A DNA stretch of 64,000 nt from Hydractinia symbiolongicarpus (lineage: Eukaryota; Cnidaria; Hydrozoa; Anthoathecata; Hydractiniidae): positions 27,782,501 through 27,846,500 of the forward strand of contig NC_079879.1 of assembly GCF_029227915.1 (NCBI RefSeq). The letters are read 5' to 3'. Below are positions 1-64,000 of the stretch, one piece after another; position 1 is the stretch's first letter; each line of letters opens with the position of its first letter. Below the pieces are notes generated by a model that worked only from the letters and a program-made list of their open reading frames with translations, searched no databases and was not told the DNA's origin. A program made the position numbers and the translations under genes.

Positions 1-1541
1 TAGCTATTTATAGATGTCCTTCTTATCACAAATGTCATTCTTTTTCAGAAATATAGCTATTAATGTTAAGGAAGTGTTCACCGAACTTGAATATCGATGA
101 CGCTTGTGTAACTTCCTGAAGTAAAGTAGAGCTTACTTTGTCGTGTCGTTGAAATTTACTCATTTGTATTCAGTTACAGTAATCTTATATTTGAACAGTT
201 CCGGCTGATTAGAAACAATGTAACAAATTATGAACACGTAAAGTCACCATAGTAAAATTACCAAGCATATCCTCGCCGTAAAAAAGCAAATTGATTTTGT
301 CTTTTTTAACATGAGATCCCCTCATAGTATAAGTAGCGTGACGCCATTTTGTTGATAAGAAAATTTAAGTTGATAGTGCTGTTGACATATTCTTAGAGGA
401 CAGCAACAATATTTTGTAAATTAGTCAGTGTTTGCATTTTTTGTCGGAAAGGAACATCCACGCAGGTAAAACAGTTTCCGATACGTGTAGGTAATTCATA
501 TATTGGGGTTTACAATTACGAAAATAATTTCCTAGTGAAGGTATTAAATGGTAAATACAAAGCATTCAATAGTCAATAAAATCTGTTAGCTACAGTTTAT
601 ACAGACAGCATTAGAACATTTTTTGTAATTCGTCATAATATATTTATGAAACATTTTTGTCAAAATAGAATAAAGTTGACTGGTGTAAGAAATATATTGA
701 CACCCAAAATAAGTTTTTTTATTATTATTCAATGTCATTTTAACTCAATTCATCGCACTCTTTCAACACGATTAAAGGATTTTAAACTGTCGGACGGACG
801 ATTGCAAATTATCAACTTTAAACTTAAATGATCATATACAGTTTGGTCTGATTATAGCGATTAAAAAACTCTGAGAAGCAGGAAAAGGTTTGCGTCTCGC
901 ATGCTCTATCTGCACATAAAAGCCGATTAGTACCCCTTCAATATAATATCTTTCGCAAAACGTGTGGCCTTTTTTTAATCAGTAGTTAAAAGCAGTATTG
1001 TAGCTAATGTATCATTAAATCGTTTGTGACATGCTTATTCAACAAATTTATACAATAACTGGCGCACTCGTTGTCTTTTCTCTTCATTAAATTCTTTTTT
1101 TATTTCACATTCGGATTCCCGGGACCCAAAGAAACAAAGGTTTTTTAGGGATGGTGTAATTCTTTGTCTCGATTTCAAACATTTATGTGTTCATAGCTTA
1201 TTGGAAATAAATAATAGATTTACTTCGAGATTAGCCCCACTACCCGTGAAACGATGTGTTCTTCGACAGCAAAGGGTAAGCAAAAAGGACATGCTAATTT
1301 CGTCCTACTGAAGTAAAGCCACAGTTATGCTAAAGTTTACCAGACATATTCTTCTTAAACCGCAATGCGATAACACCCCAACTCAATATTTGGTTTTGTG
1401 CTACACACATAGACTTAAACAAATCTAGATAGACAAAAAAATTACATTGGATTTAATAAAAAAGCTCATTAACATCCATAATACATGCATACTTTCTGTA
1501 AAATAATAGCATCTGACAGTACCGTCATTTAAAAATTGTAA
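1..1541. other. AT-rich non-coding stretch
   Basis: I see no convincing gene, RNA or repeat structure here. The only open frame of any length (61 codons near 646) is low-complexity and has no recognisable motif. The stretch ends at the A that precedes the first Helitron copy. Confidence 0.5.
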
Positions 1542-2284
1542 TCTATATAATAATACGCCAGTTCCGTGTCTCTGTGACAGGCAAAGTTGATGTGTTCATT
1601 TTCCTTTGATGTTACCGAAATTTTTTTTGAAGTAACCGAAAAATGCATGTCTAATATGTTAAATTTTCTGACGTTACGGCGCGACGTCAATAACAGTACT
1701 TTAACATATTAAATTAATGAAGCCATTACAGTGCACTGAAAACTTTGAGGCCAAATAACTTGGAAACGAGGTGGTGACGTCAATGTTTTATAACCGCGTG
1801 GGTAACTAGGGACCACCTGGGACCAATTTGGGTAATTTTCCAAACCTGGGTCCCCAAATCCGTTTCGGAATGAACGGGTTTATGACTTCATCAAAAAACC
1901 TTTAAACCACAATATTTTCGTAACCGTTGGTCAAAAGTACATGATCCTATACATTTTCTTGATCAGCGTTTCAAGATCTATACGAGCGAGGCAACAGGTA
2001 CATGAATTTTTGAAAAAAAATGTTTGTGTTTTCACGGGCCTTTGCTGACGTCAGCACAATTTTTAAACACTTATATCTCTTTTTGCGTTCCTCGAAAACA
2101 TATCATCCTACACATTATTTTGATCAGCGTGATTCAACCTCTACACATTACAATAAAATAATAAAATAATTTTCTCTAACTTTTTTAGGATCTTCACTGC
2201 TGACGTCAGCAAAACATCTAAAACAACCTATTTTTCTATTGCCCATCTGCCTAAGTGGATTTCTCCACGGGCCTTATCGACTAG
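1542..2284 (+). mobile_element. Non-autonomous Helitron, copy 1
   Basis: The copy starts with TC (TCTATATAATAATACGC) directly after an A and ends in CTAG at 2281-2284. Twelve bases before CTAG lies a perfect 5-bp hairpin (GTGGA/TCCAC, 2255-2268). A TC start, a hairpin 10-12 nt before a CTRR end, and insertion between A and T are diagnostic of Helitrons, which move by rolling circle and leave no target duplication. I see no Rep/helicase coding region, so it is non-autonomous. The interior is shared at high similarity with the next copy, including a GACGTCAATG block and a TTGATCAGC block. Confidence 0.8.
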
Positions 2285-2870
2285 TCTCTTATAATAATAC
2301 GCTAAGTGTGTCTGTCTGTCACTTTTGCAAAGTGGATTACATTCTTCAAAATTTTCTTTAACAAATTCTATAAAACATCGCCTATAAAATTGTTCTGTAA
2401 TTTACCAAACTTTACCGATAAAATGGTATTGACGTCAAAGGAAAGTTAATTAAGATTAGTGAAGCCATTACAATGCACTTAAAACTTTGAGGCCAAATAA
2501 CTTGGAAACGAGGTGGTGACGTCAATGTTTTTTCACCGCGTGGGTAACTAGGGACAACCTGGGACCAATTTGGGTAAGTTTTTCAAACCTGGGTCCCCGA
2601 ATCCGTTTCGGAATGGACGGTTTGATGACGTCATCAAAAAACCTTTAAACCTTGATATCTCTGCAACCGTTTGTCAAAGATACATGATCATATACATTTT
2701 CTTGATCAGCATTTCAAGATCTATACGATGAAGGCAACAGGTATACATATTTCTGAAAAATTTTTTTTGGGTTTTCACAGGTCTCTGCTGATGTCTGCAA
2801 AATTTAAATGATGATTGTTTTTCTCTGTTATCCTGCCTAAGTGGATTTTTCCACGGGCCTTATCGACTAG
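2285..2870 (+). mobile_element. Non-autonomous Helitron, copy 2, abutting copy 1
   Basis: It begins TCTCTTATAATAATACGC immediately after copy 1's CTAG, with no intervening base, and ends in its own CTAG (2867-2870) followed by T. The 3' hairpin GTGGA/TCCAC is at 2841-2854. The body aligns with copy 1 but lacks about 157 bp, mostly in the 3' third. The A before copy 1 and the T after copy 2 form one AT target site for the pair. That fits insertion of a tandem dimer, or of copy 2 at the T after copy 1. Confidence 0.78.
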
Positions 2871-4845
2871 TTGTGCTTATTAATTTCTCCTAAAGCAAAA
2901 CAGTTTCACTTGCTTTACTTAATTTACTTAATACACCTTTAAACATACAATTCTAGTTCTTTCAGAAAAGTTGTTAGCAGAGCAAGTCGTCCTATAATCC
3001 ATGGAAAGTGGTAAGCTTTCTATTAAATCTATCCATTAAACACTTGCTTGCCGAATTGTTAGATCTGAAAGCCTTGGATTTGGCTACTTCTTGAAGCTGC
3101 TTTAGTTCTGTTGACAAAATATAATTGTCTAGCAGTTGCATTTAAATTTGGAGACTCCACAGTTCTTTTTCCTAAAGCATTGGAAAACACAATGACTCAA
3201 AAACAAAAAAACGAAATACTTTACTATTTGAATTTTTAAATGACTGCAAATAAAAGAAACACTTAAATATCCTCAAAATTAGAATAAGCACACGCGACCA
3301 TGCTTAGAAAAGCAAATATATATTTTTATGTTTTTGATGACTTGTTTTCCATAGAGTTTTTGTATTGTTGGATATATCTCCGCCATGATGTCTTTCCTAT
3401 TTCTTCAAGCCTGTTTGAAGAATGCAGATTTTCACTCCTGCTTGATTCTTTCTATTATAATTTTCAATATTCATCATAATTGATGATTGCTTTTGCCACC
3501 GTGCGAACTGTAGTATATGCAATAAAGATTATGAACCAGATTCTCACCACCTGCAAGAGGTGAACATGTAGAATTATTTTGTATTAGTCTTTCGAGAGAT
3601 TAAAGTTTCCAAGGAAGTCAGAAGACTTGATTATTTTTTTATTTTTTGTAATTACAAAATATCAATAGAAATGGTAACGTTTACAACATCAGTTTATATA
3701 AAAAAAAATTTCATTTCCCAGAACTACTTTCTGCATATATAATAGCCGTATTCTGTCTGTATGTTCGCAGGAAAAACGTCGTTCTACAGATGAAACTGAT
3801 ACCGATAAGGATAAACATCAAGTTAAACTCAAGCACGAATACTTATAAACAATAAAAATAAAACGCATAAGCAACTTTTTTGTTGCCCAAAGAAATATTT
3901 AGGTTATTTTTACAGTTTATTTGAGAAAATATTTTACATAGCCTGTTGTTATATTTGCAACATATTGTCTTGTCTAATTTGCCGTTTGTATTGTCTTCGG
4001 CAGCCGGTGCTAATATTTTATTTTGTTTTAAGTGACTTAATTCTGCGCAAATAATGAATATTTTTCCCAACTAAAAATTTTGGTGACTTTTTATCCTGTT
4101 CCTTTCTGATAAAGTTGAAATATAACCATCACAAACATTAAAAAGAATAATATATTTCTTATATTGCAATGTATTGACTTATCTGATTTGCCGTTTTAAT
4201 TGATTGCGTCAACAATGTCTGTGTCTAGAAAAAGTATTTTAGCAACACAGCCATTTTATTTACTTTTTTGGTAAAAAAAACGGACAGCGTGCGCATGTGT
4301 AAAAGGGTTAGATTAATCAGTGTCGTAACTAGAGTTGTATGTAAGGGAAATGCCGAGAAATATTGACCGAATTTGTAAATTTAACATTAAACAAGTGTCA
4401 AGCTGAAATAGTTCGAAAGATTAAATGACAATAAAATTAAAAGTCCTTAGCAGATGGTGCTAAAATTTAATAATAGGTGTGTTATTATTAATTGTATATT
4501 CAATATATTGTTGTAACTACATGTGGGGGAAACACCGGAGAATAATGACCGAATTTGCAGAATGTTTTACAATTTGTTAGTCAGCCACAGTTGATAACAA
4601 GTAGCGTTAAAACCATAGAATGGAATATTTGTATCAGTTATAAACAGCAATTAAATATATTGAAATATAAAGAGAAATATTACAGTTGCATGGTTGCTGG
4701 AACTCGAGTCTTCTCCCTTTTAGACTACAATTCCGTAAGCCTCCTGGCATATATTTGCGTTTTTAACTCATCTCTTCAGGATGATTGCTCAGAAAATAGC
4801 CACAGTTGCATAATCTCTTTCTGCTTTGACGCAAATATGACATGC
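2871..4845. other. Non-coding stretch with a weak local duplication
   Basis: No gene is supported. A degraded direct duplication is visible: the segment around 3950-4035 (…TTGCCGTTTGTATTG…GGTGCTAATATTTTA) recurs around 4160-4215 and 4450-4480, and a 'GAATAATGACCGAATTTG'-type segment occurs near 4360 and 4541. These look like old tandem duplication, not coding sequence. Confidence 0.4.
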
Positions 4846-5130
4846 ATTGTGGTAGAGGTTTGTGGTAGAAGCTTGGGTTCAAACCTCCTCGAGTCATCCC
4901 AGAGACTATAAAAGTGTGAATCTATCCTTTCTGCTTAGCGTTCAGAATGATAATAAGATTGATATCTTAGGCGGTTGTCTAGTTGAGCGGTTGCTGTGCT
5001 TGCACGGCTTTTGTAGCTCAATTGGGAGCTTTAAATGCACTAGGACTCCCTTCGCAGGACCCTCGTTGATAGCAGTACCAATGGGAACTGAAGATGCTAT
5101 CCTGGGTAAATAATTTCAATAATAACAATA
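4846..5130 (+). mobile_element. SINE, copy 1 (plus strand)
   Basis: The left part holds a B-box-like GGGTTCAAACCTC (4876-4888), then a CTCGAGTCA-CCCA block, a TAGGCGGTTGTCT block and a TAGCTCA…TTAAATGC(A)CTAGGACTCCC block, and it ends in an AATAAT-type simple tail. The last three blocks recur in the same order on the minus strand at 10266-10562, so this is one dispersed family. The pol III-type box and simple tail point to a tRNA-derived SINE. The 5' limit is uncertain because box A is not clear in this copy. Overlapping short open frames here are incidental. Confidence 0.6.
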
Positions 5131-5970
5131 ATAGTTTGTCAGAATTTTTTTTTATTGAACAACCAGACAGTACTTACCAAAGGGGCGGGGGATAGTCATT
5201 TGAATATTTGAGCATTTAAAAAAATGTAGAATAGGTGTGTCAACACGAAATCTAGGTATTGCACAATAAAACGTAAAAACAAAGTTTGTTTCCTCCCTAC
5301 AGACTTCAAGTTAATTTAAGACCGTGGTTTTAATAATGACAGAAAGTAAAAGTGTTATATACAGATATCTGATGCTTACATTCACTTTTAGTTTTTTGTA
5401 GATCAGTGAAATTTCTTTAAGGTGTACATTTCTGTATAACGGACACTAACCCTAGGAAAGTGTCGATTGATTTTAGATCAAAAATTTATAAAGGAATCTC
5501 TATAAATCGAACACTTTTATTTGCACCAATGATGTCTGCTTTAAGAAGATTTACTGTATTTTCCCTTTTTTGTATGCCTTCCTTCTTATAATCATAATTT
5601 TTTGTCATTTTTTGAAGTGTGAAAGACGGACAAGGCTACTGCCATGATCAGATTTAAAATAATGAACTGAAGGAGTTTTGAAAGCTTTTTGTAGATCAGC
5701 AAATTCTTTTTCGATCAAAATAAAGAAAACACTCAAACAAACCCGAAAATTTTAATTAAAAATATCAATATTAATATTGAGTGTTTAAATATGAAAAATT
5801 TCGTAAATGAGTTTTTTGTTTGCTTTTTCATTTTTGATAATTTATTTGCAAATTTGTTAAAAGCTTTAAAAAGAGTTGTGTGAAATCTGACGTTCAATTT
5901 AAACTTTAAAGTGAAATATAGCACTCAAAAGTGAAGCTAGTTGTGGTAGGAAGTTCTACGTCTTCGGAAT
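5131..5970. other. AT-rich 5' flank of the first receptor gene
   Basis: No gene is visible. The stretch contains poly-T tracts and simple AT-rich sequence. I could not identify a convincing TATA box or splice acceptor next to the receptor start codon. Confidence 0.4.
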
Positions 5971-6822
5971 ATGGGCGAGCACATTGTAGAATTAATAGCG
6001 AAAACAGTATCCTTTTGGTTACATATCTTAGGATTTTATTCACTCTACTTGACAAAGGGTACTAACATCAATAAAAGTCAGCGTGTTTTTCTAATGAACT
6101 TAAGTCTGTCGGAGATTATTTTATGTATAACTGCTGCAGCTAAACGTGCTTTTATACTTTCACATCACCTCACTGCTGCTCACCAAATGCGAATCACACA
6201 AATGACAGGAGCATCAATGGCATATTATCTCCTTATGATATTTCTGACTGTCGACCGTTTTAGCGAGATTCATTTAAATATTCGCTATCCTTTGTATTGG
6301 TCTCCACAAAGAGCAAGATATTGCATGGGTGCCGTCTGGACGATTAGTGTGGCTTTTACCACAGTTTTTATCATTTATCAACCTTCTCAAACTTGGTTGT
6401 CGTATTATCTTCATATTTACTTCTATCCAGTGGCTGAATATTTGTTCTGTATTGTTGCGCTTTTCACCTATGGTTATATATACAAAATTATGCGCCATAA
6501 ACGCAAAATAAATAGAGTTACATCGTCAAGTATACACAGCCATAAGAAAAGAAAGAGACTCGTTGGTAGAATAGGATTTTTCATGCCGAGTTTACTCATA
6601 CTGACGTTTGTACTCTTCGTCGTGATTCCAGAGCAGACTCATTTTTATTATTATTTGAACGATAAGCCGATGACTCACACTCAGGATGATATTTTTGCGG
6701 TGGCTTTCTCACTTGCATTCCTCACTGATGCCATCATTTATATATTTTTATCCACTCATGTTCGAAAAGCATTGAAAAAGAAAGTTTTTAGCTCATTGTC
6801 GAGAAAGGCTTTTAAAAGTTGA
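5971..6822 (+). CDS. Divergent class A-like 7TM receptor
   Basis: An uninterrupted 283-codon frame starting at ATG 5971 encodes a membrane protein with seven hydrophobic segments, as in rhodopsin-class GPCRs. Segments lie near residues 10-28, 38-62, 80-97, 116-137, 150-172, 200-221 and 240-260. Family hallmarks are present in altered form: LMNLSLSEI in TM2 has E where the class has D; the DRY motif at the end of TM3 is DRF (95-97); TM7 has LTDAIIY in place of NPxxY. The N terminus is very short (about 10 residues), and I see no Cys pair that clearly matches the usual TM3-ECL2 disulfide. The basic tail (VRKALKKKVF) resembles helix 8. Single-exon structure is common for cnidarian receptor expansions. 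Ligand and coupling cannot be inferred. Confidence 0.72.
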   Translation: MGEHIVELIAKTVSFWLHILGFYSLYLTKGTNINKSQRVFLMNLSLSEIILCITAAAKRAFILSHHLTAAHQMRITQMTGASMAYYLLMIFLTVDRFSEIHLNIRYPLYWSPQRARYCMGAVWTISVAFTTVFIIYQPSQTWLSYYLHIYFYPVAEYLFCIVALFTYGYIYKIMRHKRKINRVTSSSIHSHKKRKRLVGRIGFFMPSLLILTFVLFVVIPEQTHFYYYLNDKPMTHTQDDIFAVAFSLAFLTDAIIYIFLSTHVRKALKKKVFSSLSRKAFKS

Positions 6823-8955
6823 CCCATGATGCCATTGGTAACTGCAACTTTCTGAAATAGTCGCAAATATTTGATCGAAATGGACAGTTCTTCTTCATAA
6901 ATCTTCAAGCCCCGCCTATTTATTTAAAAGGCTCCTATAGTCCTACCAAGCGTAATAGAGATCAGTTACATATAAAGTAAAAAATATATTTCGAGCAAGT
7001 TTTTGACCAGATTGTCTAATGGATATTTTTAGTAACTAATTTTACCATTTTAGTAAGATTTTACTTAAATTAATGAGATTTGTGTGTCACAACATGCCAA
7101 AATGTCATTTGATGGTAGCTAGATAGTATTTGACATTTACTGACGATCGGTGATTAATGAAATGACACATCGATTTTTTTAAGAAATATAAATTTTTATT
7201 TGTGAAATAATGTAAATGTTGTAAAAATAAAAATACTAGTTTAATTTCTAGCAATCGAAGAGCCGCAAAAGTGTGAACTAAAATTGACTTATTCTTGGAA
7301 AAATTAAGTTGTACATGTTTGTTCCCAAGGTTTCTGTGAAAAACTAAAATGACCTGAGGATGAAAGCCCTTTTTCATGCATTCCCAGTGGTGTCATCGTT
7401 AGAGCTCTTTTAATAGGACTCGGATTCACCTTTAAAGCCGCCATATATTGACTAAAATTATGAACGACAAAACAGTTTCAGTTTATTTATACTTCAATTG
7501 TGGTTTTAACTACTATTATAATAGAACTTTTTATTGAAAATCTTTTCAGTCCCATTTTTTGGAAATTGCATTCTCAGCGGTGTGATAAATGTTGGCTGAG
7601 AGAAATCTTATTTACTTCTGCATTGATTTTACTCAAATCTGCTTTGTTCAAAAAAGTAATATTAGATAGGGTTATTAGGTATGAACTATTTAGCAAACTA
7701 AATTTACACACAAACCAATCTAGCTGATTTTGGTCTGCGGTAAACACATGTAGCTACTTTAATAAAATTCTGACCCTGCCAGTCATTTTTTTTATGCTAC
7801 ACCTTATATCTCGGAAGTTTTACCAGCAGGGATTAATCCATTCAAAGGTTATTTTTAAGATAACTCCTGTCACACCTCCCACGTTATTTGATACCAAGAA
7901 AGCCAGTATAAATGAGTTAATACACCTTTCCTGAATTTATATTCTGTATAATGTCGCGTGCATGGAAACGAGGCACATCTTGGTAATTATATTCCCGTAT
8001 ATTTTAAAGGAAGACAATGTTAGAGATATTTTACTAAACAATTTAATAGCAAGAACGTCGAAGAATACAAGTTTTATAAGGTGTTAGTAAGAAAGTTATT
8101 GCAACGTACTCTCCTCATGAAAACACAAACAAAAACAGTTATATTGTCAATTTGTCAAGATATGAAAGCAAGCAAGAAGAAAGAACTTTGAGACATGAAT
8201 GATTTTTGTTTGTTTGATTTACTATATGGCAACAAGAAAAGCCATGAAATAAGTAATATATTGTATATTCACTCAGTTTTGCTTTTATATGGCTAGAATC
8301 TTTAGCAGTAGCTCGCTGGGTTTTTTGAAAAATACAAAAGACCTGTGTCTCGTTGTTATATTTTTATTGTTGTTTATTAGCTTCTTCGTTTGATTATACA
8401 AAATTGTAGTTTCAAAATAACAAATTTCACATTTTTGTTCCCAAATAATTTTATTTGTTTAGGGAGGTAGAGATAAGTATACATTCATGCTTTTAACATG
8501 CTTTCAAAGAGCATATTGTACTCCGGCATATTTTTACTTCTGTCAGGATTTTTTAAAATAAGTTCTCCAAAGTAGATAGTATTTTCACAGCAACAACTTG
8601 TATCTTATTTTAAAGCAAGATTGAGACTTTGAAGTATGTCTTCGCAAAGTGAATAGTAGGGTTGTGTGTATTTGATCTGAAGTTCATGTTGTAATTACAT
8701 AATGGCACTATTACTTGAACTCACAGATTACTCATTGAATGGAACAAACAAAACCTCATCAGAACTCTTGCACAAGACTAGGAAAATAACTTGAAAGTTC
8801 TTAAACTCACAACTCAATGTGCCTCAGCAATACTGAGACAAATAACAAAATTTTATAAATATACTTCTTACTAGAAATTCCTGATGTCTACCTATGTTTT
8901 TTTGTCAGTATAACATTTACAAACATACTCATAGGGGGCTTTTTAAAGCATAAGG
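6823..8955. other. Non-coding stretch
   Basis: No gene is supported. Open frames of 75-90 codons here (7105-7377 minus, 7500-7727 plus) have no motif and lie in AT-rich sequence. I see no RNA gene. Confidence 0.4.
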
Positions 8956-9388
8956 CAAGAAGCCCTGCGGCTTAAAGATTTCCGCCATTAGCAATAATCT
9001 GAAAAAGATATAAAACCGTGACATACTTGTCACGATTTAATAGCTATAATACATTATCTTTCACCAAAAATATTCAGCCTCAACAATTGCTTTTTAAATT
9101 AAAGTTCTATGTGCTTGCAAAATTGTACAGAAGGAAATGACGTAAGATCAAAGATGGCACATTATAAGACGATCTTCATTATGCTACACTGCACGAGCTT
9201 TAACTTTCGATTATAAACTTTATTAAACTAAATTATTGTTCAATGGATGATAAAACAATTTGTTGAACTGTTAGGATTCTTATTGGCTTAGAACTCATTT
9301 TAGCCTCGTTCTCAGAAAAAAAATCTGCCAAAACGAGGATTAAAGCTTTTGCCTTGATAAGTTTCAGGCGTCCAGGCTCTGCGCTGTC

Positions 9389-9420
9389 TCTATGTATCTA
9401 TCTATCTCTCTATCTCCCCA
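9389..9420. repeat. CTAT-type microsatellite
   Basis: Imperfect (CTAT)n / (CTCT)n run within the sequence TATGTATCTATCTATCTCTC. It is short and uninterrupted by any feature. Confidence 0.7.
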
Positions 9421-10265
9421 GGCGATTTTACAGATTTCGCCTTCGCCGGCGGAAATCAATAAGCATATCGCTCCGTTTTGGTGAACCTTCTCTGTGTTTC
9501 GGTATAGATATTTTAATTAAACAATCTTTTCTATTTTACATTACCATACTGCATGAAATCGGTTTCAGGTAATTGTGTAGACATGCATTCTCAGAGAAGC
9601 AATAGTTTATCTTTCTTTATTTTAGCTCTTTTAAATTGAGAGCGCTCTCCAAAATTGCAGGTATGTGAAATGCAATGTTTCTTGATTTCGGTTTTTTCCT
9701 ATTGCTACTCACCATTGCAAAATATATATTCGTCTTTTTTAAAATAAATCTTAAATCTTGTAGGTAACAGGAGACGAAAAACCTGCAATGTTTTTGAAAA
9801 ATGAACAATAAGTTCATTCACAACACATAAAAACATCTCACCAGTTACCAGCTGAATTTTTTAATACAAAGTTTACTAAAGACTGCCTCATTTTGCCAAT
9901 GATATAATCGGAAATTAAAATAGAAAGGTGTCATTTAAATTAAGATTTTCTACTTTCGGTTAAAAGGCTGAGGACAAAGCATAGGCAATTTGCAGAATTG
10001 TTGTTACACGAATTTTAAGTGCAAAAATGTACGCAATAATTTCAACTAGCTTATTGTTCTTTTTTTCTTCGTGCTTTCCGCTTGTGTTGGAATGTTATTA
10101 GGATAATGTGAGAAAATTATTCTGAGTAATGATAACCGCGTAATATTGGAACAACGTGCATAACGCTGTGCTTGATAATATACCCTTTTAGATTGAGCCT
10201 GAAATGAGACAATTAACTTTATTAAAATGAAGAGGCTTAATGTGCATATTTTACATGGCTAGCCT

Positions 10266-10562
10266 CACTAATATTTAGGGATATACTCTGTCAGGCATGG
10301 CTTAGATGGGGAGTCCTAGAGTATTTAATGCTCATTTTGAGCTATGCAGACCCAACTTGGGTCCGCGCTCTACCAGACAACGGCCTACAACATCCAACAG
10401 CCTACACATTGTGCCATCTTCCCAATCTTCCCCCCACATGGCTTGGGTTGACTCGAGGCTATAGTAACATTTACTCGCCCATATTTAATCGCCGCGAAAG
10501 GGGATCGAACCCCAGTCTCCCGCAGAAAGTACGAGAGTAATAATCACTAAGCTACGGCTTTC
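10266..10562 (-). mobile_element. SINE, copy 2 (minus strand) with tRNA-like head
   Basis: Read on the minus strand, the head (10562 down to about 10490) has a box A-like TAGCTTAGTGAT and a box B GGTTCGATCCC, spaced as in a tRNA. It cannot fold as a functional tRNA: the acceptor stem pairs over only four bases and the T-stem is imperfect. The body then shows CTCGAGTCAACCCA, TAGGCCGTTGTCT and AGCTCA…TTAAAT…CTAGGACTCCCC, matching copy 1 in order, and ends near 10266 in a TATCCCTAAATATTAG segment similar to the end of copy 1. Confidence 0.68.
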
Positions 10563-10734
10563 TTTAGGTTAATGTTTAGATGTAAGTTCAATGAAGCTTC
10601 TGTATCAAACACATGTTATTGTACTCAGTAACAAGCAATGATGGAATCATCAAGGAAGTACTTTAGGAAACAATTTGACTCGAAAGAGTGTGATCTAGCT
10701 GTGGGTGATTGTGTCGACACGAAAATTTGATAAT

Positions 10735-11350
10735 TAATAACAATTTGGGCACGCGTGTTATTTTATTGAATTTCCAAAAAAAGTATGCTGAACGTAATGG
10801 TGTCATCATAATTTTGATATTTGTCACCTAAATGTCATTAGGCCAAAATTGGTCCAAAAATTAAAACTACTTTATTTTCAACACAATTTGGCACAGTAAA
10901 CAAATAAAGTATGCTGAACATGATAGTGAGATCAAAACTTGATTTCTTGTTACCTAATTGTCATTTTAGGCCAAAATGGGTCCGAAAAATAAAACTACTT
11001 TATTTTCTGTAAAATTTGGCACAATAGACAAATAAAGTATGCTGAACATGATGGTGACATCAAAATTTTGATTTCTTGTTACCTCAACGTCAGTGTATGC
11101 CAAAATTTGTCCAAAAATTAAAACTACTTTATTTTCAACAAAATTTGGCACAGTAAACAAATAAAGTATGCTGAAAATGATGATGATACAAAAGTTTGAT
11201 TTTTTGTCACCTAAATGTAATTTCAGGCAAAATTTGTCCAAAAATTAATACTATTTTATTTTCGACAAAAATTGGCACAGTTAGTAAAAACAGTATGCTG
11301 CAAATAATGGTCACATCAAAATTTTGATTTTTTGTCAACTAAATGACCAT
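10735..11350. repeat. Tandem array of a ~127-bp unit, 4-5 copies
   Basis: The marker AGTATGCTG occurs near 10791, 10908, 11035, 11164 and 11291, giving steps of 117, 127, 129 and 127 bp. Each unit carries a poly-A/T-rich block with AAAACTACTTTATTTTC and a TTTGGCACAGTAAAC block. Units differ by scattered substitutions. A 91-codon minus-strand open frame across it (10966-11241) is internally repetitive because of the array and is not a gene. Confidence 0.85.
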
Positions 11351-11614
11351 AAACGGTTCAATCGCAAAACTTTTAACCATGAATTATAGGCTGTATTTTT
11401 TGTTAGCAATTTTTTTTAAAATGTGAGTTTGTTATGACACGTTTTGTTTTGTTTGTGTTTGTTGTAAGATATATTGTCACTTGTGTGCTTTATCTTCAGA
11501 GCTTCATGCACCAAACCTCTTCGAATGTTTGGTACGATAACACAACGAATTAGCAGCTTGCCATCAAATATTTTAGTAGCGAGCGGAAATTCTTAGAGCC
11601 CCCAGGGCTTCTTG

Positions 11615-13316
11615 TTTTAATTTTCTTGTAAGCGTAAAAGTTTTATGTGTAAAAAATATTACTTCTTCATCCTAAATAAGAAATTGTTGATCTCATACAG
11701 CAATCTCATAGCAAGTAAAGACACCAGCCACAGAACAATCAAGAATAGGTGAACAGAGAAGACATGTTGGCGGCAGTTGTTGCTAGCATTGAAATATTTT
11801 AATGCAACCACGAAACGACTTGTTTACGTTTAAAACAGTATGAAGCATGGGGTCACCAGTTGTTATTAACAGAACGTTTTCCTTGTTGACATACTTTAAT
11901 TGTCACTGGCCATCGTTACAACACGTGGCTTAGTATTATTGTCTACGCTTACAAGATAAGCAAAAACTTTTTATACCTTCCAATCTTCCAATGCCTTACT
12001 ATGCTCGCTTTGTCAAAGACCGGCTATTCAAAAAAAAAACGATGGCTTCCATTGTCATTTCTGGTCTTAAAAACACCAATCATTCGAACGTTTTGCATTT
12101 TGTAACCCATGGCAACTGAAGAGGTTACTCTACGTAAAAAGACGCCTTTGTCGAAAGGCGCATTAAAGGTATGTCAGAGATGGTAATGGTAACAATCCAA
12201 ACCACGCTAAATAATTCTCAGAAAAGTTTGTTGATATAGGTTTTTGAGGCATATTATATCTCCCACGTCACGTTTGAAGGTGTGGTTGAAACCGTCTTCC
12301 AGGCTTCTCCCTACTCTCCCCTGCTTTTCAAAGTCTCTCTAAAGCCCAAATTGTATAAAGTTACGGCAGCAACAAATGGGTTTGACATTTTATCTCACAT
12401 TATATCTTTAAATATTCCAAACACAGTTATGTTGATCATTTTGAAACAAAACTCACCATGATATTTTTATGACCTACTGTTAACGTTTCTTTTTCATCAC
12501 CTAAATTCACGAATCCAGATAATAACGCACTTGTGTTTTACACACTTGTGTTGATTCACGAATAAATGATTTTGGATTATTGAGATATTAACGCCCCTTT
12601 TACGCCCAAGCCAGAGATGATAGCCATATAGTCTTTTTGCATATTTGTGTTATCTTCGGCTATTTCCATGCGATTACAGTCCCAAGATATATATTTTGAT
12701 GTTTAAGAGTGTGCAGCCATACACATTGGAAATATGTGGTTATAACTTTAAGGCAAAAAAGTTTTAATAAACGTAAATAAAAATATGTTCATTTTGCCTC
12801 CCTATTGTAACTGAAAGGTGGAAAACAAGATTTAAAAACAACATCTGAAAAATTATTGTTAAAAAAATTATTATTATAAAAAAATATTTTACGGATGAAC
12901 ATAAACATGCATTACAGCATATAAACGCTAAAACACTAAAGTCTTCACTTTGTGCTACCGAAGATAGTTTACGGTGACACAAAAGCTCTAAATGGAGGTA
13001 AAAACAGATGGCCGAGAATATGACCATAACAAATCAAATGCGCCTATGGTAATATTCTGATTATTGCCCACGTCTTCCCTAGGCAGCAACCTACAAAGTT
13101 CGGAATTTTGGGCGTGTATCTTTGAGATATGACGTTTTATCACATCGTTTCTAATTTGAGCATACCAACGATAAATAAGTAATCAAGTTAATGATAACGA
13201 CCATTTCAAGTTAATTAATGTGTCAATTAAGAGAAAATTAATAAAATTCTAATAAATTGTTTGTCAAAAAAAAGTTTATTCAAATCTTTGGTTTTGGAAG
13301 TATAAGCACCCATATC
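11615..13316. other. Non-coding 5' flank of the secreted-protein gene
   Basis: No gene is supported. The open frame at 12764-13027 (minus) is low-complexity. Any promoter for the gene starting at 13317 should lie near the right end of this stretch, but I cannot point to a clear core element. Confidence 0.4.
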
Positions 13317-15841
13317 ATGGCGGTAAGGAGATGTATATTTTATTTTTTTGCAAAAGACTTTAAAATTGCAATTTAAAGTTAACTTATATTATCTATATCC
13401 TGTTTTATTATTTGATTACAACTTTATAAAAAGGTAAAGTTATCCTTCCTTCTTCCTTCTAAAAAAGTTTTGTGAATAAATAGAAATGATAGAAAGTTAA
13501 AAAGCAATAAAAAGTAAAGTAAAAAAGACGTGTAAATCAAATCAAATCAATCATTTGGTTTTCTGATGCTTTTTATATATGTCTTGACTTACTGATCACT
13601 GATATGAAACAAGCAGAATGATCTCGTTTTATTAATATCAACCCATTTTTTATAGGTGTACTGTTTATTTCACGTTCAGTGGTAGAAAGATGTGAGCATT
13701 GATAAAGCCATTCCCAACTTAGATATATTTCACAAGTAAAATAACAAACGCATTGCATTCTAAAACATATCCTCACTTAACCACAAAACCTCTCCGATAG
13801 CTCAAAGAAAAATGTGATTTAACATAGGTTTAATACTTTCTTCTTTTTTTTTAGTCGGTAAAGTTGTTATATACATTACTGCTACTTGTACTAGTGCAAA
13901 CAGTTTTTGCAAAAAGATCAACATTCAAAAAGAAAAACAACAAAAACATATTTAACAATAAAAATGGTAAAAGTAATGGCAAATTTATTGTCATTGGTGG
14001 TTTGGGTACGGAAGGCCCAATAATTGATCCAATCATTGATGGTATCGATAAAGGATATGGAAAGTATGAGGAACGACAAAGCAGTATCCGTCCTGCTTAT
14101 GTCGTGAGAAAAACTAAAATTCTGGAAGACAGTAAAGTTATAACGAGACCGTCAATTACTCAAGCTATTAATCCTACTCCCGATCTATCTGCGTCTATCT
14201 TTAATACAATTATTAAAAAAAAGACAAGAATATCTGACTTAAGTACTGAGAAACCTTTTGCAACCATCACAGTACCCATAGTTTCCAGCTACGGTGCAGT
14301 CGATTACCCATCTTCCTCTAGAGAGAATGTAAAAAGCACACCATTATTGAAAAAAACGATTACACATGGCAAAGGTATGACCAAAAGTATTTCACCTATA
14401 ACCTATGTTCAATCAAGTACGAGTAAATCAATAAACAGGATTGTTTTCACAGAAAGTTCCATTATTTCATCAAAACTTTCGCCAATAACAACATATTTAC
14501 ATTCAGCAGTAGTGCCAATCAAAAGAAGCAAAACAATAAGTTCAGTTCAACCTTCTGCAAGTAGCAGGTACATTTCATCCAGCAAAATTGATGAGAAGAA
14601 AAACGATAAAAAGAAAAAAGAAAACAAAAACAAAATAAAGTTGTTAAAGAAATACCTAAACAATACTGACACATATATAACTGTGAAGAAGTCGCATCAT
14701 AATGTTTGTAAACGGCCGTTTAATAAATACGAAGAAAGCCTTGTACAAGAACTCGTCCATTCAAGAAAAAAAGGACTCCAAAAGTACAAGCAGAACAAGC
14801 AACGGTGCAGCAAGGCAAAAAGTAGACGTAAGTATACATTTAATCAGGCCGATGTTCATTTATTGCTAACATCAATGTGTATATACGATGTATATATTTC
14901 AGACAAAAACCTTTTAAAATGAGTGTTTTTAGTTAACACACCTTTCATCAAAATAATGCATGATAAGGTATACTTACATTAATAATAGAAATAAGTTTTA
15001 TTTTATGTTTGTCTGGCTCTCACTAGTTTCCCAGGTGGGCGTATGCACCATTTTCACTTCGTTTAATTTGTAAATCGTAAATGTGCCAATTTAAATACAA
15101 TTTGGCGTATATCAATCGAGATTAAAATCTGAGAGGAAGAAAATGCTGGAACAAAAATGCAATTAGAAAAGCAACAATCTTGCGATGTCCTCTAAAGAAT
15201 GGAAAAAACTGAGAAGTACTGTGAATGTACAACATCATAAATATGGTTGTGGCTTTCATAATTATTAAGTGCCTTCTTTCTTTAGGTCGCAGAGCTGTGG
15301 AATCTGAGTTTCCAAATTTGAATGTAACTGCTACACCGTTATATTGCATCAACAGAACAAAAGTACAAGACAACACATTAAATATGTGCAGAGAATGTGT
15401 GTATCGAATCACGTTACCAATATTGTAAGTCCAAAATTTCCTTTTTATTCAGTCATGTGGATTTTGTGCAATATATTTTGCCTTTTGGTTCTTGATTCAT
15501 TAACGTCGCAGAGTAAGAGAAGTACATAGCTTATCAAATTAGACTAGCTGTTTATACTTTAAAAATACTATACTAAGTATATTATTTTCTAATCATTTTT
15601 CTTATTATTTAGCTTCCATCCTCGTTTCCATCTACATACGACGTGTGATGAAAATGGTGATTACTCATGTTTGATGGGTGAAGGTGTGTGTATGAAGAAC
15701 GTGGCTCACATACCTGTGCTGTATGATGCAGACAGAGTAGGTGATGAAAAAATGCATCGATGGGTAATTATAAGCATCCCGATGACAAAATCATGCTCGT
15801 GTCAAGTTATTCAAGGAAGTTTGTTCGGATACTTTGTTTAG
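13317..15841 (+). CDS. Secreted proprotein with RRRR cleavage site and IL-17-like cystine-rich C-terminal domain (4 exons)
   Basis: Model: exons 13317-13322, 13855-14827, 15286-15424, 15613-15841 (1347 nt, 448 codons plus stop). Donors are GTAAGG, GTAAGT and GTAAGT; acceptors are poly-T…TTAG, CTTTCTTTAG and TTATTTAG. The reading frame stays open across all junctions. The 2-codon first exon (ATG GCG) completes a signal peptide whose Leu/Val-rich core ends QTVFA at the start of exon 2. Residues about 23-325 form a Lys/Ser/Thr-rich, low-complexity prodomain. Exons 2 and 3 join at a furin-type RRRR (326-329), releasing about 119 residues with eight cysteines. Resemblance to IL-17: CxxCVYR, PRFH in the 'RYP' position, IPVLY, then W…SIPMTKSCSC like the family's IPVGCTC end. 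Spätzle or neurotrophin-type knots are alternatives, since those too are often furin-processed. Seen: structure and cysteines. Inferred: exon 1 and family. Confidence 0.62.
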
Positions 15842-16169
15842 TTATATTTCAAGATGTATAGAAGGTAATCTCTGATAATTACGGGGGGGTTAAATAGAGA
15901 AACGCTACGTCACGATAGTGACAACTAGTCTCTTTAAAAAATATCAATGACAGTAATCACGAAATGAACATCAGATTGGTTTAATTCAAGTGAAATATTT
16001 TTAAAGATATCAGAAAAATGCAGTACGATCTTCCTGTTTAAAGTTCACACGTAGCTATTGTGGATTTAATGGGAGCCCACGTAACAAATACGTTAACGAT
16101 GAACATGTCATGTAAATATGTGTATGAATAATTAGTGAATATATTAAATTTTTTCTCTTCATAATTTTA

Positions 16170-16175
16170 AATAAA
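16170..16175 (+). terminator. Candidate poly(A) signal AATAAA
   Basis: AATAAA, followed by a second AATAAA-like run, lies 329 nt after the stop codon of the secreted-protein gene and just before the satellite array. Position and sequence suit a cleavage/polyadenylation signal, but nothing else confirms use. Confidence 0.4.
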
Positions 16176-16204
16176 AATAAATGCGTTTTTTGTTACTATT
16201 GATA

Positions 16205-19200
16205 GCACAGTAAATATGAGTGGTCTTGGTCTAATAAGTAGTAACACAGTAAATGAGTGAAGTTGTTTTTGTTGTAAATAGTGTTATCACAGTAAGAATG
16301 AGTGAAGTTGTTTTGTTGTGAATAGTGGTAACACAGTAAGAATGAGTGAAGTTGTTTTGTTGTGAATAGTGGTAACGCAGTAAGAATGAGTGAAGTTGTT
16401 TTGTTGTGAATAGTGGTAACACAGTAAGAATGAGTGAAGTTGTTTTTGTTGTAAATAGTGTTATCACAGTAAGAATGAGTGAAGTTGTTTTGTTGTGAGT
16501 AGTGGTAACGCAGTAAGAATAAGTGAAGTTGTTTTGTTGTGAATTGTGGTAACACAGTAAGAATGAGTGAAGTTGTTTTTGTTGTGAATAGTGGTAACCC
16601 ATAAGAATGAGTGAAGTTGTTTTTGTTGTAAATAGTGTTATCACAGTAAGAATGAGTGAAGTTGTTTTGTTGTGAGTAGTGGTAACGCAGTAAGAATGAG
16701 TGAAGTTGTTTTGTTGTGAATTGTGGTAACACAGTAAGAATGAGTGAAGTTGTTTTTGTTGTGAATAGTGGTAACACAGTAAGAATGAGTGAAGTTGTTT
16801 TGTTGTGAATAGTGGTAACACAGTAAGAATGAGTGAAGTTGTTTTGTTGTGAATAGTGGTAACACAGTAAGAATGACTTAAGTTGTTTTGTTGTGAGTAG
16901 TGGTAACGCAGTAAAAATGAGTGAAGTTGTTTTGTTGTGAATAGTGGTAACACAGTAAGAATGAGTGAAGTTGTTTTGTTGTGAATAGTGGTAACACAGT
17001 AAGAATGAGTGAAGTTGTTTTGTTGTGAATAGTGGTAATACAATAAAAATGAGTGAAGTTGTTTTGTTGTGAATAGTGGCAACACAGTAAGAATGAGTGA
17101 AGTTGTTTTGTTGTGAATAGTGGTAACACAGTAAGAATGAGTGAAGTTGTTTTGTTGTGAATAGTGGTAACACAGTAAGAATGAGTGAAGTTGTTATTGT
17201 TGTGAATAGTGGTAACACAATAAGAATGAGTGAAGTTGTTTTGTTGTGAATAGTGGTAACACAATAAGAATGAGTGAAGTTGTTTTGTTGTGAATAGTGG
17301 TAACACAGTAAGAATGAGTGAAGTTGTTTTGTTGTGAATAGTGGTAACACAGTAAGAATGAGTGAAGTTGTTTTGTTGTGAATAGTGGTAACACAATAAG
17401 AATGAGTGAAGTTGTTTTGTTGTGAATAGTGGTAACACAATAAGAATGAGTGAAGTTGTTTTGTTGTGAATAGTGGCAACACAGTAAGAATGAGTGAAGT
17501 TGTTTTGTTGTGAATAGTGGTAACGCAGTAAGAATGAGTGAAGTTGTTTTGTTGTCAATAGTGTTATCACAGTAAGAATGAGTGAAGTTGTTTTGTTGTG
17601 AGTAGTGGTAACGCAGTAAGAATGAGTGAAGTTGTTTTGTTGTGAATTGTGGTAACACAGTAAGAATGAGTGAAGTTGTTTTTGTTGTGAATAGTGGTAA
17701 CACAGTAAGAATGAGTGAAGTTGTTTTGTTGTGAATAGTGGTAACACAGTAAGAATGAGTGATGTTGTTTTGTTGTGAATAGTGGTAACACAGTAAGAAT
17801 GACTTAAGTTGTTTTGTTGTGAGTAGTGGTAACGCAGTAAAAATGAGTGAAGTTGTTTTGTTGTGAATAGTGGTAACACAGTAAGAATGAGTGAAGTTGT
17901 TTTGTTGTAAATAGTGGTAACACAGTAAGAATGAGTGAAGTTGTTATTGTTGTGAATAGTGGTAACACAGTAAGAATGAGTGAAGTTGTTTTGTTGTGAA
18001 TAGTGGTAACACAGTAAGAATGAGTGAAGTTGTTTTGTTTTGAGTATTGGTAACGCAGGAAGAATGAGTGAAGTTGTTTTTGTTGTGAATAGTGGTAACA
18101 CAGTAAGAATGAGTGAAGTTGTTTTGTTGTGAATGGTGGTAACACAGTAAGAATGAGTGAAGTTGTTTTGTTGTGAATAGTGGCAACACAGTAAGAATGA
18201 GTGAAGTTGTTTTGTTGTGAATAGTGGTAACACAGTAAGAATGAGTGAAGTTGTTTTGTTGTGAATAGTGGTAACACAGTAAGAATGAGTGAAGTTGTTT
18301 TGTTGTGAATAGTGGTAACACAATAAGAATGAGTGAAGTTGTTTTGTTGTGAATAGTGGTAACACAATAAGAATGAGTGAAGTTGTTTTGTTGTGAATAG
18401 TGGCAACACAGTAAGAATGAGTGAAGTTGTTTTGTTGTGAATAGTGGTAACGCAGTAAGAATGAGTGAAGTTGTTTTGTTGTGAATAGTGGAACACAGTA
18501 AGAATGGGTGAAGTTGTTTTGTTGTGAATAGTGGTAATACAATAAAAATGAGTGAAGTTGTTTTGTTGTGAATAGTGGTAACACAGTAAGAATGAGTGAA
18601 GTTGTTTTGTTGTGGATAGTGGCAACACAGTAAGAATGGGTGAAGTTGTTTTGTTGTGAATAGTGGTAACGCAGTAAGAATGAGTGAAGTTGTTTTGTTG
18701 TGAATAGTGGAACACAGTAAGAATGGGTGAAGTTGTTTTGTTGTGAATAGTGGTAATACAATAAAAATGAGTGAAGTTGTTTTGTTGTGAATAGTGGTAA
18801 CACAGTAAGAATGAGTGAAGTTGTTTTGTTGTGGATAGTGGCAACACAGTAAGAATGGGTGAAGTTGTTTTGTTGTGAATAGTGGTAATACAGTAAGAAT
18901 GAGTGAAGTTGTTTTGTTGTGAATAGTGGTAATACAGTAAGAATGAGTGAAGTTGTTTTGTTGTGAGTATTGGTAACGCAGGAAGAATGAGTGAAGTTGT
19001 TTTGTTGTGAGTATTGGTAACGCAGGAAGAATGAGTGAAGTTGTTTTGTTGTGAATAGTGGCAACACAGTAAGAATGTGTGAAGTTGTTTTGTTGTGAAT
19101 AGTGGTAACACAGTAAGAATGACTTAAGTTGTTTTGTTGTGAGTAGTGGTAACGCAGTAAGAATGAGTGAAGTTGTTTTGTTGTGAATAGTGGTAACACA

Positions 19201-19712
19201 GTAGGAATGAGTGAAGTTGTTTTTGTTGTGAATTGTGGTAACACAGTAAGAATGAGTGAAGTTGTTTTGTTGTGAATAGTGGTAACACAGTAGGAATGAG
19301 TGAAGTTGTTTTGTTGTGAATAGTGATAACGCAGTAAGAATGAGTGAAGTTGTTTTGTTGTGAATAGTGATAACGCAGTAAGAATGAGTGAAGTTGTTTT
19401 GTTGTGAGTAGTGGTAACTCAGTAAGAATGAGTGAAGTTGCTTTGTTGTGAATAGTGGTAACACAGTAAGAATGAGTGAAGTTGTTTTGTTGTGAATAGT
19501 GGTAACACAGTAAGAATGAGTGAAGTTGTTTTGTTGTGAATAGTGGCAACACAGTAAGAATGAGTGAAGTTGTTTTGTTGTGAATAGTGGCAACACAGTA
19601 AGAATGAGTGAAGTTGTTTTGTTGTGAATAGTGGTAACACAGTAAGAATGAGTGAAGTTGTTTTGTTGTGAATAGTGGTAACACAGTAAGAATGAGTGAA
19701 GTTGTTTTGTTG
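16205..19712. repeat. 44-bp satellite array, about 79 units
   Basis: The unit contains GTGGTAACACAGTAAGAATG followed by AGTGAAGTTGTTTTGTTGTG and AATA (44 bp; a 45-bp variant has TTTTTG). The left edge (16205-16250) is degraded and the right edge is sharp at 19712. Variant positions mark higher-order structure. A five-unit block of 219 bp is repeated in tandem (GTGGAACACAG variant at 18490 and 18709). A longer block holding the GTTATCACAG and GACTTAAG variants recurs 926 bp apart (16637 and 17563; 16876 and 17802). Because 44 is not a multiple of 3 and the unit has no stop on the minus strand, all three minus frames stay open for hundreds of codons. I do not call these genes. Confidence 0.95.
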
Positions 19713-20172
19713 ATATTATGAAATAAAATTATTACTGTACACGAGACAACCACAAATTTTAGATGAACGCCATTACGGATCATTCTTAAGCTGCGACCGA
19801 AAAAGTTTTGATCAGTGCGCTTGCTTGGAAGTAAGCACAAATTACATACATTTCTGTGCATTAAATAGCGGTCCACCCCAAAATAAAATCTACGTTGAGA
19901 TGAAACACCACAGTCGGACTTTCAACTGCCGTGTGAAGTTTCAAGCTACACGTCTTCATTCTTTACGTTATATGAAAATCTTTTTAGGCCACAACAATAA
20001 AATTCGCGAAATTTTTTCTATCTACAACTTCTCCAATTATTTAAAGAATTAAGGTCTTAAAACAGACTTATTTAGGTTTCATTACGTACACTTTGGCAAG
20101 TGTTACTAGTACTTTACCCACGCGTTTCTCTAGAACTGATATGCTTTTTCTTGCAGTGAACGCCTTAACTTA
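19713..20172. other. Non-coding gap between satellite and Harbinger-like element
   Basis: No gene is supported. It ends in the TTA that forms the left target duplication of the next element. Confidence 0.45.
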
Positions 20173-20818
20173 TGCCTGATTCACACTTACTTGCGTCTGC
20201 GTTGTGTCTGCGTCAATCTTGCGCACTGTGTGAACATAAATGAAGTAAGTGACGCAAGAGCGACGCAAGAATATCAAATTTTTTTTATATCTTGCGTCGT
20301 TCGCTGCTTTTGCTTCACTGTTGCGGTATATTTTTATAATGTGAACACAAAAAGGCAATGTGCGCAAGAAACGCAAAGAGATTTTTCGAGAAAAAAAATT
20401 GAAAATAAAAATCATTTCACTGAGAGAAGTGAATAAAGTCAAAATTATCGCAACTGAAAAAGAGCAAAAATTGAGTGAAGCAATTAGAAAATACCCCGTG
20501 TGTTAAATCATAAACAAGACAAAAGTCTTAAAGATAAAAACAAGAACAAACTTGCTTGGAAGGATGTAGCCAAAGAAGCAAACTTGTTAGATGGTACGTA
20601 AACAATTTTTTAAAAATACCTAATTTTTAGCATATAAGATTTCTCGAAAAAATTCAATGTTAAAAAAAATCAGTGCTTCTTCACCATCCATATTGCTTAA
20701 GTTTTTTGTGTGTGACCGGCTTGCATTTTTCTTGGTTCACTCTTGCGTTCGTCTTAAAGAAGCTGCTATTGCGCATGCGTACTTCAAGACGCGAACACAA
20801 ACAAGTGTGAATCAGGCT
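20173..20818. mobile_element. PIF/Harbinger-like element
   Basis: Inverted ends GCCTGATTCACACTT (20174-20188, and its complement ending at 20817) extend with mismatches to about 28 bp. The element is flanked by TTA on both sides (20170-20172 and 20819-20821). A 3-bp TWA duplication is typical of PIF/Harbinger elements. The inside carries a broken MADF-type DNA-binding segment (separate entry), and Harbinger elements normally encode a SANT/Myb/MADF-like partner of the transposase. The transposase itself is absent. Confidence 0.68.
20455..20605 (+). pseudogene. MADF-type DNA-binding domain remnant
   Basis: Translation gives KLSEAIRKYP, then a stop, then in a second frame KLAWKDVAKEANLL. This is the L..AV..YP…W..IA… pattern of MADF/trihelix-type domains. 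A stop codon and a frame change near 20505-20520 break it. A GTACGT donor-like site follows it. It most likely belonged to the second protein of the surrounding Harbinger-like element. Confidence 0.5.
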
Positions 20819-22066
20819 TTAACACGCACGGCTGCGAATTTAAAGAAATTAAAAAAAATCAAATTAATGGGTAAATTAATTTGATTTGTTTCCGTAAGAG
20901 CAAAATTTAATTCTGCAAACGTTTCTGACATTCAAGTAATTTTTGAAGAATGTCGCTTGCTGTAGTTTGTAGGCATTTTGTACACATTTTTATCGCGTTT
21001 TATACATGCTTTACTCTGCTTAGAAAAAAGATTTGTTCTAGCTACATGAATTTTAGGCGAAACATTTAACTTTACCAGTTATGTGTTAGTCAGATTCATT
21101 TTAATAAAATTTATTGTTTAGTTGTTGTTCTTAATTCCCATGAAAACCTCTACGATACTAGCCGTTGTCTGTCTCTCGGCCAACTTTGAGTGGTACTTAA
21201 CCATGCACAAAATTTTTAACTTGTTATGACGGGCAAATTTCCGTGCCATTGTCGGGCTTGACTAGTTAACTAATTTCCTATCCGTACAATTAAATACTCG
21301 CGTGACACTGTTCCGGTTTTGCTAAAATAGAGTTGATACATACACACAAGAATCCAGACTGGCAAACGTATTTTTTTAGAAATCTCGCCTACTTTAGGAC
21401 AAGCTGTTCGATGAAGTTTATTTTTTCGAAATACCGATCGCAATGTGTTGAACAAAAGGATATGACATAAATTTTTACGAAAATAACGGATTTCTCGAAA
21501 TTGATTATTGCAATGTAGGCTTTATCAAGGCTTTCTGCGTTATAAATAGAGGTTTTAGACTTAGTATTCACCTAAAGTATAGGTTCTTAGAACTTCCGAT
21601 AAATATTTGTATCTTCTAAGGTGACTCGTGCCTCATGTAATACCTGGCTGTGATTTTTAGTCATTTTTTACCACAAAGTACACCTCTTACTACTGTCGCT
21701 AAACACACATGGAAGTCCTGTTACATTTCTCATTAAACCAACACGTGCCGAAGCCATCAATCTAAACTAATAACCAGCCTGATGAGAAACTAGTGAGCAT
21801 TTAATAATTACGCCATTTTTACCACCTATCTAGCCCTTGTAAAGCGTCGTAAAAAATTTAGTACCATCCACCCCCCTCCCCTCTCACTTGTTGCGTAATA
21901 CTTCGAATCTTAAGACCGCATTTTTAATGGCGTGGTGTTTAAAGGACTGATAGCAATATTTAAATGAACAATTAGCTCAACCTCATAGTTGCTGTTGACC
22001 CAATTACAGACCTAAGAATACAAATCCATCCACTTTAATAAAACTGTCTCAACTATCATTAAGGAT
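20819..22066. other. Non-coding stretch downstream of METTL18
   Basis: No gene is supported. Open frames of about 60 codons near 21270-21571 (minus) overlap each other in different frames and show no motif. Confidence 0.4.
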
Positions 22067-22903
22067 CTATACCCGTTTACAAACTTTCAATATTTCTCTT
22101 TTTACACCTTCACTGGACGCTTGCAGCAAGTCTACTTTATAATTTCCATGTTTTTCAATATAAGCAGTAAAATCATTCGTCCCTCCTCCGACGCCAAAAT
22201 AATATGTCTTCGCAGCAAACAACGCCATACCATCATGCTGTAACTGATCCTGAAGTATGCGCAAAAGTTTCGGGTAGTATTCTTTATTGTATATAGTTTC
22301 AGACGATAAGATTATGTCAAACTTTGGAAAATTGTTGTCAGAAAGAAAGCTGCTAACATTCTCCCAGTCCCCCGAAAGAAATGTGAGTTTATTTTTAACA
22401 TGCGATGGAGCGTTGAACTTTTGCATTGTGCAATCCACCGACGGGATTGTAAAATTCAAAACAACTTCCTTGTTATAATCCTGCCAGCAAATCTCTTGCG
22501 CTTCTAGGAAATATGTAAACAAACCCAGCAAGCCAGCCCCGCATCCAAGATCCAACACACGTTTACCTTTTAGCAGTTCTGCATTGTTGTTCAAATAAAT
22601 AAGTAAATCAAACGTACATTCCCATACTTTCAAACCACCTTCATATTCACCTGATTGAAGGTCAGAAGAGGAGAGACATTCTAGGTCTCCTTCTGACTGT
22701 ATTTCTTTGCTTACTTCATCGGGATCTATGTAATACATGGCTTTACCGTCGAGGGTGTATTCTTTGAAGGGATGTTTCCATTTGTTTGTAAAGTTCGGAT
22801 TAAATACGTGTCTCACAGCTTTTCTTTCGCTGGCATTTTTCAACTGCTTTATATTAGACATGGTAGTATCTGTTGTGGAGCCAAAGTTGAAGCGAAAATC
22901 CAT
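22067..22903 (-). CDS. METTL18: Histidine protein methyltransferase, METTL18 family
   Basis: A single 278-codon frame. METTL18 (yeast Hpm1) is an S-adenosylmethionine-dependent enzyme that methylates a histidine of ribosomal protein L3 (uL3) and so affects ribosome function. Visible family features are the N terminus MDFRFNF, the block YEGGLKVWECTFDL (87-100), the SAM-binding motif I VLDLGCGAGLLG (117-128), the SSETIYN motif (200-206) and YFGVGGG (235-241). Length is shorter than the human protein because the variable N-terminal region is compact. The start at 22903 is supported by the conserved N terminus. A strong 3' splice acceptor lies 33 nt upstream. The gene is in the same orientation as MBIP and CRCP, with 0.66 kb to MBIP. 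It appears intact. Confidence 0.93.
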   Translation of the reverse strand: MDFRFNFGSTTDTTMSNIKQLKNASERKAVRHVFNPNFTNKWKHPFKEYTLDGKAMYYIDPDEVSKEIQSEGDLECLSSSDLQSGEYEGGLKVWECTFDLLIYLNNNAELLKGKRVLDLGCGAGLLGLFTYFLEAQEICWQDYNKEVVLNFTIPSVDCTMQKFNAPSHVKNKLTFLSGDWENVSSFLSDNNFPKFDIILSSETIYNKEYYPKLLRILQDQLQHDGMALFAAKTYYFGVGGGTNDFTAYIEKHGNYKVDLLQASSEGVKREILKVCKRV

Positions 22904-22936
22904 CTTTTGAGAGAAAGTCCTGTTTACACTTGTTGA

Positions 22937-22952
22937 CTAAACAAGAATATAA
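22937..22952 (-). promoter_or_regulatory. 3' splice acceptor upstream of METTL18 start
   Basis: On the minus strand the sequence TTATATTCTTGTTTAG precedes the METTL18 ATG by 33 nt. It is a good polypyrimidine-AG acceptor in the 5' leader, for either a 5'UTR intron or spliced-leader addition. Confidence 0.5.
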
Positions 22953-23566
22953 TTTAACAACATTATTAATTACAACAACAACAAAAATTCGATAAAACAA
23001 TGATAACTTTTGGGCAAAAAGAGGCACAAAGATGAAAAAGAAATTATAATCAAGACGACAATGATGTCATTGTAAGTCAATGGATAAATTTTCGACAGTA
23101 CGAAATCAAATAATTCTGCATAATTAATTGAAGAGACAAGCAACTGTGTTTAAAAAGCAAACGGAAAGTAGAGATTGCGTTGCCCACCTTACACAGTCGT
23201 TACTTACCAAAAAAAGGTTATAGTTTTAAAACTCAATCAGTTCCCCACAAAAAAATTAGGTAGAACCGAAAGTTCGAGCGAAAAATTTCTAAAAAATGAT
23301 CGCATGTTTTGCTCAAAATCTGTCAAATTTATACGAAATGTCTTTAACTAGATCAGAACTCAAAGAACGTATTAGTACAATTTGTTTGAAATTTTAGCAA
23401 AATCCGTTCGTTGAAGTCTCTAGTGTAAAACCACGGTTCGGCATCAAAACATTCGTCAGGTTCACTTTGACGTGCTTGCTAGACGGGACTTTCTCAGAAT
23501 AACAAAACTCAGTTTTATTTTTACATATATAAACGTAAATTAGAAGAAAAAAAAGATTATTTGTTT
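22953..23566. other. Intergenic gap METTL18-MBIP
   Basis: AT-rich sequence of 0.6 kb with no gene. It would hold the MBIP 3'UTR and the METTL18 leader. Confidence 0.45.
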
Positions 23567-24505
23567 TTAGTCTTTATTTAAATTTTTACTTTTCTGTCTT
23601 AATTTCTCCTGTAATTGTGCAATCCTCTCTTCCAGAAGCGCCAGATTACCACTTTCACCTTCCTCCCTTTGGTTCATTTCACCCTCCCGTCGAAAGTCCG
23701 TGTTAACCACTGGCCCACGTGATGTTACGCCTATAGATTTTTGAAAGTACTCTGGTGACAGAGATTCTAAGTACAATACTCTACTTTCCAGGGCTCGCAC
23801 AACTTCATAAACGTTCGCAAATTGATTTAACGGTCTATTTTCGAATAAAATTGCCTGTATGTTTCCCACCCTTTCTTTCAAATCGTGTGGTAATTTATGA
23901 AACGGTAGCAAGGTGGACGGATGCAAAGGAGGCCAATTTTTCACTTCATCAAGCTTGATCGGTTCATTCTTGCGGTCGCCTGACAAATTGTGAACACGTT
24001 TAATTTTTAATAAACTTTTTTGACTCCTTCTTTGAACAAAAACAGCATCAGTGCGTGCACACGATATTGTTGTCGGATCACTGTGTATTTTACAGAATTC
24101 GCGACGATTAAACGTATCGGACTCTATTCGTTTTCGTTTAATAAACGCATCAATACGACGTTTGAATTCGTTATTATCACAGGTGATTTGAATAAGTTTA
24201 TCATCAGTCATCATGGAAGGATCAGTCTGTAAGCATTTATCACTGGTCGGTCTTGTCTCGTCCATCCAGACCTTGACTCGCTTAGGAAAGACATTGGAAT
24301 ACTCTAGTATATTTTGTAGTTCTTCTAACATGCTCCACAACAGGTTTACAATTTCTTGGTCCGATACGACAGGTTCATTTTTTTGTTTATCAAACAACAC
24401 GTGAAGAGTAGGTGAATAGTTGTGATCATCCATTACGCCATGTAACTTACACACGAATCTCCGAAGGGCGGAAGTTACGTCATCAAACAAATTGGACTCG
24501 CACAT
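23567..24505 (-). CDS. MBIP: MBIP homologue (ATAC-complex subunit)
   Basis: 312 codons from the ATG at 24505. MBIP (MAP3K12-binding inhibitory protein 1) is a subunit of the ATAC histone acetyltransferase complex and was first described as an inhibitor of the kinase DLK/MAP3K12. Recognition rests on the central block RRIDAFIKRKR…REFCKI…SCARTDAVF and on the C-terminal ALESRVLYLESLSPEYFQ, followed by a predicted coiled coil (ALLEERIAQLQEKLRQKS). These match the order and spacing in vertebrate MBIP. The frame continues upstream of 24505, but a strong acceptor (TTTTTTTATTCAG) ends at 24518, so the hydrophobic extension before it is probably intronic. I chose the first ATG after that acceptor. An additional 5' coding exon cannot be excluded. 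Confidence 0.85.
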   Translation of the reverse strand: MCESNLFDDVTSALRRFVCKLHGVMDDHNYSPTLHVLFDKQKNEPVVSDQEIVNLLWSMLEELQNILEYSNVFPKRVKVWMDETRPTSDKCLQTDPSMMTDDKLIQITCDNNEFKRRIDAFIKRKRIESDTFNRREFCKIHSDPTTISCARTDAVFVQRRSQKSLLKIKRVHNLSGDRKNEPIKLDEVKNWPPLHPSTLLPFHKLPHDLKERVGNIQAILFENRPLNQFANVYEVVRALESRVLYLESLSPEYFQKSIGVTSRGPVVNTDFRREGEMNQREEGESGNLALLEERIAQLQEKLRQKSKNLNKD

Positions 24506-24517
24506 TGTTTTTACGTC

Positions 24518-24532
24518 CTGAATAAAAAAACA
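24518..24532 (-). promoter_or_regulatory. 3' splice acceptor upstream of MBIP start
   Basis: Minus-strand TGTTTTTTTATTCAG ends 12 nt before the chosen ATG, with exon sequence starting at 24517. It decides the start of MBIP by excluding the upstream in-frame hydrophobic stretch. Confidence 0.6.
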
Positions 24533-25801
24533 GAGCGTGTCATTCATAAATACACAACTGAAAAAAATAATTGTTATGCAATAAAATAAAATAATGCACG
24601 GCATCAAAAATGCAATTCTCAGTTCACACGCTTTTGTTATAAGAAACTGTCAAATATGATTTGAGGCTGGCTGTTCTTATTTTTTAATCTTTATTCAGCC
24701 TAATTCAGCCGCATTTTGTTCTTATATATAATTTCTATCCTCAAATTTCATAAAAAAATTGTGTGTTTGTTTTTGCTCAAAGAGCTTTATAATTTTGTCT
24801 ATTAACAACCGAGCCACTGTTTGTTGTCAGTAGTTATTTTTACGTAGTTATAAAGGAAGCGAACACAAGCAAAACAAATTCTCGTTGGCTTGAGAATGAA
24901 TTGTAATAGAATTTTCGTCCTTCTCCTAATTTATATCGACACACAATGATTTGAGCCTAAAGCTGTTATAATTTTGTTCAAAATGTGAGGCTTGTATTCT
25001 TATCAAATTACATATTTCTTTTATGAGAAAACTGTTTTATGGCCTGAACCTCAATCGTCTTAAAATTTTGAGATTTTTGGGGCTCATTTGAATGAATAGT
25101 GAATTTAATAAAATAGCTAAAGAAAATAAAATTCTAACATTGAGACGACTACTAAATGTCGCAATTCAGGTGAAAAAATAAGTGCAAGTTGCAACAAGAT
25201 CTGGTCGTTAGTTCGAAAATAATCGCTGAAATTCTTTACGCTAATTAATTTTGAGGTGCGTAATCACTGATTATGCTTTCCATACATCCAAAATTTTATA
25301 AGAGACTACTTCAAGACTAGAATTTAGTTAAGACGAGAAGGTTAACGGTTTTTAACATGTTCTCTAAGATAAACGATCTCACGGCATTTTTAGTACTCTG
25401 CTCAGAAAATTAATGAAAGCAAAAACAAATAATGAAAAAACAAAAACAATACACGACTTTTTTTATAAGCAACGCAACATTTGAGTTAAAACTAATGGTT
25501 TGTTATTATCCAGTCTAATGTTGCTTTAATTTTCTAAAGCATGCAAGGATTGCCTGTCATCAAAGTGTGTACAAAAAATGTAAACATCAGACCAAAAAGA
25601 AGAACAGGGAAAAAGTCTTCTATTATCCCTATGTTTAAATACTTGATAGTGTTTTAGAATTTCACAAATTAGCTCCGCACTATATTTGCTCAGCAATGAC
25701 TCTAATTGAGTAGTGGCTCATAAAAGAATTGCTTTTAAAAAAAATTGTACGAGATGGAAACATAAAGAGAGCGGGGATATTTCGTGATTCGTTGCAAAAT
25801 T
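24533..25801. other. Intergenic gap MBIP-CRCP
   Basis: AT-rich, no gene supported. Several segments around 24670-25060 resemble a dispersed 'GCC-CATTTTGTTCTTAT' repeat that is also seen near 43920-44000, at low similarity. Confidence 0.4.
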
Positions 25802-26176
25802 TCACGTTTTATCAGATTCTGGCAGAGGTAGTTTTTCTTCAATCAAATCTATTAATTTTTGCAACTCTTCCTCGGTCTTTAACCGTTCGTCCAGTTCCTC
25901 GATAATCAACTGCATCTCCACGATAGATGTTGGCCGCAAGTTGAGCAGTTGTAATTTCTCTGCTTTCGTGAAATCGTATGGTTTTAACGCTCTCATAAAG
26001 TCTTGAACAATTTTGTTGTCTTGGTAAAGGCAAGGAGTTTTTTCAAGATGCTTTATCGTTTCATAAGCTATCGTTGCCACGTTGGTGTTTTTATGTTCGA
26101 TCAGTTTTTCGTTTTCGAGCAGATGATATACTTCTGAGTTACTCAGCGTTGCAACATTTTCGTTCACCACTTCCAT
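25802..26176 (-). CDS. CRCP: RNA polymerase III subunit RPC9 / CRCP
   Basis: 124 codons, one exon. CRCP (yeast Rpc17) forms the stalk of RNA polymerase III with RPC8 and takes part in initiation at tRNA and 5S genes. The animal protein was also named CGRP-receptor component. Family features are the MEVVNEN…LSNSEVYHLL start, IAYETIKHLEKTPC, KPYDFTKAEKLQLLNLRP and VEMQLIIEELDERL. These line up with vertebrate CRCP over its whole conserved length; the acidic tail is shorter. The ATG at 26176 is preceded directly by TTGTTTAG, a splice acceptor. The gene lies in the same orientation as MBIP and METTL18, and a LINE begins only about 260 bp upstream. It appears intact. Confidence 0.92.
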   Translation of the reverse strand: MEVVNENVATLSNSEVYHLLENEKLIEHKNTNVATIAYETIKHLEKTPCLYQDNKIVQDFMRALKPYDFTKAEKLQLLNLRPTSIVEMQLIIEELDERLKTEEELQKLIDLIEEKLPLPESDKT

Positions 26177-26192
26177 CTAAACAAATACGACA
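26177..26192 (-). promoter_or_regulatory. 3' splice acceptor abutting the CRCP start codon
   Basis: Minus-strand CTGTCGTATTTGTTTAG is immediately followed by the ATG, so the leader exon contributes the whole 5'UTR. This placement is typical of spliced-leader acceptors but also fits an ordinary 5'UTR intron. Confidence 0.55.
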
Positions 26193-26217
26193 GAACGCAA
26201 TCAGAAGAATATAACAA

Positions 26218-26244
26218 ATTATTATTATTATTATTATTATTATT
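26218..26244. repeat. (ATT)n microsatellite
   Basis: About nine perfect ATT units between CRCP and the LINE 3' end. Confidence 0.9.
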
Positions 26245-26534
26245 AAAAGACTATATTCTGGCATATCCATATACAAATATACATAGCTCTTCATCCAGAA
26301 AATTTTAAACAAGGAGATTAATAAAATTTAAAATATATGTATATATATACATTATGCTTACACTGAAAGAAATTTCTAATATATATTAAAAAAAAAAAAT
26401 ACTAATAATAATATTGTTAAAAGAAACGGACGAGAAAACAAAAACAAAAACAAAAACACAGAAGAGAAAGTGCGCGATTTGAGTAAGGAAAAGTCAATTA
26501 ACGCATAACAACAGAATGATCCACAAAAATTTAC

Positions 26535-29500
26535 TTAAATTTCTTTCAGTAAAAATAATTTTGTCTCTCTTTTAAATGTTATCAGCTTTTTAATCGAGCG
26601 AATGTCTTTAGGAAGTCGATTGAAAGACGTAGTTGTTACATCTTCGAAAGTGTTTTTGCGAAGTGATGTCTTTAATCGAATTTCGTCAGCATTTCGAAGA
26701 GTTCTTTTGTGAACAACAATTTCATTTTTCAAATACTTTGGCCAATTATTCTGATGAACACTTTTAAAGGCTGTGATCATCAAATGCCATTCTCGTCTTT
26801 GTTTAATAGGTAACCAACCTAAACGTGTTATATCTTCAGTATGGCTGTACTTATTCCATACAAAGCTGGCTGCACGTATCATCACTTTATGCAGCTTTCG
26901 AATTTGGATGGTTGTTAATGGAATATAAACAGTGTCGTTAAAGTCTAATTTTGACAAGACTAGCATTTCAGCTAATTGTTTTCGTAACTTAAATGGTGCC
27001 ATGCGTTTTAGTTTACGTAATATAGATAAGATGCCATGACAACACGATACTACACTCTGTACATGATCATTCCAACTTAGGTGTTCATCTAATTTAACAC
27101 CCAATACAGACCATGTTGGAACTCTTTCAATCTGGAAGTCATCCAGTTTGATATCAGTACAATCGAGGTCGTTGAGATTGTGTCGTTTTGACATTTGTGA
27201 TGTTGAAAACACCATTAACTTTGTTTTTTCCTTGTTCAGAACAAGATTGTTATTTGTAGACCATCTTTGAAGTTGACTTATATCTCCGTTTATTTGTTCC
27301 TTTGCCTTCGCAAGATTATTTAATTTTGTGCACGTAAACAAAGTGGTGTCGTCAGCATACTGTAACGTACTCGTTGTCAAATTCATTTCCAGGTCAGTGA
27401 CGTATAAATTGAAAATAACAGGGCCTAATATTGACCCTTGCGGCACACCAGATGTGACGTTACAAAATTCAGAGGTCTTATCATTAATTCGCACAATTTG
27501 TTTTCTGCCACACAAGTAACTCAAAATTAGTTCAACAAACTCTTTGGAAAAACCGATTTGGTTGAGTTTCCTCATTGTAGTTTCATATTGAACAGTATCA
27601 AAGGCTTTCGAAAAGTCAGCTAATACTACAAGACTGATTTCGTTTTTACTCATTGCTTCTTTGATATCCGTTCTACGTTTCATCAACAAAGTAGTCGAGG
27701 AGTGTCCTTTTCGGTACCCGGACATCTTTTCGGAATATAAAGATTTCTCATCGATAAAGATTATCATTTGTGTAAGGATAAGACGTTCAAATACTTTGGA
27801 TAAAATAGGAAGGATGGAGATCGGTCGTAGTTCTTTTATTGATGTAGGAACATTCACTTTTGGAATAGGTGCGACTCTTGCCACTTTCCATTGACACGGG
27901 AAGCATTTTTTCTCAATGCACGTATTTATAATATGTGTTAGAACAGAAGAAATTTCATTTGCTAGTAATTTAACATATTTCACTGGTATATCATCAAACC
28001 CAGTTGATATATCGTTACGTAGTCCTTTAAGTTCTTTAAGTACCTCCTCATACTTAACATGTCTGAGTTGAAACATTTTGGAAGTCGATGGTGGTAATGT
28101 TTGGGGTACTTCCTTTAAATCAATTTCAGATTTTGGAATTGATCCAGTAACTCGCTCAGCTGTTCCGGCAAAAAAAGTGTTTACACTATCAGCGTCAAAA
28201 TGAAGAGGCTTCGAAGGAGGATGTAAAATTCGATTGATAGTGTTCCACACTTCTTTCGAGTTTTTAGAACTAAGTGCTTTTCTATAAAAGGAAACTTTAG
28301 CTTTCTTGATCTTTTTCTTAACAGAGTTTTTAAGTTGTCGAAATTCGTTCCATATCATTTGATCGTTAGTTTCATGAGCAAGTTTTCGAAGTTTATTTCG
28401 CTTCGTTTGGTCACTTTTTATGTTTAAAGTATGAATCCATGGAGATGGTGGTCTTGTTATTTTTGTTCTTCTTAACGGGGCATGTCTATCAATGCAATCT
28501 TGCATGAACTTGTGAAGTATCTCCACTTTTTCTTCTGGATCATCTATAGCGTATATAACTGATATCGGTAGGTTCGAGAAATCCGACACAAAAGATTCCC
28601 TATCAAATTGCCTTTCATCTCTTATCATTTTATATCGAGGTTTAAACTTATCGTATTTAATGTTGATGATAGCGTAAGGTCCATCATGGTCACTAATAGT
28701 TTCGCATGGTAATACATCAGTATGTGCGATTTTGGTATTATTGTTAATTATCATATGATCGATCAATGTTGCGCTTAAAGGAGTCGTCCTGGTTGGCTTT
28801 GATACTATCTGTTTAAGGTTGAATGCAGATAAAATATTGTTGTACTGTCTTACTTGGCAACATTCTGGTTTGAGAAGATTTATGTTTATGTCCCCTGTTA
28901 TAAGTAGCAGGCCATCCCATGTTGTTTGGATATAAGTTATCAAATCTTCAAATTTAGTTAACCAGTCAGAAAAGGAGATGATTCTTTCCGATCGGTATAT
29001 GACCCCAAGAAGTAGTTTACTATGCTTGTTTCGGCCATCTACCTCGATCCATATATGCTCTAAATTTTCGTACATATCATTAATATCCTTTCGAATGCGA
29101 TATTTGATCAAACTGTTCACATAAATTCCAACACCCCCTCCTCGAATTTGGTCTCTATTCACATATTCCATTGAGTAACCAGGTATACGGACGTATTCCA
29201 ATAAATTAGCATTATTTTTTAGCCATGTTTCGGATAAGCAAACAATGTCGAATGGGTGGTCATCCAATAATACCAGTAAATCGTTAAAATTAGATGTCAT
29301 CGATTGTGTGTTTATGTGCAGTACTCTCAATTTTTGATAATGTTCATGCAATGCGTGTTGATGACTGCTGTATGTTGCACCTGAAATAGTTGATGAAATA
29401 GTTGAATTCAAATCATTCTCTCGCGCAAACGGCATTAATAAGTGTGTACAGTCGGTACATGTCCACTTTACCGGAATACAATTCATTATGGAATGTGTCA

Positions 29501-29651
29501 AGTTGGTATCGGCACATTTTGCATGAGTTCGATTAAAACACATTTCACAGGCGAGCTGCTTTTGATTTCGTCTGATAGTTGCTCTACATTTAATGCACTT
29601 AGTTGCTTGGGGTTTGGGCCCTGGGTTGGTTTCCACGTCGCCACTTTGCAA
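26535..29651 (-). CDS. LINE polyprotein: 2A-like motif, PHD-like finger, endonuclease, reverse transcriptase
   Basis: About 1038 uninterrupted codons. In order: a 2A-like SGDVETNPGP (residues 3-12); a Cys/His finger CxxC…CxxC…H..C…C..C (19-68) of PHD-like spacing; an apurinic-type endonuclease from about 107 (INTQS, SETW, GDININ, SDHDG); a reverse transcriptase with LRPIS, ADFSKAFD, GVPQGSILGP and the catalytic YADD (about 763); and a C-terminal tail with a WN-type pattern. The catalytic residues are intact, so the copy looks young. The frame has no ATG before the 2A motif. Its first codon is TTG, and an in-frame TAG lies 54 nt further upstream, with another frame carrying the hydrophobic leader. 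Either a 1-nt lesion separates leader and body, or translation starts differently. Confidence 0.88.
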   Translation of the reverse strand: MQSGDVETNPGPKPQATKCIKCRATIRRNQKQLACEMCFNRTHAKCADTNLTHSIMNCIPVKWTCTDCTHLLMPFARENDLNSTISSTISGATYSSHQHALHEHYQKLRVLHINTQSMTSNFNDLLVLLDDHPFDIVCLSETWLKNNANLLEYVRIPGYSMEYVNRDQIRGGGVGIYVNSLIKYRIRKDINDMYENLEHIWIEVDGRNKHSKLLLGVIYRSERIISFSDWLTKFEDLITYIQTTWDGLLLITGDININLLKPECCQVRQYNNILSAFNLKQIVSKPTRTTPLSATLIDHMIINNNTKIAHTDVLPCETISDHDGPYAIINIKYDKFKPRYKMIRDERQFDRESFVSDFSNLPISVIYAIDDPEEKVEILHKFMQDCIDRHAPLRRTKITRPPSPWIHTLNIKSDQTKRNKLRKLAHETNDQMIWNEFRQLKNSVKKKIKKAKVSFYRKALSSKNSKEVWNTINRILHPPSKPLHFDADSVNTFFAGTAERVTGSIPKSEIDLKEVPQTLPPSTSKMFQLRHVKYEEVLKELKGLRNDISTGFDDIPVKYVKLLANEISSVLTHIINTCIEKKCFPCQWKVARVAPIPKVNVPTSIKELRPISILPILSKVFERLILTQMIIFIDEKSLYSEKMSGYRKGHSSTTLLMKRRTDIKEAMSKNEISLVVLADFSKAFDTVQYETTMRKLNQIGFSKEFVELILSYLCGRKQIVRINDKTSEFCNVTSGVPQGSILGPVIFNLYVTDLEMNLTTSTLQYADDTTLFTCTKLNNLAKAKEQINGDISQLQRWSTNNNLVLNKEKTKLMVFSTSQMSKRHNLNDLDCTDIKLDDFQIERVPTWSVLGVKLDEHLSWNDHVQSVVSCCHGILSILRKLKRMAPFKLRKQLAEMLVLSKLDFNDTVYIPLTTIQIRKLHKVMIRAASFVWNKYSHTEDITRLGWLPIKQRREWHLMITAFKSVHQNNWPKYLKNEIVVHKRTLRNADEIRLKTSLRKNTFEDVTTTSFNRLPKDIRSIKKLITFKRETKLFLLKEI
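29616..29645 (-). other. 2A-like translational recoding motif
   Basis: Encodes SGDVETNPGP, matching the 2A consensus D(V/I)ExNPGP exactly. In picornaviruses and some LINEs this motif makes the ribosome skip the Gly-Pro bond, releasing the upstream product. 2A-like motifs at the N terminus of CR1/L2-type ORFs are established for sea urchin and other invertebrate LINEs. Activity also depends on the residues upstream, which here lie across a frame break. Confidence 0.8.
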
Positions 29652-29880
29652 AATAAAATTAAATGTAGCACACGTATTGTTATACTAGGAGACTCTTGCT
29701 TTACCTCTTTTAATAACGTAACTATAGCTTCTGTCACCTTTTACAATCGTTCCATTTATTTCAATGGTCTTAATGCTATCGTTAAAATCAATACATAAAG
29801 TAATTAGTGATGTTATTAATATTACGGCATAAGACATTGTGGTTACCATGGTGATATAGAGTGTTGATAAGAAGTTTTGC

Positions 29881-31650
29881 AAATTGTTGCAATTTGCCGG
29901 GACGTGTAATACCCAAAAAACGTTTAAATTTTCTGCATATAAACCAACTAATCCAAAATAATCTTTGTATAAGCAATAAAATTACTTCGGAATGTATAAG
30001 AGTCGCAATTTTCGTCGATAGCCACAAATAGAGTACGATTTCCTTAAAATCTCTTATATGGCATACGTAAATCCATAAAAACTTTTAAATTCTTTCCATA
30101 TAAACCTTTAGAGGCCTAGTTTTATTTCAAACGTCTTTATTCTTCTCTTCTCGCAAAATTACTGTTGATCAGGTGTTTCCTCGATTCTTCAACTCAACGT
30201 TGTTAACTTAAACTCAGGGACCTAGAAATAGTGTGAGTTTTTTTATCTGTTAATGTTAATGTTACGCTGCGACATCTAAATTTTTCACAACATCGTCGAA
30301 ATAATTAAATTCTTTATTTCATAAAAATTTTGCTTATAAAAGTTTTGATAGGTCATAATCATGTGATAAAAATGAAACGATTTTATAACCTAGGAATTTT
30401 ATAATTTCATTATTATTAAATTAAAAAAAAACACAAAAAAATTGAGGTGTAATATTAGAACAAGAGTAGACTTACTGTGATATGATAATATTTTAATCTG
30501 ACATTTCTACATTTTATATCGGTTATACTATCAACACGGGTAGTGGTGATATTTATACATGGTCTGCTTCAGGTAGCCTTCAACTGAGCATGAAATGCGA
30601 TTTTATACCATTTCGTCGCGTTACCATTGTGTGTTTAAATTTTTCATTTTCGGACATGTGCAAACGGCACATGCGCACAAACTATATAATACACATTTGA
30701 AAAATTTTATTTCCTTATGCAATCAACATTAAAATGAGTCTCATTTCGTCCAGTATCATGTAAACATAAAGAATTTTCACTTCACTTCAAATATGGAACT
30801 TCGTGTAAATGTATAATTTCTGCGTATATGTAGACATAAAGTTTACATAACAGTGGAACTAAACACATTCCAACAACTAAAATGATCCAACAATAGTTTA
30901 AATGAGAAGAAACAAAATAGGGAAAAAAACTTTTAAGCTATTTTCAAAGTTATACGATGCAGATTTCATGTCATGCAATGCCAGGTTGAAACAATGAGTT
31001 CAAAAATACGATTACGATGTAGGTGGAAATATCAAGAATATGAAACACAGCCAATTCAACATCATCAAAACATTGTGAGAGCTTGGAGAAACCGATTGTA
31101 TTTTCAAGTGGAGAAAATTATTGACTTATATTTTAACAGCTGTTTTTCATGACATTCAAAAGGCATACTCATCACAAGCGAGAACGGAGAAGGTACATAA
31201 GATCAAACAAAGAGATAGTGGGTGCATGACAATTATATTGCGCATATTATTTGTGCTCTAAAAAAACTCTATCCATTTCTTTTACATCAGAAAGCATTAT
31301 GTCATAACGTGGCAGCATATTTATTAATTTCGTTTTAATGTCTATCAACACGAAGAATAAACCACGTGATCTTGGTGACGTGTTATGTTTACTTCTTGTT
31401 TTTCTCAAGCAATTTTTACAAAACAAAATTTGTTTTTTATTGATACCCTTACATTTAATTTTTTTACTGCAGTAATTTATTTTAAAGGTAACATCCGATT
31501 ATAGCTATAGTAGCTAACCATAGCATGCCTCCGCAATTTAACAGGGAATGTGCGTGCTTGTTAAAAACCGCCGCACCAATCTAAAATTTGAAATTTCGAT
31601 ATCTGATACAACGGATAATTTTTTTCTTTGTACGAAAAAGGTTGTAGTCA
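29881..31650. other. Non-coding stretch
   Basis: No gene is supported. It may include the true 5' end of the LINE. I see only AT-rich sequence with short unrelated open frames. Confidence 0.4.
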
Positions 31651-32047
31651 CATGGTGACCACAAAACATTAAAATGTAATTTCCAGGAGAATCCAGGACA
31701 AATCAGTTCAATATTCCCGGACAATTCCGTAAGAAATTGCTAACTTTAAAAATCACAAGCCAATAAAATTTTTATGCAATGCAATCTATAGAATTATTTG
31801 TGGACCACTGGAAACCAAATATGTTGCAGCAGTTTACAAACCTCGTTTTTAATTAACCCTTTTACCATTGTTCTCTGGCTCCCTGACATGCAGGCCTTAA
31901 AGTTTGCCCAAATATTTCCAAAGGTGATTCTTTTTTTCCCATTTGGAAAATATAATTGATTTAATGCTAGAATCTTATGAAAATAAATTAGCCTTCGTCA
32001 GAGAAGTGGCAATGAATACGAGTGATTCGAAGTAAGAATGCAAAGTA

Positions 32048-32948
32048 CGATGGCCCCTATGGCTCACTTCTCTTCAAATTTAAAAACACTTCTTTTCTAT
32101 GATCCAAACAGTTCTCTTCTGTATTCTCTTTTGCATTTTGACACTTCTCTTCTGCACTTAACACTTCTCCGCATGTGGCCTTAAACTTTCTTTTCGCAAA
32201 AAAATTTAAAATCTGGTCCGTAATTTTACACCTATGGTTTGTGTATATTTTTCACTTTTCGCAAGAAGTATACTTGGCAAACACGTGCTCAATTTACGGA
32301 CAGCTTATTTTAGCAGGTCCCGTAGCATGTGCATGAATAAAATAATATCACTAATCAATTCAGATTAGTAGCTGAGTAATTACTTTTATCAATGGACACG
32401 ATAAATGACAAAATAAACTCTAATGAATATGCTTTATAAGAATGTTAGGTTAGGATTCTAGGTTAAAAACAATAGTTGTTTTGTTGAGAACAACAAAAAA
32501 GTAAGAATATTGACCAACCTGGTTAGAATTTAGTGGGTGCATCAAAAAAGATATTTGTATCTAAAGTATGTGTAGTGGACACACAGAGTTATTGATTACT
32601 AAGAACACTAGATCTTATTTTTGTCCAAGAGTCGGTATGTCATTCATTCATCCTTGTCCCCAGGGACTTTAGACGTCACCCATTATATTTCGAAAAGGCA
32701 AAAATGCCTGAGAACGAGGGTTGTTATTTATTTAAAACCAGCTCAATCAATTTTCTAGACTAGAATTAGGTCTGGGAATTTTTTGAGTTCATGGAAGAGA
32801 AGTGTTTCAAACTTTGGAAGAGAAGTGTTTCAAACGGAAGAGAAGTGTTTCGAACGGAAGAGAAGATTTCGGAGGAATAAAGAGAAGTGTTTTGACTAAG
32901 AAGAAAAGTGTTTTTATTGAGAATAGAAGTGAGCCATAGGGGCCATTG
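32048..32948. mobile_element. MITE nested in the larger element
   Basis: Ends CRATGGCCCCTATGGCTCAC (left, from 32048) and its complement (to 32948) form an inverted repeat of more than 20 bp with one mismatch, flanked by TA at 32046-32047 and 32949-32950. TA duplication suggests a Tc1/mariner-type mobiliser. Subterminal ACACTTCTCTTCC-like repeats run inward from both ends in opposite orientation. No coding capacity. Confidence 0.72.
32790..32915. repeat. GGAAGAGAAGTGTTT minisatellite
   Basis: Six imperfect units of about 20 bp (GGAAGAGAAGTGTTTCAAAC) form the right subterminal part of the MITE. The left side has a shorter, more diverged set in inverted orientation (32070-32170). Confidence 0.75.
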
Positions 32949-33972
32949 TAACAAAGAGAATAGTAACAATCACTCTGAGTGTATTGAAGTATCTTAACAG
33001 TTCTTGGGGAACATAAAAGATCATGTGTGTGAAATTTTGAGGATGACATTTTGAAAAAAAATACACTGAAATCATCAGTGACTTTTGACACAAAGGAGCA
33101 CGTTTCAAAAGAAGGTGTAGTAGTTTTCTTGCTATGTTACCTTGAAGCAGCAACGTCAAAAATTATCATTTTTCGTTCTGGGAATATAGCCAATTTATTC
33201 TCGAGGTTATAGTGAGTAAAGTGTATAACTTTACCTCACCAAAATCTATGATGTTTCTCCATATGATGAACTTGTAAAACTCAATAAAGTATTTTACTTT
33301 TCATCTGGAGAATTAGTTTTCATGTTTTAAATTTTAAGGAATTAGCACTTTATTTATATCTTTAGAAGAAAATTAATTCAGTAAATTAGGTGTCGAGCAT
33401 ATTAAAGTAGTTTTTCTGTCATTGTGGTCTTGTGAACAAACTTCTGACCATGTGGGCAAGTATTGATTTCTGAGACCTTTCATTGATGTCAACAAAATTT
33501 AAGCGGTATGATGTTAATTTTAAGAATTTTTAGGACTAAGAAAAACTTGAATTCGATAGAAAAATAAAATAAAATTTGAGATTTTTTCTCAAAAGGCAAA
33601 GCTAAAAAAGCATGTTCTTGAAGCTTTCTTAAAAGGTATCGGTCTCTAAACACTTACAGTTTTAACAACATCGCATTTATTGGTTATGGGAAACGAATGA
33701 AAAATTAATTAAAAAATATGCTTAATGATGTAAAATAAAGAAGTTTAAGAAAACTTTACCTAAAAAGTTTTTTGAAAAAATCCCTTCTGTAACGTTCGTA
33801 AAAAGATTCAAATATTTAGAATTGCAAACATTTTTCTTAACATGATAACTTTCCAGGACAATTCCAGGACATCTTCAATTTTTTGTCAAAATTCTAGGAT
33901 TTCGCAGGAATTTCCAGGACAAGTTAAATTTTCCAGGATTTTTCAGGAATTTCCAGGACCGTGGTCACCATG

Positions 33973-34721
33973 AGTTAAATTAACCTGTTCACGTACGCAA
34001 TTTAAACAAGTTTTTCTGATAGTTTAAGAGCTCGTGACGAAATCGTTCAAGCCATAAGCTAGAGAATGTTAAACCTGCTCTTTCAAGAGTAATTAACTTG
34101 AGTTGCAAAAAATGTTTGTAAGCTGCATTGTATCAGATCAATCCTCTGTACATTATTGGTTAAAATATTTTGTCACCACTACAATAACGCACACAAATTA
34201 CATATGCGCAGAATGCATATATCACACATGATCTTAAACAACTTTATTTTTACGTAGGTCTTAATTTTTTTATTCCAAAAATTCAAGGTGTGACCACGCT
34301 GTACAAACACGTTAATTTTTTTGAAAGAAGGAAGACGAGATAAGTTACAAGTAAGAAAAGCGATCATGTGATATCGTTGGAATTACTATCATTTCAGTTT
34401 ACAATGATCAATACATCAATTTCGTTTTTTTTGATTTACTATCAATTCGTTTTTGATACATTAATTTTGTTTTGCCAATTAATTTTGTTTAATTATATCC
34501 TGCTAAACTATGTAATTATCCACGTGATCAGTAAATTAAATTGTTTTCCAAACAAACCAATTACATGCTGACGTAAGTGAAACTGGCTTTAGTAAATATC
34601 CAGTACTAACAGCGCATGCGCGTATTTCCGCTGACATACAAACTGGTAGAAAGTCGACAGCATTCTGATAAACGAAAGTAGCTATGCGTTTAAAAAAGAA
34701 TTTTGCGAAATTTAAAGTAGT
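33973..34721. other. Non-coding stretch
   Basis: No gene is supported. The sequence is AT-rich, with short open frames on both strands that lack motifs. Confidence 0.4.
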
Positions 34722-35137
34722 TGAAACTTTCGTGTATTAAACTTTTGCGAGAGAAAATAAATGGCGAAATTAACTAACTTTCGTGATTGGCCTCTTCTAA
34801 AAATTTTCGGGGGAAATAACTTTCATGAATGATAATTTTGATTATTATTTGATTATTATTTCTTCAAGATCTTGAATAACGGTAAAGTTACCATGAAAAG
34901 CCATCAACAATAAAAAACCACATGATTTTGTGCCCATGAAGAGAATTGATTCATAATTTTACACGAAACCTTAAATAGTGAGAATGAAAGTTATATAAAC
35001 GAATTTTTTTTATTTCATAAAATAATTGCAGAATAAATAAAAATTCGCGAAAATTAACAAATAGCTTATTTCAACATATTATGAGGAGCCACTCCGAAAA
35101 TTTTTGCGGGAACTAACTTTCGCGAAAGTTTCTTGGT
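34722..35137. repeat. Probable MITE rich in TTTCGCGAAA-type palindromes
   Basis: GAAACTTTCGTG at 34726 is mirrored by its inverted form at about 35125-35137 (CGCGAAAGTTTCTTGG). A segment of the type AAAATTTTCGGGGGAAATAACTTTC at 34800 recurs directly at about 35097. The density of CGCGAAA/TTCGCG words contrasts with the surroundings. Ends are approximate and no target duplication is clear. Confidence 0.4.
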
Positions 35138-35339
35138 TTAAAGTTACCATTTTTAAGACTGATGATTTTTAAAGCGTGCGAAGCTGCTTAAATTGGCTTT
35201 GTAATTCTGTTGTAGTTTTTGTTCTTAAAAATTTCTAATATAGCTGATGTAATCTTTCTACCACACATTTGCGTTTCCTGATTTAGAGAAGAGGAGAATT
35301 GTCAATTTTAACTTATTTTGAAAGCATAAGGACTGACTT

Positions 35340-35455
35340 TACGACGGTTTTCGATATTAGCGACACTAGAGAAACGGTTTTCGATATTAGCGAAACTAGA
35401 AAAAGAGCTTTTAACATTACCAAAATAAAAACGGTTTTAGACATTATTAAAATTT
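35340..35455. repeat. Short tandem repeat, ~36-bp unit
   Basis: ACGGTTTTCGATATTAGCGA occurs at 35343 and 35374, followed by two diverged partial copies. Three to four units in all. Confidence 0.65.
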
Positions 35456-35946
35456 GAGAGGTTATGTTTAAAACTTCTGGCGATCTACTACAGTATTAAA
35501 TACCTTCTTGTTAGCAGAGAGTATGAATAAGTAAAGTTTAGCCTGTATACAGCAGCTTTTCGATCTTATTTGGAAATGACATATAGATAAGGCGTGGCTA
35601 GAATAGAAAATGTCAATCAATTTATACATGTCAAATTTTTTTCATCCAACTTGGGTTTATTTTACACAAAATTTACAAAAATAAATCACATAGCTATAAA
35701 AATAGTTCTTCCTATTATATCCCATCGTTACGAAGGTGAATAATTAAATTAAGATCCTTTTTTGCGCCTTTTAATGCGCCTTTACGTATACGCACTCCTC
35801 CACAAAGATTTGATACAACAGTTTTCGCTGTTAATTACAATGCAGTTAGTTACTATATTCACTGGATACAATGAAATGAGATCTCTCCCTAGAAGGGTTA
35901 CGTGGATGTTACTGTTTTGTTACTTATTACTTTTTACAGCTCCATC
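35456..35946. other. 3' flank of the second receptor gene
   Basis: AT-rich; holds the receptor 3'UTR. The plus-strand open frame overlapping 35762-36046 is an antisense shadow of the receptor C terminus. Confidence 0.45.
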
Positions 35947-37041
35947 CTACATAAGTTCAGTTGAGTCGTTACCGTGGCTCTCCACCGCATGCTCACGTAA
36001 CAATTTACTGCGCATTCGCAGTAAAGATTTTCGAAATTCTCCATGATGAAAACAATATATCAGTGGAGCAGCAACAGCATCAAGAAAAGCTAAATACTTC
36101 ACAATAAAACCAATGTGTTGCTCTAAAGGAGAATCGTCGTAATCTTCTGGAAAACAATTCTTACACATGTCCAATATGGGATAGTAAATAGTAGAAGGAG
36201 TCCAGAAGACGGCATAAGTGATGGCCAAGATGAAAGTAAGCAAGGTCACTTCCTTGTACTTTCTTATATCTTTTTTTCTCAATTCTATCTCCTTTCCACT
36301 TCGGTCTATTAACGTGACTGCGCTATGTGAACGACCACGCTCCCCGGTGCGAACATTCTCAATGATTTTTAATCTGTGTATAATGTAAACATAGGACAAT
36401 ATGATTAACAAATACGGCAAGGCTGTGTTTACACAGAGCATGAAAACAACCCATTCTTTTTGCTGCACGTAAAAGTAAAACTGTGGACGATTTTTTTTAG
36501 TAGAGTTCGATTGCAGAGACGAGTTCATTAACAAAGTCGAGTTGATAGACAAAGTCGAATTGATCTTATTAACGCTACCAACTTTTGAAGAAATTTCTGT
36601 TTTTTCCTGAGGTATAAACGGGATGAGACACAGTGAAATAATATATATCCACAACAAAACCAAAACTATTTTTACACGTCGTTTGGTGACCCTTGGCTTG
36701 TATTTATTAAACCAGAATGCTGCTAAGAATCGATCGACGGAGATAAACAACACACCAAGACATGTCCCATAAAAAGTTAACATGTACGAAAAACGAAAAC
36801 CATTCGCAAAAACACGACCCCAAAATAAACTTGCAACTTTTAACTTCTTGCCAGCATAAAACGGAAACACGAACAATCCCTGCGCGAGATGCACGACCAG
36901 AAGGTTTAGTACGAGCAGTGACGATGATTTATCGCGTAAAGTCTTCGACGTTCGGATGATGTAAATGCACAAAATATTGAGAAAAACTGCAACAATAGCT
37001 AGCAGAATTAAAAACACAACAACGGCTGTGATGTTCAACAT
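35947..37041 (-). CDS. Class A (rhodopsin-like) G protein-coupled receptor
   Basis: 364 codons from the ATG at 37041 (MLNIT, with an N-glycosylation site at Asn3). The open frame extends 44 codons further upstream without an ATG, so I start here. Seven hydrophobic segments are at about 5-28, 41-62, 83-102, 124-143, 196-221, 266-287 and 312-330. Class motifs are altered: DRF (103-105) for DRY, a TM6 FWTP (279-282) for CWxP, and AAPLIY (324-329) for NPxxY. ECL2 is long and holds a run of Asn-Ser-Thr/Ser sites (161-181), suggesting heavy glycosylation. ICL3 is polar and basic. The TM3 Cys94 is deep in the helix and there is no obvious canonical ECL2 partner. Single exon, intact; ligand unknown. 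An amine- or peptide-like orphan receptor is the most I can say. Confidence 0.82.
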   Translation of the reverse strand: MLNITAVVVFLILLAIVAVFLNILCIYIIRTSKTLRDKSSSLLVLNLLVVHLAQGLFVFPFYAGKKLKVASLFWGRVFANGFRFSYMLTFYGTCLGVLFISVDRFLAAFWFNKYKPRVTKRRVKIVLVLLWIYIISLCLIPFIPQEKTEISSKVGSVNKINSTLSINSTLLMNSSLQSNSTKKNRPQFYFYVQQKEWVVFMLCVNTALPYLLIILSYVYIIHRLKIIENVRTGERGRSHSAVTLIDRSGKEIELRKKDIRKYKEVTLLTFILAITYAVFWTPSTIYYPILDMCKNCFPEDYDDSPLEQHIGFIVKYLAFLDAVAAPLIYCFHHGEFRKSLLRMRSKLLREHAVESHGNDSTELM

Positions 37042-37920
37042 GGTATATGATATCCAAAAACAAAAATTACTCTCCCTCCACACACAACGTGATGTGTAGA
37101 AAACTTCCTTTTTGTAATTTTCAACTACACACAACAACTTGACAATATTCCAACTAAACACAACTGTCCACAATTTCTAACAAAACCACTTTATCTGCTA
37201 ATTATAATAATTATTCAACCGCTGAAACCTCATTAATTTTCAACGAGTACCATTCACATTGCTCAAGCCTCTGTTCACGTTTTTAACTTAACGAGAATTG
37301 CTATGTCTATAATCATAAAACGTCATGAAATATTAAACCGCTAATGAAAGAAAGAAAAGTTTTTTTTATAAACTTATCGAAATAATGAGAATTCAATATA
37401 ATTCAGTCTTATTAAAGCTTGTTTACTAAAACCATTCAAAGCCATTTTAACAAAACCATTTTATGTATAAACATAACGGGTATTTATTTTTCTCAGTGCA
37501 TTAAAAAAGTGACGTTTAAATAAAATTTTTTTGCCAAATCAGCATATCTGTCTTAATGTCATTTTAAATTACGTCAGCATTTTCATTATCACCTAGGGTG
37601 AGAAGTTAACTAATGAATACATTCCATGACGACAACAAAACATAAAACCTATTCACAAAAATTTTCATAATACTTGTCAACTGTACTTAAGAGAATTAAA
37701 ATTTTTGTAACACGTGACACAAATCACGGTACCATTTATCGCTCGTGCAGTTCTAACGAGGGTTAAGGCTCTATTGTGAGTCAAGACTAAGTGACAAACT
37801 ACCCAATCATAGCCATAAACTGCCCGACAACGGTTATAAAAATTTGTCAGCCTAAAAACCAACTTTTGAAATCCCTATAGAAATTCATTGCTACATATTG
37901 TGGTCTTTAAACAATGTCTA
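37042..37920. other. 5' flank of the second receptor gene
   Basis: No gene is supported. AT-rich sequence that should contain the receptor promoter on the minus strand; no clear core element identified. Confidence 0.4.
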
Positions 37921-37954
37921 TCATGGTTGCGAAGGTTTGTAGTGAAAATACACG

Positions 37955-38096
37955 TCCCGCACTACTGATGACCACACACACATATCATACACACAAAAAA
38001 TATCCCGCAATACTAAACACCACACACATACATGACACACACACGAGAAAGTATACATGACACACAAGAGAAAGTATCTCGCACTACATATTCGCA
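37955..38096. repeat. CA-rich imperfect tandem repeat
   Basis: Three degenerate units built from CCCGCA(A/C)TACT, ACCACACACA(C/T)A and ACATGACACACA. Open frames across it are artefacts of the dinucleotide bias. Confidence 0.6.
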
Positions 38097-39067
38097 CAGA
38101 AAACAAAGTTATGTAAAGATTCAATGTTATGCGATTCTTTTGAAAATTTAATTTCAGTTCATAAAATTTATCGCAAGAAATATTTGTGAGACTCGAATCC
38201 ATTCCGTCTTGTTAAAAGTTCAAAAAAAATTATTTAAAAACATAAACGAAAAATAAGTCTTCCAGAAGATTCTCTAAACAAAGTAGTTGAACTTTTGAGC
38301 AAAGCAACAAGATATTTAGCAGATGCTTCCAGCCGATACATCTCTTCTTTTATCACATATCCAACCTCCTATACAAATGCAGGTGTTTCAAATAAAGAAT
38401 TTATTACACAGAGATAACCGTCTTCTCTATACTCTCTGTTGCTAGGTTGCAACTATTTAAGAACGTGAAAAGATTTCACAAATTTAAATCGCAATTCTAT
38501 CCGAACTTTTTTAAGAAAGCAGCTATGTGAAAAATTTGAAATCCTCACCTAAACTTTGTTTTATTGGTGGTCATAAATGTGATATTTCAACATTCCTTTT
38601 TTTCAAAAACTGTATATTTACAAAAATGTAACATGTAGCAAGTTTTCGTCTGCATCTGTCTTCAGTGTAATATACGACCTCAACCACAATTTTAAACATT
38701 CCCTTTTTATTTTAATGATATTTAACAAAAATATTGACATATTTTCATTATTTGACGACAAACTAACAGCCTACTACGACGTTTTCTTGAATTTCAGTGT
38801 TACTGGACTTTTTTTTATTTTTTATTTTGGCTATGGCGTAAAACGGCCAGAAAATATTTTACAATAAAACAGATAATGAAAAGATAACAACACATCGAAA
38901 AGGTTGACGGAACAAGAAAAAACAACAACACTGAACTGTGATATTGGCCATCGATTTGCTAACGTCAGCCTGCGATCTATCCCCTAAACTTTCATTACAA
39001 TGGTATATTGACCGACTGCAACGTCTTCGATGGAATTGATTCAGGAAAAACATATTTTTATTTTTAC
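38097..39067. other. Non-coding stretch
   Basis: No gene is supported. The minus-strand frame at 38859-39053 has no recognised motif, although it lies directly downstream of the retroelement relic and could be its 3' part. Confidence 0.35.
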
Positions 39068-40268
39068 CTAGCAGGCTATTAAGTGATATTTTTGTTTCCT
39101 TTTCTCATCAATCAACTCAAATAATCGTTTAAATAAATGTCTGTAATCACCACTCATACCACCAGTTGCAGCGAAAACGACCGGAGTAAAGCTACCATGC
39201 TCAGGCCTTGCCATGAGCAAATAACCTCCCGAGCAATTAATTGCTCGCGTCAGAGTGTCTACGCGAGCAATTTTGCTCGCCATATTTTTCGCTAAAAAAA
39301 CTTTACATTTAGTCTTTCGGGGGTGTGATTAAAACATTTCCAGTTCGGTCGGACATGTCCGTAGATCGTTTCGAACTTTCGTCGGTTAAAACGTCCGGTA
39401 GAATTTCGTTGCATAAGTTTTTGATCTTATCAGCCATGTGTTCATTCTTAGCACACACAATCAAAGACCTGTTATCATGACTCACCTGTTATCATGACTC
39501 CAAAAAATATCCAAACTTTAGCACAAATAGGCACAGTTCATTTCACCAACCAACTGAAAAGCTCTCTAGCAGGAGAAACATCATCAGCATTTCTTCCGTT
39601 GGCTACCTCAATAATCATGAATATCGTGGGACATATGGCAATTGCATCAACAGCCACAACGATATGATCGCACTGTGCTTTCCCTTTCTCAGAATTCAGC
39701 TTTATTCCTCCAAACACAAATAACCTAAATGTTATAGACTATTGTGCATAAACGCAAATTCCTTTTATATTATGAAAGAAAACGTTTCTGTTCACAGCGG
39801 TAAAGCTTTCACAGCATTCAATAACAACACAGCTTCTGCATTCTCATCCTGAAATATTGTATGAACCACATCTTCACAGACTGCAACGATCGAACCGATC
39901 AAATTATATCTACACCTGTAGCGGATATAACAACTTTGATTAACCAGCAACAATGAAACGAAGCGCTAGGTTCGCATAAAGAGTAATCAGACGACATTCC
40001 AAGAATGCTTCCAATGATGCAGAATCTTTCTAAGTAATGCATAACTTTTGAAAATGTTTAACATATATTGGCAGAACTTTCTCTAGATTTGGACGGCAAG
40101 TATCCTTCTCCCTCCATCAGTATCAATTTCAGATGGTCCAGATCCTCTTTTTATCCTGATCGCCATTTTTCTAACTGATTCTGCGTGCATACTGAATTTA
40201 ATGAACGACTGGAGGCTCGTTTGGTAACAAAACGTCAGGGTCAGTTTTTCTTCAGTAGGATGGTTCAT
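39068..40268 (-). pseudogene. Decayed retroelement reverse transcriptase (ADD type) with GGM-type C-terminal tail
   Basis: Minus-strand pieces appear in the correct order for one RT polyprotein but in different frames. KRGSGPSEIDTDGGRRIL (about 40170) fits the N-terminal 'GPSG.D…WRR.L' block. CEDVVHTIFQDENAEAVLLL (about 39880) fits the 'F…AVL..DA.NAFN' block. LFVFGGIKL (about 39730) follows, then NADDVSPARELFSWL (about 39565) fits the catalytic 'ADD…A..L….W'. RSLIVCAKNEHMADKI (about 39450) fits 'K..LIVK'. FTPVVFAATGGMSGDYRHLFKRLF (39120-39200) fits the C-terminal 'FTPLVF.T.GGM' block. I know this protein type from many cnidarian and mollusc genomes, but I cannot assign it to a named clade. 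Stops and frame changes throughout show it is dead. Confidence 0.6.
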
Positions 40269-42528
40269 CTGTTGGTTACATAAAATATTTTCATTCAGGG
40301 TTAAATACCATGCTGCATCTTGTTGGTCAACAATTTGATTGCATCATTAACATTGCCTTTTTGTTTGAAAAGAGGATTTGGGCGTAACATTACTGCCACG
40401 AAAACAGTCCCTTGTCGAACTTATGAGTTAAAAAATAATAATTTGAGATTTAAAAAAAATTGTCACCACACTGACCACCTCACTCCCTGCTCCTGTGTAT
40501 AACTTATTTATATAATAAAAATGATACCAGCCAAAGCAACATATTCAAAACAACCCGAGACAATCTTAAAGTGAGAAAAAAGGATTTTTGGCAACTGTTT
40601 TAAGTGGGATTACACGTTTCGCGAAAGGTTGTGATAAATCTAACATTACTTCGCAAAAATACCGACGCTGGGTGGTAATTCAATAGGATATATTGTTTAG
40701 CAAAAGTATAATCAGCTCATTGGAAATCTTTATAATTATTTGGCGCAATATTATTTAGTAGGTATCACTTTTTTTTCTATTTTTCCTTACAGCTTGTTTC
40801 AATATTTTTATTGGTTATGTATTGAATCCAGCAATTCGCAAAATTATCGTTATGGTGAAAGTAAGTCGATCCATCCACGATATGACTGCAAACGATGAGG
40901 AGGATATTAAATATAGTAAAATACATAAATAACCACATGAATGATTAAGTAAGAGAAAAGGGTATAGCATTTCAGAGCTAAGGTAATTGGTACAATTTGC
41001 TTCATTTGTGATTTCTGAGACCAAATTTTAAATTCCTCATGATCTGCCTAAATCCATTTATTTATTCTTTCCGATTATTTTTTTAAAGACAATGAGATCA
41101 AAGACTTAGGTTGTCTAGACTCTCTCAGAAAATTCAAACTTTTTCGTGACCAAATCCCTTTCTAACGGTAGAAAAGTAACTAGTATTTTGTAAAAAAACA
41201 TACATAAATAACAACCCTGACAATAGTGTACAGACACCAGTTTATTAACACAAAGCAACAAATGATTTTGATGGCTTGTAACATTTTTTTTAATAAAAGG
41301 TTAAAGAAACAAAGGGTCTAGAGTCTACGAACTCTAAAATCTCTGTTTATCTTCAGACCAATTTGATTAATCCTATCAACCTTAATGTTTTGCCCATTTT
41401 GACGTGACTTGTACAGAACACTTAAAATATTTGTGCAGTAAAACAAACAAAAAAATACAGCACTATACCTTTGCAACACATAACCACTGTAAACTGTGCT
41501 TCTGTTTTTTGTACGTCTTTTTAATATACTTTTCTATAATAGACAGAACAAAAATGTTAACAAAGTAGAAAACACGAAAATGTATATACTGGTTTTATTT
41601 CAAGATCTTGCAGGCTCAAAAGAAACCTAGGTGAAAATTTATTAAAATCTAACAAAACCATCTGCAAATAATATTCTAAATAACAACAAATAAAAAACAC
41701 AATAAAAGACACAAATAAAAATGCATGTTTTTGTTATACTATACACGAACGCAATTTCTAATATATAAGATAAAATGAGGATGAACAAAACGTTTTTCTT
41801 ATGGGTCATTTCTTTTATAATTGAGATCGAATCTGTATGCTGCTCTAAGTGTTCTGATGACTATAGAAATAGTCAAGGAAGCACTTTAAGGATCCAGTAC
41901 CAAATCTGCTGTGTGAAAAAGCCCTGAGCAGAAAGTAATGAAAACTAAATACAGTAAAAGTTTACAAAACTGGAAGCATTTGATTACTTAATCCATAGTA
42001 TCAAACATTATTAGGTAATATACACACACATTACAGCCCTACTTGTGTTGAAATTTACGCAATCTAAAATTTTGGCGGTGTGACTGCACAATTATGTGCA
42101 AATTTCAGGCTGCATGAAAAGGGTTAATAAAATATAAAACAGAATGTTAAAGTCTTTTATAATTAACTATTAAGCTTCTTATAATTAAGTTTTTACTCCA
42201 AACTGATAAAATCTTATGCTCAAAATTAGGCATATTTCTCTGATGAGACAATACTTTATTGGACAAAATATTCTTTATCTAGGAGAAAATTTTGTCACTT
42301 TTGTTTTTTGCCAAATGAGGTCTCAATAAAGAGCTTTCTTAAGATAATAATTTAAAGTAAGATCTCTTTAAAGGTTATTTTTTATTAAAAAAGCATCTTA
42401 TGTTAAATTGCATTCTTTTTTTCTCTTTTTATTTAGCAGTTGGCACACAAAATTAGGAATGCGAAGATTAATGATCCATGTAAATTTTAGCATAATAAAA
42501 GTACACACTGTGACATGCATTGTTAAAA
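40269..42528. other. Non-coding stretch
   Basis: No gene is supported. It is strongly AT-rich, with short open frames lacking motifs. It would include the 3'UTR of the BAF-like exon at its right end. Confidence 0.4.
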
Positions 42529-42768
42529 TTATACATGGTGTTGTGAAAAAGCATAAAGTGCATCAAAACAAACAAAACACTGTTCATCGCAAGCCCCAAA
42601 CATTTTCATCCAATCAATGAATAATTCTTTGTCCTTTTTTAGTGTTAAGAATTTGCCAAAAACTTGAGATACATGTGTTATACCACTGGCATGCATTTGT
42701 TCAGCAGTTATAGAATTGACACCAGGTAGACAAGTAACACCACTCTGCAGCATCTTAAAAGTCAGCAT
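42529..42768 (-). CDS. BAF (barrier-to-autointegration factor)-like exon
   Basis: BAF/BANF1 is a small (about 89-residue) chromatin and nuclear-envelope protein that bridges DNA and binds LEM-domain proteins. This frame aligns with its C-terminal three quarters: LPGVNS fits the helix-hairpin-helix 'LAGIG', then FGKFLTLKKDKELFIDWMK fits 'LGQFLVLKKDEDLFREWLK', then GACDEQ…CF..L. The usual N-terminal segment with 'FV.EPMG.K.V' is missing, so it should lie in an upstream exon. The LTFKMLQ before the match may be intron: CTGCAG at 42748-42753 could be the acceptor. Divergence from canonical BAF is considerable, so a paralogue or BANF2-like protein is possible. I did not find the 5' exon. Confidence 0.62.
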   Translation of the reverse strand: MLTFKMLQSGVTCLPGVNSITAEQMHASGITHVSQVFGKFLTLKKDKELFIDWMKMFGACDEQCFVCFDALYAFSQHHV

Positions 42769-43305
42769 TTCTTTGCAAGTTTATAAACTATATAATATAT
42801 ATATAAATTAAAAGGTTAACATTATTCAGGCTCTACCAGGAATATTTAGGTATGTGAGTGGCAAAACACAGGAAAGAGTTAAGTAAGCTGCATTTGTCAA
42901 ATTCTTCTAAAGGTGTATAACTTGCAAACTATTTTTTTAAAATAACCTGCATTAAAGGAAGTGTGTAAGTACGTAACAAGAAGTTTAACATCCTTGGGGA
43001 TTCAACCCAAATAAACTGGTTAATCTTCTCCTTCTACTGTTATTAGACCACCAGAGATACCTATACCATTGGTCCAACTTGCTTTCTACTCCTACACTAC
43101 AAAAGGAATAAACTAGTCTTCACAGAACGACTAAGAAACTCTGCGCAGGAGAGTGCAAATACTATAGGATGACAGGGGCTGTTCTTTTAGATAAATAATC
43201 AATTAATTTGAAAAGACAAAAATAAGTTATTGATTATTTTTAAGAACGAAAACATTCTTTTTATGAAACATATTTTTTGATTCTAGTATATATGTTTCCT
43301 AACTT
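42769..43305. other. Gap or intron upstream of the BAF-like exon
   Basis: No certain coding sequence. A short minus-strand frame near 43015-43075 ending GGLITVEGED follows a weak acceptor and is unassigned. Confidence 0.35.
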
Positions 43306-43545
43306 TCAGGTAGAGTAATATTTCAGTTTTATTTCAAACTCGCCTTGCATAGCTTTAATCACTGCAAATGTCTCATGGTTGTACATTTCAGACTCATTGT
43401 TTGAATTACCTTCCTCGTAATTCTTAACCCTTAAATCAAAGTTTTGATCCCCTAAAAAAGCAGTACTACAATCAAATAATTCACAAGAATTTGATTTCAT
43501 AGATGAATTTTTTAACTTTCCAGTATTTAATTTCACGGTGGAACC
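43306..43545 (-). CDS. Candidate terminal exon, unknown protein
   Basis: About 80 codons open from a good acceptor (GTGGTTTCAG, ending at 43546) to a TGA stop. The sequence is polar (GSTVKLNTGKLKNSS…) and ends FEIKLKYYST, without low-complexity runs. I do not recognise it. It lies 0.5 kb upstream of the BAF-like exon on the same strand but does not resemble a BAF N terminus. It could be the last exon of a separate gene or a chance frame. Confidence 0.3.
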   Translation of the reverse strand, partial: GSTVKLNTGKLKNSSMKSNSCELFDCSTAFLGDQNFDLRVKNYEEGNSNNESEMYNHETFAVIKAMQGEFEIKLKYYST

Positions 43546-43560
43546 CTGAAACCACAACAT

Positions 43561-44499
43561 GTGTAAATTTTTGTGAATTTAATAGTTCTTGTGATTTAGT
43601 GTCAAAATATGTTGCAGAAGGCTTTATGTTGTTATTGTATATATTATTGCAAAATTAAATTTCTGAATTATTTACAGGATAGCTTGTTCAGTTCCTATTG
43701 GTTCTGTTATTATTAAGAAAAGAGGACCAAGTGCATTTAATTTTTCCGTTTGAACTATACTGAAGACATGAAAGTGCTTCAACTGCCTAAGATATCAATC
43801 CTATACTCTTTTGTTGAACAGAAAGGATAAATCCACTCCTTTAATGTACATAAACAGGCCAGGTGTAATCTTGCCACTTTCAACTGGTTGTTTTATTTTT
43901 TGAGCATTTTTTGGCCCCATTTGTTCTTATTTTGTTCTTAATAATAAAAACAAAACTTAGCCTCATTTTGTTCTTATTTATGGATTTTTTTTGTCAAAGT
44001 TCGCTCTGAAATTCAATTGTTATTTTAAAATTTGAGCTCTTTAATTGTGTTCATAAACAATCCTGGCTTCATGTTTTTAGTTTTAACTTAATCGCTAATG
44101 AAATAATCCTGCACTGTTTGTCACCATGCATTGCACAAATATAGAGCATGGGCAAAAACGATGAAACATTAAGCTCTTTCGTTCTCAAGATATTCACAAA
44201 AAGAATTTCAGATTCAATTATGCTGCATAAATTATGATATCATATTTAAGTCTTTTCCAACATTTTCTTGTATATTTTGGAGCATTTTCTAAATGGTAGC
44301 TTCAGCTATGCTACTCTACTATTATATTATCAGTTCGACTTTGTGCTTTAGCATGCAAATAAGCTGAAAATCAAAAGTATGCTTCCCTGCACAATTTGTG
44401 ATAAAAAGGTTAGAAATGCTATATATACTGTAACTTAGCAATTTATGGCTCCATCATAATGTCATAAACCGAGCATCCCATTGTTTAAAGGAAAAGGGT
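43561..44499. other. Non-coding stretch
   Basis: No gene. The segment 43920-44040 carries repeated 'CATTTTGTTCTTAT' words similar to 24700-25060. Confidence 0.4.
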
Positions 44500-44600
44500 G
44501 ATGGGTTAGAACGAGGTGGCTATAGGGGGTTGGTTGATCAAGTAATGAAAGTTATTGAAAGAGTAATTGATAGTATTTGGGAAAGAGAATTTTGAAGCAC
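44500..44600 (+). pseudogene. Short RTE-like LINE fragment
   Basis: The run GGTTGATCAAGTAATGAAAG…TTATTG (44532-44560) and its continuation are nearly identical to 48479-48530 inside the RTE-like LINE, in the same orientation. The fragment covers the RT segment just before the 'FGFVPG' block. Confidence 0.7.
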
Positions 44601-44803
44601 AGGCCTAATCAATAAGAAAATTACACCCAAGCAATAAATCGCTCCCCCAAGGTTACAATAATTTGAAGGGATTTTAAGGGACACATGGATTTTAATGATT
44701 TATCAAAGCAAACCAAGTTGGTGTCATCAGCAAAGTAATGGACCAGGGAGAATTTCATTGCCAAATGCAAATCATTGATGTAAATGAGAAACAAAAGGAG
44801 ATC

Positions 44804-45142
44804 CTAGTAAAGACCCTTGAGGGACACCATGCCTAATAAATTTGTACCCAAAATTGAATCCATTAATCGAAATAATCTGTTTTCTATTACTAAGATAAGA
44901 ACGTAATAAGTTAAGGGGAATTCCACGTATACTATAATAAAAAAGTTTTTCAAAATAATTTTATGATTAGCGGTGTCAAAAACCTTGTGTAGATCAATGA
45001 AAACACCACAAGCAAACTGGCCAGTATCTAGAGCATCCATGTTTTGGCAAATGATTTGAAGAGTTTGTGCAGTGCAGTTTTTTTCACAGAATCCAAACTG
45101 ATGACAATACAGAACTTTGTGCTGGGTTAGAAACTGATACAC
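44804..45142 (-). pseudogene. RT fragment of the split LINE
   Basis: An open 112-codon piece with QFGFCEKNCT…, FACGVFIDLHKVFDT and an ISINGF-like region. It resembles residues about 180-300 of the RT at 50598-52415 (same FACGTFIDLQKAFDTVDH block), but several catalytic-region residues are lost and neighbouring blocks lie in other frames. Confidence 0.7.
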
Positions 45143-45344
45143 ATGTTGGATATATCAATTTACCAAAAAATGTCTCAATATTCGATAACAAGAGATTGGT
45201 CTGTAGTTAGTGGAATCAAGTTTGGATCCTTTTTTGTGTACAGGAATAACCTCCACAATTTTCAGTTGAGATGAAAAAACACCAGAGAAAGTTATGTAGA
45301 GCTAGGGATTCAGAAAATTCAAACATGAGAAGAGATAATATATA

Positions 45345-46453
45345 CAGGCTTCTCATTTTGTAAATATGTGCTTACGTGATCAATCACGTTCGCCAGTTGA
45401 CCACGTTACGCGATTGCGTAGCTTACGTAATTTGCTCCAGGTATGCGATTTTCAAAATAGCTATTTATTTGTTAAACAACCCTGTTCCCGGGGCCTGTTT
45501 GCTAAAAAAGCGCTATTATTTTTAACGGTATTATAGAAATATAACAGCTGGAATATGTTGTTGTTCTTATTTTCCATAACACTTGCTTCATGCTTTATTC
45601 AAACTCAAAATCAAAGAAGCCATTAGCGATTAGCCGTTGTCTCTACTTAAGCATGATTTGAGAGAAAAATATCTCAAAGTATACTTGCAGGTACCACGTG
45701 TATGATTTCTTTACGAAGGAGAAATGAAAAATATAATAACAGCATTAGAAGTTTTTCACAATAGGAGAAGAAAAAAATTTGGCAATTACTGACAGGTACC
45801 ATGCATGTGATTATGCTTGTTCCGAAACTGGGAACTAGTATGATGAAATGCCATGAGAAATACCGAACAGCTGTAAAATTTCATAATGCCCTGACCTTTA
45901 GTTCATAAATGGAACACTCACAGTCTGTTTCCCAGGCCACTTCAAATCACTAATTGTAGTAAATCGAACAACTCACTAAAGCAGCAAAAATTAGCATACT
46001 TTTTCCCTTGTTCTTGAACGGACAGAAAGAAACAGGTTGTGTGTCAATTTTATTAACGGAATACAACAGGAAGTTAGGTCATATAGGACTTGCACTTCAT
46101 TTTTGAATTAGGTTCACGCTTGTCACGGGGCCAATGTAGTGGGGTCTTGCGGGCCGATGTCGTAGGGTCTCGCCGGGCTGATGTTGTGGGGTCAATGGTC
46201 ACAGGGTTTATCATTCATTCCAATATGGTAGCGCTAAACTAAACATTGCTATAGTATCACATCATGTGGATTTATCGAGATAAAGAGCCCAACACACATC
46301 GATAATACAACAAGGTGTTTTTTTAAATATGACTACTTTTTATTAGGAAGTAATCTGTCTACAGAGGTAAACAGTTCTTCACATAACCTCACATAATTCA
46401 GGTACGCGATAGGGCATAGGAACGTGATCCCGTACCTCAAAATGATAAGCCTG
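45345..46453. mobile_element. hAT-like non-autonomous element
   Basis: Left end CAGGCTTCTCATTTTG and right end CAAAATGATAAGCCTG are inverted with one mismatch, and similarity continues inward (ACGTGATCA…CACGTTC versus GGGATCACGTTCC). The flanks are AATATATA (45337-45344) and AATATAGA (46454-46461), an 8-bp duplication with one change. An 8-bp duplication and CAG-starting ends are typical of hAT. No transposase is present. A small GGGGTC/GCCGATGT-type repeat lies inside at 46135-46205. Confidence 0.72.
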
Positions 46454-46700
46454 AATATAGAGCTAGGAATACTAGATGGACTAGATGAACCTTTTTAAGG
46501 TTGAGAGTAGAGATGCAGGATACCACTTCACTAAGATCAGTTGGAGACAGTAAAAGAGAAACAGGATTTCTATCTAACAAAATGTCAAAAATGTTTACGT
46601 GAAGGAGGAATTTTAGATTGAATAGAGTCAGCTATAGAGGAAAAACGGTCATAAAAAATATTAGAGACCACACAATGATCAGATACTATTACTTAGGTAT

Positions 46701-47813
46701 ATGATGAGAAATGTTTGCAGAATTGACAGAAATCATGCCTTTCCACACATTTCAAATGTTTTTCACGGAAGGACAGATGTCAGGTGTGAGCATCATCAGA
46801 TTGTTACCCAGCTATCACACCACAAGGTAGATAACACTAGGTTGAGGATAGCTAGTGTAAATGTTGGTACTCTGAGAGGTAGAGCAGGTGAAGTAGTTGA
46901 AATGTTAGAACGTAGATCTGTTGATATGTGTTGTGTTCAGGAAGTCAGGTGGAGAGGAGCTTCAGTGAGATTTGTGGAAGGTAGGAGGGCAAGGTATAAG
47001 CTTTTTTGGATTGGTAATAATGATGGATATGGAGGAGTTGGCATATTCGTTGCAGAGAAGTGGGTAGAAAAAGTAATAGATGTTATGCATGTTAATAGTC
47101 GTATTATAGTGATAAAGTTTTTGATAGGTAATAGGATTGTCACTTTTCTGTCAGTTTATGCTCCACAGTGTGGACTCAGTAAGGAAGATAAAGATAAGTT
47201 TTATGATGAGTTAACAGCAGTCACATCAAAGTTTGGAGACACTGAACTTGTCATGGTGGGCGGCGACTTTAATGGTCATGTTGGGAAGTCATCTGAAGGT
47301 TATAGAGGTGTGCATGGAGGCTATGGATTTGGGAGCAGAAATAAGGAAAGGGAAAGATTGCTTGAGTTTGGAATGGCAACAGACATGGTGGTTTGCAACA
47401 CATCATTCAGTAAGAGACAGAGTAGGCTGATAACATATGAGTCAGGTGGCTGTAAGACACAGATAGATTACTTCCTGGTTAGAAAGTCAGACAAGAAAGT
47501 GGTGAAGGATGTGAAAGTTATATCGGGGAAAGAGTGTGTTTCCCAGCATATAGGTTTGCTGGTTTCTGATATTATCTTGAAGAGTGTTAAAGAAGCCAAG
47601 GGAAAGTACAGCCCCCGTCGTAAAGTCTGGAAGCTGAAGGAAGAGATTGTAGCAAGACAATTTAGTGGAGATAGTGACAATGTTGAAAGTACTTGGACTA
47701 CTTTGAAGAATTGTCTTCTAGAAGCTTCTGATGATACCTGTGGGTGGACGAAAGGACCAGCTGTAGACATAGACAGACCTGGTGGTGGAATAATGAGGTT
47801 GACCAGTGTATAA
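46701..47813 (+). pseudogene. RTE endonuclease region
   Basis: An apurinic/apyrimidinic-type endonuclease: LRIASVNVGTLRGR, MCCVQEVRW (catalytic Glu), GNNDGYGGVGIFV, VSVYAP-like block, GGDFNGHVG (Asp/Asn) and TQIDYFLVR. The C-terminal 'SDHRLLV' block reads QHIGLLV, so the key Ser-Asp-His is altered. A 1-nt change near 47760 shifts the frame: the following WWWNNEVDQCIKEKRKLW block is read in another frame. Confidence 0.8.
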
Positions 47814-48109
47814 AGGAAAAGAGGAAACTTTGGAAAGAGTGGAAGTCAGGTGGTAGTAAAAATATTTGCTTAGAAGCTAAGAGTCGTGCTCGTACATCAG
47901 TGTATAAGGAAAAATCAGAAGCAGAGAGAAACAGATTTGCAGATGTGTTAAGAAGGGAAGACCAGCGCAATGAGGTATTCAAGATAGCAAAGCAAATGAA
48001 GAAGACTAATCAAGATCTTGTAGGTGAGAAGTGTATACGTAATGAAGGTGTTTTGGCTAGCACAGAGGAGGAGAAAAGGGTAGCTTGGAAGAATTATTAT
48101 CAGAGGTAG
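47744..48109 (+). pseudogene. RTE linker region
   Basis: It continues the endonuclease part with WWWNNEVDQCIKEKRKLW and a long basic helix-rich segment, up to NYYQR followed by TAG. A second TAG follows 7 codons later, and coding similarity then resumes with NLSDDDVVEGPA in the same frame. Confidence 0.75.
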
Positions 48110-48142
48110 CTTAACACTGAGTTTGATTAGGATGAGGATAAT

Positions 48143-49115
48143 TTGTCTGATGATGATGTTGTAGAAGGGCCAGCTATGCAGATCAAGACAGAATGGGTAG
48201 TGGAGGCTGTTAGGAAATTGAAGATTGGCAAGGCTGTAGGAGTATCAGGTATTGTTGCAGAGATGGTAAAAGCATCTGGATATATTGGAGTTAAGCTTAT
48301 TACAAGTCTTGCTAATCAGATTATAAAGGATGGTGCTATTCCGAGTGAGTGGCAGTCGAGTGTAATAGTGAATTGGGTCAAGGGCAAGTGTGATGCATTA
48401 GAAAGAGAGTGTAATAGTGAATTGTTTCAAGGAAATGGGTGTTGCATTAGAAAGATGTAACTATAGAGTTTTGAAGTTGGTTGATCAAGTAATGAAAGTT
48501 ATTGCAAAAGCGATCGATAAGTTACTTAGAGAAAGAATTGATATAGATAAGATGCAATTTGGTTTTGTTCCAGGGTGTGGTACTACAGATGCAATATTTT
48601 CACTCAGACAGCTTCAGCAAAAGTATTATTTTGCCTTTGTAGATTTAGAGAAAGCTTTTGATAGAGTGCCACGTAAAGTTATTTTGTGGGCTCTGAGAAA
48701 ATTAGGTGTGGATGAGTGGCTAGTTACGATGGTACAGTCTATGTACAGCAATGCTAGAAGTCGTGTCAGGATAAACGATTTACTTAGTGATGAATTTAGT
48801 GTAAATGTTGGTGTACATCAGGGTTCTGTACTTAGTCCTTTGTTGTTTATTCTAGTCTTAGAAGCGCTGTCGATGGAGTTCAGAACAGGTTGTCCATGGG
48901 AGTTATTGTATGCAGATGATTTGGTTCTCATAGCAGAGTCGATGGAAGAATTAGTTGAAAAGTTTGAGAAGTGGAAGAAAAGACTAGAAGAGAAAGGGCT
49001 GAAGGTAAACACAGCAAAGTCTAAAGTCATGATAAGTAGCATTGCAGCCAAGTGTGACCTTGTAGTTGGAAAGTGGCCTTGTGGAGTTTGCAGGAGAGGG
49101 GTTGGTAGTAACTAA
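48143..49115 (+). pseudogene. RTE reverse transcriptase region
   Basis: RT blocks: VRKLKIGKAVGVSGI, a broken 'VIVN..KGKGD', MQFGFVPGCGTTDAIF, FAFVDLEKAFDRVP, HQGSVLSPLLFI and catalytic LYADDLVL. A 49-bp tandem duplication (48358-48406 and 48407-48456) has shifted the frame just before block 3, so the two halves are in different frames. Near 49111 a stop interrupts the Cys-rich part (CGVCRRGVGSN), and similarity continues as IFCHTCK up to the first nested insertion. Confidence 0.82.
48358..48456 (+). repeat. 49-bp tandem duplication inside the LINE
   Basis: GAGTGTAATAGTGAATTG…GCATTAGAAAG is present twice, 49 bp apart, with a few differences. 49 is not a multiple of 3, and the duplication accounts for the frame change between the two halves of the RT. 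Confidence 0.8.
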
Positions 49116-49153
49116 ATTTTTTGTCACACTTGTAAGCACATAAGAAGTGCAGT

Positions 49154-49789
49154 GGACATGTTTAAAATGGGTGGCAGTCTATTGGACATTACAAAAATGC
49201 CCATTTTTGTTTTTGTGTGATAAATTTATCGATTTTTGTTTAATCATTTTGAAAATTTCAGAAAATATATATAGCATTGAACATTTGAAATCGACTATAT
49301 GTGTGATAACTTTATCACACACATATATATATATCAAAAAACGTAAGATTTATACTGATAAGTCCATTATAAATCCATATAACAAAAGCTTTATGGTTTA
49401 AATACTTATATCAGGTACAGTAAATATAATGTTTTTTAGATAAAATTGATAATTTAGTCTTCAAAACCAGAATAATTTATCCACAATTTGAAAATTATGG
49501 CTTAAAACCAACTTCAAAAGGTGTTATAAGCATTTTTATCCTTTTGACTTTTTAAGGGATGTGATTTTTTTATCCTTTTTGTCCACAGGCATTGTGGTTA
49601 TATCTTTGTGAATAATTGACCTAAAAAGATTTGAAATATGATTCCTGATAGCGTAATAATTTTTCCTAAGTTATTACAAAAAGTAATGGTGAAATTTTAC
49701 AGTACTTGCAAACCAGAGATAAAAAAACTCACAAAAATGAAAATGTCTAATTTTAGGCAAATTTCTGCCACCCATCTTTGAACATGTCC
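49154..49789. mobile_element. TIR element nested in the RTE-like LINE
   Basis: Left end GGACATGTTTAAAATGGGTG; right end, inverted, GGACATGTTCAAAGATGGGT; the repeat continues to GGCAG with one 1-nt gap, about 25 bp. It is flanked by CAGT on both sides (49150-49153 and 49790-49793). Excision with one CAGT restores the LINE's K-C-S-G-I frame. No coding capacity; open frames inside have no motif. A 4-bp duplication does not single out one superfamily. Confidence 0.78.
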
Positions 49790-49793
49790 CAGT

Positions 49794-50201
49794 GGTATTG
49801 GAGAAAGGTTAAAAGCTGAAGTGTTGCAAAGCTGAGAATAGACAAGAAAGTATTTCCAGCTTTAATGATGTACAACAGTGGCTTGTCAGAAATTAGTTGA
49901 GAACTTCTGTTACTTAGGTGATATATGTTGGGCAATAAAGGGGATGTTTGAAGAAGTGTTACTTGCAGGATAGGTTCTCCTTGAAAAACATTCAGAGGGT
50001 TACTTCCTTTGTTTACTAGAAAAATTTTGTCAATTGAGGAAAAAAAACATAGGTTGTAAGAAGAAGTGTTATGTTGTATATATATATATATATCTAATAC
50101 TTCAATTTTTTTAAAACGCTGAACTACCTCGCAAACGCCCACACTTTTTATGCCGTATATGCAGCTTATCGGCCCTCTGTATACATACGGAAGTAGTAAA
50201 G
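49794..50201 (+). pseudogene. RTE C-terminal region between the two insertions
   Basis: Reads GIGERLKAE just after the TIR element, then KLVENFCYLGD (the conserved 'VE.FCYLGD' block) near 49887, then TFRGLLPLFTRK near 49990, and ends …GSxxVVK-like at the target duplication. Stops and small indels separate these blocks. A (TA)n microsatellite at 50078-50093 lies within it. Confidence 0.68.
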
Positions 50202-52698
50202 TAGTAAATACATTTATTTGTTAAGTTAGATTACAAAAAATAAACTTTTTAAAAAAAAAAAAAAAATTGTCTAGAGTATAAATAATGCAATAATCTAACC
50301 TAACAGGAGAGCTAGTCAAATAGATAAATCTAATCAAGAACTAGCCCCCCTGTCAACAAAAAAAAAAAAATAAGATAGACATCTATATATATACGTAGTA
50401 GAAATAAATTAGACAAAACAAACAAAAAAAAACACAAGAAAAACAAACAAAAAATCAATAAATGAAATAAGATAAACAAAAATTAAACAAAATTAAATAA
50501 AAAAAATATAGCTATATATATACAAAAAATGAATAACTAATTAAACTTAAATTTAAATTTAAGTGTAGCAAATAAATTATTAGTTTATATATATTCCTTA
50601 TAAGTATTTACTTAACAATTGATTTGTAATTATTTTTTTGCACTGGTTTTTGGATAGTGATGACAGCTTTTTATCACTGTGTTGGTTATTAATTGTATTC
50701 CAGCAACGGATTGATTGATATTTTATACTATAAATTCCATACCAAGTGGTACTAACATTTGGAAGTATTAGGTTATTGTTTGATGTATTTCTAGTATTAT
50801 GGGTATGAGTATTTGTAACCAGAGTGAAAATGCCTTGCAGAGGTTTAGGCAAATTTTTATGATAATGATCATACGCAAATAAAAAGTCTTTCAGCTTAAT
50901 TGTGTCAGGAAAAGTAAGTATTTTGGATTTATTAAATAATAGAGAAGTAGGGCTGTTTGCAGGTTTGAAGTTCATAATTTTAATTGCTTTATTTTGAAGG
51001 GAGATAATCCTATTCAGGTAGGTGCTTTTGTTATGTCCCCATATTTGACATCCATAAGTTAGATGTGATGAGAAGATAGCATGATATATATTAGTTAAAA
51101 TATTATAGGAAACATAGTGTCTTATTTTAGATAATATCCCAATGGATCTGGATAGTTTTACTTTAAGATTATCTATGTGTATATGCCATTTTAAATGTTT
51201 GTCCAGAGTGATCCCTAAATATTTAATAGATTCAGAAGGTAAAATTTTATGGCCATTGATTTTTATTTTGATATCATAGTCAATAGATTTGTTTGGATGG
51301 GTAAAGAGGATGATTTCTGTTTTACTAGCATTTAGGGATATTTTGTTGGCCCGGAGCCAGTTGCAAAGGAATCTTAGATCAAGGTTTAATTGCTTCCTTA
51401 TTGATTTTAAATTATCACTAATTGTCAGTAAGTTAGTATCATCTGCAAAATGGTGGACTGTTGAGTATTTAATTGCATTGTTTAGATCATTAATATAAAT
51501 TAGAAATAGTAAAGGTCCAAGTACAGACCCTTGGGGTACTCCTATTGTTATATTTTGGACATTTGAATCAAAACCATTTATTGAAACATATTGTTTTCTG
51601 TTACTAAGGTATGATCTGAACCAGGAGTTAGATAGTCCTCTAATTCCATAATTTTCAAGTTTTTTTAAAAGGATAGTATGATCAACAGTGTCAAATGCTT
51701 TTTGCAGGTCAATGAATGTTCCACATGCAAAGTTGTTGAAATCTAAAGTTTCTCTTATTTTCTCTGTAATACTGAAGAGTGCATTATTAGTGGAATGATT
51801 TTGTCGAAAACCAAATTGTAGATCATAAATACAATTGTGATAGTCTAAAAAATTGTATAATCTGGAGTGCATGAGTTTTTCAAAAATTTTATTAATATTA
51901 GAGAGGAGTGATATTGGGCGGTAATTGTTACATTCTAGACTAGATCCTTTATTTTTATATATAGGTATAATTTTTGCAATTTTTAAGTTATCTGGATAGA
52001 TGCCAGTCGAAAATGATAGATTTATTATCTCGCATAGGGGTGTTGATACATTGAATTTAATAAGTTTAAAAATATTGCTGGGTATACTAAAAGGTCCGTT
52101 TGTTTTATTTTCATTTAAAGAAGATATCAGTGGTATTATTTCATTTTCAGTAGTAGGATTGATAAAAAAAGAATTGTGATTTGCGTCATTAAGGTAATTA
52201 TGGAATGGTTTATTAGAAGGTGAAATTTTATTTTGAAGTTTTACTCCTACTGTGGAAAAATAGTTATTAAAGCAGTTAGCAATATCAACAGGATTATTGT
52301 TAATTTTATTGTTAATTTTTAGGCTAGTAGGAACAGTGGTTTTCATTTTGGATATGCTATATAATAATGGTTTTGATTCCGTCCCAAGTTTTTCTAATGT
52401 TATTCGAGTTTTCAAAAAAATATTTTTGATAATGTTGTTTTTTACTTTTTCTGATCAAATCAACAATTAAATTTCTGTATTGTTTATAATTATTGTGTAA
52501 CATATTTTTATAATTATCATTCTTTCTGTAATTTATGAATTTTTTCAGTAATTTATCTCTTATAGTGATAGATTTACATATTCCTTTTGTAATCCATGGT
52601 TTAGATTGTTGCTTGTATTGTTTTTTTGACATCTTCTTTAAAGGTATATGCTTATCTAATAATTGGTTTATTGCATGATTAAATTGAAGTGAGACGTC
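50202..52698 (-). mobile_element. CR1-like LINE, 5' truncated, inserted in the RTE-like LINE
   Basis: Flanked by AGTAAAG on both sides (50195-50201 and 52699-52705), consistent with target-primed insertion. The 3' end (low-coordinate side) has an AT-rich 3'UTR. The 5' end is truncated just upstream of a HAINQLLDKHIPLKK block, so the endonuclease is missing. Codons upstream of that point in the same open frame are antisense RTE sequence, not part of this element. Confidence 0.8.
50598..52415 (-). CDS. CR1-like LINE reverse transcriptase
   Basis: An open frame of about 600 codons: IAKIIPIYKNKGS, NNYRPISLL, LQFGFRQNHST, FACGTFIDLQKAFDTVDH, IGVPQGSVLGPLLF, catalytic HHFADDTNLL (FADD in place of YADD) and KYLGITLDKHLKW, then the C-terminal tail. 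The upstream portion of the protein (52357-52690, SKKQYKQQSKPWITKGI…) is in another frame, with the break near 52390. RT residues look intact, so truncation and one frameshift are the main damage. FADD is the normal variant in many CR1-like elements. Confidence 0.82.
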   Translation of the reverse strand: MKTRITLEKLGTESKPLLYSISKMKTTVPTSLKINNKINNNPVDIANCFNNYFSTVGVKLQNKISPSNKPFHNYLNDANHNSFFINPTTENEIIPLISSLNENKTNGPFSIPSNIFKLIKFNVSTPLCEIINLSFSTGIYPDNLKIAKIIPIYKNKGSSLECNNYRPISLLSNINKIFEKLMHSRLYNFLDYHNCIYDLQFGFRQNHSTNNALFSITEKIRETLDFNNFACGTFIDLQKAFDTVDHTILLKKLENYGIRGLSNSWFRSYLSNRKQYVSINGFDSNVQNITIGVPQGSVLGPLLFLIYINDLNNAIKYSTVHHFADDTNLLTISDNLKSIRKQLNLDLRFLCNWLRANKISLNASKTEIILFTHPNKSIDYDIKIKINGHKILPSESIKYLGITLDKHLKWHIHIDNLKVKLSRSIGILSKIRHYVSYNILTNIYHAIFSSHLTYGCQIWGHNKSTYLNRIISLQNKAIKIMNFKPANSPTSLLFNKSKILTFPDTIKLKDFLFAYDHYHKNLPKPLQGIFTLVTNTHTHNTRNTSNNNLILPNVSTTWYGIYSIKYQSIRCWNTINNQHSDKKLSSLSKNQCKKIITNQLLSKYL

Positions 52699-52705
52699 AG
52701 TAAAG

Positions 52706-52860
52706 CATGAAGATCTAGACCGTTTGAGAGACAGAAAGAGTTTAGATGAGCTAAGAAGCAGGCTAGGTATCCATAGCATTAAAGATGTAATCCAGATGAG
52801 AAGATTGAGTTGGTTGGGACTTGAAAAGAATGGATAATTTGGCAAATGGGCAACAATAAT
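52706..52860 (+). pseudogene. RTE C-terminal end
   Basis: It resumes with KHEDLDRL and continues DRKSLDELRSRLGIHSIKDV, then LSWLGL and, after a frame change, KRMDNLANG. A short deletion between DRL and RDRKS removes the usual 'RMVRWMCGVSL' part. The end of similarity is near 52855. Confidence 0.72.
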
Positions 52861-53620
52861 TTGGGTGGATGATAAATGCATTATCAGTAACTAAAATAAG
52901 TATGTTCTTAGATAATTAAAGCCTTTTCTGTGAGAGTTTGACCGTGAAACGTCCGTGTTTTCCCTCAATCAAAAGTTGTACCATGCGCGCACGTGGACAT
53001 TTCGACTGGGAGAATAGCTGCAAAATAGGGGACCTATGACCGTTCTGCAACCGTCCTGCAATATATAAAAATATATTGAGAATACACACATACGAACACA
53101 TGAAAAAAAAGGGATGCAGTTAGCTAGGTAAAACAAAGAGACGAAAAAAGAGCAAAATAAACTTTCTTTTTTTGCCTTCCTTCGTGACCGCGGTACCATT
53201 ATTGATAGAAGCGTACCAAGTTGATCAACAAAGCAAAGAGACATGGTTATTGTCGTTCCCCGATGGCAGAAAAATAAATGACGACCTGGGACTTAAGATT
53301 GTGGGGGAGCATGGTCAAAAAGCACAAAAGACAAACGTTAATTGAAGTCTTTATACTTTTTTTTCAAGAATACCTTGGTTTAAAACATTCATATCGTGTG
53401 ACTTTCTATTCTTCGTCCACAGGGTTTGTTGTCTGATGTCCAAAGCCGCTGACGCTTACTTGACGGCTAGAACTCCTGGGGGCGTAGTTGGTTACTTTCT
53501 TTAATGCGTATAACACCGTTCATCGTCCAATCATAGTTAATAAATGGAAGAGATATTTTCGAATCAAAAGCGCTGTCTTGGTGTAATGTTTTTTTGTTTT
53601 TTTTGTAGAGTTCTGTATGC
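52861..53620. other. Non-coding stretch
   Basis: No gene is supported. Short open frames on the minus strand (52916-53244) overlap in different frames. Confidence 0.4.
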
Positions 53621-55270
53621 GTGTTTAATTACAGAAAGCCTGCAGCTGAAGTGTTCAATAAAGTAGATACTTTCGTAAAGAGACCCGAAGTCCAAGGAGG
53701 AGACGTACAAGCGCCAGGCTTTGAAGGATGCTCTGCGGAAAGACAGTGCATCTTTTGCAGAAGAGGTGCACGGGAGGATTCGACAAGACGCCGGACGAGG
53801 CTAGGACAAGACGAAATCAGAGTATGTTCATTCAACGAAAGCGACACGAGAATGAGGAAAACAATCAAAGTAGTCTCTACGCATGGGGTCTGCATGTATG
53901 TGCATTCCATAACTTTCGTAAAGCTTGATGGTGTATAAGGTAGATAGCATAAGGAAGACCTAATCATGAGAGACGCAATGGCAGACTTGGAGGTTCTAGT
54001 CTAATGTAATTGAGTAATTTTATCGCACCGCTAATGTTGGTGGGCATATGCTTAACCACGAAGAGTTGTCCAGGAAGGCAGGGAAGAAGACCAATGCAGA
54101 TAAAGAGAAAGACGGGAAATTGTCTGTCAAAAATACCTGAATGATGTCGCGAAAGGTATGATTGCAAAAGGCTTTAAGTCCACACGGGCCTCAATCACAT
54201 TACGATTATAAGTGGTTGTGGTGGTAGATATCGCGAGAGAGATCATTCTGACCCCCCTGTCGCTAGATCTCCGCCTCATAATAGTGGGTTGGAGTTAGCT
54301 AACTTCCAAGAATGTCACTAAACTTGTGCACGGATGAGAGACTTGTGGTAGGTTCGCATGGGTATTACCGATATTTTTGCAGGGTTGATTTTATGCGCTG
54401 CTTATTGCAAGAATAAATGAACGATGTAGCAATTTGTCGGATGGCATAGGTCTGTATATAAATGACCACGGTACAAAAAAGAGGTGATCGATATTGTTAT
54501 ACGAAACCGTGTAAACCTAAGTCTGATTTTTGGGTATGCTCTAGCAGAAAAGACAGGCATTTCCTATCGGAAATAAGCTGATTGAATGCTCTGGTCAAGT
54601 GATCATGGAGTGGAAGAATGTGAAAGACACGATAAATGGGACGAAAAAGTACAGGCTGTTTAAACACAGCGGGTAAAAGGTTGTCGAGAGTACAGATCTT
54701 AAAGAGTTGAAGGGGAGCATGGGAAATTGATACATAGCGACGCTAGACAAGCGTCCCAAACTTTTTTACTTTTACCACTATTTAAAAAACAAAAGAAAGA
54801 TAAACTTACGCTCGTTGATGGATCCTTAGCATTCTTAGGATTCACCGCGTACACGTACGTCTAGCTGAAGTATGTATGATGTCTCCTCTTAAGACATATA
54901 AGAAACACGTAGGTTTTTTATTGTTTAAGTTTTACATGCATCAGCCACGGAGCAAGAAGCAAAACAACTGAGTTACATGTACTACCAGCGAGAGCACGTT
55001 GTGGCAAACAAAAATTTATCAAATTACTTGCTGCAGGGAGCAAGATGGTACGAAAGAGAGTCGCCCAATCTCTTCAGCTACTTTGGCTTCCGCACATTTG
55101 CGGGATAAAAATGATTGGCTGCCGTCATTTCACTATAATCAAGTCGACACACAGTTTGACTTGCTTCATATGCCACACTATAAGCTGTACCGTCCTGCAA
55201 GTATAATAATGCCAAGCATCAACGGCTTCAAGGTTCATCGTAGGAAGACCCCCGAGAACGAATAAAGCTG
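53621..55270 (+). pseudogene. Unrecognised, possibly decayed coding region
   Basis: GC content and codon-like texture rise compared with the flanks. Short plus-strand pieces read like a charged protein in changing frames: KEETYKRQALKDALRKDSASFAEEV near 53690-53765, MLNHEELSRKAGKKT near 54045, MEWKNVKDTINGTKKYRLF near 54608, and HLRDKNDWLPSF near 55090. Two to three strands overlap as open frames at 53621-53967, and I cannot choose with certainty. No named family comes to mind. It may be the remains of the same class of element as the right end of the window. Confidence 0.3.
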
Positions 55271-56371
55271 CAGATTTTGCCGACATGCTTAAGGAAATCC
55301 ATAAAGGGCGTCTCGTGCTATTTCAAGGTCTTCCAATGTAATAACAAATCTTAGTTCAAGTCAGATGGGACAAAGCGCCTGAAAGGTCAAGCTTTAGAGG
55401 TCAAGCGTCTTACCACCCTCTTCCTCAGGGTTTTTTGTCTTTTTGATAATAGAAATGACGTCGAAAGATATTTTTCGTCGTCTTCTCTCATATCAAAAAG
55501 ATAAAAAAAACCTGGGGACGAGGGTGGCGTCTTACAATCTAGTATCATCATATCTCTAAAGTGTATGTTGAGTCGTTTAACAGGATCCTTGAGGAGAGAC
55601 TCTTGAAGCCACAGAATGCCCCCAGGAGTTGGTAACTGAAGAGGATAATAGCAATTGGTGAAATATCTAAACCCTACAGTAAAGTGCCTGATCAACACCA
55701 ACATTAAGAAAATTAACACGAAGCCTTGAAAAACCCAAGGTATCAAATGTTTTGAGTTTTAATATGTTAGTATGCTATTTGTTTTTATTCATTAATTAAA
55801 AAGAACAGTTATGGACGAAAGTTATTCTTTGAAAAATATATTATACCCGAAATACCAAAATGTTGTGTGCGATTCACTCGATTTACCACTACAGCGCTCC
55901 ACCTGAATGTGTGGCACAGTTTACGCTTCTTATTAATTGCTGCACCAGGTGTTTTGCTTGTAGTTCAGCCCAGTGTCATGGGGAATTAGGAAGCAGGGAA
56001 TTAAGACTCCAGAGTCATAATTCCCTAGTGAATTGTGATTTGCAGTCGTTTTCTCCTAGTGTTTTAAGACTTAGGCAGTTCTAATTCCCTAGTATTTTAA
56101 GAATGCATCGGTGAATTAAGACTCCAAGGTATTGGTTTTTAAAGTAAATTTTTTCAAAGAATTTTTCAAAGAAACAATCATCTTTTTGAAGAAATCAAAC
56201 AAAATTACAAATAAATTGTATATCAAAATGTTTATACAATATTAGTATTGGGTGTATGTATACATACATGCAGAAGTATAAAAATATAAAAATGTGCTTT
56301 AAAAATAAATATTAACAAAACAATAATATTTCACCAAATTCCAAAAATAGTTCCATTGAAAGTTATTTCGC
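55271..56371. other. Non-coding stretch with GGGAATTA/TAATTCCC words
   Basis: No gene is supported. 55978-56110 contains several GGGAATTA and TAATTCCC words and a GACTC-CA-GAGTC palindrome. Similar words recur at 59800-59930, but I could not show that they are paired ends. Confidence 0.35.
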
Positions 56372-57036
56372 TCAAGGTAATTTATTTCGTTGTACTTTTG
56401 GAAACGGTCGCAATTCTTTCTCCACTAAACCCGAAATGAGATGGCTTCTCATCTGCTGCACATCAAACTGAGCTTCAATGGGCGATTTTCCATCCAGAAT
56501 TTCGGCTGCGTAAGCAATGGCAAATACGCCACAGTTGAAACCGTCTTCTTGCATTTGAACAGGAAGAAATGACATTGTAAGTTTTCCAGTTGAGGTGTCT
56601 ATGAATCTTCGATAGAGTGCGTTTAAACTCCTCAATCTATACTGACCAGCTTTGTTTTTCAAGCTGTCGCAAATTTGAACACGGTCACAGGAACAAAAGG
56701 AGGGTAGCCAGTGTTGATTTCCGTCATGTAGCAACTGTATGTGCTCGTTACTAAGTGCTCTGAATGGATAATTTATTTTCTTTCTCGAATTTAGCACTGA
56801 CTGGAAGCGGTCTATTTTGTCTAAAGCTTGGCAGAGAAGTTTTTGGGCATCGTCCATTATGTTATCGTTAAACCAGGCATCTTTAGATATCAAAATATTT
56901 TTATCTTCTTCTTTTAAGTAATAAAACTCTTTTTGTAACCAGAACACGATATCTTCGTTTTTAGAGAGTGATTCAACAACATTCTTCCAGTAAATTTTGA
57001 TGTACCATGGATAATTTTCTTTCCAAAGAATAAGCT
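56372..57036 (-). pseudogene. Ulp1-like cysteine protease (C48-type) relic
   Basis: A frame of about 220 codons, open from just after a TAG near 57037 and without an ATG near its start. Ulp1-type proteases cleave ubiquitin-like modifiers in host proteins; related domains are common in transposon- and virus-encoded proteins. Counting from the GTG at 56947, visible catalytic elements are GNQHW (His79), an Asp in ICDSL (Asp94), and MQEDGFNCGVFA with the oxyanion Gln133 and nucleophile Cys139, then RSHLI…KELRPFPK. All three catalytic positions are present. The lack of a start codon, of neighbouring exons and of the rest of the protein suggests a fragment of a mobile-element protein. An exon of a host gene is possible. 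Confidence 0.6.
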
Positions 57037-57540
57037 AAGCTGATCTCCATTTCTTTTCGCTGATAAGATTTGATATGTCTAAGATAAGTCCGCTATTTTG
57101 ACCAAATACTTTCGTCAATTTTCTGACACTAACCTTGACCAGATTTTGACGATAAGAGTGCTCGAATTCTTCATGCGTCTAACTGTAAACACGTGATGAC
57201 TTTTACATCATCTATAAAACTGGAAAAGCCATTTTTAATCTCACTGGCGAGGTCTAGTACAACCGCCGCAATTCTCGAAAAGTCCTCTAAAACAAGGAGA
57301 CCTTTTTAGAGGATTTACAGTATATGGTACAATGCGGGGGTCTGTTTAGGTTTACAACTAAAACCCTGGGGTTGTTACGCCATTCGTATCGCGTCGTATC
57401 GTAGGGTATCGCGTCTCGGATATTTTGATGCGCTATTGGACCCTCCTTTACCTTTGAGCGAAAATGAAAAGGTATGTGAAATTGTTTATAGTAGTATTTT
57501 CTCAGTCCCTGTGTCATGTTAAAATTACTTTGAATTTAAA

Positions 57541-57655
57541 TAAGCCCTCATGGGGGCTTATTCGGGAGTGGGGGCTTATTTGTCAAAATGGGTTTTGGAG
57601 GAGGGGGCTTATTCGGGAGAGGGGGGGGGGGTATTCAGGAGTGGGGGCTTAATCG
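57541..57655 (+). repeat. G-rich minisatellite
   Basis: Four to five units of GGGGGCTTATTCGGGAG(T/A), with an internal 13-G run. The plus strand carries many G-runs and could form a G-quadruplex. Confidence 0.8.
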
Positions 57656-59986
57656 ATCATTTACAGTACTAAAAAGCTGTATCTGTTATAGGCTCAGTAA
57701 ATAGCATAGTAAATAGCATTCAGATTATAATGTAAAACGTTATAAGATGGAGAGTGAATGTTTTACTAAGAATTAATTTGCTGATGTGTTTGCCGGACCC
57801 TCCGAGGTATAATTTGGTTGACTCTTAGTGTTAGCTATATGTGTTGTAGTCTGTCCCAGGCAAGGAAGATAAGCAAGGGACCTCGGATCAATTATTTACA
57901 GTATTTAAAAGCATATATACAAAGAAACATGATGTATGTGTTTCTGTTCTACCTGGAGTTATTCACTTACTGTATTGATTAGTGGCAGGAATAAACAAGC
58001 AAGCTGTCCCCATGCCTGAACTGCTCTACCCTGGGAAACTGAAAACTGTGTACTAGTTTTTCCCCACCCCTAAGATGATATTCCAGCAGCCCAGTCAGAC
58101 TTAACTACCTGAAAAGATTTATGACTAGTGGTCATCAAAATCACCATTGCCCTAATTCTTAACCCTAGAGTCAAAGTTTTAAACAACAGGTTCTTTATAT
58201 ACACAAAGGCATGAATATTTTTTATTAAGTTAAGAAAGTTTTTCACCACCAAAAAACCAAAAAGGGAAATCTCAAGATTCATGATTCACTTCTTTTTTAA
58301 TCATCGACTACATACAAGAACGTCTGTTGTTTTTATTCTTCTTTGGTGCTGTGAACATTTCCCAAATTGATGTGGACTTTTGGTTACAACTAAAAAAAAA
58401 AAGAAGAAAGAATTGTTGCCATTCGTAAAAGATTTTTCCTTGCAAATAAAGTTTTTTACAAAACGTCCCAAAATTACAATTCAGAAAATTCTTTGTTGCA
58501 AATTTTCACCTGTTTTGACCTTGCTAAACTTTTTGTCAGTAAAAGTTTCTGCCTCTAAAATATAACTAACAAGATACCAGGAACAATAACTGCTTGCTTC
58601 GCGCATTGCTACTTTTAAATTTATTCTTTCAAAAATGTTAAAATAATCCTGGGATATTTAGAGAAGGGTTGAGAGATAACATAAGGAGATGTATTTGTTA
58701 AAAATGCTATGTTTAAAGCTTTAAGAAGGTAATTAATACCTTTAAAAAGATTTTAAAGTCATTTTGTTGCTTCGAGTTGCTTTATGTAGATATAATAAAC
58801 TTATATGTTTCTATGCAAAATTTTGAAGCGTATATATAGCTATAGCTGGTATTTCTAATCCATATCCAGCTCTAGTTGATGTATTTCGTTCACCTCTGTT
58901 GAAATACTACTCCTTGATCCTTGTTAACCGTAGAAGAATGTGCTGTATAACTTTTAAAATTATTTTTAATTTTACCAGGTTTTATATTCCTTTACTCTAC
59001 TATTTCTCTCTATAGCAAAGTTTTATTTCTTTAGGTCAGATTGTCCTTTAAAAATGTTTTTGGCTCAATTGGGAAAGGATAATATGGGTACGCATAATAG
59101 ATTTCAAGCGATGAGCAGATAGGAATTTCTTGCCAAAATAAGCAAAATTTGAAATCAGACACATCTCTAAAGCAGATAAAATCTCTGGTCCAATACGTGT
59201 TCGCTTTAAAGAGGTTCCACTGTATTTCAAATTAAATAAATTTCCCTCGGTTTAGTCCTCTAAGGTTCGTAGATTCTGGGTGCCACTTTTTCTGTAAAAG
59301 CGCATCAGTATAATGTGGGGAGGGAGGTAAATATTATTTTTTGTACAAATTGTGCCAAACATTCTTTAAACACAAAGCTTGTAATTAAATTAACGAAACA
59401 GATACACCTGGAAATTATAAGAAATAATAACTATATAATTTAAATTGTTCGAATGAGAAAAACACAGCACTCTACAAATGTGGTACTGGAAGATGTAACT
59501 TGTGCTTGCCTGGGAAAGTAGCGATTCAAAGAGCCAACGCTAACACCCTCTTAAAGAAGTGTACAGAACTTATTTCAAAACTTCGCCATAGAAACAAATA
59601 TTGTGATAATATTAAGTAACGGGTTGTGTTCTTTATTGGTAATTGTTTCTTTGGTATGATGCTGTGCAGAATATGTTATATTATTCCAGAGATAGGGAAA
59701 TGTATGTTCTAGCGCAGTCGCCTGCGCGTCACAGCAAGCCACAGCAAATCCCCGATCATTTAGTACCATCCAGCACCATACCATGTTTGGCTAGAGAATT
59801 CAAAGGGCAAAATCCCTAATGGGCAGTGCAGAGTAAGGTTAATTCCCTAATAGGTAATGACGTCATAAAATGCATCAAATGATTCCAAAATTCTAGCGCA
59901 GAGGGAATTTCCTATAAAATACTAACGTCATCAAAAATCAACGCATGCGCAGTAAATCTCGGCAATCTTTGGTACTTGTTTAAACG
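57656..59986. other. Non-coding stretch left of the compact gene cluster
   Basis: No gene is supported. A CTAGCGCAGTCGCCTGCGCGTC segment near 59709 has tRNA-like box A texture but no matching box B. TAATTCCCTAAT and GGGAATTTCC words at 59840-59915 may mark an element edge. Confidence 0.35.
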
Positions 59987-59997
59987 TATATATAAAA
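59987..59997 (+). promoter_or_regulatory. TATA-like box before the first gene of the cluster
   Basis: TATATATAAAA lies 32 nt upstream of the ATG at 60029. It is a good match to a TATA box, though in AT-rich DNA such matches are common. Confidence 0.4.
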
Positions 59998-60028
59998 TGG
60001 TACTCTGTTACTGGTGCTCTGTAGAAAT

Positions 60029-60268
60029 ATGCGACAAAGTCAGGTGCCCCATGAGATACAACCCCCCACAGGTGAGTACAAAACACAGGTAAGTACAAAC
60101 ACATTCTGCCTGGCTTACACGGAAGGCCGAAAGTTATATGATAGTGCGTATGAAATATCGCTGTGGCTGTTGAAAAGGCGCTACAAGGGAATTCCTGCTT
60201 CGGATTGGAGACACCTCAAAAGATTTCGGGGTGACCTGACGCAAAAAGAATTCCTGGCATTGGCCTGA
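60029..60268 (+). CDS. Small basic protein, first gene of the compact cluster
   Basis: 79 codons from the first ATG (the frame continues upstream only through a non-ATG codon). The C-terminal half is helical and charged: YEISLWLLKRRYKGIPASDW…FRGDLTQKEFLALA. I do not recognise it. It is the leftmost of four plus-strand genes in 1 kb and is followed by hairpin 1 after 4 nt. The GTGAGT and GTAAGT near 60070 look like splice donors, so processing of the transcript is possible. Confidence 0.45.
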   Translation: MRQSQVPHEIQPPTGEYKTQVSTNTFCLAYTEGRKLYDSAYEISLWLLKRRYKGIPASDWRHLKRFRGDLTQKEFLALA

Positions 60269-60272
60269 AACG

Positions 60273-60299
60273 TTATCTTACAACATGGTTGCAAGATAA
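60273..60299 (+). other. Intergenic hairpin 1
   Basis: TTATCTTACAA / TTGCAAGATAA around a CATGG loop: 11-bp arms with one mismatch. It lies 4 nt after one stop codon and 14 nt before the next ATG, and is followed by an AATAA run that merges into ATG. Confidence 0.75.
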
Positions 60300-60313
60300 T
60301 ACTACTATAATAA

Positions 60314-60595
60314 ATGAGTTGTTTCAAGACGCAGGACATGTGCAACAGGGCCATTGAAAAGGAACCCTGGCTGCTGAAGTATGTGCCGGACTGGCTCAAG
60401 ACGCGAGACATGTGTAACAAAGTTGTTGAAAAAGATCCCTGGCTGCTCATGTATATACCGGACCGGTTCAAAACGCAGGACATGTGTAATGAAGTTGTTA
60501 AAAAGAATCCACGCATGTTCGAATATATACCGATTCAGTTCAAAACGCAGGAAATGTGCAATAAAGCTGTTGAAAAGGATCTCGAGGTGGTTTAA
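60314..60595 (+). CDS. DUF4116-type repeat protein
   Basis: 93 codons made of four tandem repeats of about 24 residues: (F/L)KT(Q/R)(D/E)MCN..(V/I)EK(D/E)PWLL.Y(V/I)PD. This is the DUF4116 repeat, known from bacteria, large DNA viruses and mobile elements; its function is unknown. Larger relatives carry many more repeats, so this is a short form. The last repeat is cut off after KAVEKDL. The ATG is the first codon, and the first repeat starts at residue 4. The frame is intact. Hairpins of the same sequence precede both this gene and the next. Confidence 0.75.
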   Translation: MSCFKTQDMCNRAIEKEPWLLKYVPDWLKTRDMCNKVVEKDPWLLMYIPDRFKTQDMCNEVVKKNPRMFEYIPIQFKTQEMCNKAVEKDLEVV

Positions 60596-60635
60596 TATGT
60601 GTAACGTGACATGCGCGAGAACATGTGAAATAGGT

Positions 60636-60660
60636 TATCTTACAACATGGTTGTAAGATA
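60636..60660 (+). other. Intergenic hairpin 2
   Basis: A second, better copy of hairpin 1: TATCTTACAA / TTGTAAGATA, perfect 10-bp arms with the same CATGG loop, 12 nt before the next ATG. The tail TATAATAAATG is shared with hairpin 1, so a module of hairpin plus start region has been duplicated or conserved. Confidence 0.78.
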
Positions 60661-60672
60661 TTAGTATAATAA

Positions 60673-60879
60673 ATGTGCATTTACTGTCAATCAAATTTCA
60701 ATAGACTTAGAACTTTAGTATTCATGACATTTATGGCCGGTACTGGTCTCTCTTTGCCACTTATAGCTTTAGCATGCGTGAAAGAACCAGAGAGGGAGAG
60801 GTATATTAAGCAGAGGATTAAAGACCTATGGGATCAGCTTAATGCCTTAGAAGATGATCGTTCTTGTAATTGTAAATGA
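60673..60879 (+). CDS. Small membrane protein
   Basis: 68 codons. A CxxC near the N terminus (MCIYC) is followed by a hydrophobic segment of about 22 residues (LVFMTFMAGTGLSLPLIALAC) and a charged helix (ERERYIKQRIKDLWDQLNALEDD). Predicted one transmembrane helix, with the charged tail as a possible coiled coil. I do not recognise it. The next gene starts 1 nt after its stop. Confidence 0.5.
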   Translation: MCIYCQSNFNRLRTLVFMTFMAGTGLSLPLIALACVKEPERERYIKQRIKDLWDQLNALEDDRSCNCK

Positions 60880-60880
60880 A

Positions 60881-61030
60881 ATGGAGCATTGTAACGACTG
60901 TGAAAGGGTACCCGATGCATATGACAGGTGCACCTGCGGACGTAGGCTCGTGGTAAGCGGTAAAATGTTATGCTGGTACTGCTACCGTGAATACACCACA
61001 TATAATGGGGTGGCTGCGTATGTACAATAA
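60881..61030 (+). CDS. Cys-rich microprotein (zinc-ribbon-like)
   Basis: 49 codons. The N-terminal part carries C-N-D-C, C-T-C-G and C-W-Y-C, that is, a CxxC … CxC … CxxC arrangement within 33 residues, with aromatic and basic residues between. Such spacing suggests a zinc ribbon or knuckle. The start follows the previous stop by a single base (TGA-A-ATG), as in tightly packed viral or bacterial gene sets. It is intact. The function is unknown; DNA/RNA binding or protein docking are guesses. Confidence 0.5.
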   Translation: MEHCNDCERVPDAYDRCTCGRRLVVSGKMLCWYCYREYTTYNGVAAYVQ

Positions 61031-61129
61031 CATGCAATTCTCTGCAATCGTTCGAAATTCACAATAAACAAGATGCTACAATTTGAGAATGGCTTGTCAA
61101 ACCTAAATTATTCTACTAATTTGCTGCCA

Positions 61130-61608
61130 CTTTTACAGACATTAACGATATCAATGTGGACTACCTGACGGTTTCAGATCCCATTCCCGCCAACGGGGGG
61201 TAAGGATCAACGGTACATTTTAGGATACCAGACACGGGACCTTGTGGTAGCCCTGACAGTAAAATCACCTAAAATCTGGTCCCTGCATGGAGTGACCCGG
61301 CACAACGCCAACGCAGTACCAGCAATGAGTCTCGATTTCGAAGAATCTGGTCCAAAATCGAGGAATTGATTTCTGAGCAATTGATGACAGAGCCTGTAAA
61401 AAAAGACCGTTACGTGAACGCTAAACTCAAGTATTACAAGGATGCAATCACAACAAAATTCTATGGTACGCCGGTACCCTATGATGAGCCCTGCCAAGTT
61501 GGCTATTTCATCAGTATATGTGCAAGGCAAAAACTACTACCCTCAGGTACACATTACAGAATGCCGGTATAAGGACTTTAAAAAGAATGGCTGCTGAGTG
61601 GGGATTAA
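61130..61608 (+). pseudogene. Decayed conserved element protein
   Basis: Plus-strand coding texture in three frames: DINVDYLTVSDPI, then SKIEELISE, then TEPVKKDRYVNAKLKYYKDA and TKFYGTPVPYDE in an open piece to 61572, and finally SVYVQGKNYYPQVHI in another frame, ending near 61608. I have seen the 'MTEPVKKD.Y.NAKLKYWKD' type in cnidarian repetitive ORFs, but its function is unknown. Stops near 61200 and a frame change near 61490 break it. Confidence 0.5.
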
Positions 61609-61614
61609 AAAACC

Positions 61615-61649
61615 ATATATTTTATAGGTCTTGTACCTATAAAATATAT
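61615..61649. terminator. Perfect 15-bp hairpin between convergent genes
   Basis: ATATATTTTATAGGT / ACCTATAAAATATAT around a 5-nt loop. It lies 7 nt after the plus-strand coding region and 51 nt from the end of the minus-strand gene, so it could serve as a two-way 3'-end signal. In giant viruses and some virophages AT-rich palindromes mark transcript 3' ends. I infer a similar role by analogy only. Confidence 0.6.
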
Positions 61650-61699
61650 ACCAAATTAGGGTCTATACTCAGGTGGAGACTCTAGGTACCGCTTACATA

Positions 61700-62250
61700 C
61701 TACGCAGGTCGAAGGCTTTTTAAAATCTCATTCTGCATCTCTTTCCTGCCCTCATCACGGCCCATCGCAACTAACTGGGCACGCTCCTGTCCGTTGATGC
61801 TGTTCACGACACGGTTAAATCGCTGCCGCATCTGTTCCTTTAACAACATACATATTTCCTTTCCACGGCTAATCAGGCTGTACTCGTAGTCACTAATCAC
61901 ACCGTTTTCCATTGCCTTTGAGATCACATCAACAATGGAGTTCAGTTTACTTTCCGCGAGTAGCCTTATGTCCTCATGCTTCTTACTCTTAACCCCAAGC
62001 CTTTTCGAAGCGTTTCGGAGACCTGCCTGACCTATCCTGGCTGCAATCGTGAGCTCCCCCCATAGCTATAGCTAAAGGGACTCCCAGGCCCGACGCTATG
62101 GCTCCGATACCGAGTCCGGCGTAATCACACTTATGCCAAGCAGACCATGATCACAAAAGCGTACCCAGGTGCCATGCATCTTGAATTTCTTGGCGAACTT
62201 GTCCCGCTCCTTGGTCTCATTCCGCAGGTATTTTTCAATATCATCGATTT
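61700..62250 (-). pseudogene. Conserved element protein with hydrophobic middle
   Basis: Read on the minus strand: IDDIEKYLRNETKERDKFAKKF, then a hydrophobic Gly/Ala/Ile-rich middle (about 62110-62040), then KKHEDIRLLAESKLNSIVD and ISKAMENGVISDYEYSLI, ending at 61700. The pattern 'K..KH..I..LA..KLN.I…S.A..D..IS..E' is one I associate with repetitive cnidarian ORFs, probably a structural or membrane-linked protein. At least one frameshift in the hydrophobic middle and a stop at the junction with the preceding gene (near 62249) show decay, unless the stop separates two genes. Confidence 0.5.
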
Positions 62251-62984
62251 ATTTGAGTCTGTAGATCTGGCTCTCCTCCTGCATATCAGCGCCCTGCGCA
62301 GGCGCACTCAGTAAATTTGGGTACAGTTTGGCTACATCGCTCATCTTTATTCTATGAGAATGCACATGGTTAGGCCGGTTCTTTTCATGATGGTAGACGT
62401 CCGTTAACATGAATTCGAGACGGTCCGTAGAGCCCTTAAGCGGAAGGTAAATAGAGGTGTCAAAATCCCAAGTCAGCATGTCCCCCCAAGCGTTTAGCTC
62501 CTTAGTGGGAAGCAAGGCCAAAATTTTTTTACCATTAAGTAGGCAGTCGTCTTCATCCAACTGCGGACAGACGAGTCTCCGTTCTGTTATAGGCATCATG
62601 GTCACCGCTCGTGTAGTACTTTTTAGCGGGGTCGTATGGTAGACCAAGGAGCTCCTGTAGGGGTCTGCTAATAACCACCGTATACCCGTCACTGACACGG
62701 AGCCTGCAGAGTCTAATTTTCAAGACAAGAAGCTTAATCTTATCTTCCGCCTGGCTAATGACAATAGTCGCGATATCCTCTATTCTGTACAAGCAATTCA
62801 TAATCTTGATACAAGTCACCCTTTGGTCAGGCCCAACCCTACGAATGGTAAAGTCGTTGTTGCTGTACAGATTAAGCCATGCAGGTCTAATACTGATGGA
62901 TTTCAGGGCTATTCTGCTATCCTGTCCAAGATAATCCTCGAATATAGTAGGCTTTTCGATATCGGTGATGTTCAGTTGTTTCAT
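62249..62984 (-). pseudogene. Unknown element protein, frameshifted
   Basis: It starts at ATG 62984 (MKQLNITDIEKPTIFEDYLG), and the first ~110 codons read well: ISIRPAWLNLYSNNDFTIRR…LRVSDGYTVVISRPLQELL. Near 62640 the frame shifts, and the rest continues in another frame: RLVCPQLDEDDCLL, KILALLPTKELNAWGDMLTW, FMLTDVYHHEK…, ending before the stop at 62249. The β-strand-rich texture would suit a structural protein, but I cannot name a family. The start codon lies inside hairpin 4. An intact relative would be about 240 residues. Confidence 0.5.
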
Positions 62985-63008
62985 CCCTTTCTTCTAAGAA
63001 AGGATGAA
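62980..63008. other. Hairpin overlapping a start codon
   Basis: TTCATCC-C-TTTCTT / AAGAAAGGATGAA: 13-bp arms with one bulged C and a 2-nt loop. The ATG of the minus-strand gene (62984-62982) is inside one arm. In RNA of either strand this would put the start codon or the preceding 3' end in a stem. Confidence 0.65.
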
Positions 63009-63056
63009 CATATACTCATACAACCCCAAGGCAAACTACAAAAGTAACAGGGGAGA

Positions 63057-63535
63057 ATGGCCACTTGGTATTACAAATTTGGAGCACCAGGATCTCTACG
63101 TGTCCACGGAGTCCCATATTTCTGTGGTCTTTCCCAAGTTTACAAAGTATGCCATCAAGGTCCCAACAACCTACCTTGATGACCCCGTTCAATTGGGGTA
63201 GAAAGGGCAAGCGCTGGACTATTGGAACATTCAGCAACAACATTTTAATAGCACCCGCCAATGCAATTATTGGCATCCGGCTTGATTTAAATAACAAACC
63301 TATTGTGAGGCATGCCGCACCTCCCATACATACTATACCACCTACACCTCCAAGGCATACTATCGGACACTTGGCAGATGCCATATCACCCTCCTAAGCA
63401 TGCTACACTTATTACACCTCCCATACATACTCCCGATCATACCATACAGGCTATACCATCTATACTTCCTAGGCCTACTACATCGCCTCCCATACCCGAA
63501 CAACCACAAAATCAACACGAGGATCCAAGACTGTA
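63057..63535 (+). pseudogene. Proline-rich element protein, frameshifted
   Basis: Plus-strand pieces in order: FPKFTKYAIKVPTTYLDD (about 63127-63180), KGKRWTIGTFSNNILIAPAN and IIGIRLDLNNKPIV (63200-63305), then a Pro/His/Ile/Thr-rich tail with PPIHT repeats, ending QNQHEDPRL at 63535. Pieces sit in different frames, with changes near 63180 and 63390. Unknown function; the tail resembles surface or linker proteins. Confidence 0.45.
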
Positions 63536-63589
63536 ATGATCATAACAGGGGTGGGGATCATCATTGCCTACACCTGGCTTAAAAAATAG
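63536..63589 (+). CDS. 17-residue hydrophobic peptide, TAATG-coupled
   Basis: MIITGVGIIIAYTWLKK; the ATG overlaps the stop of the preceding frame (TAATG). A single hydrophobic helix followed by lysines resembles small viral membrane peptides. It is too short to be sure it is a gene. Confidence 0.25.
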   Translation: MIITGVGIIIAYTWLKK

Positions 63590-63591
63590 GT

Positions 63592-63792
63592 CTATTTCCT
63601 GATATATAGCACGACAAGGCCGGCTACCGCCACAACGGCCATATACAGGTGTTTTGCAGCATATCCAACGACTGTTGCAACTACCCTCAGGAGGAAGGAG
63701 ACTACGGTACCCATGACTCCTGGTAATGCGATACCCGCCTTACCTGCCAGATATTTCAGGAAGTTTCCGAGCCTTTCAAGTTGTTTCTCCAT
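63592..63792 (-). CDS. Membrane protein with Gly/Ala-rich N-terminal region
   Basis: 66 codons from ATG 63792: an amphipathic start (MEKQLERLGNFLKYLAGKAG) and two hydrophobic segments (GVMGTVVSFLLRVVATVVGY; HLYMAVVAVAGLVVLYI). The frame stays open about 30 codons upstream through a GGGGAAAGPAGG-type low-complexity stretch to a TGA near 63885, so the real protein may be longer. It is convergent with the 17-residue peptide, with stop codons 2 nt apart. I associate this Gly/Ala-rich-plus-hydrophobic layout with virion-linked membrane proteins of Polinton-like elements, but that is only an analogy. Confidence 0.45.
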   Translation of the reverse strand: MEKQLERLGNFLKYLAGKAGIALPGVMGTVVSFLLRVVATVVGYAAKHLYMAVVAVAGLVVLYIRK

Positions 63793-63864
63793 GAACCCTT
63801 TTCCAGCCCCATCAGCGGCACTTCCTCCTGCAGGACCTGCCGCGGCACCTCCTCCCCCCTTAAC

Positions 63865-63985
63865 GGCTATAAATATGTTGCTTTTGTATCATCTCCGATT
63901 CCTCGTCGGTCTCCTTTAAATCAATCCGTTTTTCAAGGTCGCCTTTGCCTCTTTTATCTCTTTATCAAGGCTGTCTTAATTCCAC
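63865..63985 (-). pseudogene. Broken upstream part of the membrane-protein gene
   Basis: The minus strand reads EIKEAKATLKN in one frame and then DLKETDEESEMIQKQ in another, a charged helical segment just upstream of the Gly/Ala-rich stretch. It probably belonged to the same protein, or to the end of its neighbour. The gene set continues past the window edge. Confidence 0.35.
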
Positions 63986-64000
63986 TGGCCCCCATCTCTT

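What the first reader, a model, noticed from the sequence alone, without database searches (positions are those of the whole stretch)
59987..64000. Compact, hairpin-punctuated gene cluster: a virus-like or Polinton-like element of unknown class
In 4 kb there are nine or more small genes or gene relics on both strands. Gaps are 1-50 nt, with one TAATG overlap and convergent pairs, unlike the sparse surroundings. They include a DUF4116 repeat protein, a Cys-rich microprotein, membrane proteins and a proline-rich protein. The base composition is more GC-rich than the flanks. Several genes are broken, so this copy is dead, but the layout is that of a DNA virus or a self-replicating transposon. None of its hallmark genes (polymerase B, integrase, capsid) is in view, and I cannot name the class.
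Basis: partly seen in the sequence, partly recalled or inferred. Interest (0 to 1): 0.88.

Follow-up and report, generated by a model that had tools for sequence, protein, structure and literature searches.

The report
Hydroid Polinton virus punctuated by hairpins
This stretch is a decayed copy of a virus-like jumping element (a Polinton) in the genome of a hydroid, and in many of its relatives there a gene end is marked by a hairpin whose letters change while its pairing is kept, which hints at an unusual way of ending messages.

Summary
The cluster is real and its class can be named: a decayed copy of a Polinton (Maverick) in Hydractinia symbiolongicarpus. A capsid hallmark is in view: 62984-62399(-) encodes a penton. 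Its intact metagenomic relative P0121 models, at low confidence, as a jelly-roll best matched by mavirus, Sputnik and adenovirus pentons. The next gene, 62344-61700(-), is 73% identical to a predicted Hydractinia protein with 152 reported genomic matches. Right of the window the copy continues into capsid-like, integrase-like and ATPase-like frames; the integrase of the neighbouring copy hits rve at 1.2e-9.

In 43 of 50 copies a hairpin lies just after the 62344-61700 gene, against 4 of 300 control windows. Two main, unrelated stem sequences occur, each in its own subfamily, with paired changes inside each. A standard poly(A) signal follows that gene in only 3 of 50 copies. I infer that these hairpins mark transcript ends, working like the mimivirus 'hairpin rule'; no RNA was seen. 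New variant of a known kind.

The parts
59998..60268 (+). first gene trace, Cys-rich start and 84-aa frame, frameshifted; no family match
60273..60299 (+). hairpin: 12-position stem with one mismatch, loop 3, then AATAAATG
   Evidence: fold z -2.17
60314..60595 (+). DUF4116 repeat gene (four 72-nt repeats)
   Evidence: Pfam PF13475 7.2e-22; repeats; found in 22 of 49 other copies, opposite strand to gene B
60636..60660 (+). hairpin: 11-bp perfect stem, loop 3, then AATAAATG
   Evidence: fold z -3.06
60673..60879 (+). small protein with one hydrophobic segment
   Evidence: hydropathy 1.9; 19 of 49 other copies
60882..61030 (+). Cys-rich microprotein (the open frame reaches back to 60854)
   Evidence: 38 of 49 other copies; no Pfam family over its cut-off
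61120..61597 (+). broken gene convergent with gene B; function unknown
   Evidence: pieces in 24 and 26 of 49 other copies; no Pfam family
61615..61649 (.). hairpin between the convergent gene ends: 15-bp perfect stem, loop 5
   Evidence: hairpin at this junction in 43 of 50 copies
61700..62344 (-). gene B: relative of Hydractinia protein LOC130656758 (P0122); broken by a stop and an out-of-frame stretch
   Evidence: 73% identity over 228 columns; genome matches
62399..62984 (-). penton (single jelly-roll vertex protein), frameshifted
   Evidence: 30% and 56% to residues 1-131 and 145-205 of P0121; P0121 model matches pentons
62980..63008 (.). near-perfect palindrome holding both divergent start codons
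   Evidence: RNA fold z -3.84; hairpin of score 9 or more in the matching stretch of 15 of 50 copies
63004..63533 (+). broken gene with proline-rich tail, divergent from the penton
   Evidence: first part found in 39 of 49 other copies
63536..63589 (+). 17-codon hydrophobic frame, start overlapping the previous stop (TAATG)
63592..63888 (-). Gly-rich membrane protein, two hydrophobic segments, convergent with the previous frame
   Evidence: hydropathy 1.94 and 1.89; 65% over 52 aa in the next copy

Best explanation
The stretch is part of a decayed endogenous Polinton (Maverick), a family present in many copies in Hydractinia symbiolongicarpus. Intact relatives would presumably copy and insert themselves with their own polymerase and integrase and could build particles with a penton and a major capsid protein. 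Gene order is conserved: DUF4116, a membrane protein, a Cys-rich protein and a convergent gene on one strand; gene B and the penton on the other; then a proline-rich gene divergent from the penton. Hairpins stand at junctions. Shown: the homology, the copy number, the conserved order, and a hairpin kept at the gene B 3' junction by pairing rather than by sequence. Inferred: that hairpin, between convergent genes, ends transcripts, in place of a host poly(A) signal on the gene B strand; the palindromes that hold divergent start codons act as shared 5' control sites.
Confidence: 0.85

Rival explanations
1. The hairpins are DNA-level signals (sites for a dimeric binding protein, cruciforms, or replication or packaging marks), not RNA 3'-end signals.
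For: Palindromes also stand where two genes start (62980-63008; other copies), where a transcript end is not expected. Stems are AT-rich and work alike on both strands.
Against: The best conserved hairpin lies between two gene ends and none of score 10 lies in gene B. A protein-binding site would be expected to keep its letters, but two unrelated stem classes occur.
Confidence: 0.3
2. A virophage, polinton-like virus or adintovirus rather than a classical Polinton.
For: Penton matches mavirus and Sputnik best. The classes share penton, capsid, ATPase and often integrase and polymerase (established knowledge).
Against: Animal host, very many dispersed copies and an rve integrase fit Polinton/Maverick; adintoviruses, defined by PolB and Hexon sequence (PMC11071296), overlap with this and were not separated here.
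Confidence: 0.2
3. Inverted repeats left by an inserted element or by inheritance from few ancestors, without function.
For: Related copies share some stems letter for letter (six, five and four copies identical); the two classes follow subfamilies; L021 looks like an insertion.
Against: Same place in 43 of 50 copies against 4 of 300 controls, and paired changes inside both classes.
Confidence: 0.07
4. Host gene cluster or chance open frames.
For: Some small frames have no known relative outside these copies.
Against: Capsid homology, integrase next door, copy number and conserved order.
Confidence: 0.01

Closest known systems
Polinton / Maverick elements
   Same: Penton (PX) homologue, rve integrase, A32-like ATPase frame, capsid-like frame, many dispersed copies in an animal genome; the defining gene set was read in PMC4028283 (Findings, part 1 of 2)
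   Different: Hairpins conserved at a gene junction and a DUF4116 accessory gene; the words hairpin, palindrom and stem-loop do not occur in the main text of a paper on vertebrate Mavericks (PMC8097293, word search only)
Mavirus and other virophages
   Same: Best solved match of the penton relative
   Different: Integrated family in an animal genome; no giant-virus partner was seen or sought
Mimiviridae 'hairpin rule' of mRNA 3' ends
   Same: Hairpin-forming palindrome after the gene, not conserved in sequence (PMC4402537, passages read)
   Different: Other virus group and host; no viral RNase III or poly(A) polymerase was looked for; no transcript evidence
Adintoviruses
   Same: Animal elements with penton, PolB and integrase (PMC11071296, section 16 read)
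   Different: Membership rests on Hexon and PolB sequence, not tested here

Membership tests
Polinton / Maverick | penton (PX) with single jelly-roll | tested here: met
   model confidence low, match pattern consistent
Polinton / Maverick | rve-type integrase | tested here: met
   Pfam rve 1.2e-9 in the neighbouring copy; 69% relative in pieces right of the window's copy; the two of those pieces sent alone gave no rve hit
Polinton / Maverick | FtsK/A32-type packaging ATPase | tested here: inconclusive
   Pox_A32 3.5e-4 and 1.2e-3, 20.5 and 18.8 bits against cut-off 22.8
Polinton / Maverick | protein-primed DNA polymerase B | tested here: inconclusive
   DNA_pol_B_2 0.0046 at L015 4460-5185, below cut-off; no PDB match for two other pieces; genome search unanswered
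Polinton / Maverick | double jelly-roll major capsid protein | tested here: inconclusive
   frames conserved in both copies (72%), no Pfam family and no significant PDB match; the name is recalled
Polinton / Maverick | adenovirus-type protease | not tested
   not sought
Polinton / Maverick | terminal inverted repeats, target duplication, 15-20 kb length | not tested
   ends not mapped
Adintovirus | Hexon and PolB of the adintovirus type | not tested
   no reference sequences at hand
Mimivirus-type hairpin rule | hairpin after the gene, kept by pairing and not by sequence | tested here: met
   for the gene B junction only; two main stem classes
Mimivirus-type hairpin rule | hairpin replaces the eukaryotic poly(A) signal | tested here: inconclusive
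   gene B strand 3 of 50, opposite strand 22 of 50
Mimivirus-type hairpin rule | polyadenylation inside the hairpin; viral RNase III-like enzyme | not testable with these tools
   no transcripts at hand; the enzyme was not sought

The most novel reading that the evidence does not exclude
An animal Polinton family makes its mRNA 3' ends at structure-defined hairpins instead of sequence-defined host poly(A) signals, a virus-style punctuation described for giant viruses, and uses palindromes that contain both start codons to drive divergent gene pairs.
Probability: 0.28. Interest if true: 0.78.

Novelty: new variant of a known kind. Interest (0 to 1): 0.55.

Why it matters
Whether animal Polintons still act as viruses, and where in the cell their genes would be read, is open. 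A gene-end signal kept by pairing over much divergence suggests that selection acted on the elements' own transcripts or DNA between insertions. It gives a directly testable link to the hairpin-ended transcripts of giant viruses, and a mark that does not depend on sequence for finding Polinton gene ends in animal genomes.

Tried and rejected
IMG/VR: eight scans. The scans with single proteins, which reach close relatives only, found no relative of the penton, gene B or the membrane protein; one hairpin sequence gave no match. DUF4116 led to L001, by its neighbours (terminase- and portal-like, recalled) a tailed phage, and to L002; so DUF4116 says nothing about class. Tblastn of the phage collection found nothing. 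Apart from DUF4116 no window frame of the element reached 0.001 in Pfam or PHROGs among the pieces sent. The model of gene B's relative was too poor to use (pLDDT 37.5). A guess that the convergent gene at 61120-61597 is a single-strand-binding protein came from memory only and is dropped. Rfam: no match in the window. The script stopped with an error after its open-frame counts; its other half was run again. Papers: no held paper joins Hydractinia, genome and Polinton; three join Hydractinia and Maverick (passages of two seen). DUF4116 occurs in two papers, neither on Polintons by its listing (passages of one). A search for Polinton, hairpin, intergenic, transcription termination (at least three of four) listed 15 of 580; one of the 15 holds the word Polinton, and it was not read. 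The words hairpin and palindrom do not occur in the main texts of six papers on Mavericks, virophages and polinton-like viruses; stem-loop occurs once, for histone 3'UTR genes (word searches). That is no proof of absence from print.

Selection: one search used 50 copies: 8 loci returned, the window's copy (L012), the copy in L013, and 40 more picked by me from the list, mostly full-length matches of 60-80% identity. Control windows were six of 150 nt per copy. The start-junction stretch tested there was 200 nt long. One search left out the L013 copy (49 used). In one search the window's copy was left out (49 others). Searches used 30 of the 31 unique hairpins of score 9 or more; L021 was dropped as a class of its own.

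Full report
What is there. The region 59998-64000 is GC-richer (0.450 against 0.338) and richer in open frames than chance. Nine main gene traces lie on both strands. DUF4116 is certain.

Which host. Gene B's relative P0122 is a predicted protein of Hydractinia symbiolongicarpus, a hydrozoan. It is encoded at 100% identity in the window's own assembly, 480.9 Mb in 76 contigs. The window is C5:27782501-27846500. A related hydrozoan, Podocoryna americana, has Maverick (0.75% of the genome) and hobo-Activator as its top two DNA transposon groups (PMC13119343, passages read).

Beyond the window. L013 starts at window position 64001. At L013 1068-1661 lies a frame 71% identical to one in L014, by position and recall the major capsid protein. 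At L013 2343-3192 lie pieces of the integrase whose relative L014 1565-2452 hits rve (1.2e-9); the two pieces sent alone gave no rve hit. At L013 4022-4342(-) lies a Bro-N frame (1.6e-6) and at 4367-4948(-) an ATPase-like frame (Pox_A32 1.2e-3, below cut-off), whose relative in L014 (63%) stands at the same place after the integrase. So the window's copy very likely runs on through capsid-like, integrase-like and ATPase-like genes to about L013 4950. From L013 5086 a second copy repeats at least DUF4116, the convergent gene, gene B, penton and membrane protein in the same order and leads into the capsid-like frame, integrase and ATPase of L014. A polymerase B match further on is below cut-off (L015). 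Where copies begin and end was not mapped.

Copies. 152 gene B matches were reported, with 150 of 1746 first-look candidates scored, so this is a lower bound; by my count by eye about 70 have no stop inside. DUF4116 gave 134 matches, also a lower bound and some of them repeats of one gene; the same search rang in 0 of 14 control genomes. In 49 other copies the penton N-part was found in 45, the proline-rich gene in 39, the Cys-rich gene in 38, the convergent gene's two pieces in 24 and 26, DUF4116 in 22 and the 60673 protein in 19, always on the expected strand. The window's copy is well decayed: its gene B is 73-78% identical to P0122 and has stops.

Hairpins. In the window three hairpins stand at gene junctions (60273-60299, 60636-60660, 61615-61649), and a palindrome at 62980-63008 holds the divergent start codons of the penton and proline-rich genes. 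In other copies the junction after gene B was tested against six control windows each: score 9 or more in 43 of 50 copies against 4 of 300 controls; score 10 or more in 41 against 1. Of the 40 copies fetched only after the idea arose, 34 have it. The start-junction palindrome reached score 9 in 15 of 50. The 31 unique hairpins after gene B fall in classes of 17, 13 and 1. The two large classes follow gene B subfamilies: stems of the window's type in copies about 66-100% identical to P0122, the other in copies at about 59-66%. The single one, L021, resembles L013 3220-3242 and may be an insertion, as a stem of the common type follows about 150 nt on. Within the two classes, pairs change on both sides: 16 cells against a shuffled mean of 6.6, and 7 against 1.7, with none of 500 shuffles as high; slid controls fall to 26-39% and 29-63% paired against 90% and 93%. 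Other measures are weaker (pairs changed on both sides in A5: 18 of 500 shuffles as high; pair types: 267 and 52 of 500). Choice of pairing hairpins and shared descent inflate these counts, so the position test is the stronger one. No hairpin of score 10 fell inside gene B in 49 copies, and 40 such hairpins fell within 100 nt after it. The 60273/60636 type recurs in other copies with changed letters. In L013 and L014, 11 hairpins were found; by eye five stand after gene B, at the penton start, beside the membrane gene's end, after the frame before the integrase, and at the ATPase-like frame's start; six lie elsewhere or inside frames.

Function. AATAAA or ATTAAA within 150 nt after gene B's stop occurs in 3 of 50 copies, less than the 15% expected; on the opposite strand in 22 of 50. 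So the hairpin is the most constant mark after gene B, while the facing gene may use a host-type signal. The closest known practice is the mimivirus hairpin rule, where transcripts are polyadenylated at hairpin-forming palindromes not conserved in sequence (PMC4402537, passages). I think a role in ending transcripts the most likely one (about 0.45), a DNA-level or promoter role second. It works like the hairpin rule in anatomy; membership in that mechanism is not shown.

Novelty. Polintons in cnidarians are known (Hydra in PMC4028283, part 1 of the Findings section). Conserved junction hairpins in Polintons did not appear in the searches and the word searches of main texts named under Tried and rejected; that is a limited check. 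I rate it a new variant of a known kind.

Noticed in passing
window 16237-19712: Tandem array of about 79 copies of a 44-bp unit, 94% matching, with strong GC skew.
   Followed up: no
window 26538-29684 (-): 1049-aa open frame of a non-LTR reverse transcriptase type whose start holds a GDVETNPGP motif like a 2A peptide (identity of motif and enzyme recalled).
   Followed up: no
window 46665-49112 and 50601-52890: Two further reverse-transcriptase-like elements, in pieces (recalled).
   Followed up: no
window 22070-22936 (-) and 25805-26176 (-): Host genes: a lysine-methyltransferase-like protein (Methyltransf_16 5.4e-12) and an RNA_pol_Rpb4 domain protein (1.2e-21).
   Followed up: partly
L003 and L004 (C9:15805036 and C9:15807549): Two gene B copies at 100% and 99.5% identity to P0122 only 2.5 kb apart, which looks like a recent local duplication.
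   Followed up: no
L013 4022-4342 (-): Bro-N domain frame between the integrase-like and ATPase-like frames of the window's copy (1.6e-6).
   Followed up: no
L001: Viral contig, by its neighbours a tailed phage (recalled), with several DUF4116 repeat genes next to terminase- and portal-like genes.
   Followed up: no
L013 3220-3242 and L021 1696-1724: Similar hairpins that may be ends of another small inserted element.
   Followed up: no
starts of genes in several copies: TATAATAAATG recurs at apparent gene starts, with or without a hairpin before it, perhaps a start or promoter motif.
   Followed up: partly
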